This document shows, one piece after another, positions 1 through 64,000 of a DNA stretch of 64,000 nucleotides; positions within the stretch are counted from its first letter, which is position 1; each line of letters begins with the position of its first letter. The stretch is from Thauera carbonicopians (GTDB taxonomy: Bacteria; Pseudomonadota; Gammaproteobacteria; Burkholderiales; Rhodocyclaceae), in contig NZ_JANUXN010000001.1 in assembly GCF_025699485.1 (NCBI RefSeq), forward strand, positions 310,001-374,000, in the 5' to 3' direction. The notes under the pieces are model-generated. The model had not been told where the DNA came from and searched no databases. It worked only from the letters and a program-made list of their open reading frames with translations. Position numbers and translations under genes: made by a program.

Positions 1-1
1 C

Positions 2-205
2 GCGCATGGCGCTGACCCGTTCCTGGACCAGGCCAGGCCCTTGTTCGCCGACGGTCGCCGCGGCACGGGCGCCTCGATCGTCCAGACCTTCGGTCGCGCC
101 AACTTGCCCAGTGCCGTTCAAGCCGCGATCAATGCCGTGAACGACAGCACCGGGGAAGACGCCAGGGTTCTGCGCTACTGGTTGAGGCTGGGCATTGCCG
201 CCTGA
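2..205 (+). CDS. C-terminal 67 residues of an unknown protein, cut by window edge
   Basis: A reading frame is open from the first complete codon to a TGA at 203-205. It encodes 67 residues ending ..RYWLRLGIAA, with an alanine/arginine-rich soluble composition and no membrane segment. I do not recognise the family. Its codon use is normal for the element and it lies at the end of whatever operon enters from the left, so it may be a conjugation-associated gene. Its last 31 bases overlap convergently with the end of the minus-strand HNH gene. The start is outside the window. Confidence 0.45.
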   Translation, partial: AHGADPFLDQARPLFADGRRGTGASIVQTFGRANLPSAVQAAINAVNDSTGEDARVLRYWLRLGIAA

Positions 206-1455
206 CCGTGTACCTTCGAGTACGCCGCCCAGTAGCGGTTGACGTAGTAGCGCGTCTCTTCCAACTCCCCCGGCAACCCCATCGCCTGCTGGTCGCGTAG
301 CCGACCCATCGCCTGGTCGAAATCCACTTCGGCCTGTTTCAGGAACAACACATCGGCCTTGGCTTGGGCCTTCGCCCGACGCTCGGCCACCAGTTTCCGT
401 TGCCGCATTGCACGCGGTCCCACTTCACGCCGGGACGCATTCAACGGGACTTGCACACCTGCGACCTTGCGTAGCCGCAACTCCCCGACGCTGGCCGAGG
501 TAAGCCACCAGTAGTCCTGGAAGTCGCGCAACCGAGACCTGCGACCGACCCCGACCACCCACGCGTTCGCTTCAATCAGTTGCCACACCACCCGACGGAA
601 GGCGTCGTCCTCCAACCGGTAGACGGTCAGCCGTGGCGACTTGTTCAGGGGCGTGCCCGCCACCTGGGCCAGCAGTCGGGCTAGCCCTTTCGACTGGGTA
701 TCGCCATAGCGGCTGGAGACGCCGACGTAGCAGGAACCATCGTCAGCTTGGGCGGCATAGACGCGCGAACGGGGCAGGGCATGACGTTGAGCCAGCGCCG
801 AACGGTAAGCGGCCAGCGTAGTGGAAGGGGGCAGGGGTGCGAGGTGATTTTGGGCTAGCAGGAGAACGGCGTGGCGTTGAGCCGCGAGGTCAGCGGGCAG
901 GTTGGGGACGGTTAGCAGATCGGTGGAGGCGCGCACTTGTTGGCAGCGACGGCAGCACACGAACAGGTTATCGACAGTGAGCGGGCCACCCAAGGACGTG
1001 TGAACCAGCGAGGCGAGCGACGGGAAGTTGGGGCCGTTGGAGGTGGTGGGATCGTAGGCGATGGAACAGAGCGGGCAGCGTGAGCCAGCATGGGCAAGAC
1101 GTTTGCGACGGGCGTATTTGGGTGGGCAGAGACGACGGCGAACATCGAGCGGAGCAATGGCCGATTGGAATTGAGCGAGCGACATTGAGGCGGCAACGGG
1201 AACCATTGGAACCTGAACGAGTAGCGATGGAAGCAGTGTAGGGGGCTTGTTGTGTGTGGCAAGCGAACGGTTGAACCGATGGAAAAACGCGCCGGCCAAC
1301 AACCACTGGTGGAGCGTTAGTGGTTGTTGGCCGGAAGAGCAAAGGCGGCGAGCAGAGCGAAAAAGGCTTGAGGTGGCTGGCGTTGTGGTGGCTCGACGAT
1401 GGAGCGACGAGACCAGCGACAACAGCAAGCCGAGAGCATGGACAACACGCACCAT
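175..1455 (-). CDS. HNH-like zinc-finger nuclease candidate (426 aa)
   Basis: The recognisable core starts near residue 91. It has a CPLC pair near residue 127, and about 40 residues later a segment LGGPLTVDNLFVCCRRC resembling the HNH treble-clef pattern, with a histidine before the glycines, an asparagine and a second Cys pair. A later stretch, VYAAQADDGSCYVGVS, looks like the first strands of a GIY-YIG fold, so a two-domain nuclease is possible. The C-terminal 80 residues are charged and probably helical. The first 90 residues are low-complexity and contain a perfect inverted repeat in the DNA, so translation may really begin at the in-frame ATG at 1185 (336 aa). It is divergent from the relaxosome operon. 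Function is inferred only; cargo endonuclease is the simplest reading. Confidence 0.55.
   Translation of the reverse strand: MVRVVHALGLLLSLVSSLHRRATTTPATSSLFRSARRLCSSGQQPLTLHQWLLAGAFFHRFNRSLATHNKPPTLLPSLLVQVPMVPVAASMSLAQFQSAIAPLDVRRRLCPPKYARRKRLAHAGSRCPLCSIAYDPTTSNGPNFPSLASLVHTSLGGPLTVDNLFVCCRRCQQVRASTDLLTVPNLPADLAAQRHAVLLLAQNHLAPLPPSTTLAAYRSALAQRHALPRSRVYAAQADDGSCYVGVSSRYGDTQSKGLARLLAQVAGTPLNKSPRLTVYRLEDDAFRRVVWQLIEANAWVVGVGRRSRLRDFQDYWWLTSASVGELRLRKVAGVQVPLNASRREVGPRAMRQRKLVAERRAKAQAKADVLFLKQAEVDFDQAMGRLRDQQAMGLPGELEETRYYVNRYWAAYSKVHGQAAMPSLNQ
1292..1334. repeat. Perfect 16-bp inverted repeat with 11-bp spacer
   Basis: The arms CCGGCCAACAACCACT (1292-1307) and its exact complement (1319-1334) surround an 11-base spacer. 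Read on the minus strand the stem is followed, after a few bases, by TTTTT (about 1283-1287), so it could act as an intrinsic terminator or attenuator for minus-strand transcription. It lies upstream of the conserved part of the HNH gene and next to the relaxosome operon, where MobF elements such as R388 keep oriT inverted repeats, so a transfer-origin role is also possible. Confidence 0.7.
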
Positions 1456-1613
1456 GGTGTTTTTTCCACTGCACTAGAACGCGAACCTAAAAACCAGGTG
1501 CAAGCCCTTGTCCCGCAAGGCTTATCGCCACATTTAGAAGCCCAATAGAAGCGACCCCCGAATAACGGCCTTCCAGCCTTGTTGCGAAGGGGTTTGCGAA
1601 CCTTTAGAAGCAG

Positions 1614-1643
1614 ACTTGCCAAGGATGACAAGCGCCGTAAGGT
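1614..1643 (+). promoter_or_regulatory. Element promoter box copy 1 (ACTTGCCA-N5-GACAA)
   Basis: The box occupies 1614-1631. TTGCCA (1616-1621) serves as a -35-like hexamer and TAAGGT (1638-1643), 16 bases later, as a weak -10-like hexamer. The predicted start near 1650 leaves about 25 bases of leader before the ATG at 1676. Identical 13 fixed positions recur at 3865, 11524 and 16461 (minus). Confidence 0.65.
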
Positions 1644-1675
1644 GGAATGAACACCTTCCACCCATTGTGCGACGC

Positions 1676-2092
1676 ATGAGCAAGAAAGGAACCACCGCTT
1701 CGATCTGGATGAACGAGCAGGAGTTGGCCCGCTATCAAGCGCTGGCTGACGCTCGCGGCGTATCCATCTCGCAACTGTTCAAGCAGTCGACCGATCAAGC
1801 GCTGGCCTCCACCGACGCCACCCAGGACATGCGCGCCTTCGCCGCCGACCTACGCGCCGACCTGTCCCGCGTGCTGGAACGACTACTGGAAGCCGACGCC
1901 CTGCAAGCCCAGGAGCGCGCCCGCTTCCTGGATGAACAACGCCATGTGCTGGGCAATTTCCTGTCCGATCTCAAGGCGTCCCAGCGCGAGGCCGTGAAGG
2001 AAGCGTTCTTGTACGGCCAGACCAAACCCCGCACGGCGGCGCCCGCCGATCACGGCCACCACTCCGTCCCCCAACTCAAAGGCAACCAATGA
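1676..2092 (+). CDS. Ribbon-helix-helix relaxosome accessory / autoregulator candidate
   Basis: This 138-aa soluble protein begins with a strand-like segment TTASIWMNEQELARYQ followed by two helices, the arrangement of ribbon-helix-helix DNA-binding proteins such as TrwA of R388, which binds oriT and represses its own operon. The remainder is helical and charged, with an acidic and arginine-rich coiled region around residues 45-105. A longer frame reaches a TTG at 1616, but that would start inside the promoter box, so the ATG at 1676 is preferred. The stop overlaps the next ATG (ATGA). Position at the head of the first conjugation operon and a MobF relaxase downstream fit a TrwA-like role; binding of the ACTTGCCA boxes by this protein is a hypothesis. 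Confidence 0.65.
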   Translation: MSKKGTTASIWMNEQELARYQALADARGVSISQLFKQSTDQALASTDATQDMRAFAADLRADLSRVLERLLEADALQAQERARFLDEQRHVLGNFLSDLKASQREAVKEAFLYGQTKPRTAAPADHGHHSVPQLKGNQ

Positions 2093-2721
2093 AAACCTCC
2101 GTTCTCTCCCTCACGCTGGCTGCTGTCCTGACCGCGTCGGTTCCGGCGCTGGCCCAGGACTCGGCCCCTGCCGACAACACCGAACAACCCGCCAAGCCCA
2201 AGGCCGACAAGAAGCGGATCTTCAAGTCCGGCGCCATCGGCTGCGCTGCAGGTGGCGCGCTCGCGTTCCTGACCGGCAAGAAGGACAAGGCCCTGGCTGC
2301 GTGCGCCGTCGGTGCCGTCGTCGGATCGGTTGCGTCCTACAAGAAGCAGTTGGACGAAGCCCGCGCCCTGCAGCAAGAAGCCCAGGCCGCTGGCATTCCC
2401 GCCACCGTCACCACCAAGCAAGTCCAGGCGAAGTCGGGCGAGCAGGTGGAAGCACTGGACGCGATCACCTTGCCCTACAACCCCGCCAGCATGACGGCCC
2501 GCGATCCCGAGACCGTCCGCGTCCTGGACAAGATCGCCGCGCTCGCCAAGAAGTCGAAGGAGCCGTTGTCGATCGAGAGCCACGGCAAGAACGAGAAGGC
2601 CTGCCAGATCCCGCTGGCCGAACTGTCGGCGCGTGGTTCCTTCCCGCCCGCCAAGGCTGTCGACAAGTGCGGGCAGGGCAAGTCCCAGATCGTGATCACG
2701 CCCGTTCCAGATCTGACCTGA
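2089..2721 (+). CDS. Secreted glycine-zipper protein with OmpA-like tail
   Basis: A 210-aa protein with a clear Sec signal peptide (hydrophobic residues about 4-18, AxA-type site ..VPALAQ near 23). A lysine-rich linker is followed by a glycine-zipper segment (residues 43-80: GAIGCAAGGALAFLTG and AACAVGAVVGSVASY), typical of small outer-membrane-associated proteins. The last 80 residues contain a pattern (VRVLDKIAALAKKSKEPLSIESHG) reminiscent of an OmpA-like peptidoglycan-binding domain, but the usual NxxLSxxRA motif is missing. Cys residues near the C-terminus (CQ.., KCG) may form a disulfide. It is translationally coupled to the preceding gene. It probably acts in the envelope during conjugation; exact role unknown. 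Confidence 0.6.
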   Translation: MKTSVLSLTLAAVLTASVPALAQDSAPADNTEQPAKPKADKKRIFKSGAIGCAAGGALAFLTGKKDKALAACAVGAVVGSVASYKKQLDEARALQQEAQAAGIPATVTTKQVQAKSGEQVEALDAITLPYNPASMTARDPETVRVLDKIAALAKKSKEPLSIESHGKNEKACQIPLAELSARGSFPPAKAVDKCGQGKSQIVITPVPDLT

Positions 2722-2765
2722 TCCACCAGCCGGCCCTTCGGGGCTGGCCCCTTGAGACCCCCACC

Positions 2766-2897
2766 ATGAACTACTACGAGCAACACGTCTTCGCCTTCCT
2801 GGTCGCCTACTGCGTCGAGCAGTACCGCCGCCAACGCGCCCGCCAGATCGTCGCCGACCGTCTGCTGACCATCGCCAAGTCCACCGCACGCTCATGA
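2766..2897 (+). CDS. 43-aa basic small protein
   Basis: The frame starts at ATG 2766 and ends at TGA 2895-2897, overlapping the next gene's ATG (ATGA). The peptide MNYYEQHVFAFLVAYCVEQY is followed by an arginine-rich helix, giving a short hydrophobic/amphipathic N-terminal half and a basic tail. The arrangement is what one expects for a translationally coupled small gene, and an imperfect hairpin with a TTCG loop (about 2726-2747) lies just upstream. No family recognised. A tight ATGA junction with the downstream gene is the main support. Confidence 0.5.
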   Translation: MNYYEQHVFAFLVAYCVEQYRRQRARQIVADRLLTIAKSTARS

Positions 2898-3850
2898 ACA
2901 ACGCCGACGACTTCCTGGATCTGTTCGCCACCCCGGCACCCAAGCCCGCGCCGGCACTCGCGATCGTGGAAGAAGCGAAGCCGTCCATGTTCGACGGGGT
3001 GCTGGACGAGTTCGAGGTGCAGGCCACGGAGGCCGAGCCCCTCCAGGATCCAGCGCCGGAGATTGCGCAGGAACAACAGTCGGAGGCAGAAGCACCGGAG
3101 GAAGCCCAGCCCGAACCTGAAGTCGCCGATCCTGCTATTGGCTACGACATGACGATGAATGCTCCCATGGACGTGTCCGTACTCATGGCGGTGGCAGAGC
3201 CCGAAGATCGGGATCGTCTGCGAGGATCCGCCTTCGATCGGTTGGTGGAACGCGGCGAGCGTGAACCTGCCCAGGACCGAGCCGAAGCAGTGGACCACCT
3301 CGTTCAGGATTGGCACGCCAGCCCCGAACCGGTCGAACAGCGCATGGGGTTGGTCCACTCCCCGGAAGACCGGTCTGCCGTCCTGAACGCGTTGCCCGCC
3401 ACGGTGCCGGCGTCCGCCGTGCGTGTGGTCAAGCCGCAGCGCAGTCGCCGTCCGCTCGGGATCGGCGCGTGCGTGGCGGTCCTGGCGATCGCCGGGGCGG
3501 TGGCTTGGATACATACTAATAAGGAGTCCGCGTCCGCAGTCGTGGTCGAGGCCCCAGTCCAGGCGCCGAAGGTCGAAGCGCCCCCTGCGCCAGCACCTAT
3601 CGTGGTGGCCCCTCCAGTGATCGAGCCGCCGAAAGTCGAAACCGCGGTTGTGGTCGAACCTGTCCCCGAGTCGTCCAAGGTTGAACCCGTGGCCACGCCT
3701 GACCCCGTGCCTGTGAAGTCCGTACCCAAGCCCGTAGCCAAGAAGTCTGCGAAGAAGCCAGCGCCCAAGCCCGCGAAGCAGGAAGCACCCGCCAAGACCT
3801 GGCAGGACGACGCGATGGACAAGTTGGACGATCTGGAAAAGCGCTTGTAG
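2894..3850 (+). CDS. TonB-like single-pass inner-membrane protein
   Basis: This 318-aa protein has an acidic N-terminal cytoplasmic part (residues 1-180), one transmembrane helix at about 187-206 after an RRP stop-transfer, and a periplasmic tail made of repeated Pro-Val-Glu-Ala and then Pro-Lys-Ala units ending with a short charged helix (DDAMDKLDDLEKRL). The rigid proline-rich spacer resembles TonB, TraB/VirB10-type linkers or a cell-wall spanning tether, but no TonB C-terminal domain or VirB10 fold is present. It is last in the first operon. A role bridging inner membrane and cell wall in transfer is inferred from topology and neighbours, not from homology. Confidence 0.55.
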   Translation: MNNADDFLDLFATPAPKPAPALAIVEEAKPSMFDGVLDEFEVQATEAEPLQDPAPEIAQEQQSEAEAPEEAQPEPEVADPAIGYDMTMNAPMDVSVLMAVAEPEDRDRLRGSAFDRLVERGEREPAQDRAEAVDHLVQDWHASPEPVEQRMGLVHSPEDRSAVLNALPATVPASAVRVVKPQRSRRPLGIGACVAVLAIAGAVAWIHTNKESASAVVVEAPVQAPKVEAPPAPAPIVVAPPVIEPPKVETAVVVEPVPESSKVEPVATPDPVPVKSVPKPVAKKSAKKPAPKPAKQEAPAKTWQDDAMDKLDDLEKRL

Positions 3851-3864
3851 GTTCGCAAGTTCAG

Positions 3865-3894
3865 ACTTGCCAAAAAAGACAACGCCTCTACCTT
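3865..3894 (+). promoter_or_regulatory. Element promoter box copy 2
   Basis: The 18-base box ACTTGCCA-AAAAA-GACAA lies at 3865-3882; TACCTT at 3889-3894 is the -10-like hexamer at 16-base spacing. The left side also forms an inverted repeat GCAAGT (3855-3860) / ACTTGC (3865-3870). Predicted transcription start is near 3901. Confidence 0.65.
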
Positions 3895-3922
3895 GGTCAT
3901 ACCACTGACCAAGGTATTTTTT
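3889..3922 (+). terminator. Intrinsic terminator overlapping a promoter -10
   Basis: Perfect 11-bp arms TACCTTGGTCA (3889-3899) and TGACCAAGGTA (3906-3916) with a 6-base loop are followed by six T residues (3917-3922), directly before the ATG at 3924. It should end read-through transcripts from the 1.7-3.8 kb operon. The left arm overlaps the -10 of the next promoter, so a transcript initiated at about 3901 would lack that arm and escape termination. Confidence 0.8.
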
Positions 3923-3923
3923 C

Positions 3924-4679
3924 ATGAGCGAACTACCCCCGTCCGACTATGGACGTGCCCGCTGGGCCCATATCAGTCTTGCTGGCCGTGTGCTGGACTT
4001 TTACGGTCGCCATTGCTTGGGCGCACCCAAACCCGAACAGATCCCCGGCGACAACGACGCCGTCAAGGCACTGCTAGCCGAGCGCTTTCATGCGCTTCCC
4101 GTTGAGCGCAAGCCCGCCAAGTTCTCTGACGGGTTCGGCAAGGGCGCGAAGTGGAACACGCAGGTGCGCTACTTCGAGCACCGCCTGGTTGGGTACGTCA
4201 TGCCGATCGTGACCGCGCTGCTGTGTACGGTCCTGGTGGGTTCGGCCGGTCTGGTCCAGAAGACGTTTGCGGGTGCGGAGAAGTGGAATAACCAGCGCAA
4301 GGCCGAGAACGCGGCCGAAGAAGCGCGGGAGTACGCCGCCAAGCGCGAAGGCTTGAAGAAGGAGTGGGCGGCCGAGGTGGCCGGTTATTCCGCCCAGAAG
4401 TGCCTGGACGAAGTTTCGGATCTGCGCGTGCGGGATACGGACGAGAAGCGCGACCGCTACGCCGTCCTGCAGTCCGGTTGCGTCGACAAGACCCAAGCCA
4501 TCGTCGATATCGGCAAGTCGTGGTCGATCTCGCAGTGCGCGGATTTCGCGATCGAAGGCAACAAACAGATCAACGAACAGAAGGGCCAGCAAACCTGGGT
4601 GGACAGCCTGGTGTTCCAGCAGGGGTGCCTGTCGGTTCATGACCAGCAGGCGCTTCTCAAACTCGTCAACCCCAAGTAA
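3924..4679 (+). CDS. Single-pass membrane protein of conjugation operon
   Basis: A 251-aa protein with a basic cytoplasmic N-terminus (about 88 residues), one transmembrane helix at about 89-111 (YVMPIVTALLCTVLVGSAGL) and a charged coiled-coil-like stretch (about 118-155, KAENAAEEAREYAAKREGLKK). The C-terminal domain contains four cysteines (CLDEV, GCVDK, CADF, GCLS) likely to form disulfides in the periplasm. There is no strong ribosome-binding site because the six-T tract precedes the ATG. It is 8 bases upstream of the large coupling-type ATPase, so a partner role in the transfer channel is plausible. No family recognised. Confidence 0.55.
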   Translation: MSELPPSDYGRARWAHISLAGRVLDFYGRHCLGAPKPEQIPGDNDAVKALLAERFHALPVERKPAKFSDGFGKGAKWNTQVRYFEHRLVGYVMPIVTALLCTVLVGSAGLVQKTFAGAEKWNNQRKAENAAEEAREYAAKREGLKKEWAAEVAGYSAQKCLDEVSDLRVRDTDEKRDRYAVLQSGCVDKTQAIVDIGKSWSISQCADFAIEGNKQINEQKGQQTWVDSLVFQQGCLSVHDQQALLKLVNPK

Positions 4680-4687
4680 GGCCACCC

Positions 4688-7678
4688 ATGAAACTGTCTG
4701 ACTACCTCTCTCTTTACACCGTGGCCAACCTGTTCACCCAGGTGGCCGAACGTGTGTCCGCCCTGGTCCATCGGCGTCCCTACAACCCGGTCGAGGCCAA
4801 CGCCCGAGGCTGGGTCTATGCCCGTGCCCAGGAGTCATTCGACTACCTGACGCCCACCAGCGACATGGTCAACCGTGCGCCGCCCAAGGAAGGCGAACCC
4901 TTGATGTACGTCGAGCCAAAAGATCATGCCGAACTGGCACGGCTGGGTGCGACCGAACGGAATGGCAAGTGGTACATGCCTGCGAAGATCAGCAACGAGG
5001 ACCGTTGGGTGTTCGTGAACTGGTTTGCTCGCGCCACCCCCGACCTGGCCACCAACGCTCTGGATAACGCATTCACGGTCGATGGGCGAAGCACCAACGG
5101 CTACCAGGAACCCAGCGATATTTACGAAGGCAGCGACAGTTCTGCCACCGGCATTGTCATGGGTGTGCTCGCCGTGTTGCCCGCCGCCATGTTCGTTGTC
5201 TACCAGATCCCCTGGTTGGGGCCGCTGGTTGCGCTGGGCTTGGGCCTGCCCTTGATGGCGCTACACGCTTACACCATTTACCAGGCCGAAGACGCCTTGA
5301 CCTTGTTCAAGGTGCTGGCGCTATCCCTGGGACTTCCGCTGTTGGGGGGCGCGTTCTCCGGGTCGCAGTTCACGCCACAAGGCGCGATCTTGCCGATCGG
5401 GGTGCTGTCCATCCTGGCCTTCCTGCTGGCCTTCATCGGATCGGGTGCGACTACCGGCAAGACCGAAACGCCACTGGTCACCAAGTTCAACCGCTTCCTC
5501 CACGCCATGGGCATGGTCTTCGTGTTGGTGGCGGTCAACTTTGCCTTGTCCTTGTTGCCGTCGTCGCTGGACGCGTTCAAGACGCTGGGTCTGTTCCTGC
5601 CCGCGTGCGCGTATCCCTTCTACTACATGAAGAGCAACGAGCGGGCACGCACGGCCACCTTGCTCCTGCAAAGCCTGTACAAGGCTGGTCCCACCCATGG
5701 CGGTGGTTCGGATACGGGCAAGTTGGCACCCGCACGCCTTGAACAGATCCGCGAAGCGGCGCGCGACACCACGCCCATCATTCCGCTGGCCATCGCCCAG
5801 GGCGTCACCGGCAAGATGGATCTGCCCAGTGCGCCCGACGAAGGCCAGGTCATGGGTCTGTCCATGTTGGACTTCTCCATGCACCTGATGGTCTGGGGCA
5901 GGAGCGGTAAGGGTAAGACTTCATCCTTCCTTCGCCCCGTCGCCCTGCGCATGAAAATGTTGCCAGAGCAGATCGGCGCCATCCTGTCGGATGGCAAGGG
6001 CTCGATGGTGGAAGACATGCGTGACTTCCTCGATATCGTGATCGAGCCAGGGCTCAAGTTCGCCCCGTTCCAAGGCATGGATCCGGAAACGGTGGCCGAG
6101 GCCTTCAACGAAGCCACGGACGACGGGATCAAGGGCGAAGCGATCTGGACAGACGGTGCCGACAACTTCCACCTGTTCGCCCTGACCATCCTCCATGCCC
6201 TGGTGGAGCACGAGAAGGCGGGCAAGGTGGAGAAGGACCTGCAGGTGAAGTCCTACGAACTCCAGATCGACTACCTGTTGTGCCAGCAGGAAGAGAACCG
6301 CCGCTTGAAGTTGGACAACCGGCTGGTGGAAGAACAACTGCGCTCGATCGAGACCGCAGCCGACAGTAGCAAGAAGTTCATCGCTTCCACCCGCCAGTTC
6401 AAGTGGACGCCAGCGTGCTACTCCACCATCGCCAATATCCTGGCCACGCCGCAAATCATGCGCGGTGGGTTGGGGCGCCCCAACCAGGACGCACTCGATC
6501 TGTTCCTGTTCCTGGGCGCACGGCCCATGGAACTGCCCGGACAGGAGCCCGCCGAGTTCGAGGCCGAGAAGAAGAAGTACGACGAGCGCAAGTTGCTGGA
6601 ACCCACCACGATCCACCCGGCATTCCTGGAGCAGGGCCGTGTGTTGGCGCGTGCCGTGGATTACTTCACTCGCACCTGGCCCAACACCGACGACAAGCAG
6701 CGCTCGTCCTTCATGATCAATGTCAATCGCGACATTCTGTCCTTCCTGAAATCGGACAAGTTGCGCGGCGGCATGATCGACGGCGTTGACCACGGCGAGA
6801 CCGCCTGGGCCGATACCGAAGAAGGCGTTGACGTATTGCGCGTCCTGTATGGCGAGTGGTTGGGGATCAACCTGCCCACGACCCAGTTCAAGAAGAGCGG
6901 CAAGATCATCGCCAAACTGGTCAAGACCAAGATCTTCAAGGCGATCAAGATCCGCAGCGAGAAGTACGGTTCTGACTGGGCCAAGGCCACGGGCCAATGC
7001 TCGGTCATGGACATGGTCGACGAATGCCAGTTCATGGTCTCACCCCTGGAAGCCGATCTGACTTCGATGGCGCGCTCCATGGGCCTGTTCTTCGTCTACG
7101 CCACGCAGAAGATCGAAGGCCTGGTCAAGTTGATGAAGAGCGAAGAGGCCACGATCAACTTCCTGGAAGACTTCGCGTCGCAGGTCGCTTTCGACACGTC
7201 CGCAGCCACGCTGGAGTATCTGAAGCAGCGGGCAGGCGAGGCCAAGAGGCTGATGGTGCAAGCGCCACCGCAAGCCATCATGGACGTGAAGCGCGCCATC
7301 CTGACGCAAGAGAACACGATCTACCACGACCCCAACCACGCGGGCGCCAAGATGTTGCGCGACCTCGATCGCCGCGGTGGTGCCCGCATGCAGGTGGTGG
7401 TGGAAGGCATGACGCCGTATCGCGGTCTGACCCGTCGTGTTCCGCTGTCCGAGCAGCGCGACCAGACCTATATCCCCGTCCACATGAGCGGCACGCTGGA
7501 AGTGGGGCCGATCCTCGAAACCTGGCAGATGACCGACAAGTTGTCGGTGCGTGGTTCAGTCCTGTGCATGTTGAACCGTGCGGGTCATGCCCGGATCGAC
7601 TTCGCCACTGTCGAGTCCATGAGCGTCCAGCATGTGAAAGACACCCTAGCCGCACACCGCAAATCCCTTTCCCCCTGA
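4688..7678 (+). CDS. Large VirD4/TraG-type coupling ATPase with polytopic membrane domain
   Basis: This 996-aa protein has a Walker A motif GRSGKGKT at residues 404-411 and a Walker B DE pair at 778-779 in MVDECQFMV, followed by an ATQK segment, the hallmark order of type IV coupling proteins (VirD4/TraG/DotL group). Unlike typical members with two N-terminal helices it has about six hydrophobic helices between residues 155 and 315. Residues about 73-105 (VEPKDHAELARLGATERNGKWYMPA) resemble a DUF5710 domain. A large insertion separates the Walker motifs. It probably hexamerises at the inner membrane and powers substrate transfer, but it is a second coupling-type ATPase beside the one at 9560, so its substrate may be different. 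Family assignment firm; specific role inferred. Confidence 0.75.
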   Translation: MKLSDYLSLYTVANLFTQVAERVSALVHRRPYNPVEANARGWVYARAQESFDYLTPTSDMVNRAPPKEGEPLMYVEPKDHAELARLGATERNGKWYMPAKISNEDRWVFVNWFARATPDLATNALDNAFTVDGRSTNGYQEPSDIYEGSDSSATGIVMGVLAVLPAAMFVVYQIPWLGPLVALGLGLPLMALHAYTIYQAEDALTLFKVLALSLGLPLLGGAFSGSQFTPQGAILPIGVLSILAFLLAFIGSGATTGKTETPLVTKFNRFLHAMGMVFVLVAVNFALSLLPSSLDAFKTLGLFLPACAYPFYYMKSNERARTATLLLQSLYKAGPTHGGGSDTGKLAPARLEQIREAARDTTPIIPLAIAQGVTGKMDLPSAPDEGQVMGLSMLDFSMHLMVWGRSGKGKTSSFLRPVALRMKMLPEQIGAILSDGKGSMVEDMRDFLDIVIEPGLKFAPFQGMDPETVAEAFNEATDDGIKGEAIWTDGADNFHLFALTILHALVEHEKAGKVEKDLQVKSYELQIDYLLCQQEENRRLKLDNRLVEEQLRSIETAADSSKKFIASTRQFKWTPACYSTIANILATPQIMRGGLGRPNQDALDLFLFLGARPMELPGQEPAEFEAEKKKYDERKLLEPTTIHPAFLEQGRVLARAVDYFTRTWPNTDDKQRSSFMINVNRDILSFLKSDKLRGGMIDGVDHGETAWADTEEGVDVLRVLYGEWLGINLPTTQFKKSGKIIAKLVKTKIFKAIKIRSEKYGSDWAKATGQCSVMDMVDECQFMVSPLEADLTSMARSMGLFFVYATQKIEGLVKLMKSEEATINFLEDFASQVAFDTSAATLEYLKQRAGEAKRLMVQAPPQAIMDVKRAILTQENTIYHDPNHAGAKMLRDLDRRGGARMQVVVEGMTPYRGLTRRVPLSEQRDQTYIPVHMSGTLEVGPILETWQMTDKLSVRGSVLCMLNRAGHARIDFATVESMSVQHVKDTLAAHRKSLSP

Positions 7679-7690
7679 TCCGGAGTTCGC

Positions 7691-8671
7691 ATGTCCACCT
7701 ATATCGACAACCACAACAAGCAAGAACACCTGGATCGGGCGTACCGCAAGTACGAACCCCAGTACAACGCCGCCTTTGCGTCAGATCCCAGCCCGGCCCA
7801 TCGCAAGTACGACGCGATGGCTCCGCTGGACGATCCGCAGTGGAAGCGTCTGGAAGCCTATCGGGGCAACGACAAGGACGCCTATCACGCGCACCGTGAC
7901 CACCCCGGCGATCCGCTGGCCGTACCCACCGCCAAGGAGGCCGCCATGTGGGAGGCCAACCAGGCCGACCACTGGCGCGTGGAGCGCGAACCAGGCTATG
8001 CCGATCATGCCATGAGCCACAACAAGTGGCTGGCCATGTCGCCCGAGCAACGCCACTCCGATCGTGCCGCCGCCTTTTTCGACCATGTCGAAGCCCAGCA
8101 TGGTGCGGGCTATGACCAGTACGCCACCAAGGCCGGCAACAACGCTGTCACCAAGGACGCCTACCTCAACAACATGGCTGTGGTGGAGTACGAAAAGATG
8201 GCGGCGCGCAGCCAACAGCAACAGCAGGCACCCAAGCAAGAAGCCGCCCAACAGTCAGCTCCGAAGCAGGCCACGCCGCAGCAAGAGGCCAAGCCCACAC
8301 GCTTGAACAGCGCCGCGTTCCAGGAAGCACCCAATCAGGAGCAAGCCGCGCCCGCCGCTGAACAGCAGGCGGAGGTAGCCCAGGAGTCGAAGAAGTCGCG
8401 AATGTCGCTGGCGGACTTCCAGGGCAGCACGTCCGAGTACGTCGCACAACGTCGTCCGGAAATCGTCGCCAAGTCGGACGACGAGATCAAGCAGACCAAG
8501 CAGGAAGCCGCAGCCGAACACCGGAAGTTGGAACTGGGCGAAGTCCAGAATCAGGCGGCCAAGGTCGATGGCTACAACCGCGTGCAATCCAGCCTGGACG
8601 AAGTGCGCACCGCCCGCAGGCAGGCAAGCCTGGCAGAGGCACAAGACCGTAATCGAGGACAAGACAGATGA
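7691..8671 (+). CDS. Gln-rich soluble protein of conjugation operon
   Basis: A 326-aa hydrophilic protein. Residues 1-170 are rich in Tyr, His and Asp (YRKYEPQYNAAF, HAHRDHPGD) and may fold as a helical domain. Residues 170-260 are a low-complexity Gln/Ala/Pro/Glu linker. Two similar short segments, TRLNSAAFQ and SRMSLADFQ, sit in the linker and could be repeated binding motifs. The last 60 residues look like a coiled coil. The stop overlaps the start of the L,D-transpeptidase gene. No signal peptide, membrane helix or catalytic motif is visible and I do not recognise it. Its place after the large ATPase suggests a cytoplasmic transfer factor or secreted substrate. Confidence 0.55.
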   Translation: MSTYIDNHNKQEHLDRAYRKYEPQYNAAFASDPSPAHRKYDAMAPLDDPQWKRLEAYRGNDKDAYHAHRDHPGDPLAVPTAKEAAMWEANQADHWRVEREPGYADHAMSHNKWLAMSPEQRHSDRAAAFFDHVEAQHGAGYDQYATKAGNNAVTKDAYLNNMAVVEYEKMAARSQQQQQAPKQEAAQQSAPKQATPQQEAKPTRLNSAAFQEAPNQEQAAPAAEQQAEVAQESKKSRMSLADFQGSTSEYVAQRRPEIVAKSDDEIKQTKQEAAAEHRKLELGEVQNQAAKVDGYNRVQSSLDEVRTARRQASLAEAQDRNRGQDR

Positions 8672-9510
8672 AGACAGGAGCGAGGGCCCTAATCTTCCTA
8701 ACCACTCTACTGACGATCACCACCGCCAACGCCAAGATCCCCAAGATCGACGGCATGAGCCGCGTGACCCACGCCCATGCCGAGCAGGCCTTGGCTTGTT
8801 CCAAGAAACTTGGGCGCAACCCCGACCTGTTGATCGTGGCCGATATGCGCCTGGGATCCGGCGACAAGCGCTTGTGGGCGATTGACACCCGGACCGGCAA
8901 AACCATTGTGAACACCGAGGTCGCGCATGGCCGCGGCTCCGACCCCGGCAGCAAGGGCAGGGCGCAGGTGTTCTCGAACACGCCCGGTTCGCTCATGACT
9001 TCGGTGGGCCTGTACTCCATTGCCGAAGCCTACAAGGGCAAGGATGGCCATATCACTACCCGCCGAAGGCTCGACGGCCTCATGCCCGGGTTCAACGACA
9101 ACGCCCGCGAGCGTGCCGTTGTCCTGCACCCCGCGCGCTACGTGCGCGATGGCTGGGCCGGACATTCCGAAGGCTGTCCGGCTGTGTCGTATGCCGTGAT
9201 GGAGCAGTTGAACGATCGCGGCCTGGATAACGCAGTTCTCTGGATCGAGGGCGACGTGGAAGGCCTGTCCGAAGCCGTAGCCACCTGTTCCGGTACGAAG
9301 ATCCGCAAGCGGTTCCGTTGGCCCTGGCAGAAGAAACTGCCCGTCCAGCCGGAATGGTCGCCGGAGTCTACCGAAGCGTTCAATCCGTATTTCCAGGTGG
9401 TGTACGACAACTTCTGTCCGTCACCGGAACTGACCGCCTCGCTGTCGTGGTGGGCGGGCCAGCCCATCTACGCCGAGGCGGCGGGCCAGCGCTGGACCTT
9501 GCGGTTCTGA
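8668..9510 (+). CDS. Secreted murein L,D-transpeptidase (YkuD_2-like)
   Basis: A 280-aa protein with a signal peptide (residues 1-22, ending TTANA before KIPK). The catalytic segment GHSEGCPAVSY places His166 and Cys170 in the HxxxGC pattern of L,D-transpeptidase catalytic-domain (PF13645-type) proteins. Upstream, residues about 50-130 carry the strands typical of that family (DLLIVADMRLGSGDKRLWAID, VAHGRGSDPG). The family cleaves or cross-links meso-diaminopimelate bonds in the periplasm. In a conjugation operon it could locally remodel peptidoglycan for the transfer channel, the job more often done by a lytic transglycosylase. It is coupled to the preceding gene by ATGA and followed by a terminator. 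Confidence 0.75.
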   Translation: MKTGARALIFLTTLLTITTANAKIPKIDGMSRVTHAHAEQALACSKKLGRNPDLLIVADMRLGSGDKRLWAIDTRTGKTIVNTEVAHGRGSDPGSKGRAQVFSNTPGSLMTSVGLYSIAEAYKGKDGHITTRRRLDGLMPGFNDNARERAVVLHPARYVRDGWAGHSEGCPAVSYAVMEQLNDRGLDNAVLWIEGDVEGLSEAVATCSGTKIRKRFRWPWQKKLPVQPEWSPESTEAFNPYFQVVYDNFCPSPELTASLSWWAGQPIYAEAAGQRWTLRF

Positions 9511-9518
9511 TCACAAAG

Positions 9519-9542
9519 CCGCGCCTTTACGGGCGCGGTTTT
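9519..9542 (+). terminator. Intrinsic terminator after the L,D-transpeptidase gene
   Basis: CCGCGCC (9519-9525), a 6-base loop and GGCGCGG (9532-9538) are followed by TTTT (9539-9542). It separates the 3.9-9.5 kb operon from the TraD-like gene, which begins 17 bases later. Confidence 0.8.
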
Positions 9543-9559
9543 CCTTCCATCCTGCCACC

Positions 9560-11497
9560 ATGAAGCAAGCGATCTACGACTCCTTTGGCGCCCCCGGCAA
9601 GCACGTCGACTCCAGTATTCGTGTGCGTCGCTGGGACCTGGGGCTTGCCTATGGTGCGTTGGGATCGGCCCTGGGGTTTTTCCCGATTGCCCGATGGGGC
9701 ATGGGGTGGCATGACACGTTCCGTGCGCTCTCACTCGATCCTGCGTTCTACTCCCGGATCGACAACCTGCAGTGGGCCCAAGACTGGACCACGCTTGCCA
9801 TGGCCACCACCACAGGAGTGATTGCTGGCGGTGGACTTGCGTATGCCGGCCTCATCCCGCGATCGAACCAATGGGTGGTCAGTGGCGTGCGCTTGCTGGA
9901 AGGCAAGGACGCCAGGAAGGAAGCCCGTCGCCGCTCGCCGTCCATGAAGGATCGCCTCACCGATCCGTTCGGCTTACCGCTTCACCCCGATCTGTGGTTG
10001 TCGAAGAAAACGCTGTCGCGCCACATGCTCATCTATGGATCGGTGGGATCGGGCAAGACCCAGATCTTGCTGGCCATGCTGCAACCGCTGATGGCCAACC
10101 AGAAGGCCAAGTTGTTCCTGTACGACGTAAAGGGCGACTTCACCGCGAAGTTTCCGCAAGCCAAAATTTGTTCGCCATTCGACACTCGTTCGATGACCTG
10201 GTGGGTCGCCCGCGACGTTAGAACCAGCACGCAAGCCGCCGCCTTTGCCGACAGCCTCATTCCCGAGGACAGCGGATCCGGAAAATTCTGGACGCAGGCC
10301 GCCAGGCAACTCTTGTTGGGCGTCGTGCGCTCGCTGCAGAACGAGAACCCTGAGCAATGGACATGGACGGATCTGGCGCAGCGCGTGTCCATGCGCGCTG
10401 CAGAAATGGCGCCGATCCTCGACAAGAACTACCGCAAAGCCTACGGCTTGATTTCCAACACCGAAGGCCAGACCGCATTCAACGTGATCGCTACCTTGAA
10501 CGGCTACACCAAAGTGATCGACGACCTGGCCCGTGCCTGGCCGAACTACGACACCGCGCTCAATGGGGCCGGTACCAAGGACAAGATCGAAGGCGTGCCC
10601 CTTGCCTACGTGGGAAAGCCGGTCAAGCCGATCAAGGCGAACTACCCGAAGGACGAGGACTGGAAGCGGGCGAGTAAGCAGTACCAGGAACAAAACAAGG
10701 CACGCCAAGCCTGGCACGCCGACTTCACGAAACGCCGTCATGTCTTCTCCGTCACCGACTGGGCGGCCGACAACTACAAGGGCCCCACCAAGATCATCGT
10801 GCAGTCCGGCCCGGACTCTGGACTCACGTCGGCGTATATCGCCGCCCTGATCAATGTCGCTGTGCCCTCGATCGTCTCCCCGCAACTGCCCGACAATGAA
10901 GGCGGGCGCTTCCTGGGCTTCTACTTCGACGAAATGTCCAGTATCGGAAAAATCGACTTCGCCCCGTTGGTCGACAAGGGCCGATCCAAAGGGGTTGTGG
11001 TGGTGGCTGGCATTCAAGACTTGGCGCAGTTGAAGGAACTCTATGGCGATAACCAGGTGAAGGCCCTGTCAGGCATGGTAGGAACTCACATCGTTTGTCA
11101 GATCCAGATGGGCGAGACCCGCGAAGAACTATCCAAACTGCTGGGCACGCAGAAGGTCGCACGGTTGGACAATCACCCCGACGCCCGGTTGAACAACGAA
11201 GGGCAACCGGTGGTCTACCCGGCGCAACTCACCGACATGCTTGGTTTCCGGAAAACCAGGAAGGCCCCGTTCTTTGAGATCCGCGCCCTGGTCCAGCAGG
11301 GCGGGGACTTGCTCTTGCTCAACTTCCCGGGCCAACCCTTGAAGGACTGGCGCAAGGGCCAGGAACCTGCGGCCTGGACCACGCGAGCAGCCGGTTTCGA
11401 GAAGCCGCGCGAGGATCTGACGGGCGAGGCGGTGCTTGCCGGCAAGGAGATGGGCGAGCAACTGGATCAAGGCGAACTGGATCGCTTGTTCCGCTGA
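9560..11497 (+). CDS. traD: TraD/TrwB-type conjugative coupling protein
   Basis: This 645-aa protein has two N-terminal membrane segments (residues about 27-50 and 76-100), a Walker A GSVGSGKT at 160-167, and a Walker B FDEMSS at 456-461 followed by a VVAGIQD segment. The intervening sequence (SPFDTRSMTWWVARDV.. SLIPED.. FWTQAAR) is the signature of TraD/TrwB coupling proteins that bring a MobF relaxosome to the type IV secretion channel. A family C-terminal region after residue 560 is present and the length is normal. It starts just after a terminator, with ATG 9560 the first in-frame start. It is followed by the ankyrin gene and the relaxase, consistent with a trwB-trwC-like pair. Function is well supported. 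Confidence 0.88.
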   Translation: MKQAIYDSFGAPGKHVDSSIRVRRWDLGLAYGALGSALGFFPIARWGMGWHDTFRALSLDPAFYSRIDNLQWAQDWTTLAMATTTGVIAGGGLAYAGLIPRSNQWVVSGVRLLEGKDARKEARRRSPSMKDRLTDPFGLPLHPDLWLSKKTLSRHMLIYGSVGSGKTQILLAMLQPLMANQKAKLFLYDVKGDFTAKFPQAKICSPFDTRSMTWWVARDVRTSTQAAAFADSLIPEDSGSGKFWTQAARQLLLGVVRSLQNENPEQWTWTDLAQRVSMRAAEMAPILDKNYRKAYGLISNTEGQTAFNVIATLNGYTKVIDDLARAWPNYDTALNGAGTKDKIEGVPLAYVGKPVKPIKANYPKDEDWKRASKQYQEQNKARQAWHADFTKRRHVFSVTDWAADNYKGPTKIIVQSGPDSGLTSAYIAALINVAVPSIVSPQLPDNEGGRFLGFYFDEMSSIGKIDFAPLVDKGRSKGVVVVAGIQDLAQLKELYGDNQVKALSGMVGTHIVCQIQMGETREELSKLLGTQKVARLDNHPDARLNNEGQPVVYPAQLTDMLGFRKTRKAPFFEIRALVQQGGDLLLLNFPGQPLKDWRKGQEPAAWTTRAAGFEKPREDLTGEAVLAGKEMGEQLDQGELDRLFR

Positions 11498-11523
11498 TTT
11501 TGCGGGCAAGTTCGTAGCGCCAA

Positions 11524-11553
11524 ACTTGCCAGAAACGACAATGGCACAAGAAT
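11524..11553 (+). promoter_or_regulatory. Element promoter box copy 3
   Basis: ACTTGCCA-GAAAC-GACAA occupies 11524-11541 and AAGAAT (11548-11553) is the -10-like hexamer at the same 16-base spacing. The box is the right half of an inverted repeat GGCAAGTT (11505-11512) / AACTTGCC (11523-11530). A GGAGG ribosome site precedes the ATG at 11579. Confidence 0.65.
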
Positions 11554-11578
11554 GGTCCTCACCACCTGGAGGGCCGTC

Positions 11579-11755
11579 ATGCGATCACTATTGAACTGGT
11601 TTTTCGAGATTGTGCTGGTGCTGGGCTACGCCATCTTGGCGGTGCTGTTTGCACTGAACGACAAAGTATTCATGGCCTTGTGTTCGGCCCTGTTCTCGGG
11701 TGCGTTCGGCTACCTCTTCTTTCAAGTCCGCTTCTGTCGCAGGCGGTGGTCATGA
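11579..11755 (+). CDS. 58-aa two-helix membrane protein
   Basis: The start at 11579 follows a good ribosome site (GGAGG, 6 bases away) and the promoter box; an in-frame ATG at 11552 lies inside the -10 and is rejected. The peptide MRSLLNWFFEIVLVLGYAIL.. contains two hydrophobic helices (about 5-24 and 28-48) separated by an ALNDK turn and ends in a basic tail RFCRRRWS. It is coupled to the ankyrin gene by an ATGA overlap. No family recognised; small membrane proteins in this position are sometimes exclusion or stability factors, but that is speculation. Confidence 0.6.
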   Translation: MRSLLNWFFEIVLVLGYAILAVLFALNDKVFMALCSALFSGAFGYLFFQVRFCRRRWS

Positions 11756-12561
11756 GCCTGTTCAATGCCCACGGCCATTTCGTACCGCTAGCCCAGTTCC
11801 GCGCGGCCCTGGCCAAGGGTGCGAACCCCAACCAGTTGTGGATCTCGTCCCGCGGATCGGCGGACTACACCATTCGCGTGCCCGTGATCGTGGCCGCCCA
11901 ATCCCAGGATGGCTTGCCCTTTCTCTTGGCCTTACTGGATGACCCGCGAACCGATATCGAAGCGCGCAACCTGGAAGGTCGTTCGGCCTTGATGATGGCC
12001 GCCTGTCATGGCCTTGAACCGCACGCCGCACTGTTGTTGTCCCGTGGCGCCAATCTCCACGCCAAGGACACCTACGGACGCACGGCACTCCACCATGCCA
12101 CCCAATGCGAAAACGAGGCCATGTTGCGTCTTCTGCTGAACGCTGGCGCGAACCCCAACGATACGAACCAGGCAGGACGGGCCGCACTGCATGAAGTGAT
12201 GATGGCGTACACCCGGTTCCCCCAGCCCTTGGAAACGAAGATACGGCTTTTGCTGGACTGCGGTGCGCATGTCGATCATCGAGGCGCCATGGGAATGACG
12301 CCCTTGTATACCGCTGCTGGTAGCGGGTGGTCGAGGATAGTGGCCATGTTGCTTTCCGCAGGCGCCAATCCACAACTACGCGCAGACTGTGGGCTTACCG
12401 CCATGGAACTGGTACTGAAACGCTTGGCTACGTTTCCAGGCGTTCACGAACCCGGTTTGACCGCGACCTTGGCTGTATTGGAAGCCCATGCGCGCCGCGG
12501 TGCCTTGGCTTGCCTGGCCCAGATGGAACACCGCATGGGTTCGCTTCAGCGCGCCCTGTGA
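11752..12561 (+). CDS. Ankyrin-repeat protein
   Basis: A 269-aa soluble protein with at least four ankyrin repeats. Recognisable units run from about residue 65 to 215, each with the G-R-x-A-L / LL-x-x-G-A-N pattern (EGRSALMMAACHG, YGRTALHHATQCENEAMLRL, AGRAALHEVM, GMTPLYTAAGSG). The start is the ATG overlapping the stop of the 58-aa gene. Ankyrin arrays bind proteins. Between a coupling protein and a relaxase this one may bind the relaxosome or be an effector-like passenger; no catalytic domain is visible. The repeats are certain, the function is not. Confidence 0.8.
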   Translation: MSLFNAHGHFVPLAQFRAALAKGANPNQLWISSRGSADYTIRVPVIVAAQSQDGLPFLLALLDDPRTDIEARNLEGRSALMMAACHGLEPHAALLLSRGANLHAKDTYGRTALHHATQCENEAMLRLLLNAGANPNDTNQAGRAALHEVMMAYTRFPQPLETKIRLLLDCGAHVDHRGAMGMTPLYTAAGSGWSRIVAMLLSAGANPQLRADCGLTAMELVLKRLATFPGVHEPGLTATLAVLEAHARRGALACLAQMEHRMGSLQRAL

Positions 12562-12590
12562 GTTGCCAGCCACAACAAGTCCTGGATACT
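12561..12590 (+). promoter_or_regulatory. Element promoter box copy 5 (degenerate)
   Basis: AGTTGCCA-GCCAC-AACAA (12561-12578) matches 11 of the 13 fixed box positions, and GATACT (12585-12590) follows at the same 16-base spacing. Only 5 bases separate the -10-like hexamer from the relaxase ATG at 12596, so an RNA from here would have almost no leader. Confidence 0.45.
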
Positions 12591-12595
12591 GGAAC

Positions 12596-15379
12596 ATGCT
12601 CAAACTCACGGCCCTGACCGCTACCGGACACAACGCTCGCGGCGACAACGTCATCGAGTACCTGACCGAGACCCAGTCACTACGAGACTTGGCCGGCTAC
12701 TACGTGGGTGCGGAAGGCCTGGAAGAGGACACCATGCGCTGGCGTGGGCATGGCGCGGCCATGCTCAATCTGTCAGGCACACCCGACAAGGCGCAAATGA
12801 TCGAGTTGGCGGCGGGCTATTCCCCCGACGGCTTGAAGACGAAGTTGTGCCAGAACGCCGGCAAGGGGCCGGAGAAAGTACTCAAGATTGACCCCCAGAC
12901 ACTGCAACCCCGATTGCTGGCCAACGGGCACCCGGAGTTCGTCTGGAAGGGGGGCCACCAGGTGGGCTACGACTGCGTGTTCAACGCGCCCAAATCCGTA
13001 TCGCTGCTGTTGGCTATGGCCGACCCCGACGAGCGCGGCAAGATCCTGGCCGCGCACCGCCGCGCCGTCGACCAGGGGCTGGAGTACATGGAAAGCAAGG
13101 TCGAAACCCGGTTGGGCAAGGGTGGTAAGGACGTGGTGGGCGTCGATGGATTGGTGATTACCTCCTGCGACCATCTCGCCAACAGGAATTTGGAACCTCA
13201 CCTGCACACCCATAACTTGCTGTTCGGCGTGGCCTTGCGCCCCGATGGCAAGTGGGGTGGGTGGGAGAGTTCGGAAATGTACCGCCACCAGAAAGCCGCC
13301 GACACCATCTACATGGCGCACCTGGCCCAGAACTTGCGAGATCTGGGCTACGGGATCGAACAGACCGCCGAACTGGATCCCGATCAGCAGGACACGGGCG
13401 TGCGTGCATGGAAAGTCGCTGGGATCGACGACGCCACCATTGCGGCGTTCTCCACGCGCAAGCAGGAAATCGTGGACGCCATGACCGAAGGCCTGACCCA
13501 CCAGGAAGCGTGGGCACAGACCCGTGCGCACAAGGACGAGCCCAGCCCGGAAGAACTGTTCTCAACCTGGGAGCGCGTCATCCCAGCCATGGGGCAGAGC
13601 AACGACCTGGCGCAGTTGAAGGCCCTTCCCGATATCCAGGCGCCATTCCGTTCAGACGAACAGATCCTTGAAGCCTTGCACGCGACCACCGCGATCGTGG
13701 CCGAGAAGGACATTCTGTGGGAGGTCAGCCGGGCGCGTGCAGGTCAAGGCCCCGACGCCCTCAAGGCCGACGTGGAGCGCTTGAAGGAAAGCATGGTGGC
13801 CATCGCCCCGGAACGGCAAGCCGCGATCGACCAGGGCAATCACGTCTCGCGTCGCTACTCCGAAACCCGCTTCGCGTGGTCCAAGATCGTGGACTGGGAG
13901 CAGGAAGTCCAAGCCAGGGCCGACGCCCGCAAGGACGACACCGCCGTCCGCGTGCCCGATCGGATCCTGGACAAGGTGATCAAGGACTACCAGCAGGAGA
14001 AGGGTTTCACCCTGTCCGACGAGCAACTCGAGGCAGTCCACCACTTGTGTGCCGACAGCGGCGGACACGCTGTCATGGCGGGCGTGGCCGGTGCCGGTAA
14101 AACGACGGTGGCCGATCTGTACAAGCGTTGCTTTGAGGCCAATGGCCAGGAGTTGATCGGTGCGTGCGTTTCACGTAAGGCTGCGGGCAAGTTGAAGGAA
14201 GAGAGCGGCATGGAGGCCATGTCCGTCACCAAGTTGCTCATGAAGTTGGACAACGGCCACAAGCTCACGAAAGACATTCCAGGACTCACCGCCAAGTCAG
14301 TGGTGGTGCTGGACGAAGCCGGCATGGTCGATACCGAAGCGGTGCGCCGCCTCATGCGCCACGTCGATGACGCAGGCGCCAAACTGATCCTGCAAGGGGA
14401 CATGAAGCAACTGCAGGCCATCGGCGCTGGCGCCGGCATGGCCCTGGTGTCCGAGCGCTTGGGCCAGACGGAACTCTCCGAGATCCGCCGCCAGAAGAAC
14501 GCGGACGACCGTGATATTGCCATTGCGTTCTACGATCGCGACGCCCAGGGACGGGTCATCCTGGACAACCGCGCCGAACCGAAATCGCGCGCCGAAGTCG
14601 TGGCCAAGGGCGCAACGCTGTGGAAGAAGTTGGAAGCGCGCGGCGCGATAGACGCCTACAACACCCGGGGCGAAGCCGCCGACGCCTTGGTGCGCGACTG
14701 GATGGACAGTCCGCACGCCATCGACAACCGTCTGGTGCTGGTCCACACCCACGAAGACAGCGCCTTGCTCACTGGCAAGTTCCGCGATGGGCTACGTGAC
14801 CGCAGCGTCCTGACCGGCGAGGATCACACCTTCCAGGCCAGGCGCGACAAGCGCTTGTACGACATGACGGTGGCTGTGGGCGATCGGGTGCGGATCACCA
14901 AGAACGACAGCCAGCGCGGCGTGGATAACGGCGACATGTGCGTGGTTGAAAGCGTCTCGCGTACCGACACCGGATCCCTGGCCTTGGGCCTGCGAGTGGA
15001 AGGCAAGGCAGGGCAACCCAGTTTCCTGCTGGCCGTGGACACGGGCGAATGGAACCACTTGCAGGCCGGCTACTGCCGCACCGTTCACGACGCACAGGGG
15101 CAGGGCAAGCCCGCCGTCTTCCATTTCGCCAACGCCTCGATGGTCGACAACCAATCAGCGCTGGTCGCGTTCACGCGCCTCACGTCCGACCGCTACCGCA
15201 TGTATGGGGCGGACGTGGAACTGGAGCAGGTCAAGAACCGACTGGGCGCGGATCGCTTGAAGCAGAACGCGATCCAGGAAGGCTTCTGGGCCGAGAACGC
15301 CAAGCCGCGGCGCACGACCCTGGAACAGGACTACGACCGCGTGCTGCAACAGCAACCGACGCGCGGGCTTGAGCGCTAG
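12596..15379 (+). CDS. mobF: MobF-class relaxase-helicase (TrwC/TraI type)
   Basis: This 927-aa protein nicks oriT, stays bound to the transferred strand and unwinds DNA. The N-terminal TrwC relaxase domain (about 1-300) shows candidate catalytic tyrosines Y35/Y36 (AGYYVG) and the metal site H193 plus H204-T-H206 (EPHLHTH), with an additional H202 where Gln is usual. The helicase part has Walker A GVAGAGKT (496-503) and a Walker B with D573-E574 (VVLDEAGMV). Length matches TrwC (about 966 aa). A longer frame begins at 12488 inside the ankyrin gene, but the conserved MLKLTALT start at 12596 is clear. It ends convergently, overlapping a GIY-YIG gene by 4 bases. Confidence 0.93.
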   Translation: MLKLTALTATGHNARGDNVIEYLTETQSLRDLAGYYVGAEGLEEDTMRWRGHGAAMLNLSGTPDKAQMIELAAGYSPDGLKTKLCQNAGKGPEKVLKIDPQTLQPRLLANGHPEFVWKGGHQVGYDCVFNAPKSVSLLLAMADPDERGKILAAHRRAVDQGLEYMESKVETRLGKGGKDVVGVDGLVITSCDHLANRNLEPHLHTHNLLFGVALRPDGKWGGWESSEMYRHQKAADTIYMAHLAQNLRDLGYGIEQTAELDPDQQDTGVRAWKVAGIDDATIAAFSTRKQEIVDAMTEGLTHQEAWAQTRAHKDEPSPEELFSTWERVIPAMGQSNDLAQLKALPDIQAPFRSDEQILEALHATTAIVAEKDILWEVSRARAGQGPDALKADVERLKESMVAIAPERQAAIDQGNHVSRRYSETRFAWSKIVDWEQEVQARADARKDDTAVRVPDRILDKVIKDYQQEKGFTLSDEQLEAVHHLCADSGGHAVMAGVAGAGKTTVADLYKRCFEANGQELIGACVSRKAAGKLKEESGMEAMSVTKLLMKLDNGHKLTKDIPGLTAKSVVVLDEAGMVDTEAVRRLMRHVDDAGAKLILQGDMKQLQAIGAGAGMALVSERLGQTELSEIRRQKNADDRDIAIAFYDRDAQGRVILDNRAEPKSRAEVVAKGATLWKKLEARGAIDAYNTRGEAADALVRDWMDSPHAIDNRLVLVHTHEDSALLTGKFRDGLRDRSVLTGEDHTFQARRDKRLYDMTVAVGDRVRITKNDSQRGVDNGDMCVVESVSRTDTGSLALGLRVEGKAGQPSFLLAVDTGEWNHLQAGYCRTVHDAQGQGKPAVFHFANASMVDNQSALVAFTRLTSDRYRMYGADVELEQVKNRLGADRLKQNAIQEGFWAENAKPRRTTLEQDYDRVLQQQPTRGLER

Positions 15380-15744
15380 GCCTTCGGCCAGCCCACGAGC
15401 AACCAGGTTCGCCACGCCTCAAGTCGGCGCAAGGTTCCCATCTTCCGGCCCAGGTTCACTCGCACGTTGGGCGGGAGGACATAGACCTGATAACCCTTCA
15501 AGTGGGCCACCCAGCGCCAGACGAACTCACGCTGTTCGGCGTCCATGTAGGTGCCCGTGATCGTTTCCAGCCGGATCATGCGGAAATCCCGCAGCCAGCC
15601 ACCCGAGGGCGCGGCGTGCTGCTGACCACGCTGTTTCATGTTCACGGTCTGGCCCACGTAGACGGCGCGTTCGTTGTCGAACACCAGCGCATACAAGTGG
15701 CGGGTCTTGCGCTGGAAGTGGCTCTTGCGGACCCACTGGCTCAT
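15376..15744 (-). CDS. GIY-YIG nuclease-domain protein
   Basis: A 122-aa protein with the GIY-YIG order: HLYALVFDNERAVYVGQT supplies the two strand motifs (Y..YVG), followed by an arginine in KQRGQQH, a glutamate in AEQREFVW and an asparagine in PPNVRVN. These are the residues expected for a minimal single-domain GIY-YIG endonuclease. The ATG at 15744 overlaps the stop of the preceding gene (ATGA), so it is translated with the DUF5710-HNH gene. Role is unknown; possibilities include processing of transferred DNA or defence/anti-competition. Confidence 0.7.
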   Translation of the reverse strand: MSQWVRKSHFQRKTRHLYALVFDNERAVYVGQTVNMKQRGQQHAAPSGGWLRDFRMIRLETITGTYMDAEQREFVWRWVAHLKGYQVYVLPPNVRVNLGRKMGTLRRLEAWRTWLLVGWPKA

Positions 15745-16424
15745 GGGCGTGGCGGCAGTTCGACACCCTGGCGCTTGCGCTCTTCCGGGGTGGGTAGTTT
15801 CACCGCCACCCCGATCGCTTCGATGATCGAAAGATCCAACGACCACGCCTGCTGGGAGCGCTGCGACCACACGGCGTAGGCCTGCCGCAAATGCTGTTCC
15901 AACTCCCATTCGGTCCAGCCGTTGACCTTCAAGAGGTGCGCGCGAGCCGCAGGTTCCTGGCCCGTGGCCACCGATCGACCGAAATGGATGGCCTGGTGGC
16001 ACGCAGGACAAATGCAGGTCAAGCGCTTCAACCGCTGAACCCCGTCCGCGAACTCAAACCGTTCGTGCGCTTCCAGGAAAACCTGTGCCGCAGGGTCGGC
16101 CTTGGCCGCGCAGACTTCGCATTGAAAGCCCGCGCGGGCCTTCACGCCGTCGGCGATCCGTTTCCAATCGTCTGACGACACCGAACTGCGCACATTGGTG
16201 TGCCAGCAGGTGGACGGGATCAAATCGACCGACAAGCGCGGGGTGGAACCCCACGTCCGGTCTTCTCCCGGAAACACCTGGGGCAGGCGCTTCCAGTGTT
16301 CGGCCATCCGCTGTTCGGTGGTCGGGTCAGGGGCGTACCAGAGTTTGTGGTCGTGGTCGTAGCGGGCGCCCAGGCCCTTGGCCTGTTCCTTGTCCGCGAA
16401 GGGCAGTTGGAAGTAAATCGTCAT
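15741..16424 (-). CDS. DUF5710-HNH nuclease-like protein
   Basis: A 227-aa protein. Residues 3-45 (IYFQLPFADKEQAKGLGARY..KLWYAP) form a DUF5710 domain, a module found in plasmid primases and relaxase-associated proteins. Residues 100-150 contain an HNH-type zinc site: C102-x2-C105, EAH120E, and C139-x2-C142-H with H147. Together they suggest a DNA-binding HNH endonuclease of the conjugation machinery. Transcription probably starts at the promoter box 20-37 bases upstream, giving an almost leaderless mRNA. It overlaps the GIY-YIG gene downstream. Confidence 0.7.
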   Translation of the reverse strand: MTIYFQLPFADKEQAKGLGARYDHDHKLWYAPDPTTEQRMAEHWKRLPQVFPGEDRTWGSTPRLSVDLIPSTCWHTNVRSSVSSDDWKRIADGVKARAGFQCEVCAAKADPAAQVFLEAHERFEFADGVQRLKRLTCICPACHQAIHFGRSVATGQEPAARAHLLKVNGWTEWELEQHLRQAYAVWSQRSQQAWSLDLSIIEAIGVAVKLPTPEERKRQGVELPPRP

Positions 16425-16431
16425 CCGGTCC

Positions 16432-16461
16432 AGGATGAGGCGATTGTCGTTCCTGGCAAGT
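16432..16461 (-). promoter_or_regulatory. Element promoter box copy 4
   Basis: On the minus strand ACTTGCCA-GGAAC-GACAA occupies 16461 down to 16444, and CATCCT (16437-16432) lies at the fixed 16-base spacing. The gene's ATG at 16424 begins 7 bases after the hexamer. Confidence 0.65.
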
Positions 16462-16504
16462 GTGTCAAACCATCATCACGAACAACTAGATCCCAGAAAC
16501 AAAA

Positions 16505-16526
16505 CACCCCCGGCGAACCGGGGGTG
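16505..16526 (-). terminator. Intrinsic terminator downstream of the CoiA-like gene
   Basis: CACCCCCGG / CCGGGGGTG arms (9 bp) enclose a four-base loop. On the minus strand the stem is followed by GTTTTGTTT, so it ends transcripts of the gene at 16576-18075 before the promoter of the next minus-strand gene. Confidence 0.8.
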
Positions 16527-16575
16527 CGGGCAGCATAGAGCCCAGCGGCGTGGGCGAGGGACGCACGTCGCCCCT

Positions 16576-18075
16576 CTAGGGTGGCGAGGCGGCGTCTGGT
16601 GTCAAGGCGGCACGGCGACGACCGACGTAAGACGCCGGATTTTCACGAAGCGCCGCCACGGCTTCGGGGAACAGGAACTCGATCAATGACTGATAACGAT
16701 GGGTTGGCACGAAGGCTGGGACGGCGTCGATCCAGGCCTGGTGGTATTCGCGGACCTTGTTCGACCATGCCCGCCGATCGCCACGCTCCATGAGCAAGGC
16801 GCCCCGATCGTAGAACCCCATCATGGCGGTAAAGACCCACAGCGCCGGCTTGTGCGAGTTGAACAAGGTGTTGGCCAACTCAATGAGGTAGCGCTGTTCG
16901 CAGCCCACGGGCCGGCCTAGTTTTGCCGAGTACGACGCCTGCAGGAGGGGGAATAGCGGATCGAAACGCACATGCTCGGGCAAGTCGAAACCCCGCAACT
17001 TGAACCTGGCCCGGACGACCGACCAGAAGTCATTGTTATTCACATGGTTGGGGTAGCCACGCATGAAGTCTTCCATGAGTGTGCGCAACGACGGGTCGGA
17101 TTGGTAGTCCACCGTGGGCGGCAGGGGTTCGCGCGGAAGGGGTTCGATCACAGTCCGCCTGGGCGTCAGTGCCTCCACCTGGGCGTCCAGCGGCGCACGG
17201 GCCGCGTCGTAATCGAAGAAATAGGCGCGGGGAACGCGCCCATCCTTCACGTCGAACCGCAACTGGTCAAAGAACACGACCTGCCGATGGTGTCGGTGTT
17301 CGATGGTGGATCCTTCCAGATAAGGCTCTTGCCAGGCGCATTCCATCGCGAAGCGTCCTTCGCGGACAGAAAGTGCCAACGTGTCCTCATTGACCAGGAA
17401 GGCGTTGCGATTGTTGTTGAAGAAAATGTCGTCTTCGGCTTGTCGGAAGGCGCCAATGGCCAGATCGCGGAAGAACCAGATCAGATTGCCCACGTTCTTG
17501 CGGTAGAAGGCCTGGCGCTGTGCCACCACTTCCACGAAGGTGGTGGACAACTGGACTTCCAGCGCAATGCGCTCGGTGCCGTGGATGGTCTGCACATCGG
17601 GCTTTCGCCAGCGCACCCCATCCAGTCCAAACCAGGTGGCTTCTGTCTGGGTGTTGGTGAAGGTTGGATCCGCGGCCAGGCTCGCGACGATCAGCGCCTT
17701 ATAGGCTCGGTGCGCTTCGCTTTCCTTGGTGTTGGCGTAGACCATCGCGCAGATGGCGTCGTGGGTCATGCCCTTGGTGCCGCCACACTCTTCACTGCGG
17801 AACCGGTGCTTGAGGTAGAAGCGATCCTCCCGTTCCTTGTCCATGGGCTTGGACCGCAACACCATGGGCTTGCGACAGCGCTGGCATACGTACCGGACCT
17901 TGTCTTCCAACAGGTCATGTTCCAGGGCAAGGCGCTTGTTCTGGATCAGGTCGCCGTAGTCGCCTTCTCCGATGAACTGGTGGAGCGTCAGGCTCTGCCC
18001 CGTGGACAGGTCCAGGACGCCATGGAAGGGCTGGTGAGCCAGGGCAATGCGGCGAGGGGAGGGTGTGTCTTCCAT
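16576..18075 (-). CDS. CoiA/DUF6035-like PD-(D/E)XK nuclease candidate
   Basis: A 499-aa protein from the ATG at 18075 (the frame extends further but without conserved sequence). Residues 60-100 hold a zinc site C64-x2-C67...H90...C97. Residues 150-180 read RWRKPDVQ..ERIALEVQLST, an Asp and Glu-x-Gln pair (D160, E173, Q175) in the arrangement of the PD-(D/E)XK nuclease fold seen in competence protein CoiA and related DUF6035 proteins. The C-terminal 300 residues are mostly alpha/beta with no motif I recognise. It is transcribed divergently from a HEPN gene 83 bases away. A role in incoming-DNA processing or defence is possible; activity unproven. Confidence 0.6.
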   Translation of the reverse strand: MEDTPSPRRIALAHQPFHGVLDLSTGQSLTLHQFIGEGDYGDLIQNKRLALEHDLLEDKVRYVCQRCRKPMVLRSKPMDKEREDRFYLKHRFRSEECGGTKGMTHDAICAMVYANTKESEAHRAYKALIVASLAADPTFTNTQTEATWFGLDGVRWRKPDVQTIHGTERIALEVQLSTTFVEVVAQRQAFYRKNVGNLIWFFRDLAIGAFRQAEDDIFFNNNRNAFLVNEDTLALSVREGRFAMECAWQEPYLEGSTIEHRHHRQVVFFDQLRFDVKDGRVPRAYFFDYDAARAPLDAQVEALTPRRTVIEPLPREPLPPTVDYQSDPSLRTLMEDFMRGYPNHVNNNDFWSVVRARFKLRGFDLPEHVRFDPLFPLLQASYSAKLGRPVGCEQRYLIELANTLFNSHKPALWVFTAMMGFYDRGALLMERGDRRAWSNKVREYHQAWIDAVPAFVPTHRYQSLIEFLFPEAVAALRENPASYVGRRRAALTPDAASPP

Positions 18076-18158
18076 GTCGTCTACCCATCCTACGGTCTGG
18101 CTTCTCACCCGTTGAGACGGTCGTGTGCCCGGTCCACAATCGGGGCAAAGGGGAACCC

Positions 18159-18695
18159 ATGCCATCCAAAGCCAGCCTGACCTTCGAGCACGCCATTCAA
18201 GACGCCCTCGATCTGGTCAACCACTTCGACCGTCTCAACTCCCAGCCACCCCCGCCCGAGAACGGAGTCCTCAAACGGGCCAGCCTGGTCATGGCGCTTG
18301 CGGCACTCGAAACCTATTTCGAGGATCGGTTAGTGGAAGCGGTGGACGCCGTGGCGGGTGGAGCAGGGCACCTGTCCGATTTCATGCGGGACAGCCTGGC
18401 CAACGACCTCAAATATTTCCATACGCCCAGCACCGATCGAGTACGGCCCCTGTTTCAGAAGTACCTGGGCCTCGATATCACCGACGGCTGGCGTTGGAAC
18501 ATGATGGAGCCTGCAGCGGCTCGAACCGAGTTGAACCGCCTGGCCAAAAAGCGAGGCGATATCGCTCACCGATCGGGCCGACCCGCCAATGGGGTGCCGG
18601 CCAAGCACGCCGTGTCTAGGGACGACCTGCGCCGGCATATTCATTTCATCCGGCAGGTGGTCCTGGCCACCGACGCGGTGTTGGCCAAGCCCTAA
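18159..18695 (+). CDS. HEPN-domain (RiboL-PSP type) ribonuclease-like protein
   Basis: A 178-aa all-helical protein. The motif KKRGDIAHR supplies R132-x4-H137, the catalytic pattern of HEPN RNases, followed by a C-terminal helix RHIHFIRQVVLATD. The N-terminal half (ASLVMALAALETYFEDRLVE) is the usual helix of RiboL-PSP-HEPN proteins. The ATG at 18159 has a purine-rich AAAGGGGAA upstream. HEPN proteins of this group are often toxin or defence RNases cleaving RNA. No paired nucleotidyltransferase antitoxin is present; the neighbour is the divergent nuclease-like gene. Confidence 0.72.
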   Translation: MPSKASLTFEHAIQDALDLVNHFDRLNSQPPPPENGVLKRASLVMALAALETYFEDRLVEAVDAVAGGAGHLSDFMRDSLANDLKYFHTPSTDRVRPLFQKYLGLDITDGWRWNMMEPAAARTELNRLAKKRGDIAHRSGRPANGVPAKHAVSRDDLRRHIHFIRQVVLATDAVLAKP

Positions 18696-19009
18696 TCGGG
18701 CCGTCCAACACACCCCGCTATCGATCAAACCCACGCCGTTATCTGGGCGATAGTGGCGTATGTTCACCCGCTGGGTTTTGCCAAAACTTTAGCTAAAGCC
18801 GCCTTGGCTAAACCCGTGGCTAAAGGAACTTCCACCAAGAGTTCCGCATGGGAAATGACGCTGTTTAGCCACTTCCAGGGTCACTTGTCTCACGGTGTTT
18901 CAGGCTGTTTCTTTTGTCTTAGCCATTCTTTTGCCACAGCGGCATTGAACTGTGCTAGATTCTGTTTGCAACGCCCCAAAGCGTTGATCTACAAAAGAAA
19001 AACGACACG
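18696..19009. other. Gene-poor element end with repeated GGCTAAA sites
   Basis: About 314 bases without a convincing gene at the integrated end. GCTAAA-type hexamers occur at 18792, 18807 and 18819 (the first inside a 12-bp palindrome CTTTAGCTAAAG at 18787-18798), in inverse orientation at 18864-18870 (TTTAGCC) and 18919-18925 (TTAGCCA), and again at 19009-19014. Repeated short sites in both orientations next to an attachment site resemble arm-type integrase/excisionase binding sites. An 86-codon frame (18753-19013, GTG start) crosses the region but looks like chance. Confidence 0.45.
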
Positions 19010-19093
19010 CTAAAAATCGGCACGCGCATACTGCTTCATCATTGGCGTATGAGCAGCGATCTCGGCTTCGGTGAGCGGCGGTGTCTTTTGCAT
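19010..19093 (-). pseudogene. mutS: 5' fragment of mutS interrupted by the element
   Basis: From ATG 19093 the minus strand encodes MQKTPPLTEAEIAAHTPMMKQY, the characteristic start of DNA mismatch-repair protein MutS, whose HTPMMxQY segment is highly conserved and is normally followed by a LRxKAxHP stretch. Here the match ends at about 19,028; four non-homologous residues and a TAG stop in element sequence follow. Only about 22 of roughly 850-880 codons remain. The rest of mutS should lie beyond the element's left end, outside the window. The intact chromosomal map gene is 131 bases upstream on the same strand. MutS initiates methyl-directed mismatch repair, so loss would give a mutator phenotype. 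Confidence 0.8.
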
Positions 19094-19223
19094 TTCTTCC
19101 TATCAAGCCCAGGCATGCGAGCCGTCCATGGCCGGCCGGCAGGATGGCGCGGGCGTGGCTGAGCCTTTCGCCACGGCCGGCGCCGGTCGTCGGGGCTGCA
19201 TCTTATCAGGACGCCCGGGCGTA

Positions 19224-20027
19224 TCAGTCCGCCGGGTGGATCGCCGGATAGCTGCCGGTGCCTTCGGGCCAGGGGGTCAGGACTTCGAAACCGTCCGGCG
19301 TGACGGCCACCATGTGCTCCCACTGGGCCGACAGCGAATGGTCCTTGGTGACGACGGTCCAGCCGTCGGCGAGGGTCCGGGTTTCGCGCTTGCCGGCATT
19401 GATCATCGGTTCGATCGTGAACACCATGCCCGGCTCCAGCCGCAGGCCTTCGCCGCGGCGGCCGTAGTGCAGGACCTGCGGTGCGTCGTGGTAGATCTTG
19501 CCGATGCCGTGGCCGCAGTATTCACGCACGACGGAAAAGCGTTCGCGGTGCGCCACGGTCTGGATCGCGTGGCCGACGTCGCCCAGCGTGGCGCCCGGGC
19601 GCACCGCGCGGATGCCGGCGACCATCGCCTCGTAGGTGGTGAGCACCAGGCGGCGCGCCAGCGGGCCGGGTTCGCCGACGAAATACATCCGGCTGGTGTC
19701 GCCGTACCAGCCGTCCTTGATGACGGCGACGTCGATGTTGATGATGTCGCCTTTCCTGAGGATCCTGGCGGGCGAGGGGATGCCGTGGCAGACCACGTGG
19801 TTGACCGAGGCGCAGACGGTCTTGGGGTAGCCGTGGTAGCCGATGTTGGCCGGAATGGCACCCTGCACGCCGACGATGTGGTCGTGGCAGATGCGGTCGA
19901 GTTCCTCGGTGCTGACACCCGGCTTGACGTGCGGAGCGACGAGGCTCAGCACTTCGGCCGCCAGGCGGCCGGCGGCGCGCGACAGCGCGATTTCTTCGGG
20001 GGCCTTGATGGAAACCGTGCTGTTCAT
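19224..20027 (-). CDS. map: Methionine aminopeptidase, type I (copy 1)
   Basis: A 267-aa enzyme that removes the initiator methionine from nascent proteins. The type I core is complete: HGIPSP, IINIDVAVIKDGWYGDTSR with metal-binding Asp residues, CGHGIGKIYHDAPQV and TIEPMINAG. Its start overlaps the pgi stop by 4 bases (ATGA), so the two genes are translationally coupled. A second map lies at 53339-54160, beside rpsB where the housekeeping copy is commonly found. This copy is therefore the candidate accessory enzyme, perhaps with different substrate preference. Both have all catalytic motifs. Confidence 0.93.
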   Translation of the reverse strand: MNSTVSIKAPEEIALSRAAGRLAAEVLSLVAPHVKPGVSTEELDRICHDHIVGVQGAIPANIGYHGYPKTVCASVNHVVCHGIPSPARILRKGDIINIDVAVIKDGWYGDTSRMYFVGEPGPLARRLVLTTYEAMVAGIRAVRPGATLGDVGHAIQTVAHRERFSVVREYCGHGIGKIYHDAPQVLHYGRRGEGLRLEPGMVFTIEPMINAGKRETRTLADGWTVVTKDHSLSAQWEHMVAVTPDGFEVLTPWPEGTGSYPAIHPAD

Positions 20028-21748
20028 CGGGCTTGGTTCTGTTCCGTGTGTCCTGCGGCCGGCTTTTCGCCTGCCAGGTGCTCGCGATAACGGGCGATGA
20101 GGCCCGCGGTGCTGGCGTCGTGGGGGTGGAGATCGGCGGGGGCGGCGAGATCGTCCAGCACGCGGGCGGCGAGCTGCTTGCCGAGCTCCACGCCCCACTG
20201 GTCGAAGGAGTTGAGCCCCCACACCACGCCCTGCACGAAAGTGCGATGTTCGTACAGGGCGACCAGCGCTCCGAGCGCGAAGGGGCTGAGGCGCTCCATC
20301 AGCAGGGTGTTGCTGGGGCGGTTGCCGGCAAAGACGCGGTGCGGCAGCAGTGCGCGGATCTGCGCTTCGGCCAGGCCGGCAGCCCGCATCTCGGCCTCCA
20401 CTTCGTCCGCCGGTTTGCCGCTCATCAGCGCTTCGGCCTGCGCGACCATGTTGGCGAAGGCGATGCGATGGTGCTGCTCCAGTCCGGTCTCGGCTTGCAG
20501 CACGCCGATGAAATCGACCGGGACGAGCTGGCTGCCCTGGTGCAGCATCTGGAAATAGGCATGCTGGCCGTTGATGCCGGATTCGCCCCAGATCACCGGG
20601 CTGGTCTGGCAGTCCACCGGACTGCCGTCGCTTCTGACCGACTTGCCGTTCGACTCCATGTCGAGCTGCTGCAGGAAGGCGGGCAGGCGGTGCAGACGCT
20701 GGTGGTAGGGGGCGATGAGCTGGCTGGGCGCGCCGAGGAAATCGACGTTCCAGATGCCCAGCAGCGCCATGATCACGGGCAGGTTGCGCTCGAACGGTGC
20801 GTCGATGAAATGCCGGTCCATGGCGTGCGCGCCGGCCAGCAGTTCGTCGAAAGCCGCGGCGCCGATCTGCAGCACGATGGGCAGGCCGATTGCGCTCCAC
20901 AGCGAATAGCGGCCGCCGACCCAGTCCCAGAAGCCGAACATGTTGTCGCGGGCGATGCCGAAGCGTGCGACTGCGTCGGCATGGGTGGACACGGCGACGA
21001 AGTGGCGGGGGATCGCGACTTCGCCGCCGGTGCGCTCGATCAGCCAGTTGCGCGCGGTATGGGCGTTGGTCAGCGTTTCCTGGGTGGTGAAGGTTTTGGA
21101 GGCGACGATGAACAGCGTGGTGGCGGGATCGACGGTACGCAGCACGTCGCCGATCTGCACGCCGTCCACGTTCGAGACGAAATGCATCCGCAGACGCGGG
21201 TGAGCATTGCATTTCAGCGCTTCGCAGGCCATCAGCGGACCGAGATCGGAGCCGCCGATGCCGATGTTGACGACGTCGGTGATGGCGCGCCCGTCGTGTC
21301 CGCGCCAGTTGCCGTCGCGCACGGCTTCGGCGAAACGGTGGATGCGTTCGCGTACTGCGGCGATGTCGGCGACGACGTCGCGTCCATCCACGATCAAAGG
21401 CTGGTCTGCCGGCCGGCGCAAGGCGGTGTGCAGCACGGCACGGTTCTCGGTGAGGTTGATGCGCTCGCCGTCGAACATCGCGGTGCGTCGTTCGGCCAGC
21501 TGCGCCTCGCGCGCCAGGGCGAAAAGCAGCGCCAGGGTTTCATCGCTGACGCGGTTCTTCGAATAATCGAGGAACAGGCCACAGGCTTCGGCCTGCATGC
21601 GCGCGGCGCGCGCGGGATCGGCAGCGAACAGCTGCTTGAGATGGCATTCGCCGATCCCGTCGCGATGGGCAAGCAGAGCCTGCCACGCCGGAGACCGGGC
21701 GGAGGAGGTGCCAGAGGGGGCGAAATGCGGAGTCGGGTGGATGGTCAT
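20024..21748 (-). CDS. pgi: Glucose-6-phosphate isomerase
   Basis: A 574-aa cytoplasmic enzyme interconverting glucose 6-phosphate and fructose 6-phosphate. PGI family signatures are evident: VNIGIGGSDLGPLMACEAL, FIVASKTFTTQET, and WDWVGGRYSLWSAIGLPI near the middle, with WGVELGKQLA and PSNTLLMERL toward the C-terminus. The start is MTIHPTPHFAP at 21748; the frame is open further upstream toward the pgsA promoter region but lacks homology. It is followed directly by map with an ATGA overlap. Length is normal for bacterial Pgi (about 550 aa). Confidence 0.95.
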   Translation of the reverse strand: MTIHPTPHFAPSGTSSARSPAWQALLAHRDGIGECHLKQLFAADPARAARMQAEACGLFLDYSKNRVSDETLALLFALAREAQLAERRTAMFDGERINLTENRAVLHTALRRPADQPLIVDGRDVVADIAAVRERIHRFAEAVRDGNWRGHDGRAITDVVNIGIGGSDLGPLMACEALKCNAHPRLRMHFVSNVDGVQIGDVLRTVDPATTLFIVASKTFTTQETLTNAHTARNWLIERTGGEVAIPRHFVAVSTHADAVARFGIARDNMFGFWDWVGGRYSLWSAIGLPIVLQIGAAAFDELLAGAHAMDRHFIDAPFERNLPVIMALLGIWNVDFLGAPSQLIAPYHQRLHRLPAFLQQLDMESNGKSVRSDGSPVDCQTSPVIWGESGINGQHAYFQMLHQGSQLVPVDFIGVLQAETGLEQHHRIAFANMVAQAEALMSGKPADEVEAEMRAAGLAEAQIRALLPHRVFAGNRPSNTLLMERLSPFALGALVALYEHRTFVQGVVWGLNSFDQWGVELGKQLAARVLDDLAAPADLHPHDASTAGLIARYREHLAGEKPAAGHTEQNQAR

Positions 21749-21837
21749 CGGTGCATCGAGGCGAGTCGAGCGGGCAAGAGTCCGAAAGCAGCCGGCATTG
21801 TGCCCGTTTTGCCGTGCCGCAGCCTGCCCGCATCGGA

Positions 21838-21865
21838 TTTGCCGCCGTAACGAGTTGTTTACAAT
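21838..21865 (+). promoter_or_regulatory. Candidate promoter of pgsA
   Basis: TTGCCG (21838-21843) and TACAAT (21860-21865) are spaced by 16 bases in the 213-base gap between divergent pgi and pgsA. A second TATACT hexamer (21917-21922) without an obvious -35 lies closer to the gene. Confidence 0.4.
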
Positions 21866-21961
21866 ACTGCAGCCGATGCTGCCGGATGCGGTGCCCGGGT
21901 GCGATGGGGGCACTGATATACTCGCGCCATTCTCCGTTCCAGACCCGGACCTTCCCGCGGC

Positions 21962-22540
21962 ATGCCACTCAATATTCCCAATTCCCTGACTTGGGCCCGC
22001 ATCGTACTCATTCCGATCTTCGTCGGCGTGTTCTACCTGCCGGACAGCCTGCTGTCCGTACACAGCAAGAACCTGGTCGCGACCGCGCTGTTTGCCGCCG
22101 CGGCGATCACCGACTGGTTCGACGGCTACCTCGCCCGCGCGCTCGGCCAGACCTCGGCCTTCGGCGCCTTTCTCGATCCGGTCGCGGACAAGCTGATGGT
22201 GGCGGCAGCGCTGATCCTGCTGGTCGAGCTGTCGCGCGTCGATGCGATCATCGCCGTCATCATCATCGGCCGCGAGATCACCATTTCCGCGCTGCGCGAA
22301 TGGATGGCGCGGGTCGGCAAGTCCGCCAGCGTGGCCGTGGCCTACGTCGGCAAGCTCAAGACTGCCGCGCAGATGGCGGCGATTCCGCTGCTGCTGTACG
22401 ACGCGCCGCTGCTGTCGATCGACATTCGCATGCTGGGCAGCGTGCTGCTCTACGTTGCCGCCGCATTGACCCTGTGGTCGATGGGCTACTACCTGCAGCG
22501 TGCCATTCCGCTGCTGACTGCCGGGCAGGGAGGCAAGTAG
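21962..22540 (+). CDS. pgsA: CDP-diacylglycerol-glycerol-3-phosphate 3-phosphatidyltransferase
   Basis: A 192-aa inner-membrane enzyme making phosphatidylglycerophosphate from CDP-diacylglycerol and glycerol 3-phosphate, the first committed step to phosphatidylglycerol and cardiolipin. The CDP-alcohol phosphotransferase signature D51WFDGYLARALG..F..LDPVAD is complete. About five to six hydrophobic helices follow the family layout. It is monocistronic, placed between divergent pgi and the tRNA-Gly gene, with its own promoter candidates. Confidence 0.95.
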   Translation: MPLNIPNSLTWARIVLIPIFVGVFYLPDSLLSVHSKNLVATALFAAAAITDWFDGYLARALGQTSAFGAFLDPVADKLMVAAALILLVELSRVDAIIAVIIIGREITISALREWMARVGKSASVAVAYVGKLKTAAQMAAIPLLLYDAPLLSIDIRMLGSVLLYVAAALTLWSMGYYLQRAIPLLTAGQGGK

Positions 22541-22569
22541 CGGCAAAGCTCGGGAAGGCGATTCCGTGC

Positions 22570-22597
22570 TTGACAGCCTGAAATCGCCGCCTATAAT
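22570..22597 (+). promoter_or_regulatory. Sigma-70 promoter of the tRNA operon
   Basis: A consensus TTGACA (22570-22575) and TATAAT (22592-22597) with a 16-base spacer lie 15 bases before the tRNA-Gly, followed by a GC-rich discriminator GGCGC, as expected for a strong stringently controlled stable-RNA promoter. Confidence 0.9.
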
Positions 22598-22612
22598 GGC
22601 GCTCTTTCCCGA

Positions 22613-22688
22613 GCGGGAATAGCTCAGTTGGTAGAGCGCAACCTTGCCAAGGTTGAGGTCGCGAGTTCGAGACTCGTTTCCCGCTCCA
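22613..22688 (+). tRNA. tRNA-Gly (GCC)
   Basis: The acceptor arms GCGGGAA and TTCCCGC pair, CCA is encoded, the D-arm has AGCTCAGTTGGTAGAGC and the T-arm has GTTCGAGAC. The anticodon loop CTTGCCAA carries GCC, reading GGC/GGU glycine codons. It is transcribed with the tRNA-Cys from a consensus promoter. Confidence 0.95.
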
Positions 22689-22731
22689 AGCATTCCGGCG
22701 GCAGATCAACGATCTGCCGCACAAGCCAAAA

Positions 22732-22805
22732 GGCGCGATGGCAGAGTGGTTATGCAGCGGCCTGCAAAGCCGTGTACCCCGGTTCGATTCCGAGTCGCGC
22801 CTCCA
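22732..22805 (+). tRNA. tRNA-Cys (GCA)
   Basis: Acceptor arms GGCGCGA and TCGCGCC pair, CCA is encoded, and the anticodon loop CTGCAAA has GCA for cysteine. It follows tRNA-Gly after 43 bases that contain a perfect 10-bp hairpin (22698-22720, loop AAC), probably a processing signal, and ends before a terminator at 22831. Confidence 0.95.
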
Positions 22806-22830
22806 TAAATAGCAGTTGATTCAAGCACAT

Positions 22831-22853
22831 AGCCCGCCATGAGCGGGCTTTTT
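22831..22853 (+). terminator. Intrinsic terminator of the tRNA operon
   Basis: AGCCCGC (22831-22837), a five-base loop, GCGGGCT (22843-22849) and a T-run to 22853. Confidence 0.9.
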
Positions 22854-23011
22854 GTTGTCCGTGAGCGGCCTCGGGCGCGGCCGTTTCAAGTTTGCCGCCA
22901 AGTCGATTAAAATCGTCGGGAATTCGGCGTCGGCAGCTGCCCATGTGCGTTTCCGGCCCCGCATCCGTTTTCCGTGCTTTCAGTCCAATCCATTCCGGAG
23001 TCCGTCCAAAA

Positions 23012-23767
23012 ATGTTCAGCCGCCTGCGTGAAGATCTGGCCAGCGTTCGCGAACGCGATCCTGCAGCCCGCTCCACGTTCGAGGTGCTGACCTGTTATCC
23101 GGGAGTGCATGCGCTGATGTTCCATCGTCTCGCTCATGGGGCGTGGCGCCGGCAATGGTTCTGGCTGGGCCGTTTCCTGAGCCACATCAGCCGTTTCCTG
23201 ACCGGGATCGAAATCCACCCCGGCGCGATCATCGGCCGACGGGTCTTCATCGATCACGGCATGGGCGTGGTCATCGGTGAAACGGCGGAGATCGGCGACG
23301 ACTGCACGATCTACCAGGCCGTCACGCTGGGCGGTACCTCGCTCTACCGCGGCACCAAACGGCATCCGACGCTGGGCAAGGGAGTGGTGGTCGGCGCCGG
23401 CGCCAAGGTGCTGGGCGGTTTCACCGTCGGCGACGGCGCCAAGATCGGCTCGAACGCAGTGGTCGTGAAGCCGGTGCCCGCCGGTGCGACGGCTGTCGGC
23501 AACCCGGCCCGGATCGTCGATGCCGAGCGCGACGCGCAACGTGAACAGAAGGCGGAGCAGATGGGCTTCAGCGCCTATGGCGTTACCCGCGACATGGACG
23601 ACCCCGTGTCCAAGGCGCTGCACGGCTTGCTGGACCATGCGGTCGAAACCGATCGCCGCCTGCAGGCGATGGCCGCCCGGCTCGAGGCGGCCGGCCTGCA
23701 GCTCGATTCATCGGTCGAGGCGAAGGATGATTTCGATGCCTCTCGCCTGTCGCGGATGGTGGATTGA
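23012..23767 (+). CDS. cysE: Serine O-acetyltransferase
   Basis: A 251-aa left-handed beta-helix (hexapeptide repeat) acetyltransferase that makes O-acetylserine from serine and acetyl-CoA, the first step of cysteine synthesis. The CysE signature is clear: [19 protein letters not shown], then [18 protein letters not shown] and a run of [10 protein letters not shown] hexapeptides. The start at 23012 follows the sequence CCGGAG; the frame extends upstream but homology begins with MFSRLRED. It lies directly upstream of the isc operon, a common association because cysteine feeds the cysteine desulfurase. Confidence 0.92.
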
Positions 23768-23787
23768 AGTCATCGACCTCTCTCTAT

Positions 23788-23812
23788 ATAGTTGACCGTT
23801 TTTGTCGGGATA
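23788..23812 (+). promoter_or_regulatory. IscR operator 1 (type 1-like)
   Basis: ATAGTTGACCG..GTCGGGATA resembles the 25-bp type 1 IscR site (ATAsyyGACTrwwwyAGTCrrsTAT). Its left half is identical to that of operator 2, 28 bases downstream. The right half deviates at the end. Confidence 0.6.
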
Positions 23813-23815
23813 AGT

Positions 23816-23840
23816 ATAGTTGACCGAAACGTTCGGGTAT
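23816..23840 (+). promoter_or_regulatory. IscR operator 2 (type 1)
   Basis: The 25 bases ATAGTTGACCG-AAAC-GTTCGGGTAT match the type 1 [2Fe-2S]-IscR consensus at most positions, including both TAT/ATA ends. Located 55 bases before iscR, it supports feedback repression of the isc operon by holo-IscR. Confidence 0.75.
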
Positions 23841-23894
23841 TCAGGATGCGTGGCGTCCTTGCCGGGCGACTCAAGGTTTCGGAGAGATGATGCG

Positions 23895-24377
23895 ATGAGA
23901 TTGACGACCAAGGGACGTTTCGCCGTGACGGCGATGATCGATCTGGCGGCGCGCCAGAACGACGGTCCGGTGACGCTGGCCGGCATCGCCGAGCGGCAGA
24001 AGATCTCGCTGTCCTACCTCGAACAGCTGTTCGGCAAGCTGCGCCGCCACGATCTGGTCAGCAGCGTGCGCGGCCCGGGCGGCGGCTATCGTCTGGTGCG
24101 CAGCATGGACGAGATCACGGTGGCGGACATCATCATCGCCGTGGACGAGCCGCTGGATGCCACGCAGTGCGGCGGCAAGCAGAACTGCCATGACGCGCAG
24201 CGCTGCATGACGCACGATCTGTGGGCCAACCTGAACAAGCGCATGTATGCCTACCTCGACTCCGTGACCTTGCGTGCGCTCGTCGAGCGCCAGGTCAAGC
24301 CGGATTCCGACATGGCGGTCCTGAAGAACATCCGCCGCCGTGCCACGCTGCAGGCGCGCGAAATCGCGGCAGCTTGA
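23895..24377 (+). CDS. iscR: Iron-sulfur cluster regulator IscR
   Basis: A 160-aa Rrf2-family winged-helix repressor that senses [2Fe-2S] status and controls the isc operon. The ligands C92, C98, C104 and H107 (CGGKQNCHDAQRCMTH) are at exactly the E. coli positions. N-terminal recognition helix residues (TLAGIAERQKISLSYLEQL) are intact. The start at 23895 follows GGAGAG; the frame runs further upstream through the operators and is not coding there. It heads the isc operon and is likely autoregulated through the two upstream boxes. Confidence 0.95.
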   Translation: MRLTTKGRFAVTAMIDLAARQNDGPVTLAGIAERQKISLSYLEQLFGKLRRHDLVSSVRGPGGGYRLVRSMDEITVADIIIAVDEPLDATQCGGKQNCHDAQRCMTHDLWANLNKRMYAYLDSVTLRALVERQVKPDSDMAVLKNIRRRATLQAREIAAA

Positions 24378-24385
24378 GGGCCGGG

Positions 24386-25549
24386 ATGAGTTTTGCCCCG
24401 GTCTATCTCGACTGGAACGCCACGACGCCGCTCGATCCGCAGGTGCGCGAAGCCATGCTGCCCTGGCTGGGCGCAGCCGAACCGATCCGTTTCGGCAATG
24501 CGTCGAGCCGGCACGAATACGGCAGGCAGGCGCGTGCGGCCGTCGATGAGGCGCGTGCACGCGTGGCTGCGGCAGTCGGCGCTCACGCGACCGAGGTGAT
24601 CTTCACCAGCGGCGGCTCGGAAGCGAACAACCTCTTCCTGAAAGGCGCGGCGGCCTGTCTGAGACCCGGTACGGTCGCCGTCAGTGCGATCGAGCATCCC
24701 TGTGTGCGCGAACCGGCGAAGCAGTTGCAGCGAACCGGCTGGACGCTGAAGGAAATCGCGGTCGACGCGCATGGCATGATCGATGCGGCCGACTGGGCCG
24801 CAATGCTGCAAGCCAGGCCGGCGCTGGTGTCGGTGATGCTGGCCAACAACGAGACGGGCGTGCTGCAGGACATTGCCGCGCTGGCGACCGAGGCGCGCAA
24901 GCCGGGCGCTTGGTTCCACACCGACGCGGTGCAGGCGCTGGGCAAGGTCGAGCTGGATTTCCGTGCGCTGGGCGTCAATGCGATGACGCTGTCGGCGCAC
25001 AAGGTCGGCGGCCCGCTCGGTGCGGGCGCGCTGGTGGTGGACAAGCGTGTCGAGCTGGCGCCGCTGATCGCCGGAGGCGGGCAGGAGCGCGGGCTGCGCT
25101 CCGGCACCGAGAACGTGGCGGCGATCGTCGGCTTCGGTGTCGCCTGCGAACGGGCGGTGGCGCGCCGCGAAGACGAGGCGCAGCGACTGGCGCTGCTGCG
25201 CGGCGAGATCGAGACAGGTCTGGCCGCGCTCGGTGCCACCGTGTTTTCACGGGCAGCGCAGCGCCTGCCGAATACGGTATTTTTCGCCTTCGGCAACATC
25301 GACGGCGAAACCCTGGTGGGCAAGCTGGACCGCGCGGGCTTTGCCTGCGCCAGCGGTTCGGCGTGTTCGAGCGCCCAGCCCGAGCCGTCGCATACGCTGC
25401 TGGCAATGGGCGTCGATCCGGCGGTGGCGCGCGGCGCGGTGCGCGTCAGCCTGGGGCGCACGACCACGGCGGACGACGTGGCGCGATTCGTCGCGACCCT
25501 GTCGCGCGTGGTCGAAGATTTGAGAAAATTGGCGTCGGTGGCGGGCTGA
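24386..25549 (+). CDS. Cysteine desulfurase paralogue (NifS/IscS family)
   Basis: A 387-aa PLP enzyme that should release sulfur from cysteine as a persulfide. The PLP lysine K206 is in LSAHKVGG and the catalytic Cys327 in [13 protein letters not shown]; the substrate/PLP loop [11 protein letters not shown] is present. It is shorter than IscS and ends [14 protein letters not shown] without the SPLWEMYK..W tail that docks IscU in classical IscS. It lies 8 bases after iscR, directly before iscS. Presence of two tandem desulfurases in one isc operon is unusual compared with E. coli; the tail difference hints at a separate sulfur acceptor. Confidence 0.9.
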
Positions 25550-25605
25550 ACCGCGGCGGCGTTCGAAACCTGACAACAACACAAACCCCTCTGCGGAGAG
25601 ATGCA

Positions 25606-26817
25606 ATGCTGAAGTTCCCGATCTACCTCGACTACTCTGCGACAACGCCGGTGGATCCGCGCGTGGCGGCGAAGATGATCCCGTGGCTGACCGAACATTT
25701 CGGCAACCCGGCAAGCCGCTCGCACGCCTACGGCTGGGAAGCCGAGCAGGCGGTCGAGGAAGCGCGCGAACAGGTCGCGGCGCTGGTCGGGGCCGATGCC
25801 AAGGAAATCGTCTGGACCTCGGGCGCGACCGAGTCGAACAACCTCGCGATCAAGGGCGTGGCGCATTTCTACCAGGGCAAGGGCAAGCACGTCATCACCG
25901 TCAAGACCGAACACAAGGCAGTGCTCGACACCGTGCGCGAACTCGAACGCGAAGGCTTCGAAGCAACCTACCTCGACGTGCAGGAAAACGGCCTGATCGA
26001 CCTCGAGGTGCTGAAGGCGGCGATCCGTCCGGACACCATCCTGGTGTCGGTGATGTTCGTCAACAACGAAGTCGGCGTGGTGCAGCCGATCGCCGAAATC
26101 GGCGAAATCTGTCGCAGCAAGGGCATCGTCTTCCACGTCGATGCCGCGCAGGCCACCGGCAAGGTCGCCATCGATCTCGGCAGTCTGAAGGTCGACCTGA
26201 TGAGCTTCTCCGCGCACAAGACTTATGGGCCGAAGGGCGTCGGTGCGCTGTACGTGCGCCGCAAGCCGCGTGTGCGCCTCGAGGCGCAGATGCATGGTGG
26301 CGGCCACGAGCGCGGCATGCGCTCGGGCACGCTGGCGACGCACCAGATCGTCGGCATGGGCGAAGCCTTCCGCCTCGCGCGCGAGGAAATGGCGGGCGAG
26401 AACGAACGCATCCTCAGGCTGCGTGACAAACTGATGAACGGCCTGACCGGGATCGAGGCGACCTACGTCAATGGCGACCTCGAGCAGCGCGTGCCGCACA
26501 ACCTGAACATTTCCTTCGCCTACGTCGAAGGCGAGTCGCTGATCATGGCGATCAAGGACATCGCGGTATCCAGCGGCTCGGCCTGCACCTCGGCCAGCCT
26601 GGAGCCGTCCTATGTGCTGCGAGCCCTGGGCCGCAACGACGAACTGGCGCACAGCTCGATCCGTTTCTCGATCGGCCGCTTCACCACCGAGGAAGAAGTC
26701 GATTTCACCATCGATCTGCTGCGGAACAAGATCGGCAAGCTGCGCGAACTGTCGCCGCTGTGGGAGATGTACAAGGAAGGCATCGACCTCGACACGGTGC
26801 AGTGGGCCGCGCACTGA
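25606..26817 (+). CDS. iscS: Cysteine desulfurase IscS
   Basis: A 403-aa PLP-dependent desulfurase that supplies sulfur to IscU and to tRNA thiolation. K205 ([11 protein letters not shown]) binds PLP and C327 ([13 protein letters not shown]) carries the persulfide, matching E. coli IscS. The full-length IscU-docking tail [19 protein letters not shown] is present. Start is ATG 25606; the ATG at 25601 is out of frame and stops immediately. It is followed by iscU after 38 bases. Confidence 0.96.
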
Positions 26818-26855
26818 GCGCCAACGAATAAAGACGAAAATCCCTGGAGAAACAC

Positions 26856-27239
26856 ATGGCTTACAGCGACAAGGTCCTGGACCACTACGAAAACCCCCGC
26901 AACGTCGGCTCCTTCGGCAAGGACGAGGAAGGCGTGGCCACCGGCATGGTCGGCGCGCCCGCCTGTGGCGACGTCATGAAGCTGCAGATCAAGGTCGGCA
27001 AGGACGGCGTGATTGAGGACGCGAAGTTCAAGACCTACGGCTGCGGCTCGGCGATCGCGTCGAGCTCGCTGGTGACCGAATGGGTCAAGGGCAAGACGAT
27101 CGACCAGGCGCTGGACATCAAGAACACCCAGATCGCCGAGGAGCTGGCGCTGCCGCCGGTCAAGATCCATTGCTCGATCCTGGCCGAGGATGCGATCAAG
27201 GCCGCCGTGGCCGACTATCGCAAGAAGCATCTGGCCTGA
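26856..27239 (+). CDS. iscU: Fe-S cluster scaffold IscU
   Basis: A 127-aa scaffold on which [2Fe-2S] clusters are assembled. The three conserved cysteines are present in [23 protein letters not shown] and [12 protein letters not shown], and the chaperone-recognised LPPVK motif precedes the last one. A ribosome site GGAGAAAC lies before the ATG. It sits between iscS and iscA in the standard isc order. Confidence 0.97.
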
Positions 27240-27264
27240 GCGGCCGCGAACAGGAGGCAAGATC

Positions 27265-27588
27265 ATGAGCGTGACTCTGTCCGAAAACGCTGCGCGTCAT
27301 GTGTCGAATTTCATCGCCAAGCGCGGCAAGGGCTTCGGCATCCGCCTCGGGGTGAAGACCTCGGGATGCTCGGGCATGGCCTACAAGCTCGAATTCGTCG
27401 ACGACACCCACGATGAGGACCTGGTGTTCGACAGCCACGGCGTCAAGGTCGTGGTCGATCCGAAGAGCCTGGCCTATCTCGACGGCACCGAGCTGGATTT
27501 CGTCAAGGAAGGGCTGAACGAAGGCTTCAGGTTCAACAACCCGAACGTCAAGGATCAGTGCGGCTGCGGCGAGAGCTTCAACGTCTGA
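27265..27588 (+). CDS. iscA: A-type Fe-S carrier IscA
   Basis: A 107-aa A-type carrier with the cluster cysteines in [13 protein letters not shown] and the CGCGESF C-terminus. It transfers clusters or iron to apo-targets. The start at 27265 has GGAGG upstream; a longer in-frame extension overlaps iscU and is not conserved. It is 4 bases before hscB. Confidence 0.96.
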
Positions 27589-27592
27589 CGGC

Positions 27593-28126
27593 ATGAGCAT
27601 CGATCTGAAGCAGGATCATTTCAGCCTGTTCGGCCTGCCGCGCCGCTATGCCCTGGACGAGACGGCGCTCGAGGCCGCCTGGCATGGCCTGCAGTCGCAG
27701 GTCCATCCCGATCGCCATGCCCACCTGCCGGACGTCGACAAGCGGCGGGCGATGCAGTGGGCAACACGCGTCAACGAAGGTTTCCAGACGCTGAAGAAGC
27801 CACTCGCCCGCGCCCGCTACCTGCTGGAGCTGGCCGGAGTGGATGTCGGCGCCGAAACCAACACCGCGATGTCGCCCGAGTTCCTGATGGAACAGATGGA
27901 GTGGCGCGAAGCGGTCGAGGAGGCGCGTGACGCAGGCGAAGTCGAGGCGCTGGAACACTTGCACATGCGCCTGCTGCGCCATGCGCGTGACGTGCGCGGC
28001 GAACTGGCGCGCCAGCTCGACACCGACCACGACTACTCCCAGGCAGCCGACACCGTGCGCCGGCTGATGTTCATCGAAAAACTCCAGCACGAGATCGACG
28101 AAGCGCTGCTCGCACTCGAAGGCTGA
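27593..28126 (+). CDS. hscB: Fe-S co-chaperone HscB
   Basis: A 177-aa J-domain protein that delivers IscU to HscA. The J-domain HPD loop is seen as VHPDRHAHL near residue 40, with the YFLFGLP-type start ([11 protein letters not shown]). The C-terminal three-helix region that binds IscU follows from about residue 85. The ATG overlaps closely with iscA (4-base gap), indicating translational coupling. Confidence 0.93.
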
Positions 28127-28149
28127 AAACAAGAGGCACGGATTCCCTG

Positions 28150-30018
28150 ATGGCCCTGTTGCAGATCGCCGAACCCGGCATGTCCACCGAGCCGCACAAG
28201 CACCGGCTTGCGGTGGGCATCGACCTGGGGACCACCAATTCGCTCGTCGCCAGCGTGCGCAACGGCATCGCCGTGTGCCTGCCGGACGAATCCGGCCGCA
28301 GCATGCTGCCGTCCGTGGTGCGCTACCACGCCGATGGCAGCGTCGAAGTCGGGCAGGGCGCGTTGAAGGCGCAGGCGACCGATCCGCGCAATGCCATCGT
28401 CTCGGTCAAGCGCTTCATGGGGCGCGGCCTGAAGGACGTGGCCCATGTCGAGACCATGCCCTACGACTTCGAGGACGGTCCGGGCATGCTGCGGCTGCGC
28501 ACTGTGCAAGGCGTCAAGAGCCCGGTCGAAGTGTCGGCCGAGATCCTGCGCGAGCTGCGCATGCGCGCCGAAGCCAGCCTGGGCGGTGCGCTGGTCGGCG
28601 CGGTCATCACGGTGCCGGCCTATTTCGACGACGCCCAGCGCCAGGCGACCAAGGATGCGGCGCGCCTGGCCGGGCTGGACGTGCTGCGCCTGCTCAACGA
28701 ACCCACCGCGGCGGCGGTCGCCTATGGCCTCGACAACGCCGCCGAAGGCGTCTATGCCGTCTACGACCTCGGCGGCGGCACTTTCGACCTGTCGATCCTG
28801 AAGCTGTCGCGCGGCGTGTTCGAAGTGCTGTCGACCAACGGCGATGCTGCATTGGGCGGCGACGACTTCGACCACCGCCTGTTCTGCGCCATCCTCGAAC
28901 GTGCCGCGATCGCACCGCCTTCGCTCGAGGACGCCCGCCGCCTGCAGATGAAGGCGCGCGAAGCCAAGGAACTACTGACTTCCTGCGAGGAAGCGCCGGT
29001 CCACCTGCGCCTGGGTTCGGGCGAACTGGTCGATCTCGTCCTCACCCGCGACGAATTCGCCGACATGACCCGCCACCTGGTGCAGAAGACGTTGACGCCG
29101 GTGCGCAAGGCCTTGCGCGACGCCGGACTGACGCCCGACGAAATCAAGGGCGTGGTGATGGTCGGCGGCGCCACGCGGATGCCCCACATCCAGCGCGCGG
29201 TCGCCGCCTTCTTCGGCCAGGAGCCGCTGACCAACCTCGATCCCGACAAGGTGGTCGCGCTCGGCGCCGCGATGCAGGCCAACATGCTGGCCGGCAACCG
29301 CGCCGAACAGGACGACTGGCTGCTGCTCGACGTCATCCCGCTGTCGCTCGGCCTGGAGACCATGGGCGGGCTGGTGGAGAAGGTCGTGCCGCGCAACTCC
29401 ACGCTGCCGATCGCGCGCGCGCAGGAATTCACCACCTTCAAGGACGGCCAGACGGCGATGGCTGTCCACGTCGTCCAGGGCGAGCGCGAACTGGTGGCGG
29501 ACTGCCGCTCGCTGGCGCGTTTCGAACTGCGCGGCATCCCGCCGATGGTGGCGGGCGCGGCACGCATCCGCGTGAGCTTCCAGGTCGATGCCGACGGCCT
29601 GCTGTCGGTGTCGGCGCGCGAGATGTCCTCGGGCGTCGAAGCGAGCGTGCTGGTGAAGCCGTCCTACGGCCTGTCCGACGACGAGATCGCCGAAATGCTG
29701 AAATCCGGCGTCGAACACGCCGGCGACGACATGATGCTGCGCGCGCTGCGCGAACAGCAGGTCGAAGCCGAGCGCGTGATCGAGGCCACCGAGCAAGCGC
29801 TGGCCAAGGACGGCCATCTGCTCGACGCCGGCGAGCGTGCCGCGATCGACGCCGCGATCGAACATCTGCGCACGCTGCGCACCGGCAGCGACCACCGTGC
29901 CATCAAGACCGGCATCGACGCCTTCGCGCGTGCCACCGACGAATTCGCCGCCCGCCGCATGGACAACAGCATCCGCAGCGCGCTGGCCGGCCACAAGGTA
30001 GACGAGTTGGAACTCTGA
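28150..30018 (+). CDS. hscA: Hsp70-class chaperone HscA
   Basis: A 622-aa DnaK-family ATPase specialised for IscU. The nucleotide-binding domain shows [12 protein letters not shown] (about 26-37), the hinge [17 protein letters not shown], and [14 protein letters not shown]. The substrate-binding domain begins near residue 390 ([13 protein letters not shown]), with the HscA-typical TTFKDGQT segment. Length matches HscA (about 616-622). It is 23 bases after hscB and 6 before fdx. Confidence 0.96.
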
Positions 30019-30024
30019 CCCATC

Positions 30025-30366
30025 ATGACCCAGATCATTGTCCTTCCCCATGTCGAACTCTGCCCCGACGGCAGCGTGATCGAAGCCAAACCGGGCCAGT
30101 CGGTCTGCGAGAGCCTGATCGAGAACGACATCTACATCGAGCATGCCTGTGAGATGTCCTGCGCGTGCACGACCTGCCATGTCATCGTGCGCGAGGGTTT
30201 CGACGCGTTGCCGCCCGCCGAGGAAGAGGAAGAGGACCTGCTCGACAAGGCCTGGGGGCTGGAACCGCAGTCCCGGCTGTCGTGCCAGGTCCAGGTCGGC
30301 GACACGCCGCTGGTGGTGGAAATCCCGCGCTACACGATCAACATGGCCCGCGAAGGAAAGCACTGA
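30025..30366 (+). CDS. fdx: Isc-type [2Fe-2S] ferredoxin
   Basis: A 113-aa adrenodoxin-type ferredoxin that supplies electrons for cluster assembly. The cluster cysteines are in HACEMSCACTTCH (C-x5-C-x2-C) and RLSCQVQV. The acidic EEEEEDLLDKA segment typical of the family lies between them. It is followed by iscX one base after its stop. Confidence 0.96.
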   Translation: MTQIIVLPHVELCPDGSVIEAKPGQSVCESLIENDIYIEHACEMSCACTTCHVIVREGFDALPPAEEEEEDLLDKAWGLEPQSRLSCQVQVGDTPLVVEIPRYTINMAREGKH

Positions 30367-30367
30367 A

Positions 30368-30562
30368 ATGAAATGGACCGACGTGCAGGAAATCGCCATC
30401 CAGTTGTCGGAAGCCCGGCCGGACGTCGACCCGACCAGGGTGAATTTCGTCGACCTGATGAACTGGGTGATCGTGCTGCCCGAATTCGACGACGATCCCA
30501 AGCGCTGCGGCGAGCGCATCCTGGAAGGCATCCAGCAGGCCTGGATCGACGAGGTCGACTGA
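30368..30562 (+). CDS. iscX: Fe-S assembly protein IscX
   Basis: A 64-aa acidic IscX (YfhJ) protein that binds IscS and iron and modulates cluster assembly. MKWTDVQEIAIQL, DPTRVNFVDLMNWV and LPEFDDDPKRCGERILEGIQQAWIDE are all family-typical. Starts one base after the fdx stop and completes the isc operon. A 66-base gap separates it from the convergent response-regulator gene. Confidence 0.95.
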   Translation: MKWTDVQEIAIQLSEARPDVDPTRVNFVDLMNWVIVLPEFDDDPKRCGERILEGIQQAWIDEVD

Positions 30563-30628
30563 ATTCGTAGCTGCTCCGGGCGTCGGTGCGGCGTCCGGTT
30601 GCTGCAAGTTCCGCCTCTCCGGCTCGGC

Positions 30629-31084
30629 TCAATAGCCGTTGCGGGTGCTGGCGTCGCTGCTTTCGTTGACCTCCAGCCAGTAGCGGCCGAGCAGGCCGAT
30701 GACCTGCACGAAGCGCTCGAAGTCCACCGGCTTGCGCACGTAGCTGTTCGCGCCGAGATTGTAGGCCTGCTGCAGATCGAGCGATTCGCGCGAAGTGGTC
30801 AGCACCACCACCGGCAGCAGCGTGGTGCGCGAATCGGCGCGGATGTGGCGCAGCACTTCCAGGCCGTCGATGCGCGGCAGCTTCAGGTCCAGCATCACCA
30901 CGGCGGGCAGCGGGCCGTTGTTGCCGGCATAGCTGCCGGTGCCGAACAGGTAGTCCAGCGCTTCGGCGCCGTCATGCACCACGATCACCGGGTTGGTGAT
31001 CTGGTTCTTGCTGAAGGCGTGAAGTGCGAGCGCTTCGTCGTCGGGATTGTCCTCGACGAGCAGGATCGGACGGTTGTTGCTCAT
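30629..31084 (-). CDS. CheY-like single-domain response regulator
   Basis: A 151-aa receiver-only protein. Acidic pocket residues E11-D12, the phosphoacceptor D66 in VVMLDLKLP, the T/S in VVLTTSRE and the K in YVRKPVDF are all present. The length and LVEDNPDDEALALHAF start match the Rcp1-like group of receivers often partnered with bacteriophytochrome or hybrid kinases, but no kinase is nearby. It is the last gene of the minus-strand dap-prmB unit. Confidence 0.85.
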   Translation of the reverse strand: MSNNRPILLVEDNPDDEALALHAFSKNQITNPVIVVHDGAEALDYLFGTGSYAGNNGPLPAVVMLDLKLPRIDGLEVLRHIRADSRTTLLPVVVLTTSRESLDLQQAYNLGANSYVRKPVDFERFVQVIGLLGRYWLEVNESSDASTRNGY

Positions 31085-31118
31085 CGCTCTAAGCCCTCCT
31101 GGATCGGTCTCGTGGTGC

Positions 31119-32093
31119 TCAGGGCTGGCCGCCGGGAAGATCTTCCCTTCTCAGCACGAACACCATGTCGTCGCCACCGCGGGTGGAGAGCCAGGTGAAG
31201 GGCAGGTCGGGGAAAGCATCTTCGACGATGTCGCGGTTATGACCGACCTCGACGGCCAGCAGACCGTTCGGGTTCAGGTGTTCGGCGCCTTCGGCAATCA
31301 GCTTGCGCACGACGTCGAGCCCATCGTCGCCGGCAGCGAGTGCCATGTGCGGCTCGTGCAGGTATTCGGGCGGCAGGGTGTCCATCGCGTCGCCGGTGAC
31401 ATAGGGCGGATTGCTCAGGATCAGGTCGTAGCGGCGCCCGTCGAGGGCCGAGAACACGTCAGACTGCACCAGCTCGATGCGTGCATCCAGGCCGTAGTCG
31501 CTCACGTTCTGAAGCGCGACGTCGAGCGCATCCTCGGACAGGTCCGCGGCAGTGACCTCGGCATTGGGGAAGGCGTGCGCCATCAATACGGCGAGACAGC
31601 CCGAGCCGGTGCACATGTCCAGCGCGCTGGTGATTTCTTCAGGCTCGTCGATCCATCCTGCAAGGCCGTCTTCCAACAGCTCGGCGAAGAAGGAGCGCGG
31701 CACGATGACGCGCTCATCCACGGTGAAGCGGAAATCGCCCAGCCATGCTTCCCCTAGAATGTAGGCGGTCGGCACGCGCTCGTCGGTGCGGCGTTCGATC
31801 GCTTCGAACAGGGCGATGCGCTCCTCGGCCGGAATGCAGGCGTCGAGGAAGGGCTCGAGCCGGTCAAGCGGCAGCGCCAGCGAACCCAGCAGCAGCCACA
31901 CGGCTTCGTCGTAGCTGTCGTTGGTGCCATGGCCGCAGAAGATGCCGGCGCGGTTGAAGCGGGTGACGGCGTAGCGCAGCCAGTCGCGCACCGTGACCAG
32001 CTCGGCCAGCGGGCCGTGATCGTGTTCATGATCATGGTCGCAATCGCACTGCTCGTGATCGCAAGGTGCGTGATCGGTCGAATGTTGGTTCAT
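31119..32093 (-). CDS. prmB: Ribosomal protein uL3 glutamine methyltransferase PrmB
   Basis: A 324-aa SAM-dependent N5-glutamine methyltransferase. The SAM loop LDMCTGSGCLAVLMA and the catalytic NPPY motif (LILSNPPYVTG, about residue 229) are intact and the family HemK/PrmB alpha-helical N-domain is present. The first 26 residues are unusual: seven His, three Cys and six Asp, ending CDCDHDHEHDHG, which resembles a metal-binding tail of urease or hydrogenase chaperones. An AAGGAA ribosome site precedes the ATG at 32093. It follows dapE after 37 bases. Confidence 0.92.
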   Translation of the reverse strand: MNQHSTDHAPCDHEQCDCDHDHEHDHGPLAELVTVRDWLRYAVTRFNRAGIFCGHGTNDSYDEAVWLLLGSLALPLDRLEPFLDACIPAEERIALFEAIERRTDERVPTAYILGEAWLGDFRFTVDERVIVPRSFFAELLEDGLAGWIDEPEEITSALDMCTGSGCLAVLMAHAFPNAEVTAADLSEDALDVALQNVSDYGLDARIELVQSDVFSALDGRRYDLILSNPPYVTGDAMDTLPPEYLHEPHMALAAGDDGLDVVRKLIAEGAEHLNPNGLLAVEVGHNRDIVEDAFPDLPFTWLSTRGGDDMVFVLRREDLPGGQP

Positions 32094-32130
32094 GGATGTG
32101 TCGATTCCTTGTTTTCGTCGCTGGGCGGCT

Positions 32131-33273
<1,143 letters not shown>

Positions 33274-33308
33274 TCAGCGTGTTCTTGGAGTGGGGTGGAA
33301 AATCGCGC

Positions 33309-34481
33309 TCAGTCCCGGTCGGCGTGCAGCGTGAATTCCTGGAACGAGGCGCCGCCGCCATCCGGGTCGAAATCGAGCAGGCTCGGCGAGTCGGGCGGCG
33401 GCGGGGCGGCGGGCGCAGCGTCGATCTGCGCGTTGTTGATCAGCCAGTGCAGGTTGGTCGGGGAGTCGGCATTGGCCAGTGCCTCCTCGAGCGAGATGAT
33501 CTTGTCATTGTACAGCTCGTACAGGCATTGCTCGAAAGTCTGGCAGCCCGGTGCCAGGCTCTGCTCCATGGCCTGCTTGATTTCGTTGATTTCACCGCGT
33601 TCGATCAGTTCGGCGATATGGCGGGTGTTCATCAGGATCTCGACCGCGGGCATGCGGCTGCCGTCCGGTTTGCGCACCAGCCGTTGGGAGACGATGCTGC
33701 GCAGGGCGACGGCCAGGTCGAGATACAGCAGTTGCCGGTTCTCGAGCGGGAAGAAGTTGATGATGCGGTTGAGCGCGTGATAGGCGTTGTTGGCATGCAG
33801 CGTGGCTAGGCACAGGTGGCCCGACTGTGCGTACGAAACCGCCGCCTGCATGGTTTCCCGGTCGCGGATCTCGCCGATCAGGATGCAGTCGGGTGCCTGG
33901 CGCATCGCGTTGCGCAGGGCTTCCCGCCAGCTCAGCGTGTCGATGCCGACTTCACGCTGGTTGACCACCGACTTGCGGTGGGTGAACAGGTATTCGATCG
34001 GATCTTCCACCGTCAGGATGTGGCCGCTGCGGTTACGGTTGCGGTGGTCGAGCATCGACGCCAGCGTGGTGGATTTGCCCGAGCCGGTGGCACCGACCAC
34101 CAGCACCAGCCCGCGCTTTTCCATCACCACCTCCGCCAGCACCTCGGGCAGGCCGAGATCGTGGATGGAGGGGATGTTGCTCTGGATGTAGCGGGCGACG
34201 ACCGCGATCGAGTTGCGCTGCCAGAAGACGTTGACGCGGAAGTTGCCCAGGTCGCGGCGGCCGAAGGACAGGTTCAGTTCGCGCTCGCGCTCGAACTGGG
34301 CGAGCTTCTCGGCAGGCACCGCCTCTTCGACGATCCTGCGGATCATGGCCGGCTCCATGACCTGCTGGTTGATCGGCATCGTGTTGCCCTGGATCTTGAT
34401 GTGGATCGGGGCGCCGGCGGTGATGAAGATGTCCGAGGCTTTCTTGTCCGCCATCAACTGGAAAAGGCTGTCGAAAATCAT
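33309..34481 (-). CDS. pilU: Type IV pilus retraction ATPase PilU
   Basis: A 390-aa PilT/PilU-family ATPase. Walker A is GATGSGKST (about 129-137); the His box TLHANN and Asp box GEIRDRETM are intact. The start MIFDSLFQLMADKKASDIFI and the C-terminal proline-rich extension of about 35 residues (from about residue 352) match PilU rather than PilT. It acts in the cytoplasm at the pilus base, helping PilT retract pili. A longer frame to 34565 has no conserved sequence. It sits between dapD and dapE, an unexpected but co-directional position. Confidence 0.88.
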   Translation of the reverse strand: MIFDSLFQLMADKKASDIFITAGAPIHIKIQGNTMPINQQVMEPAMIRRIVEEAVPAEKLAQFERERELNLSFGRRDLGNFRVNVFWQRNSIAVVARYIQSNIPSIHDLGLPEVLAEVVMEKRGLVLVVGATGSGKSTTLASMLDHRNRNRSGHILTVEDPIEYLFTHRKSVVNQREVGIDTLSWREALRNAMRQAPDCILIGEIRDRETMQAAVSYAQSGHLCLATLHANNAYHALNRIINFFPLENRQLLYLDLAVALRSIVSQRLVRKPDGSRMPAVEILMNTRHIAELIERGEINEIKQAMEQSLAPGCQTFEQCLYELYNDKIISLEEALANADSPTNLHWLINNAQIDAAPAAPPPPDSPSLLDFDPDGGGASFQEFTLHADRD

Positions 34482-34512
34482 GCCCCGGTCATGCTCCGTC
34501 AATAAGGGTTCA

Positions 34513-35334
<822 letters not shown>

Positions 35335-35355
35335 ATGGTTTTCTCTCTTGGAGTT

Positions 35356-36549
35356 TCAGAGACTTCGGCAGAAGTCGATGATGCGCTCGGCCGCTTCGAC
35401 ACACTCGTGAGTGTCGGCAACCAGCGCGATGCGGATGAATCCGGCGCCCGGGTTGACGCCGCCCGACTCCCGGGCGAGATAGCTGCCCGGCAGAACCGTC
35501 ACATTATATTCAGCCTGCAGACGGCGGGCGAACTCGGTGTCCGGCAGAGGCGTGCGTACCCAGTAGTAGAAGCCCGCATCCGGCAGCCGCACGGGCAGCC
35601 AGGGCGCCAGCATCGGCGTGATGCGGGCGAACTTGTCGCGGTACAGGCGGCGGTTCTCGGCGACGTGCTGCTCGTCGTTCCAGGCCACGACCGAGGCTGC
35701 CTGCACCGCCGGACTCATCTGGCAGCCGTGATAGGTGCGGTAGAGCACGAAGTCCTTCAGGATCTTCGCGTCGCCGGCGACGAAGCCCGAGCGCATGCCC
35801 GGCACATTGGAGCGCTTGGACAGGCTGGAGAACATCACGATATTGCGGAAATCGGTGCGCCCCAGCTGCCAGGCGGCCTCGAGTCCGCCGATCGGCTTCG
35901 CTTCGTCGTCGAAGTAGATCTCGGAATAGCACTCGTCGGCGGCGATGACGAAGCCGTGGCGGTCGGACAGCTCGAACAGCTGCTTCCATTCGTCCAGCGA
36001 CAGCACGCGGCCGGTCGGGTTGCCCGGCGAGCAGACATAGACCAGTTGCACGTCGCGCCAGACGGCCTCTTCGATCGCATCGAAAGCGGAGCTGAAGCCG
36101 TTCTCCGGCAGGTGATTCAGGAACACCGGTTCGGCGCCGACCAGGTAGGCCGCGCCTTCGTAGATCTGGTAGAAGGGATTCGGGCACAGCACCTTGGCGC
36201 CCGGCCGGGTGCCGTCGACCACGCACTGGCCGAAGGCGAACAAGGCTTCGCGCGTGCCATTGACCGGCACCACCTGGGTGGCGGGATCGATCTTCGGCAG
36301 GCCGTAGCGACGCTCGAGCCAGTGGGCGATGGCGCCGCGCAGCGCATCGCTGCCCAGCGTCAGCGGATAGCTGGACAGGCCGTCCAGGCTGTCGGCCAGG
36401 GTCCGGCGGATGAAATCGGGCGTCGGGTGCTGGGGTTCGCCGATCGACAGGCGGATCGGGTTCAAGTCCGCAGGCGGCGTGATGCCGGCGAACAGCGTGC
36501 GCAGCTTCTCGAAAGGATAGGTCTGCAGGCGGGTGAGGTAAGGATTCAC
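35356..36549 (-). CDS. dapC: Succinyldiaminopimelate transaminase
   Basis: A 397-aa class I/II aminotransferase of the proteobacterial DapC type. N-terminal NPYLTRLQTYPFEKLRTL and SIGEPQHPTP are characteristic; the PLP lysine is in FSSLSKRSNVPGMRSGF. It converts N-succinyl-2-amino-6-oxopimelate to N-succinyl-LL-diaminopimelate. It heads the minus-strand dap operon and is divergent from smc. Confidence 0.94.
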   Translation of the reverse strand: MNPYLTRLQTYPFEKLRTLFAGITPPADLNPIRLSIGEPQHPTPDFIRRTLADSLDGLSSYPLTLGSDALRGAIAHWLERRYGLPKIDPATQVVPVNGTREALFAFGQCVVDGTRPGAKVLCPNPFYQIYEGAAYLVGAEPVFLNHLPENGFSSAFDAIEEAVWRDVQLVYVCSPGNPTGRVLSLDEWKQLFELSDRHGFVIAADECYSEIYFDDEAKPIGGLEAAWQLGRTDFRNIVMFSSLSKRSNVPGMRSGFVAGDAKILKDFVLYRTYHGCQMSPAVQAASVVAWNDEQHVAENRRLYRDKFARITPMLAPWLPVRLPDAGFYYWVRTPLPDTEFARRLQAEYNVTVLPGSYLARESGGVNPGAGFIRIALVADTHECVEAAERIIDFCRSL

Positions 36550-36592
36550 TTTGGCACAAAATCCACGCGGCAGCAGCTTGCCGCAACTGAGT

Positions 36593-36630
36593 CGGAAAGG
36601 CCGGAAATGGTATCATGGCGGGCCTTTCCG
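36593..36630. repeat. 10-bp inverted repeat in the dapC-smc gap
   Basis: CGGAAAGGCC (36593-36602) and GGCCTTTCCG (36621-36630) flank 18 bases with a TATCAT hexamer (36611-36616), a possible -10 for smc. It could be an operator or only a palindrome; no T-run follows. Confidence 0.45.
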
Positions 36631-36770
36631 GCACTTCGCCGGGATGGCCCGTCCCGGCTCCGTAGCCGTTTTCGTTCCGTTCAATCCGCCGCCTCGTACC
36701 GCTTGCCGCCATGCTGGCGACGGCTGCGGCCCGGCTTCCTGCTCCCAGGCATCGATCCTCTCCTTCCGAC

Positions 36771-39700
36771 GTGCGTCTGTCCAAGCTCAAACTTGCCGGT
36801 TTCAAGACTTTCGTCGATCCGACCACGGTACAGACACCGGGCAATCTGGTCGGCGTGGTCGGCCCCAACGGCTGCGGCAAGTCCAACATCATCGACGCCG
36901 TGCGCTGGGTGCTGGGCGAGACGCGCGCCTCGGCCCTGCGCGGCGAGTCGATGCAGGACGTGATCTTCAACGGCTCGACCACGCGCAAGCCGGTGTCTCG
37001 CGCCAGCGTCGAACTGGTCTTCGACAACGCCGAAGGCCGTGCTGCCGGGCAGTGGTCGCGCTACAACGAGATTTCGGTCAAGCGCGTGCTCGACCGCTCG
37101 GGCGAGTCGACCTACTACATCAACAACGTGCACGTCCGGCGCAAGGACGTCATCGACCTGTTCCTCGGCACCGGGCTGGGGCCGCGCGCCTACGCAATCA
37201 TCGAGCAGGGCATGATCTCGCGCATCATCGAGGCCAGGCCCGAAGAGATCCGCGGCTTTCTCGAAGAAGCCGCCGGCGTCACCAAGTATCGCGAGCGGCG
37301 CAAGGAGACCGAGGGCCGGCTGCGCGACGCGCGCGACAACCTCGCCCGTCTCGACGACATCCGCATGGAGCTGGGCGAGCGCATCGGCCACCTCGAAGCC
37401 CAGGCCGAAGTCGCGGCGCGCTTCAACACCCTGAGCGCGGCCCATGTGCAGAAACAGCAACTGCTGTGGCTGCTCAAGCGCAACGAGGCCCAGGCCGAGC
37501 AGGCCCGCCTGAGCGAAGAGCTGAACGCCGCCACCTTGCGCATCGAGTCGGACAGCGCACGGCTGCAGGAGCTCGAGGCCGCCGTCGAGACCGCGCGCGA
37601 AGCGCATTTCGAAGCGTCCGAATCGGTGCATGTGGCGCAGAGCGACCTGTTCGCCGCCAGTGCCGAAGTGGCCCGGCTGGAAACCGAGCTGCAGCACCTC
37701 GGCGAAGCGCGCAAGCGGCTGGAGGCCCGTCTGGCACAGCTCGATCTCGACCGCGGCCACTGGCAGGCGCGGCGCGAGGCGCTGATCGAAGACCGCGAGC
37801 GCTGGCTGGGGCTGGCGGACAATGCCGCGATGCGTGCCGAGCAGGCCGAGGCGCGGCACAACGAGATCGCCGGGCGCGTGCCGGAACTGGAAGCGGACCG
37901 CCAGGCGGCGGACACCACCGTCGTGTCGGCGCGGCGCGAGCTGGCGCAGACCGAACAGCAGTTGCGAGTCGAGGAGGCCAACCGCGCCAGCGCGATGCGG
38001 GCGCTCGATGCCTTGCAGCAGCGCCGCGGCCGCATCGACGGTGAACGCGCCGCGATCGTCGGCCCCGACGAGCGCGAGCTGGCCGAACGCGAAGCCCGTC
38101 TCGAAGCCTTGCAGACTTCGCTCGACGAACAGCAGCAGACCCTGGCCGGGTTGCAGCAGGGGATGCCGGACGCGCAGGCGGCGCTGAAGGCGGCACTGGA
38201 GCACGAACGCGCGGTGCAGCGCCGCCTGACCGAACTGCGTGCGCGCCGCGACGCGCTGGTGCAGTTGCAGGCCAAGGTGCAGTCGCAGGGCAAGCTCGGC
38301 GACTGGCTCAAGCGCCACGGGCTGGACGGCCTGCCGCCGCTGTGGCGCAGCCTGCGCGTCGCCGAAGGCTGGGATGCGGCGGTGCAGGCGGTGCTGCGCG
38401 AGCGCCTGGCCGCGTTGCTGGCGCCCGATGCGGCAGCAGCGCACGCATTGCTGGATGAGGTGCCGCCCGAATCGCTCGCGGTCGTGCTCGGCACCGAGCA
38501 TGCTGCGCCAGCGGCTGCTGCCGCCGGCGCAGAGTATGCCGGGCTGGAACCGCTGCTGGCGAAAATCGAAGTGCTCGACGCCGGCCTGCGTCCGCTGCTG
38601 GCCGGCTTCCTGCGTGGGGTCCATTGCGTCGAGCGCCTCGACGATTGGCTGCCGCGCCACCGCGAGCTGCCGGCGGAGGTGCTGCTGGTCGGCGCCCATG
38701 GCCAGATGCTGGGCAGGGGACTGCTGTCGCACTCGGCGCCCGACAGCCGCACCCATGGCGTCATCGAGCGCCAGCGCGAAATCGACCATCTCGCCGACGA
38801 GCAGGGTGTGCTGGAAGAAGAGGCCGCCATCGCCCATGAGGCCTTGCAGGCCGCCGAAGCAGCAGCGACAGCCTTGCAGGAACGGATCAACACATTGAGG
38901 CGCGACGGCCAGGGCATGCAGGCGCAGGTCCACGCGGAGCAGGTCGAAGTGCTCAAGCTCGCGCAGGCGCGCAGCCGCGCGGAAGAGCGCCACGACCAAC
39001 TGGCGCGCGATCTGGAAGACCTGGTCCATCTCGAACAGACCGAGCACGAGCATCTGGCCCGCGCCGAGCGCGACCTGGCACGGGCGGAAGAGCTTGCCGA
39101 GCTGCAGCGCGAGCGCCTCGATGCCGGCATGGACGTACTGCGCGAGCGCGAGCAGGCCTTGCAGGAAGCACGGGCGCTGGAACAGGCGGCGGCGCGTGAG
39201 CTGCAGGAAGCGAAGTTCTCCGAGCGCGAATGCGCGGGCAAGCTCGACGACATCGGCCGCAACCTGCAGCTGGCCGCCGAACAGTTCGAGCGCGCCGCCG
39301 CCGAGACGCAGACGCGGACGGCCGAGCTGGAGGCGACCGACGACAGCCGCAGCTTCGATGCCTTGCAGACTGCACTCGCCCTGCGTTCCAGCCGTGAGGC
39401 TGCGTTGGCTGCCTGCCGCGACGCGCTGGAAGATGCCGCGGCCCGGCTTCGCCACGCCGAGGAAACGCGGCTGCGCACCGAACAGGAAGCCGCGCCGATG
39501 CGCAACCGTGTCGCCGAGCTGCGGCTGGCGGTGCAGGCCAGTGAACTGGCGGTCAACCAGTTCGTCGAGCGCCTGCTCGAAGTCGACGCCGACGAGGCCG
39601 CGCTGCAGCCCTTGGTGGATACAGACGTCAAGGAAAGCACCTTGCAGCGCGAAGTCTCCCGGCTGGCGCGGGAGATCGCCGAACTGGGCGCGGTCAACCT

Positions 39701-40307
39701 CGCCGCGCTCGACGAGCTGCGCAGCGCGTCCGAGCGCAAGGGCTATCTCGATGCCCAGACCGAGGATCTGCTGCAGGCGATCGACACGCTGGAAGACGCG
39801 ATCCGCCGCATCGACCGCGAGACGCGCGAGCAACTGCAGGAGACCTACGACACCGTCAACCGCCAGTTCGGCAGCCTGTTCCCGCAGTTGTTCGGCGGCG
39901 GCCGGGCGGAGCTGGTGCTGACCGGCGAGGAGATCCTGGATGCCGGCATCCAGATCGTCGCCCAGCCGCCGGGCAAGAAGAACACCTCCATCCACCTGCT
40001 GTCCGGCGGCGAGAAGGCACTAACCGCGATTGCGCTGGTCTTTTCGATGTTCCAGCTCAATCCGGCGCCGTTCTGCATGCTTGACGAGGTGGATGCACCG
40101 CTGGACGATACGAACACCGAACGCTACGCCAACATGGTCAAGCGCATGTCCTCGCAAACCCAGTTCATTTTCATCAGCCACAGCAAGATCACGATGGAGT
40201 TCGCGCAGCAGCTGGTGGGGGTGACGATGCAGGAGCAGGGCGTGTCGCGCGTGGTGGAAGTGGACATGGAAGAAGCGCTGCGCCTGGCCGAGCCGGCGGC
40301 AGCCTGA
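36771..40307 (+). CDS. smc: Chromosome segregation protein SMC
   Basis: A 1178-aa SMC ATPase of the condensin complex. The N-terminal head has Walker A GPNGCGKSN (31-39); two long coiled coils (about 165-500 and 660-1000) flank a hinge near residue 500-660 (GKLGDWLKRHGLDGLPPLW). The C-terminal head has the signature LLSGGEKALTAIAL and Walker B CMLDEVDAPLDD. GTG 36771 (VRLSKLKLAGFKTF) is the conserved start; an ATG at 36711 would add 20 non-conserved residues. It is followed after 34 bases by zipA. Confidence 0.95.
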   Translation: MRLSKLKLAGFKTFVDPTTVQTPGNLVGVVGPNGCGKSNIIDAVRWVLGETRASALRGESMQDVIFNGSTTRKPVSRASVELVFDNAEGRAAGQWSRYNEISVKRVLDRSGESTYYINNVHVRRKDVIDLFLGTGLGPRAYAIIEQGMISRIIEARPEEIRGFLEEAAGVTKYRERRKETEGRLRDARDNLARLDDIRMELGERIGHLEAQAEVAARFNTLSAAHVQKQQLLWLLKRNEAQAEQARLSEELNAATLRIESDSARLQELEAAVETAREAHFEASESVHVAQSDLFAASAEVARLETELQHLGEARKRLEARLAQLDLDRGHWQARREALIEDRERWLGLADNAAMRAEQAEARHNEIAGRVPELEADRQAADTTVVSARRELAQTEQQLRVEEANRASAMRALDALQQRRGRIDGERAAIVGPDERELAEREARLEALQTSLDEQQQTLAGLQQGMPDAQAALKAALEHERAVQRRLTELRARRDALVQLQAKVQSQGKLGDWLKRHGLDGLPPLWRSLRVAEGWDAAVQAVLRERLAALLAPDAAAAHALLDEVPPESLAVVLGTEHAAPAAAAAGAEYAGLEPLLAKIEVLDAGLRPLLAGFLRGVHCVERLDDWLPRHRELPAEVLLVGAHGQMLGRGLLSHSAPDSRTHGVIERQREIDHLADEQGVLEEEAAIAHEALQAAEAAATALQERINTLRRDGQGMQAQVHAEQVEVLKLAQARSRAEERHDQLARDLEDLVHLEQTEHEHLARAERDLARAEELAELQRERLDAGMDVLREREQALQEARALEQAAARELQEAKFSERECAGKLDDIGRNLQLAAEQFERAAAETQTRTAELEATDDSRSFDALQTALALRSSREAALAACRDALEDAAARLRHAEETRLRTEQEAAPMRNRVAELRLAVQASELAVNQFVERLLEVDADEAALQPLVDTDVKESTLQREVSRLAREIAELGAVNLAALDELRSASERKGYLDAQTEDLLQAIDTLEDAIRRIDRETREQLQETYDTVNRQFGSLFPQLFGGGRAELVLTGEEILDAGIQIVAQPPGKKNTSIHLLSGGEKALTAIALVFSMFQLNPAPFCMLDEVDAPLDDTNTERYANMVKRMSSQTQFIFISHSKITMEFAQQLVGVTMQEQGVSRVVEVDMEEALRLAEPAAA

Positions 40308-40341
40308 AGAACAGCAAGGAATTCGGGAACCTCTCTTATAT

Positions 40342-43502
<3,161 letters not shown>

Positions 43503-43598
43503 TGCAAGTGGATGCGGCTTCGCGCATCATGCCGGGCGCGCCGTCCGGGCCGGGCATGGACGGTTTTCTCGAACGATCGAACAAGGAGTGAAGCAGGC

Positions 43599-44504
43599 AT
43601 GAAGAAGATCACCAAGGCAATATTTCCGGTCGCAGGCATGGGGACGCGCTTCCTGCCGGCGACCAAGGCCAGTCCCAAGGAAATGCTGCCGATCGTCGAC
43701 AAGCCCCTGATCCAGTACGCAGTCGAAGAAGCGGTGGCGGCGGGTATCACCGACATGATCTTCATCACCGGCCGCACCAAGCGTTCGATCGAGGATCACT
43801 TCGACAAGGCCTACGAACTCGAGACCGAGCTGGAAGCCCGCGGCAAGAAGGAACTGCTCGAGATCGTGCGCAAGACGGTGCCGAAGGGCGTCAACTGCAT
43901 CTACACCCGCCAGTCCGAAGCGCTGGGCCTGGGCCATGCCGTGCTGTGTGCCGACAACATCATCAATGACGAAGCTTTCGCGGTGATCCTCGCCGACGAC
44001 CTGCTCGACAACAAGGATGGCACGCCGGTGCTCAAGCAGATGGTCGACGTCTTCAGCTACCACCGCTGTTCGGTGCTGGGCACGATGAACGTGCCGCGCG
44101 CGGAAACGCGCAGCTACGGCATCGTCAGCACCGAAAGCGAGTCGGGCAAGGTGCAGCGCATGACCGGCATCGTCGAAAAGCCCAAGCCCGAGGAAGCGCC
44201 CACCACCCAGGCGGTCGTCGGCCGCTACATCCTGACGCCGCGCATCTTCGACCACATCCGCGCCCTCAAACCCGGCGCCGGCGGCGAGTACCAGCTCACC
44301 GACGCCATCGCCTCGCTGCTGAAGGAAGAGGCGGTGCTGGCCTACCAGTTCGACGGCGTGCGCTACGACTGCGGCTCCAAGCTCGGCTACCTGAAGGCCA
44401 CCATCGAGTTCGGCCTGCGCCACCCGGAAACCGGCGCCGAATTCGCCGACTATCTCGGCGAGCGCTTCGGTGCGCAGCAGAAGAGCGCCAAGGCCGCCAA
44501 GTAA
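43599..44504 (+). CDS. galU: UTP-glucose-1-phosphate uridylyltransferase
   Basis: A 301-aa nucleotidyltransferase making UDP-glucose. [31 protein letters not shown] includes the nucleotide-binding G-x-G-T-R and K motif; [18 protein letters not shown] and [12 protein letters not shown] follow. The start at 43599 follows GGAG. The product supplies cell-surface polysaccharide synthesis. It is terminated by a very strong hairpin at 44527. Confidence 0.95.
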
Positions 44505-44526
44505 GAAACCGTCGATCCGGTGTTGT

Positions 44527-44575
44527 ACGCGGGGCGGAGAGGAAGCCGGCAGGCTGCTTCCTCTCCGCCCCGCGT
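44527..44575. terminator. Perfect 20-bp hairpin between convergent galU and the ATPase
   Basis: Left arm 44527-44546 and right arm 44556-44575 are exact complements around a 9-base loop. It follows galU (ends 44504) and precedes the end of the convergent ATPase gene (44582), so it probably terminates both. No T-run is present beyond TATTT on the plus side. Confidence 0.85.
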
Positions 44576-44581
44576 CGTATT

Positions 44582-47326
44582 TCAGGCGTGGTGCAGCCGC
44601 TTCGCCAGCGGCGTGCGGCGGATGATGAACTTCTCGATCTCCGCGACGCAGAACACCAGCAGGCCGGCAGCCAGCACCTTGGCCCACTCCAGCAGCGTCA
44701 GGTCGTCCGAGCCGAAGATGCCCTGCATCACCGGCAGATGGGTGAAGGCCAGTTGCAGCGGGATGCAGGCGGCGATCGCCAGCAGTACGTAGCGGTTGCC
44801 GCTCAGGCGGGCGGGGGCGAAGATGAAGCGGCTGTTGACCAGGTAGAACATTTCCGCCGCCACCACTGCGTTCACCGCCATCGTGCGTGCGGTCTCGATG
44901 CTGGTGCCCTGGTCCAGTTCGTACAGGAACAGACCGAGCGCCCCGGTCATCATCAGCACCGACACCATCAGCACGCGCCAGACGAAGAAGCCCGACAGCA
45001 GCGCTTCGCCGGGCGGCCGCGGCGGCCGGTTCATGATGCCGCGCTCGGCCGGCTCGAAGGCCAGCGCGAGGCCGAGCGTGCTCGAAGTCACCATGTTGAT
45101 CCACAAGACCTGGGCCGCCGTCAGCGGCAGGATCAGCTCGAACAGGATCGCGGCGATCACCACCAGCGCCTCGCCGCCGTTGGTCGGCAGCATGAACAGG
45201 ATGAACTTCTTGAGGTTGTCGTAGACCGCCCGGCCTTCGCGCACCGCGGTGGCGATGGTGGCGAAGTTGTCGTCGGCCAGCACCATGTCGCTCGCCTCCT
45301 TGGCGGCTTCGGTGCCTTTCATGCCCATCGCCACGCCGACGTCGGCGCGCTTCAGCGCCGGGGCGTCATTGACGCCGTCGCCGGTCATCGCCACCACCTG
45401 GCCGTGCTCCTGCAGCGCCTGGACGAGGCGCAGCTTGTGCTCGGGGCTGGCGCGGGCGAAGACGTCCACGTCCATCGCCACCTCGCGCAGCGTGGCATCG
45501 TCCATCACCGCGACCTCGGCGCCGGTCAGAGCCGGCTTGCCGACGCCGATGGCAAGCTGGGCGCCGATCGCGCGCGCCGTCTCGGCATGGTCGCCGGTGA
45601 TCATCTTGACGCGGATGCCGGCATGGTGGCATTCGCCCACCGCGCGGATGGCTTCCTCGCGCGGCGGATCGATGATGCCGACCAGGGCCAGCAGCACGAA
45701 GCCGGCGTCCACGTCGGCGAAATCCAGCGACTCGCCCTGCGGCGCGGCGCGCTTGCAGGCCAGTGCCAGCAGCCGCAGCCCCTGCGCGGCGACATTGGTC
45801 GCCATGCGCCGCCAGGTGTCGATGTCCAGCGGCTCCTCGCCGTCGGCGCCCCATTGTGCGCTGCACATGTCGAAGATGCGCTCCGGCGCGCCCTTGGTGA
45901 AGATCCACGGCATGTCGTCGCTGTCGCGATGCCAGGTGGCCATGAAGCGGTGCTGGGACTCGAAGGGGATCGAATCGAGGCGGGGCCAGGCTTCGTCGCC
46001 GAGGTGCTGCGAGAAGCCGGTCTTGCCGCCCAGCACCAGCAGCGCGCCTTCGGTGGGGTCGCCTTCGACCCGCCACAGATCGTCCTCCTCGCACAGGCGG
46101 GCGTCGTTGCACAGCACGCCGGCGCGGATCGCCATCGCCAGCGCGGGGTAGTGCTCGGGGTCGATGATGCGGCCGTCCAGGCTCAGGTCGCCCACCGGCG
46201 CGTAGCCGACGCCGCCGACGTCGAAGACGTGGCCGGCGCAGACCACTTTCTGCACCGTCATTTCGTTGCGTGTCAGCGTGCCTGTCTTGTCGGAGCAGAT
46301 CACCGTCACCGAGCCGAGCGTCTCGACCGCCGGCAGGCGGCGGATGATCGCGTTGCGCCGCGCCATGCGCTGCACGCCGAGGGCCAGCGTGACGGTCATG
46401 ATCGCCGGCAGGCCTTCGGGAATCGCCGAAGCGGCCAGCGCCACCACCATCATGAACATGTCCGCCGGCGCGTGGCCGCGCCACAGCGTGCCGAGCACGA
46501 AGGTCGCGGCCGACAGCGCCAGGATGGTCAGCGCAAGGGCGTGGCCGAAGCGGTCGACCTGGCGCAGCAGCGGCGTCGTCAGGCTGCGGATGTCGGCCAG
46601 CATCTGGTTGATCTTGCCGAGCTCGGTGGCCGCGCCGGTCCTGACCACGATGCCGCCGGCCTGGCCGTACACCACCAGGGTGCCGGAGTAGGCCATGCCG
46701 TGGCGGTCGCCCAGCGGCGCATCGGCGGCGACGGTGGCGCCGCTCTTTTCCACCGGCAGCGATTCGCCGGTCAGCGCGGCTTCCTCGACCCGCAGTTCCT
46801 TGACCGCGACCAGGCGCAGATCGGCCGGCACGCGGTCGCCGGAGGCCAGCACGACGAGATCGCCGGGCACCAGCTCGCCGGCGTCGATTTCCCGCCGCAC
46901 GCCGTCGCGCACGACCATCGCATGGGGTGAGAGCATGCCGCGGATGGCGTCGAGCGCGGACTCGGCCTTGCCTTCCTGGATGAAGCCGATGATGGCGTTG
47001 ATGATCACCGCCGCCATCAGCACGCCGGTATCGACCCAGTGGCCGAGCAATGCGGTGATCAGGGCGGCGCCCATCATCACGTACAGCAGGATGTTGTGGA
47101 ACTGCATCAGCAGGCGCAGCAGCGGGCCGCGCCGCTTGGGCGGCGCCAGGCGGTTCGGGCCGTAGACATCCAGGCGCCTGGCGGCTTCGGTTTCGGTCAG
47201 TCCATGCTTTCCGGTGTCCAGGACCTCTTCCACCTGCGTGCGGCTCAGCGTGTGCCAGTCGGTGGAGGACTGGAGCGCGGAAGGAGAGGGGTCGCCGGGG
47301 TGGGTGGGGCGGGAGTCTTTCGTCAT
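44582..47326 (-). CDS. P-type cation-transporting ATPase (P2, Ca2+-ATPase-like)
   Basis: A 914-aa membrane ATPase. An N-terminal cation ATPase domain (HTLSRTQVEEVLDTGKHGLTE) is followed by transmembrane helices, the PEGL motif (AIPEGLPAIMTVTLALG), the phosphorylation site DKTGTLT (about residue 345), the nucleotide domain and the C-terminal hinge MTGDGVNDAPALK. The PEGL and IPEGLP geometry fit P2A/P2B Ca2+-type pumps, though Mg2+ or monovalent P2 pumps cannot be ruled out. Start is placed at MTKDSRP (47326), with an in-frame ATG 11 codons earlier as alternative. Confidence 0.9.
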   Translation of the reverse strand: MTKDSRPTHPGDPSPSALQSSTDWHTLSRTQVEEVLDTGKHGLTETEAARRLDVYGPNRLAPPKRRGPLLRLLMQFHNILLYVMMGAALITALLGHWVDTGVLMAAVIINAIIGFIQEGKAESALDAIRGMLSPHAMVVRDGVRREIDAGELVPGDLVVLASGDRVPADLRLVAVKELRVEEAALTGESLPVEKSGATVAADAPLGDRHGMAYSGTLVVYGQAGGIVVRTGAATELGKINQMLADIRSLTTPLLRQVDRFGHALALTILALSAATFVLGTLWRGHAPADMFMMVVALAASAIPEGLPAIMTVTLALGVQRMARRNAIIRRLPAVETLGSVTVICSDKTGTLTRNEMTVQKVVCAGHVFDVGGVGYAPVGDLSLDGRIIDPEHYPALAMAIRAGVLCNDARLCEEDDLWRVEGDPTEGALLVLGGKTGFSQHLGDEAWPRLDSIPFESQHRFMATWHRDSDDMPWIFTKGAPERIFDMCSAQWGADGEEPLDIDTWRRMATNVAAQGLRLLALACKRAAPQGESLDFADVDAGFVLLALVGIIDPPREEAIRAVGECHHAGIRVKMITGDHAETARAIGAQLAIGVGKPALTGAEVAVMDDATLREVAMDVDVFARASPEHKLRLVQALQEHGQVVAMTGDGVNDAPALKRADVGVAMGMKGTEAAKEASDMVLADDNFATIATAVREGRAVYDNLKKFILFMLPTNGGEALVVIAAILFELILPLTAAQVLWINMVTSSTLGLALAFEPAERGIMNRPPRPPGEALLSGFFVWRVLMVSVLMMTGALGLFLYELDQGTSIETARTMAVNAVVAAEMFYLVNSRFIFAPARLSGNRYVLLAIAACIPLQLAFTHLPVMQGIFGSDDLTLLEWAKVLAAGLLVFCVAEIEKFIIRRTPLAKRLHHA

Positions 47327-47420
47327 GGGCGGGTCTCGATGTCCGGTCGCTTGTTGCATATTCTGACAGGCGATGTTCGACTCTTCCTGACAACGGCAGG
47401 ATTGCCGTAGTTCATGCCGA

Positions 47421-47460
47421 AAAAGGGAAAACGCCCTTCGCGGCGATCGGGAAGGGCGTT
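47421..47460 (-). terminator. Intrinsic terminator downstream of typA
   Basis: Minus strand AACGCCCTT..AAGGGCGTT (arms 47460-47452 and 47438-47430) is followed by TTTTCCCTTTTT toward 47421. Confidence 0.85.
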
Positions 47461-47480
47461 CATGTGACGGCGGCGGCGGC

Positions 47481-49298
<1,818 letters not shown>

Positions 49299-49413
49299 GG
49301 AGGCGGGAAGTCTTTGAAAGGGCGAGGATTCTAACATGCGTTGCGGCAGCGCAGCATCCTTTGTCGAGGCCGCGTGCTAAAATCCGCGCCCATTTTTTCA
49401 GCGGAGCAAGCGG

Positions 49414-50151
49414 ATGCTCGCGATCATCGGCGGCAGCGGCCTGACCCAGCTTTCCTCCCTCGCCATCGTGCGGCGCGAGGTCGTGCGTACCCCCTACGGC
49501 GAGCCGTCCGGCGCGCTGACCTACGGCAGCCTGTGCTCGGAGCCGGTGGTGTTCCTCGCCCGCCACGGCTATGGCCATACCATTCCGCCGCACCGGGTCA
49601 ATTACCGCGCCAACATCTGGGCGCTGAAGCAGGCGAAGGTCAAGGGCATCATCTCGGTGGCCTCGGTGGGCGGCATCCGTGCCGATCTCGGCCCGGGCAC
49701 GCTGGTCGTGCCGGACCAGATCATCGACTACACCTGGGGGCGCGACAGCAGCTTCTTCGAAGGCGGCGAGATGCCGGTCAAGCACGTCGATTTCACCCAC
49801 CCCTACGACGCGGTGCTGCGTCGGCGGCTGCTGGCGGCGACGGCGGCGGCCGGCGAGTGCGCGGTGGACGGCGGCGTCTATGCCGCCACCCAGGGGCCGC
49901 GGCTGGAAACGGCGGCGGAGATCGACCGGCTGGAGCGCGACGGCGCCGACGTCGTCGGCATGACCGGCATGCCGGAAGCTGCGCTGGCGCGCGAACTGGA
50001 ACTGCCGTATGCGGCGCTAAACGTCGTGGTCAATCACGCCGCGGGGCGCTCGGACAGCGCGCGCGGGATCGTCTTCGACGACATCGAGGCCACGCTGCAG
50101 ACGGCGATGGCCCGGGTGCGCGCCATCCTCGAAATGATCTGCCAGGTATGA
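49414..50151 (+). CDS. S-methyl-5'-thioinosine phosphorylase-like enzyme
   Basis: A 245-aa purine nucleoside phosphorylase family II protein. Start MLAIIGGSGL, ARHGYGHTIPPHRVNYRANIWALK and TQGPRLETAAEI are diagnostic for MTAP/MtiP enzymes. Residues VGMTGMPEAALARELE and NVVVNHAAG are in the nucleoside-binding region; the latter differs from the NxAAG/xTD patterns of MTA phosphorylases and fits methylthioinosine phosphorylase as in Pseudomonas. It would recycle methylthioinosine/adenosine from polyamine metabolism. The last codons overlap an alternative start of the next gene. Confidence 0.82.
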   Translation: MLAIIGGSGLTQLSSLAIVRREVVRTPYGEPSGALTYGSLCSEPVVFLARHGYGHTIPPHRVNYRANIWALKQAKVKGIISVASVGGIRADLGPGTLVVPDQIIDYTWGRDSSFFEGGEMPVKHVDFTHPYDAVLRRRLLAATAAAGECAVDGGVYAATQGPRLETAAEIDRLERDGADVVGMTGMPEAALARELELPYAALNVVVNHAAGRSDSARGIVFDDIEATLQTAMARVRAILEMICQV

Positions 50152-50162
50152 AACGGGAAGCG

Positions 50163-50690
50163 ATGAATCAGGAACCGCAAGACATGAAACGGCTGGAAAA
50201 CAACTTCGAGCACCTGCTGTTCTCCAGCCGCTGGCTGATGGCGCCGGTCTATTTCGGCCTGGTGCTGGCGATGGTGGTGCTGCTGGTCAAGTTCGCCAAG
50301 GAAGTCTGGGGCCTGTTCGCCCACATCATGACCGCGACCGGCGGCGAACTGATCATCGGCGTGCTGTCACTGGTCGACATCGCGCTGATCATGAACCTGC
50401 TGATCATCATCATGTTCAGTGGCTACGAGAACTTCGTCTCGAAGATGGACGACCTGCACAGCCACCAGGACCGGCCGGAGTGGATGGGGCACATCGGTTT
50501 CTCCGACCTCAAGATCAAGCTGATCGGCTCGATCGTGGCGATCTCGGGGATCGAGCTCCTGAAGGCCTTCATGAACGTGGACAACCTCAGCGACCGCCAT
50601 CTGGCCTGGATGGTCGGCATCCACATCACTTTCCTGTGTTCCGGCGTGCTCTACGCGCTGATGGACCGCCTCGGCGGCAAGGGCCACTGA
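50163..50690 (+). CDS. UPF0114 family membrane protein
   Basis: A 175-aa integral membrane protein (YqhA/TIGR00645 family). RLENNFEHLLFSSRWLMAPVY is the family start; three to four hydrophobic helices follow, with the conserved FSGYENFVSKMD and GFSDLKIKL segments. Function is unknown. The start at 50163 follows GGGAAG; an ATG at 50148 that overlaps the previous stop would add five residues. Confidence 0.9.
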   Translation: MNQEPQDMKRLENNFEHLLFSSRWLMAPVYFGLVLAMVVLLVKFAKEVWGLFAHIMTATGGELIIGVLSLVDIALIMNLLIIIMFSGYENFVSKMDDLHSHQDRPEWMGHIGFSDLKIKLIGSIVAISGIELLKAFMNVDNLSDRHLAWMVGIHITFLCSGVLYALMDRLGGKGH

Positions 50691-50719
50691 GGGCCAGGCT
50701 CCCCGCGACCTGGCCCTCA
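50688..50719. terminator. 11-bp hairpin between convergent UPF0114 gene and glnD
   Basis: TGAGGGCCAGG (50688-50698) and CCTGGCCCTCA (50709-50719) are perfect complements around a 10-base loop. The stem includes the stop codon of the upstream gene. No T-run follows, so it is a hairpin of uncertain termination strength. Confidence 0.6.
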
Positions 50720-50731
50720 GAGTGGCGCGCC

Positions 50732-53308
50732 TCAGACCTGCAGGCGCTGCAGCAGTTCGCGCTCGATGCGCAGCAGCTGGGCGTCCTGTGCAAGCGCGGC
50801 GCCGCTGAGCAGGAAAGTATCCTCGACGCGTTCGCCAAGCGTGGCGATCTTCGCCGTGAGCAGGCGGATGCCGTGGTTGGCGAGTATTTCGGCGACGTCG
50901 AACAGCAGTCCCGGCCGGTCGGCCGCGGTCAGCGACAGGATGTAGTGCCGGCCCGCCTCGTCGGCGCGGATGCTGACCTGCGGCGTGATCGGGAAGTGCT
51001 TGACGTGGCGCGACATGCGGCCGCGCGACGGGCGGTCGAGCGCGTCCGGGCGGGCCAGGTACGCGGTAAGCTCGTGCTCGATCAGCGTGATCACGTCGCG
51101 GTAGCGGGCTTCGCCACCCGGATCCCGCAGGATGAAGCTGTCGAGCGCGTGGCCGTGGCGGGTGGTGTGCACCTTGGCGTCGAGGATGGTGAAGCCGAGG
51201 CGGCTGAAGAAGCCGGTCAGGCGGACGAAGAGCTCCCGCTGGTCGGGGGTGAATACCATCACCTGCACGCCGTCCTCGTCCTCGGTCACCCGTGCCTTGA
51301 CCACCGGTTCATCGGAATCCGGGCGGAAATACAGCACGCGGGTGTGCCAGGCGATCTCCTCGGCCGAATGGCGCATGAAATACACCGCGTCCAGCTCGGA
51401 CCACAGCCGCTCCTCGATGCCGGGACGCAGGCCGTGGTAGCGCAGCAGCCGGCGCGCATCCTCGAGGCGGTCGTCCATGCCCAGCGCCTGCTGGGGGGTG
51501 GCGCCGCGCAGCAGGCGCTGGGCGGCGAAGAAGAGATCCTCGAGCAATCTGCCTTTCCAGCCGTTCCAGACCTTGGGGCCGGTGCCGCGGATGTCGGCAT
51601 GGGTGAGCAGGTAGAGGGCGACGAGGCGGCGTTCGCTGCCGACGATGGCGGAGAAACGCTGGATCACCTCGGGGTCGGAGATGTCTTCCTTCTGGGCGAA
51701 GTGGGACATGGTCAGGTGCTGCCCGACCAGCCAGACGACGAGTTCGGTGTCCTCGTCGTCCAGGCCGTGCAGCACGCAGAAATCGCGTGCGTCGATCATG
51801 CCCAGCCTGGAGTGGTCGCCGCCGCGGCCCTTGGCGATGTCGTGGAACAGCGCCGCGACGTAGAGCAGCCAGTGGCGGTCGAAGACCTGGATCAGGCGCG
51901 TCATCAGCGGATATTCGTGTGCATGCTCGCCCATCGTGAAGCGCCGGATGTTGCGCAGCACCGTCAGGATGTGCTGGTCGACGGTGTAGGCATGGAACAG
52001 GTCGTGCTGCATCTGGCCGACGATCCGCCGCCAGGCCGGCAGGTAGCGCGACAGGATGCCGTATTCGTTCAGGCGCCGGAATGCATGCACGATGCCGCGC
52101 TTCTGCTGCAGGATCTGCAGGAACAGGGCGCGGTGCGCGGGGTCGGCGCGGAAGGCGGCATTGATGCGGTTGCGGTTGATCCACAGCGCCCGCAGCGTGC
52201 GTGCGGTCATGCCCTTGAGTTCAGAGCGCTGCTGCAGCAGCAGGAAGCATTCCAGCAGCGCCGAGGGCTGGCGCTCGAAGAGGTCCTCGTGGCGGATGTC
52301 GAGCAGTTCGCGCACGGCCTGGAAGCGCGGGTTGATGACGATGGCGGCGCCGCGGCCAGGTAAGATCACCGTGCCGTAGTTTTGCAGCAGGATGGTGTTG
52401 AGCTGCGTCACCATCTTGGCATTGACGTAGTAGCGCTGCATCAGCACTTCGGAGGCGCGCCGGCTGGCCGTGGCCTCGATGCCCATGATGCGCGCCAGCT
52501 TTTCCTGGTGGTCGAACAGCAGGCGGTCCTCGGCGCGTCCGGCCAGGTAATGCAGGCGGATCCGCAGGTGCTGCAGGAAGCGCTCGACGCTGCGCAATTC
52601 GCTGGCTTCGCCGCCGGTGATCAGGCGGCGGCGGGCCAGATCGCGCCAGTTGCGGCCGAGCCCGGTGGCCTGTGCGATCCAGCCGAGCATCTGCAGGTCG
52701 CGCAGGCCGCCGGGGCTGTCCTTGCAGGTCGGTTCGAGCGAGTAGGGGCTGTCGTCGAAGCGCGCATAGCGCTGCTCCTGTTCGAGCAGCTTGGCCTTGT
52801 AGAAGGCGCTCACGTCCAGCGCCGCACGGTAGCGCTGTTCCAGCTCGGCGAAGAGCCGCGCATCGCCGGCGAGGAAACGGGCTTCGAGCAGGCTGGTCTG
52901 CACGGTGATGTCGTCGTCCGCGGCCTCGATGCATTCATCGACGGTGCGCGCGGCATGGCCGATTTCGAGCCCGACGTCCCACAGCGCGCCGACCATCGCG
53001 CACAGCCGGATGCGCGTCTCCACGTCCGCCGCGCCCGGCAGAAGGATCAGCAGGTCGACGTCCGAGGCGGGAAACAGCTCGCCGCGCCCGTAGCCGCCGA
53101 CCGCCACCAGCGCCGCGTTGGCCGGCATGCCGCAAGCCTGCCAGAGGCCGACGACCTCGGCATCGACGAGCCGCGTGCGCCCCTTCAGCACCGTCGAGGT
53201 GCGGGGATGGGTTTCATAGGCGGCGCGCAGTCCGGCCGAACCATCGGCCAGCCGCTGCCGGGCTTCCGCGATCAGGGGTTGAAGGCGGGCGTTGAGGGCG
53301 TCTTGCAT
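50732..53308 (-). CDS. glnD: [Protein-PII] uridylyltransferase/uridylyl-removing enzyme
   Basis: An 858-aa bifunctional nitrogen sensor that uridylylates PII proteins and removes UMP in response to glutamine. The nucleotidyltransferase motif GGYGRGELFPASDVD is at residues 71-85; the HD hydrolase domain has LFHDIAKGRGGDHS near residue 490; two C-terminal ACT domains (from about 690, VQVMVFTPDQRELF and YILSLTAADRPGLLF) bind glutamine. All domains are intact. It ends beside a hairpin shared with the convergent UPF0114 gene. Confidence 0.96.
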   Translation of the reverse strand: MQDALNARLQPLIAEARQRLADGSAGLRAAYETHPRTSTVLKGRTRLVDAEVVGLWQACGMPANAALVAVGGYGRGELFPASDVDLLILLPGAADVETRIRLCAMVGALWDVGLEIGHAARTVDECIEAADDDITVQTSLLEARFLAGDARLFAELEQRYRAALDVSAFYKAKLLEQEQRYARFDDSPYSLEPTCKDSPGGLRDLQMLGWIAQATGLGRNWRDLARRRLITGGEASELRSVERFLQHLRIRLHYLAGRAEDRLLFDHQEKLARIMGIEATASRRASEVLMQRYYVNAKMVTQLNTILLQNYGTVILPGRGAAIVINPRFQAVRELLDIRHEDLFERQPSALLECFLLLQQRSELKGMTARTLRALWINRNRINAAFRADPAHRALFLQILQQKRGIVHAFRRLNEYGILSRYLPAWRRIVGQMQHDLFHAYTVDQHILTVLRNIRRFTMGEHAHEYPLMTRLIQVFDRHWLLYVAALFHDIAKGRGGDHSRLGMIDARDFCVLHGLDDEDTELVVWLVGQHLTMSHFAQKEDISDPEVIQRFSAIVGSERRLVALYLLTHADIRGTGPKVWNGWKGRLLEDLFFAAQRLLRGATPQQALGMDDRLEDARRLLRYHGLRPGIEERLWSELDAVYFMRHSAEEIAWHTRVLYFRPDSDEPVVKARVTEDEDGVQVMVFTPDQRELFVRLTGFFSRLGFTILDAKVHTTRHGHALDSFILRDPGGEARYRDVITLIEHELTAYLARPDALDRPSRGRMSRHVKHFPITPQVSIRADEAGRHYILSLTAADRPGLLFDVAEILANHGIRLLTAKIATLGERVEDTFLLSGAALAQDAQLLRIERELLQRLQV

Positions 53309-53338
53309 GATGGTTCGGGCCTTGCGCGAAAAGCGGGT

Positions 53339-54160
53339 TCAGGCGAAGCGCGAGGCGACGATGGCCGGCGGGGGCGGGCAGTGCTCGGACAGGGTCAGGA
53401 CTTCGACGCCGGTCTCGGTGACCAGCACGGTGTGCTCCCACTGCGCCGACAGGCTGCGATCCTTGGTGACGATGGTCCAGCCGTCGGGCAGTTCGGAAAT
53501 GGCGGCCTTGCCGGCGTTGATCATCGGCTCGACGGTGAAGATCATGCCCGGCAGGAATTCAGGCCCGGTGCCGGCCTTGCCGTAGTGCAGCACCTGCGGC
53601 TCCTCGTGGAACTTGCGGCCGATGCCGTGGCCGCAGAATTCGCGCACCACCGAGTAGCCGTTGCCTTCGGCGTGCTTCTGGATCACCGCGCCGATGTCGC
53701 CCAGATGGCCGCCCGGCTTCACCGCGGCGATGCCCAGCCACATGCATTCATAAGTGATCTGGGCCAGCCGCCGGGAAGCAATGCTGGCCGCGGCCTCGCC
53801 GCCGACCAGGAACATGCGGCTGGTGTCGCCGTGGAAACCGTCCTTGATCACGGTGATGTCGATGTTGAGGCTGTCGCCTTTCTTCAGCGCCTTGTCGCCC
53901 GGGATGCCGTGGCAGACCTGGTGGTTGATCGAGGTACAGATCGACTTGGGGAAGGGCGTGTAGCCCGGCGGCGCGTAGTTCAGCGGCGCCGGAATCGTCT
54001 GCTGCACATCGACCATGTAATCGTGGCACAGGCGGTCGAGTTCGCCGGTGGTGACCCCCGGCTTGACGAAGGGGGCGATGTAGTCGAGAACCTCGGCGGC
54101 GAGGCGGCAGGCCACGCGCATCTTTTCGATCTCTTCCGGGGTCTTGAGGACGATGCTCAT
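53339..54160 (-). CDS. map: Methionine aminopeptidase, type I (copy 2, rpsB-linked)
   Basis: A 273-aa type I methionine aminopeptidase with the start MSIVLKTPEEIEKMR, HGIPGDKALKKGDSLNIDITVIKDGFHGDTSR, CGHGIGRKFHEEPQV and TVEPMINAG. It lies divergent from rpsB, the place where the essential map is found in many proteobacteria, and so is likely the housekeeping copy. The in-frame extension to 54415 overlaps the rpsB promoter region and is not coding. Confidence 0.95.
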   Translation of the reverse strand: MSIVLKTPEEIEKMRVACRLAAEVLDYIAPFVKPGVTTGELDRLCHDYMVDVQQTIPAPLNYAPPGYTPFPKSICTSINHQVCHGIPGDKALKKGDSLNIDITVIKDGFHGDTSRMFLVGGEAAASIASRRLAQITYECMWLGIAAVKPGGHLGDIGAVIQKHAEGNGYSVVREFCGHGIGRKFHEEPQVLHYGKAGTGPEFLPGMIFTVEPMINAGKAAISELPDGWTIVTKDRSLSAQWEHTVLVTETGVEVLTLSEHCPPPPAIVASRFA

Positions 54161-54243
54161 GTCGGTTTCTGTCTGCTGGGGCTGGAAAGAGCCTAAAGGT
54201 ATCGCAAGCGGGCAGCGGCGAGCAAACGTGAAGCGCGTCCACC

Positions 54244-54273
54244 CTTGAGCAGGGTAACGCCCGCATGCTAAGA
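54244..54273 (+). promoter_or_regulatory. Candidate rpsB promoter
   Basis: TTGAGC (54244-54249) and TAAGAT (54268-54273, preceded by TGC) are spaced by 18 bases in the 297-base gap between divergent map and rpsB. Confidence 0.5.
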
Positions 54274-54279
54274 TCGCAG

Positions 54280-54457
54280 GCTTGTCTGCATGGGCAGGCA
54301 AAAATCCACACGTCCTGCGGAATGGGGTCCGGCGCGCGTACCGAAGGTGCGCAGGCCGGCAAGGTGCAAAGGGCGCGTGCGGGCCAGGTGATGGTCGGTG
54401 CGCGTGGCGGAGCACTCCCGGGGCGGAGGTCTAACCCTTTCAAATCTGGAGTTTCAC
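54280..54457 (+). promoter_or_regulatory. Long GC-rich rpsB leader, possible S2 autoregulatory RNA
   Basis: About 178 bases of leader, GC-rich and hairpin-forming, end in GGAGCACTCCCGGGGCGG and a pyrimidine stretch before the SD-like CTGGAG of rpsB. S2 autogenously represses its own operon through the leader in other proteobacteria, so this leader may be the S2 target. This is inference from length, structure and position; no consensus comparison could be run. Confidence 0.35.
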
Positions 54458-55213
54458 ATGTCAGTCACGATGCGTCAGATGCTCGAAGCGGGCGTCCACT
54501 TTGGCCACCAGACCCGTTTCTGGAATCCGCGCATGGCCCCCTACATCTTCGGCCAGCGCAACAAGATCCACATCGTCAACCTCGAGAAGACGATGGTGAA
54601 GTACAACGAAGCGATGGACTTCGTGCGCAAGCTGGCCGCCAACCGCGGCAACATCCTGTTCGTCAGCACCAAGCGCCAGGCGCGCGAGATCATCGCCGAG
54701 GAAGCCCGCCGTGCCGGCATGCCTTTCGTCGATGAGCGCTGGCTCGGCGGCATGCTGACCAACTTCAAGACCGTCAAGCAGTCGATCAAGCGCCTGAAGG
54801 AAGTCGAGGCCATGGTCGAAGACGGTTCCATCGAGCGCCTGTCGAAGCGCGAAGCGCTGACCGTGCGCCGCGAAATGGAGAAGCTGCAGAAGTCGATCGG
54901 CGGCATCAAGGACATGGGCGGCCTGCCCGACGCGCTGTTCGTCATCGACGTCGGCTACCACAAGATCGCCATCACCGAAGCCCAGAAGCTGGGCATCCCG
55001 GTCGTTGCCGTGGTCGATACCAATCACACGCCCGAAGGCGTGGATTACGTGATCCCGGGTAACGACGACTCCTCGCGCGCGATCCGCCTGTACGCCCGTG
55101 GCGTGGCCGATGCCGTGCTGCAGGGCCGCAGCCAGGTGCTGCAGGAAATCGTCGATGCCGGCGGCGACGAGTTCGTCGAAGTCGAGGAAGAGAACACCCA
55201 AGAGCAGGCCTGA
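54458..55213 (+). CDS. rpsB: 30S ribosomal protein uS2
   Basis: A 251-aa S2 with the family start [23 protein letters not shown] and later [17 protein letters not shown]. It assembles late into the 30S head-body junction. A long leader precedes it, and an intrinsic terminator (55227-55250) separates it from tsf, which probably still receives read-through transcription. Confidence 0.97.
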
Positions 55214-55226
55214 TCTGCGGCTTGCG

Positions 55227-55250
55227 AGGGCCTTGAGGGGCCCTTTTTTT
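55227..55250 (+). terminator. Intrinsic terminator/attenuator between rpsB and tsf
   Basis: AGGGCC (55227-55232), a 6-base loop and GGCCCT (55239-55244) are followed by a seven-base T-run. It should reduce tsf expression relative to rpsB, as seen in other bacteria. Confidence 0.85.
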
Positions 55251-55319
55251 GTCATCATGAATACCCGTTCCGCATCGGCCGGGCCGATGCGGGCGATAGC
55301 CGAAATTCGAGGAGTTAGC

Positions 55320-56231
55320 ATGGCGGAAATCACCGCGAGCATGGTCAAGGAACTGCGCGAGAAGACCGACGCGCCGATGATGGAGTGCAAGAAGGCGCTG
55401 ACCGAAGCGGCCGGCGACATGGGCAAGGCCGAAGAGATCCTGCGCGTCAAGCTCGGCAACAAGGCAACCAAGGCGGCAACCCGCGTGGCGGCCGAAGGCG
55501 TGGTCGGCATCGAAATCTCGGCCGACGGCAAGCTGGGCGCCATCGTCGAAGTCAACTGCGAAACCGACTTCGTCGCCAAGAACGACGAATTCCTCGCCCT
55601 GGTGCAGAACTGCGCCAAGCTCGTCGCCGACAAGAATCCGGCCGACGTCGCCGCGCTGTCGGCGCTGCCGCTGGCCGACGGCACGGTCGAATCCGTGCGC
55701 GCCGCGCTGGTCGGCAAGATCGGCGAGAACATGTCGATCCGCCGCTTCGTCCGCGTCGAAGCCAAGGGCCAGCTGTTCAGCTACATCCACGGCGGCGCCA
55801 AGATCGGCGTGCTGCTGGATCTGGTCGGCGGCGACGAGCAACTGGGCCGCGACATCGCGATGCACATCGCCGCGTCCAAGCCGAAGGCGTTGGATGCCTC
55901 GGGGGTCGCGCAGGAGCTGATCGACGCCGAGCGCCGCATCGCCATCGAAAAGGCGCGTGCCGACAACAAGCCCGAAGCGATGCTGGAGAAGATCGCCGAC
56001 GGCACCGTGCAGAAGTTCCTGAAGGAAGTCACGCTGCTGGCCCAGGTCTTCGTCAAGGCCGAGGACGGCAAGCAGACCATCGAGCAACTGCTGAAGGCCA
56101 GGGGCGCTTCGGTTGGCGGCTTCACGCTGTACATCGTCGGCGAAGGCATCGAGAAGAAGGTGACCGACTTCGCCGCCGAAGTGGCCGAGCAACAGGCTGC
56201 CGCAGCGGCTGCCGCCGCAGCCAAGCAGTAA
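55320..56231 (+). CDS. tsf: Elongation factor Ts
   Basis: A 303-aa guanine-nucleotide exchange factor for EF-Tu. [24 protein letters not shown] is the N-terminal UBA-like module and [22 protein letters not shown] the core motif. A purine-rich GGAG precedes the ATG at 55320. It lies between rpsB and pyrH with the usual order. Confidence 0.96.
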
Positions 56232-56241
56232 GGAGAAGCAC

Positions 56242-56955
56242 ATGTCCGCCGCCTACAAGCGCATCCTGCTGAAACTGTCCGGCGAAGCCCTGATGGGGGA
56301 CGACGCCTATGGCATCAACGAGGACGTGGTGACCCGCATCGTCTCCGAGATCGCCGAGATCTCGCGCCTGGGCGTCCAGGTGGGTGTGGTGATCGGCGGC
56401 GGCAACATCTTCCGCGGCATGAAAGGCGCGGCATCCGGCATGGACCGCGCCACGGCCGACTACATGGGCATGCTGGCGACGGTGATGAACGCGATGGCGC
56501 TCGCCGACGCGATGCGCCGCATCGACGTCGAGGCGCGCGTGCAGTCGGCGCTGCGCATCGACCAGGTCGTCGAACCCTACATCCGCGGCCGGGCGATTCG
56601 CCACCTGGAAGAGGGGCGCGTGGTGATCTTCGCCGCCGGTACCGGCAACCCCTTCTTCACCACCGACACTGCGGCGGCGCTGCGCGGCTCCGAGATCGGT
56701 GCCCAGATCGTACTGAAGGCGACCAAGGTGGACGGCGTCTATACCGCCGACCCGAAGAAGGACCCGGATGCCCAGCGCTACCATCGCATCAGCTTCGACG
56801 AGGCGATCGGCCGCAACCTGGCGGTGCTCGATGCGACCGCGTTCGCGCTGTGCCGCGACCAGAAGCTGCCCATCAACGTGTTTTCGATCTTCAAGCCGGG
56901 TGCGCTCAGGCGCGTCGTCATGGGCGAGGACGAAGGCACGCTGGTTCATTCCTGA
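56242..56955 (+). CDS. pyrH: UMP kinase
   Basis: A 237-aa hexameric kinase that phosphorylates [17 protein letters not shown] is the N-terminal signature; GGGNIFRG and [16 protein letters not shown] are the nucleotide-binding segments. The start follows AAGGAGAA. It is 10 bases after tsf. Confidence 0.97.
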
Positions 56956-56975
56956 CGCCCTTGGAGAATGCGCTG

Positions 56976-57533
56976 ATGATTTCCGAACTGAAGAAGACCG
57001 CTGAACAGAAGATGCAGAAATCGGTCGAGGCGCTGAAGACCGATCTGGCCAAGATCCGTACCGGCCGCGCCCACGTCGGCCTGCTCGACCACGTCATGGT
57101 CGAGTACTACGGCTCGATGGTGCCGGTGAACCAGGTGGCCAACATAACCCTGATCGATGCCCGCACGATCGGTGTGCAGACCTGGGAAAAGCCGATGCTG
57201 CCGAAGGTCGAGCGCGCCATCCGCGACAGCGATCTCGGCCTGAACCCGGCGAACATGGGCGAGATGCTGCGCGTGCCGATGCCTGCGCTGACCGAAGAGC
57301 GCCGCCGCGACCTGACCAAGATCGTCAGGCAGGAAGGCGAGGGCGCCAAGATCGCGATCCGCAACCTGCGACGCGACGCCAACCAGCAGCTCAAGGATGC
57401 GGTCAAGGACAAGGAAATCTCCGAGGACGACGAGCGCCGTGCCGAGGAGGACGTCCAGAAGCTGACCGACAAGTACGTCGCCGAGGTCGACAAGCTGCTT
57501 GCCGCGAAAGAACAGGAACTGATGCAGATCTGA
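56976..57533 (+). CDS. frr: Ribosome recycling factor
   Basis: A 185-aa RRF that, with EF-G, splits post-termination ribosomes. The alternating domains are visible: [21 protein letters not shown] and [24 protein letters not shown], then the C-terminal helix [22 protein letters not shown]. The ATG at 56976 is 21 bases after pyrH; a GGAG lies upstream. Confidence 0.97.
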
Positions 57534-57579
57534 TCCGCCGGATCGGCTCTTCCCTCATGGGCAGGACAGGAGGCGGACA

Positions 57580-58368
57580 ATGACGGACAGACGATTCACG
57601 AGCTCCACGCGGGACATCCCCGAGGTGCCCGCGGTACCGCGGCACATCGCGATCATCATGGACGGCAACGGGCGCTGGGCGCGCAAGCGCTTCATGCCGC
57701 GCGTCGCCGGGCATGCGCGGGGGCTCGAAGCCGTTCGCACGGTGGTCAAGGCCTGCGTCGAGCGCGAGGTCGAATACCTGACCCTGTTCGCCTTCAGCTC
57801 CGAGAACTGGCGCCGGCCGGCGGACGAGGTCTCCTTCCTGATGCAGCTCTTCATGCGCGCGCTGCACAAGGAAGTGGCGCGCCTCGATCACAACGGCATC
57901 CGCCTGCGAGTCATCGGCGACATGTCCCGCTTCGACCCGGAGCTGGTGCGCGTCATCCGCGAATCCGAGGAGAAGACCGCCGGCAATGCCAAGCTCAATC
58001 TGTGCGTGGCGGCGAACTACGGCGGCCGCTGGGATATCGCCAATGCGGTGTCGCAACTGATGCGCGCGCATCCCGAACGCCGTGACGGCTTCAGCGAGGA
58101 AGAGCTGACGGGCGCCCTGTCGATGAGCTTTGCGCCCGAGCCCGACCTCTTCATCCGCACCGGCGGCGAGAAGCGCATCAGCAATTTCATGCTCTGGCAG
58201 CTCGCTTATACCGAGCTGTATTTCACCGACGCGCTGTGGCCGGATTTCGATGCGGCCGCGCTCGACGAGGCGATTGATTCCTACCAGGGGCGCGAGCGCC
58301 GCTTCGGCCGGACCAGCGAGCAACTCGTCGTCCGTGGCGTTCCGCAGAGCGAGAGGCCTCATGCTTAA
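57580..58368 (+). CDS. uppS: Undecaprenyl diphosphate synthase
   Basis: A 262-aa cis-prenyltransferase that makes C55-PP for cell-wall synthesis. [16 protein letters not shown] holds the catalytic Asp28 and the GNGRWA loop; [13 protein letters not shown] and [11 protein letters not shown] follow. The stop overlaps the cdsA start by 8 bases. Confidence 0.96.
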
Positions 58369-59185
58369 GGCGCGGATCATCACCGCGATCGCGCTTCTCG
58401 TCGGCCTGCTCGCGGCCGTCTTCCTCCTTCCCCCGGCGGGCTGGCTGGTGTTCTGCGCGCTGCTGTGCAGTGCTGCGGCCTGGGAGTGGGGCGCGCTGGC
58501 CGGGTTCGCGCGCACGCTGCGGGTCGCGACGACGCTGGGCTTCGGCGCGCTCTGCCTGCTGCTCGGCCATCTCGCCGGCCTGAGCTCGCCTTTCCCGACC
58601 GGATACGAGTTCGGGCTGACGCCGCTCTATGTCGTCAGCGCGGCGTTCTGGCTGGTGCTGGCGCCGTCGTGGCTGGTACGCAAGTGGCAGCTGTCGGACC
58701 CGGTGCTGGCCGTGCTCACCGGTTTCGTCGTGCTCGTGCCGACCGCGCTCGCGCTGATCCAGCTTCGCGCGATGGGTCCGGGGACGATGCTCATCGCGAT
58801 GGCGACGGTATGGGTCGCGGACATTGCCGCGTATTTTGCCGGCCGCGCTTTCGGCAAGCACAAGCTCGCACCCGCGATCAGTCCGGGCAAGACCTGGGAA
58901 GGAGCTGCGGGCGCGGTACTCGCGGTCATGTGTTTTGGCCTGATCGTGCACACCGTGCGGATGGGCAGTCTCCCCGACAGCATGTTTGCCGCCGTTCTCG
59001 TCCTCGTGCTGTGGACGGCGATCAGCATCGTCGGCGACCTGTACGAGTCGCTGCTCAAGCGCCAGGCCGGCCTGAAGGACAGCGGCAGCATCCTGCCCGG
59101 CCATGGAGGTCTCCTCGATCGCATCGACAGCCTCACTTCGACCTTGCCGACGGTTACCCTTCTTCTGGTGCTGATTGCCCAATGA
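58361..59185 (+). CDS. cdsA: Phosphatidate cytidylyltransferase
   Basis: A 274-aa polytopic membrane enzyme that makes CDP-diacylglycerol. The CDS signature is complete: [27 protein letters not shown] near the C-terminus, preceded by SPGKTWEG. About seven to eight hydrophobic helices are predicted by eye. It overlaps uppS, supporting translational coupling. Confidence 0.95.
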
Positions 59186-59236
59186 TCGGGGCGGCTCGCG
59201 CCGTTTCCGTTTTCCCCCCGTTTTTTCACGACGACA

Positions 59237-60436
59237 ATGTCCCAACACGCCATCCAGCGCATCACCGTCCTGGGGGCGACCGGTTCGATCGGCCAGAGCA
59301 CGCTCGACGTGGTTGCCCGCCACCCGGATAGATTCTCGGTCTTCGCGCTGAGTGCGCACCGCCAGGACGACAAGCTGTTCGAACAGGTGCTGCGCTTTGC
59401 ACCGGAATTCGCCGTGCTGGTCGATACCGATGCCGCCGCACGCCTGCGGACGGCGCTGCGTGCGGCGGGCAGCCGCACCGAAGTGCTGTGCGGCAGCGAG
59501 GCGCTGGCCGAAATCGCTGCCGCGCCCGAAGCCGACATGGTCATGGCGGCGATCGTCGGCGCCGCCGGGCTGCGTCCCGCGCTTGCCGCCGCGCGCGCCG
59601 GCAAGAAGGTGCTGCTGGCCAACAAGGAGGCGCTGGTGCTGTCGGGGCGGCTGTTCATGGATGCGGTGGCCGCGAGCGGTGCCACCCTGCTGCCGATTGA
59701 CAGCGAACACAACGCCGTCTTCCAGGCCTTGCCCGCCGGTTATGCGCGCGACCCGCAGCGCGCCGGCGTGCGCAGGGTGCTGCTGACCGCATCGGGCGGG
59801 CCTTTCCGCGCCAGTCCGCTGGAAACGCTCGCCGGCGTCACGCCGGAGCAGGCCTGTGCCCACCCCAACTGGGTGATGGGCCGCAAGATCTCGGTGGATT
59901 CGGCAACGATGATGAACAAGGGCCTCGAAGTCATCGAGGCGCACTGGCTGTTCGGCGCGTCCGCCGACATCATCGAAGTCGTCGTCCATCGCCAGAGCGT
60001 GATCCATTCGATGGTGGAGTACGTCGACGGTTCGGTGATCGCCCAGCTCGGCAACCCCGACATGCGCACGCCGATCGCCCATGCCATGGCCTGGCCCGAG
60101 CGCATCGATGCCGGCGTGCGTGCGCTCGACCTGTTCGACGTCGCCCGGCTCGATTTCGAGCGCCCGGATCTGGCCCGCTTCCCTTGTCTGGCGCTGGCAT
60201 TCGCGGCACTGCGAGCCGGCGGCGCCGCGCCGGCGATGCTCAATGCGGCCAACGAGGAAGCGGTCGAGGCCTTTCTCGGCCATCGCATCGGCTTTCTCGA
60301 CATCGCCCGCGTCATCGAACCCTGCCTGGAACGTACCGGCGACTTCGCTGTCGATTCGCTGGAGGCCGTGCTGGCCGCCGACGCGCAGGCGAGGGAGCGG
60401 GCACGGCTGGAAATAAACAAGCTGGCGGCAGCCTGA
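59237..60436 (+). CDS. dxr: 1-deoxy-D-xylulose-5-phosphate reductoisomerase
   Basis: A 399-aa MEP-pathway enzyme. The NADPH loop [10 protein letters not shown] (about 13-22), [22 protein letters not shown] and LTASGGPFR are conserved. It makes 2-C-methyl-D-erythritol 4-phosphate, precursor of the isoprenoids used by UppS. The stop TGA (60434-60436) overlaps the rseP ATG by one base. Confidence 0.96.
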
Positions 60437-61800
60437 TGAATTTGTTCGACTACCTCGTGCCTTTCGCGCTTGCGCTGGGCCTGCTGATCCTGATCCACGA
60501 GCTGGGCCACTACCTCGTCGCGCGCTGGTGCGGCGTCAAGGTGCTGCGTTTCTCGATCGGTTTCGGCAAGCCGCTGCTGTCGTGCAAGGCCGGTCGTGAC
60601 CGCACCGAATGGGCGCTTGCGGCCTTTCCGCTGGGCGGCTACGTCAAGATGCTCGACGAGCGCGAAGGCCCCGTCGCGCCGGAGGAACTGCACCGGGCTT
60701 TCAACCGCCAGAGCGTCTGGCGCCGCTTCGCGATCGTCGCCGCCGGCCCGCTGGCGAATCTGCTGCTGGCGGTGGCGCTGTACTGGGGCTTGTTCGTCAC
60801 CGGCAGCAACGAGCTGCGGCCGCGCCTGGCCTTGTCGGACACGCCGGCCATCGCCCAGGCGGCCGGCGTGCAGGACGGCGACCTCGTGCTCGCGGTGGAC
60901 GACGAAGCCGTGCGCTCGTGGCAGGACTTGCGCTGGGTCCTGCTGCGCCATGCGCTCGACAGCCGCGAGGTGCTGCTCCATGTGCGTACGCTGGATGACA
61001 GGGAGGCCGTCCGCCGGCTGGATCTCAGAGGCGTGCCGATCGACGACGAACGGCAGGACCTGATCGTTCGCCTCGGCCTGCAGCCCTGGCGCCCGCTGAT
61101 TCCCGCGGTCATCGGGCGGGTCGCCGAGGACGGCGCGGCGGCCCGTGCCGGCATGCGAAGCGGCGACGAAGTCCTGGCGATCGACGACGCGCCGATCGCT
61201 TCCTGGGGCGAACTGGTTGCCAAGGTCAGGGACGCGGCCGGGCAGGATTTGCGTTTCGAAGTGCAACGTGGCGGCGAGCGATTCGTGCTGGACATCGTGC
61301 CGGACGAACTGGTCGAGGGCGGAGCGCGCATCGGACGGATCGGCGTGGGCGTGGCCGAACCGCTGCAGGACGGGCTGTCGATGTTCGCCGAAGTGCGCTA
61401 CGGCATCGGCGAAGGGCTGGTCAAGGCGGTGCGCCAGACCTGGGAAACCAGCGTGCTGAGCCTGAAGATGATCGGCCGCATGTTCACCGGCGAAGTGTCG
61501 TGGAAGAACCTTTCCGGTCCGGTCACGATCGCCGACTATGCGGGCCAGACCGCGCAGCTCGGGCTGGACCACTACCTCAAGTTCGTGGCGCTGATCAGCA
61601 TCAGCCTCGGGGTGCTGAACCTGCTGCCGATCCCGGTGCTTGATGGCGGGCACTTGTTGTACTATACGGTCGAAATCATCAAGGGCGGTCCGATTCCGGA
61701 ACGCGTCATGGAGATCGGTCAGCAGATCGGTCTCGTTCTCCTGGCGATGCTCATGGCCTTCGCCTTCTACAACGACATCAACCGACTCATTTCCGGCTGA
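60436..61800 (+). CDS. rseP: RIP metalloprotease RseP
   Basis: A 454-aa intramembrane zinc protease that cleaves anti-sigma factors such as RseA. HELGH at residues 21-25 in the first transmembrane helix is the active site, two PDZ domains (about 125-290) lie in the periplasm, and the C-terminal NLLPIPVLDGGHL holds the zinc-binding Asp. The dxr overlap and the 8-base gap to bamA indicate one envelope operon. Confidence 0.96.
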   Translation: MNLFDYLVPFALALGLLILIHELGHYLVARWCGVKVLRFSIGFGKPLLSCKAGRDRTEWALAAFPLGGYVKMLDEREGPVAPEELHRAFNRQSVWRRFAIVAAGPLANLLLAVALYWGLFVTGSNELRPRLALSDTPAIAQAAGVQDGDLVLAVDDEAVRSWQDLRWVLLRHALDSREVLLHVRTLDDREAVRRLDLRGVPIDDERQDLIVRLGLQPWRPLIPAVIGRVAEDGAAARAGMRSGDEVLAIDDAPIASWGELVAKVRDAAGQDLRFEVQRGGERFVLDIVPDELVEGGARIGRIGVGVAEPLQDGLSMFAEVRYGIGEGLVKAVRQTWETSVLSLKMIGRMFTGEVSWKNLSGPVTIADYAGQTAQLGLDHYLKFVALISISLGVLNLLPIPVLDGGHLLYYTVEIIKGGPIPERVMEIGQQIGLVLLAMLMAFAFYNDINRLISG

Positions 61801-61808
61801 ACTCCTGC

Positions 61809-64000
61809 ATGAATCGCAAGCTCCTGCCCGGGCTCATCATGGCCCTATTCGCCGCTGCGCCGGCGTTCGCATTCGAACCTTTCGTGGTCAAGGACATCCG
61901 GGTCGAGGGCATCCAGCGTACCGAAGCCGGTACGGTGTTCAACTACCTGCCCGTGCGCGTCGGCGAGCGCTTCGACGAAGCCCAGGCCGCCGAAGCCATC
62001 CGCGCGCTGTTCGCCACCGGCTTCTTCAGCGACGTCCGCATCGAGACCGAAGGCGACGTGATCGTCGTCGCCGTCGATGAGCGCCCGGCGATCGCGCAGA
62101 TCGACTTCGTCGGCGTCAAGGAATTCGACAAGGACGCACTGAAGGCCGGCCTGCGCGAAGTGGGGCTGGCCGAGTCGCGCATCTTCGACCGCTCGCTGCT
62201 CGAGCGTGCCGAACAGGAACTGAAGCGCCAGTACCTGTCGCGCGGCAAGTATTCGGCCCAGGTCACGACCACGGTGACGCCGCTCGAACGCAACCGCGTC
62301 GGCATCAACTTCAATGTCGATGAAGGCGACGTCGCCAAGATCCGCCAGATCAGCATCATCGGTGCCCAGGCCTTCGACGAGGACGACCTGCTCGAGCAGA
62401 TGCAGCTGACCACGCCGGGCTGGCTGACCTGGTACACCAAGAACGACCAGTACTCGCGCCAGAAGCTGTCGGCCGACCTCGAGACCCTGCGCTCCTTCTA
62501 CCTGAACCAGGGCTATCTCGACTTCAACATCGACTCCACCCAGGTGTCGATCACGCCCGACAAGAAGGACATCTACATCACGGTGAACATCACCGAGGGC
62601 GAGCAGTACAAGGTGACCGGCGTGCGCTACACCGGCGACCTCATCATCCCGGAATCCGAGTACCTTGCGCTGACCACGCTGAAGCCGGGCGAGACCTTCT
62701 CGCGCGAACGCCTCACCGAAACGACCAAGGCGATCACCGACCGCCTGGGCAACGAAGGCTACGCCTTCGCCAACGTCAATGCCGCACCCGAGGTTGACAA
62801 GGAGAAGCGCGAAGTCGCGTTCACGATCTTCGTCGATCCGGGCCGCCGCGTGTACGTGCGCCGCATCAACGTCGGCGGCAACACCAAGACGCGCGACGAA
62901 GTGGTTCGCCGCGAGATGCGCCAGATGGAAGGCGGCTGGTACGATGCCGCGGCGATCAACCGCTCGAAGACGCGCATCGACCGGCTCGGCTACTTCGACG
63001 AGGTCAACGTCGAGACGCCGCCGGTACCGGGCACGACCGACCAGGTGGACGTCAACTTCTCGGTCAAGGAGCGGCCGACCGGCAACCTGATGCTGGGGGC
63101 GGGTTTCTCGAGTTCCGAAAGCATCGTGCTGTCGGCCTCGATCTCGCAGCAGAACCTGTTCGGCAGCGGCAACGCGCTGAGCCTGGGCCTCAACACCAGC
63201 AAGTCGAGCCGCACGCTGTCGCTGTCCTTCACCAATCCTTATTACACCGTGGATGGCGTCAGCCTCGGCTGGGACCTGTACCACCGCACCTACGACCCGA
63301 CCGACTACGACACCTTGTCGCCGTACAAGACGGTGTCGACCGGCGCGGGCCTGCGCCTGGGCTGGCCGATCGCCGAAGACGACCAGATCAACTTCGGCCT
63401 GACGGCGGACCACACCAAGATCACCACCTACTCGGACAGTCCGCGCCTGTACAAGGACTTCTGCAAGGATTTCGGCTGCAGCGGCTCCGGGGCGGCCGAG
63501 GGTGTCGGCGAAGTCAGCGTCAGCAGCCTGCTGCTGTCCGTCGGTTGGTCGCGCGACAGCCGCGACAGCTTCATCTACCCGCGCAAGGGCGTCTACCAGC
63601 GCGTGTATGGCGAAATCACCGTGCCGGTGGGCGACCTGCGCTACGGCAAGCTGGGCTACCAGTACCAGCACTGGTTCCCGATCGGGCGCGACTACGCGCT
63701 GATGCTCAATGCCGACCTCGGCTATGCCAAGGGTTTCGGCGGCAAGGATGTGCCTTTCTACAAGAACTACTACGTCGGCGGCATCGGCTCGGTGCGCGGC
63801 TTCGACCAGGGCACGCTGGGGCCGAAGTTCATGGATACCGATGGCGACATCACCTCGACCGGCGGTACCCGCAAGCTGGTGACCAACGCCGAGTTCTTCT
63901 TCCCGATGCCGGGTTCGGGCACCGACCGCTCGTTCCGCATCTCCGCCTTCTTCGATGCCGGCTATGTCTGGGGCGAAGACCCCGATACCGGCAAGGAGCA
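61809..64000 (+). CDS. bamA: Outer-membrane protein assembly factor BamA (partial)
   Basis: The 5' 730 codons of BamA; the window ends before the stop. A signal peptide (about 20 residues, ending APAFA) is followed by five POTRA domains (about 24-420; POTRA1 begins FEPFVVKDIRVEGIQRTEAGTV) and the start of the beta barrel (YYVGGIGSVRGF, the conserved VRGF/Y near the end of the window). BamA inserts outer-membrane proteins. It is the last visible gene of the rpsB-to-bamA run. Confidence 0.96.
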   Translation, partial: MNRKLLPGLIMALFAAAPAFAFEPFVVKDIRVEGIQRTEAGTVFNYLPVRVGERFDEAQAAEAIRALFATGFFSDVRIETEGDVIVVAVDERPAIAQIDFVGVKEFDKDALKAGLREVGLAESRIFDRSLLERAEQELKRQYLSRGKYSAQVTTTVTPLERNRVGINFNVDEGDVAKIRQISIIGAQAFDEDDLLEQMQLTTPGWLTWYTKNDQYSRQKLSADLETLRSFYLNQGYLDFNIDSTQVSITPDKKDIYITVNITEGEQYKVTGVRYTGDLIIPESEYLALTTLKPGETFSRERLTETTKAITDRLGNEGYAFANVNAAPEVDKEKREVAFTIFVDPGRRVYVRRINVGGNTKTRDEVVRREMRQMEGGWYDAAAINRSKTRIDRLGYFDEVNVETPPVPGTTDQVDVNFSVKERPTGNLMLGAGFSSSESIVLSASISQQNLFGSGNALSLGLNTSKSSRTLSLSFTNPYYTVDGVSLGWDLYHRTYDPTDYDTLSPYKTVSTGAGLRLGWPIAEDDQINFGLTADHTKITTYSDSPRLYKDFCKDFGCSGSGAAEGVGEVSVSSLLLSVGWSRDSRDSFIYPRKGVYQRVYGEITVPVGDLRYGKLGYQYQHWFPIGRDYALMLNADLGYAKGFGGKDVPFYKNYYVGGIGSVRGFDQGTLGPKFMDTDGDITSTGGTRKLVTNAEFFFPMPGSGTDRSFRISAFFDAGYVWGEDPDTGKE

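Follow-up and report, generated by a model that had tools for sequence, protein, structure and literature searches.

Insertion of genomic islands at one and the same sequence of mutS has been known in Burkholderia since 2008, when the site-specific mutS islands GI8c (B. pseudomallei MSHR305) and Bt-GI4 (B. thailandensis E264) were described with a 15-bp repeat, ACGCCGATGATGCAG (PMC2612704). As excerpted here, that report presents GI8c as a putative prophage and is silent on leader replacement, on a chimeric mutS that stays intact and on a recombinase family; the other reports compared below are likewise used in excerpt. SXT/R391 ICEs sit in the 5' end of prfC (PMC4542580, PMC3715440). SpyCI occupies mutL of S. 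pyogenes, where all tested strains but one were mutators, and in SpyCIM5 a cryptic promoter in an int pseudogene rescues mutL (PMC3430984). ICENmu of Neisseria (PMC7371117) adjoins mutS in a single N. sicca strain, where it lies between mutS and ftsX, and occupies another place in another species; the excerpted text does not describe it as being inside mutS. The P. fluorescens prophages between mutS and cinA (PMC2647930) adjoin mutS but, as described there, lie outside its 5' coding end, unlike the elements reported here.

The window analysed here (the whole 64-kb stretch C11:310001-374000 of the draft host genome G000, which comprises 4.52 Mb in 48 contigs) contains a mutS stub on its minus strand, extending from position 19093 to about 19029. 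Read from the sequence, the first native codons are followed by element DNA; the translation from 19093 gives MQKTPPLTEAEIAAHTPMMKQYARADF and then a stop, that is, a mutS start running into element sequence. Because the host reads QQY at this point, the stub residues KQY represent element sequence. The original prediction held that the insertion removes almost all of MutS and proposed extending the sequence to the left to find the remainder. The remainder is indeed found there, as part of a complete gene, and MutS is therefore not lost: a profile search of the whole genome gives one mutS1 match (TIGR01070, 1057 bits), on the same contig and strand as the stub and 75.7 kb to its left.

This chimeric mutS comprises 880 codons, and MutS domains I–V are all present (Pfam). 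Its N-terminus, MSLNNKGITKPDKEGQD, is wholly unlike the stub, and the protein is an ordinary MutS from HTPLMQQYIRIKQQHPD onward. A three-way alignment reveals that the start codon and approximately the first 21 codons of the host mutS come in frame from the element. Since a second ATG six codons upstream of the called start is also in frame, we leave the start position as two candidates. In the chimeric protein, the MutS_I domain starts at residue 19 and the crossover falls at residue 22.

The three aligned sites are the left junction (CATACGCCACTTATGCAGCAGTACATCC), the right junction (CATACGCCAATGATGAAGCAGTATGCG) and an empty site (CATACGCCGATGATGCAGCAGTACATCC). The last is provided by locus L011 of a sister species (G018), which carries an uninterrupted mutS (MQKTPPLTEAEIAAHTPMMQQYIRIKQQHPD...) that is about 96% identical on both sides. 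The switch between element and host falls within the second ATG, which corresponds to residue 22 of the chimeric protein and codon 19 of the native one. That L011 reads through confirms the break in the stub as a true junction, and with both junctions aligned to the empty site, the 5' end of mutS is the attachment site, as had been proposed. The 8-bp core reads ATGAAGCA in the element versus ATGCAGCA in this host, and the core-to-core length of the element is about 75.69 kb. No direct repeat of the element ends was found inside the 64-kb window, because the left end lies outside it. The two att cores and the empty site are as expected of a tyrosine-recombinase integrative element (Table 1). 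To judge from both junctions, precise excision would rebuild the native mutS, again as predicted. The 15-bp repeat of the Burkholderia islands (PMC2612704) is contained in the empty site of L011, CATACGCCGATGATGCAGCAG; the likeness concerns the target site.

Table 1. Features of the mutS-associated element and its junctions (window positions unless prefixed C11)
Feature	Position	Strand	Remarks
Right 19 kb of element	1..19031	.	Remaining 56.7 kb left of window, C11:253340-310000
426-aa protein	175..1455	-	No Pfam match; family in 5/10 elements
Small protein, weak DUF6290 match below cut-off	1616..2092	+	Possible relaxosome DNA-binding protein (inferred role)
996-aa ATPase, TraG/DotL-like C-terminal part	4688..7678	+	Family in 5/10 elements
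Type IV coupling protein, TrwB/TraD-like	9560..11497	+	Family in 5/10 elements
MobF relaxase/helicase	12488..15379	+	NCBIfam MobF 198.6 bits, cut-off 100; family in 7/10 elements
DUF6035/DUF7830 protein	16576..18165	-	
RiboL-PSP-HEPN protein	18063..18695	+	Last recognised gene before right end
Right-end short repeats TTCTTTTGCCA / TTTTGCCA	18776..19000	.	Common to int-mutS gap at left end
Right attachment core CATACGCCAATGATGAAGCAGTA	19029..19051	-	Alignment of junctions
8-bp core centre ATGAAGCA	19032-19039	-	Within right attachment core
Native mutS 5' stub	19029..19093	-	Codons 1-19 native, 20-22 (KQY) element-derived
mutS1 body	C11:250768-253410	-	Outside window
Left attachment core	C11:253337-253359		Outside window
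Recombinase gene P0001	C11:253441-255588		Divergent from mutS
UmuC gene (IMS domains)	C11:262929-264785		L198:429-2285, minus
Chaperone-usher fimbrial genes	C11:274559-278720		Usher and chaperone families in 4/10 elements

The first gene inside the left end encodes the recombinase, for which neither Pfam (Phage_integrase included) nor PHROG gives a match. Residues R439, K491, H609, R612, H634 and Y654 are invariant across seven aligned recombinase sequences; in an alignment of ten sequences, R612 is replaced by Lys in one member (G482). The complete R-K-H-R-H-Y set predicts a tyrosine recombinase. Homologues are 27–43% identical to the host recombinase, and among the seven that were scanned, three reach the Pfam cut-off for Phage_integrase (PF00589) and two that for the arm-binding domain. 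At the limits used, no relatives were found in plasmid, phage and IMG/VR data, and a PDB sequence search with the recombinase profile gave one weak match only, to a kinase. The gene that follows is excisionase- or regulator-like (PHROG 66, E 1e-7). With its one recombinase, followed by this gene and a restriction enzyme, the element is not a GInt island, for which a ginABCD operon with three integrases is described (PMC5385486).

The gap between the core and the int open reading frame is about 100–260 bp long and holds repeats shared with the far end of the element. The motif TTCTTTTGCCA and its variants occur in the int–mutS gap and again close to the right end, and TTTTGYCA is present seven times in the element: three copies fall within the first ∼ 200 bp, two within the final 300 bp. 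Among ten compared elements, shared end repeats are clear in three (G000, G433 and G450); four have just 1–4 shared 10-mers, a number within or near the shuffle range, and three have none. The shared terminal repeats are likely to be integrase arm sites. A promoter scan of the int–mutS gap returned no match on the mutS strand and one weak match on the int strand.

We searched for the recombinase in further genomes. The protein sequence had a match in two of 61 relatives and in three of 369 genomes of the class, the host's own genome being included in both counts. Searches with a profile gave 35 matches in 91 Stenotrophomonas genomes (E 0.001), 26 in 150 genomes of the host's own family (own included), 11 in 198 genomes of the Stenotrophomonas family (1e-12) and three in 398 genomes of the phylum (1e-12), all of the latter already known and again including our own. 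The strong set comprises 31 genomes: 20 of Stenotrophomonas, three of the host's own family (G000, G034 and G597) and eight more of the Stenotrophomonas family; for Stenotrophomonas, strong means 75 bits or more, a line drawn after the table had been seen. In all 31 genomes, which span two orders and represent, besides the host, about thirty bacterial species, the recombinase gene adjoins mutS and is divergent from it. Named records with this arrangement include S. maltophilia LMG 978 and IAM 12423, S. pavanii, S. geniculata and [Pseudomonas] hibiscicola.

Just under the 75-bit line are two matches away from mutS and three beside it. The former (L074 and L075; 44 and 38 bits) correspond to C-terminal parts of a different integrase; mutS is absent from their flank, and they were left out of the count. 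The latter (G498, G499 and G469; 38, 35.5 and 28 bits) are only fragments and stand outside the 31. A match in G327 (25 bits) has a flank without mutS. Weak matches of the Stenotrophomonas search were considered only where a locus had been extracted. As controls, weak generic integrases had mutS in the flank at none of five loci (L079–L083) and none of 25 loci (L087–L109, L112 and L113), the flanks being up to 1.5 kb long and shorter at contig ends. Six loci (L064, L070, L071, L073, L076 and L078) carry truncated, frameshifted or fragmentary recombinases adjoining mutS; these are probably elements decaying in place, with mutS still open as far as read.

At each of the 31 strong-match loci, an in-frame start codon precedes the core by 8–22 codons, and the mutS frame is open to the end of the fetched locus (223 codons or more). 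The integrase-bearing genomes have many different leaders, all of which extend up to a common HTP.MKQ point. For comparison, we picked 22 Stenotrophomonas genomes from the 56 without a recombinase match. In eight of these, mutS begins MSK(D/E)KSAE-HTPLMKQ, and in nine the leader is short and of the VTEKKPE type. In the other five (L114, L115, L116, L122 and L127) it is longer and of the element type, and the 1.5 kb upstream contain no recombinase. These five leaders are probable scars of lost elements. In L115 (G451), a ∼ 414-aa membrane protein, O-antigen-ligase-like by eye, is divergent to mutS at the expected recombinase position.

Native mutS stubs at the far end were sought in 28 genomes with a 132-nt query of native upstream and start sequence, which gave some match in 23. 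Such a stub is present in 14 integrase-bearing Stenotrophomonas genomes, and all 14 read to ATGAAGCA and then continue into element sequence. The matches cover 125 nt or more in eight of them and only 24–32 nt in six. In 13 of the 14, the stub lies on the same contig as int, and the implied element sizes are about 23–134 kb.

Some pairs of loci suggest that the leader travels with the element. L067–L069 and L203, the latter from another genus, share 86% identity in the leader, 83–84% in the recombinase and 82–85% in the mutS body; L060 and L068 are 98% identical in the mutS body but 49% in the leader and 37% in the recombinase. Across the matrix, from which L064 and L070 (truncated or frameshifted recombinases) were left out, leader similarity correlates with recombinase similarity with a partial rho of 0.34, a value reached in one of 999 permutations, and with mutS body similarity at 0.38. 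Because the correlation with the recombinase is no stronger than that with the body, the matrix test is not our main evidence, and co-transfer rests more on the clear pairs.

The recombinase family is found in 10 of 10 compared elements. Five large elements of 71–82 kb (G000, G433, G450, G470 and G482) share the families of the relaxase, the coupling protein and the 996-aa ATPase, as well as a VapE/DUF5906 protein, ArdC-like proteins and others, and this backbone spans two orders. A PDB search with the profile of the 996-aa ATPase gave a match to DotL. The prediction of MobF conjugation genes to the left of the junction is borne out by the relaxase and coupling protein, both of which are expected of an ICE. 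The description of the element as conjugative is supported in part, by the relaxase and coupling ATPases; a Pfam scan of 54 of the 78 called ORFs recognised no mating-channel (type IV secretion) genes such as VirB4, so that self-transfer is putative. Upstream of the transfer genes, a perfect 16-nt inverted repeat with an 11-nt loop (window 1292-1334) is a candidate oriT or terminator.

In the host element, a UmuD-like frame lies just upstream of the UmuC gene (by eye). The UmuC family occurs in four of the ten elements (the host's, G433, G470 and G482), and inspection by eye shows a UmuD-like neighbour in G470 and in G482 too. Further cargo consists of a type IIG restriction enzyme, an AAA_13 protein (PADLOC PDC-S06) and a type II restriction pair. 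Two SCPU pilin-like proteins occur only in the host element among the ten, and the fimbrial genes of the element are possibly used in cell contact.

We propose the following mechanism. The tyrosine recombinase of the left end would insert the element by recombination in the 8-bp core, at mutS codons 15–22 (the conserved HTPMMQQY motif), a target that lies in a highly conserved stretch comprising the first residues of MutS domain I. The left end carries a putative promoter region, a start codon and about 21 codons, the last four of which copy the motif. Because this end has its own start and a leader that ends in the same motif, only the variable tail and the upstream region change: integration swaps the mutS leader. 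On one side mutS is left complete but with a different start; on the other, the native upstream region is left with a stub of 19 native codons. The element would thus use a conserved gene as its site without costing the host its mismatch repair. That the frame is open in 31 of 31 genomes is consistent with selection for a MutS that works while the element is integrated, and mutS would then be transcribed from the element and its product function normally.

That mutS-targeting integrative elements keep mutS whole and re-start it from an element leader is in our judgement very probable. The draft state of the assembly could point to an artefact or a duplicated mutS fragment, but both junctions lie on one 520-kb contig, the arrangement is present in 30 other genomes (14 with far-end stubs), some of which consist of one contig (e.g., G509, G516, G470, G482 and G450, with the same anatomy), the stub matches the native mutS 5' end of the sister species and the genome has a single mutS1; an artefact or spare fragment is thus ruled out for all practical purposes. 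The reversible mutator switch of the original prediction, in which integration abolishes MutS and excision restores it, would be in keeping with the severing of the native upstream region and start from the gene and with the mutL precedent of S. pyogenes (PMC3430984). SpyCI is similar in that an integrase drives its insertion at the 5' end of a gene for mismatch repair, but the analogy fails at the key point, since mutS is complete in this genome and an in-frame leader with a start codon is present at 31 of 31 loci. With mutS open from the leader start, as far as read, in all 31 genomes, disruption would not be expected to give a mutator state, and we consider such a switch very unlikely.

It is somewhat less improbable, though still unlikely, that the element is an immobile relic and the leader swap an exapted scar. 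Degenerate recombinases and scar leaders without a recombinase do occur in Stenotrophomonas, and the scan of 54 of the 78 ORFs of the host element recognised no mating-channel gene; this genome, however, has int, the excisionase-like gene, both cores and the terminal repeats, all of them unbroken, and the site is empty in a closely related species. It is plausible that the element alters the amount of MutS, because the divergent int–mutS gap holds putative arm sites. Whether this region sets mutS output, such that mutation rate and the barrier to divergent recombination follow the state of the element, is a possibility that we hold as a minority view: mutS and int are divergent, the gap holds repeats common to the far end and the host element also carries umuDC, but the shared 10-mers are clear in just three of ten elements, few in four and absent in three. 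A broader version appears slightly less probable still. According to this speculation, the element clade may have taken over mutS transcription, and integrase binding in the int–mutS region may couple MutS dose to the life cycle of the element and, together with umuDC in some members, set mismatch repair and mutagenic polymerase, hence mutation rate and openness to divergent DNA.

SXT provides prfC with a new 5' end, and R391 carries umuDC-like genes. The strategy of a new 5' end of the target gene supplied by the element is shared by the mutS element described here. Both it and the SXT/R391 ICEs, as excerpted, are large and occupy the 5' end of a conserved gene; the mutS element differs in that its target is mutS rather than prfC, its relaxase is of the MobF type and no F-type transfer module was recognised among the ORFs scanned. 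In the literature searched, largely without subscription papers, we found no account of the leader exchange, the recombinase clade or the relaxase-bearing family, nor any report of Stenotrophomonas mutS elements. As far as this search reaches, the recombinase clade, the general leader exchange that keeps mutS intact, the distribution across the Stenotrophomonas family and the order of the host, and the relaxase-bearing backbone, which in some members comes with umuDC, are new.

Mismatch repair sets the mutation rate and blocks recombination between diverged DNA, and an element that has repeatedly captured the upstream region of mutS along with its first codons is therefore well placed to influence both. 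In this family, a single conserved gene has had its leader swapped naturally dozens of times, with which the question of whether mobile elements tune the mutation rate of their hosts becomes directly testable. In addition, genomes with mutS stubs beside such elements could be mis-scored as mutators, the complete gene being tens of kilobases away.

Elsewhere in the window, positions 19274-19616 and 53392-53734 are similar to each other (73% DNA identity), the first lying in a gene that we read by eye as methionine aminopeptidase.
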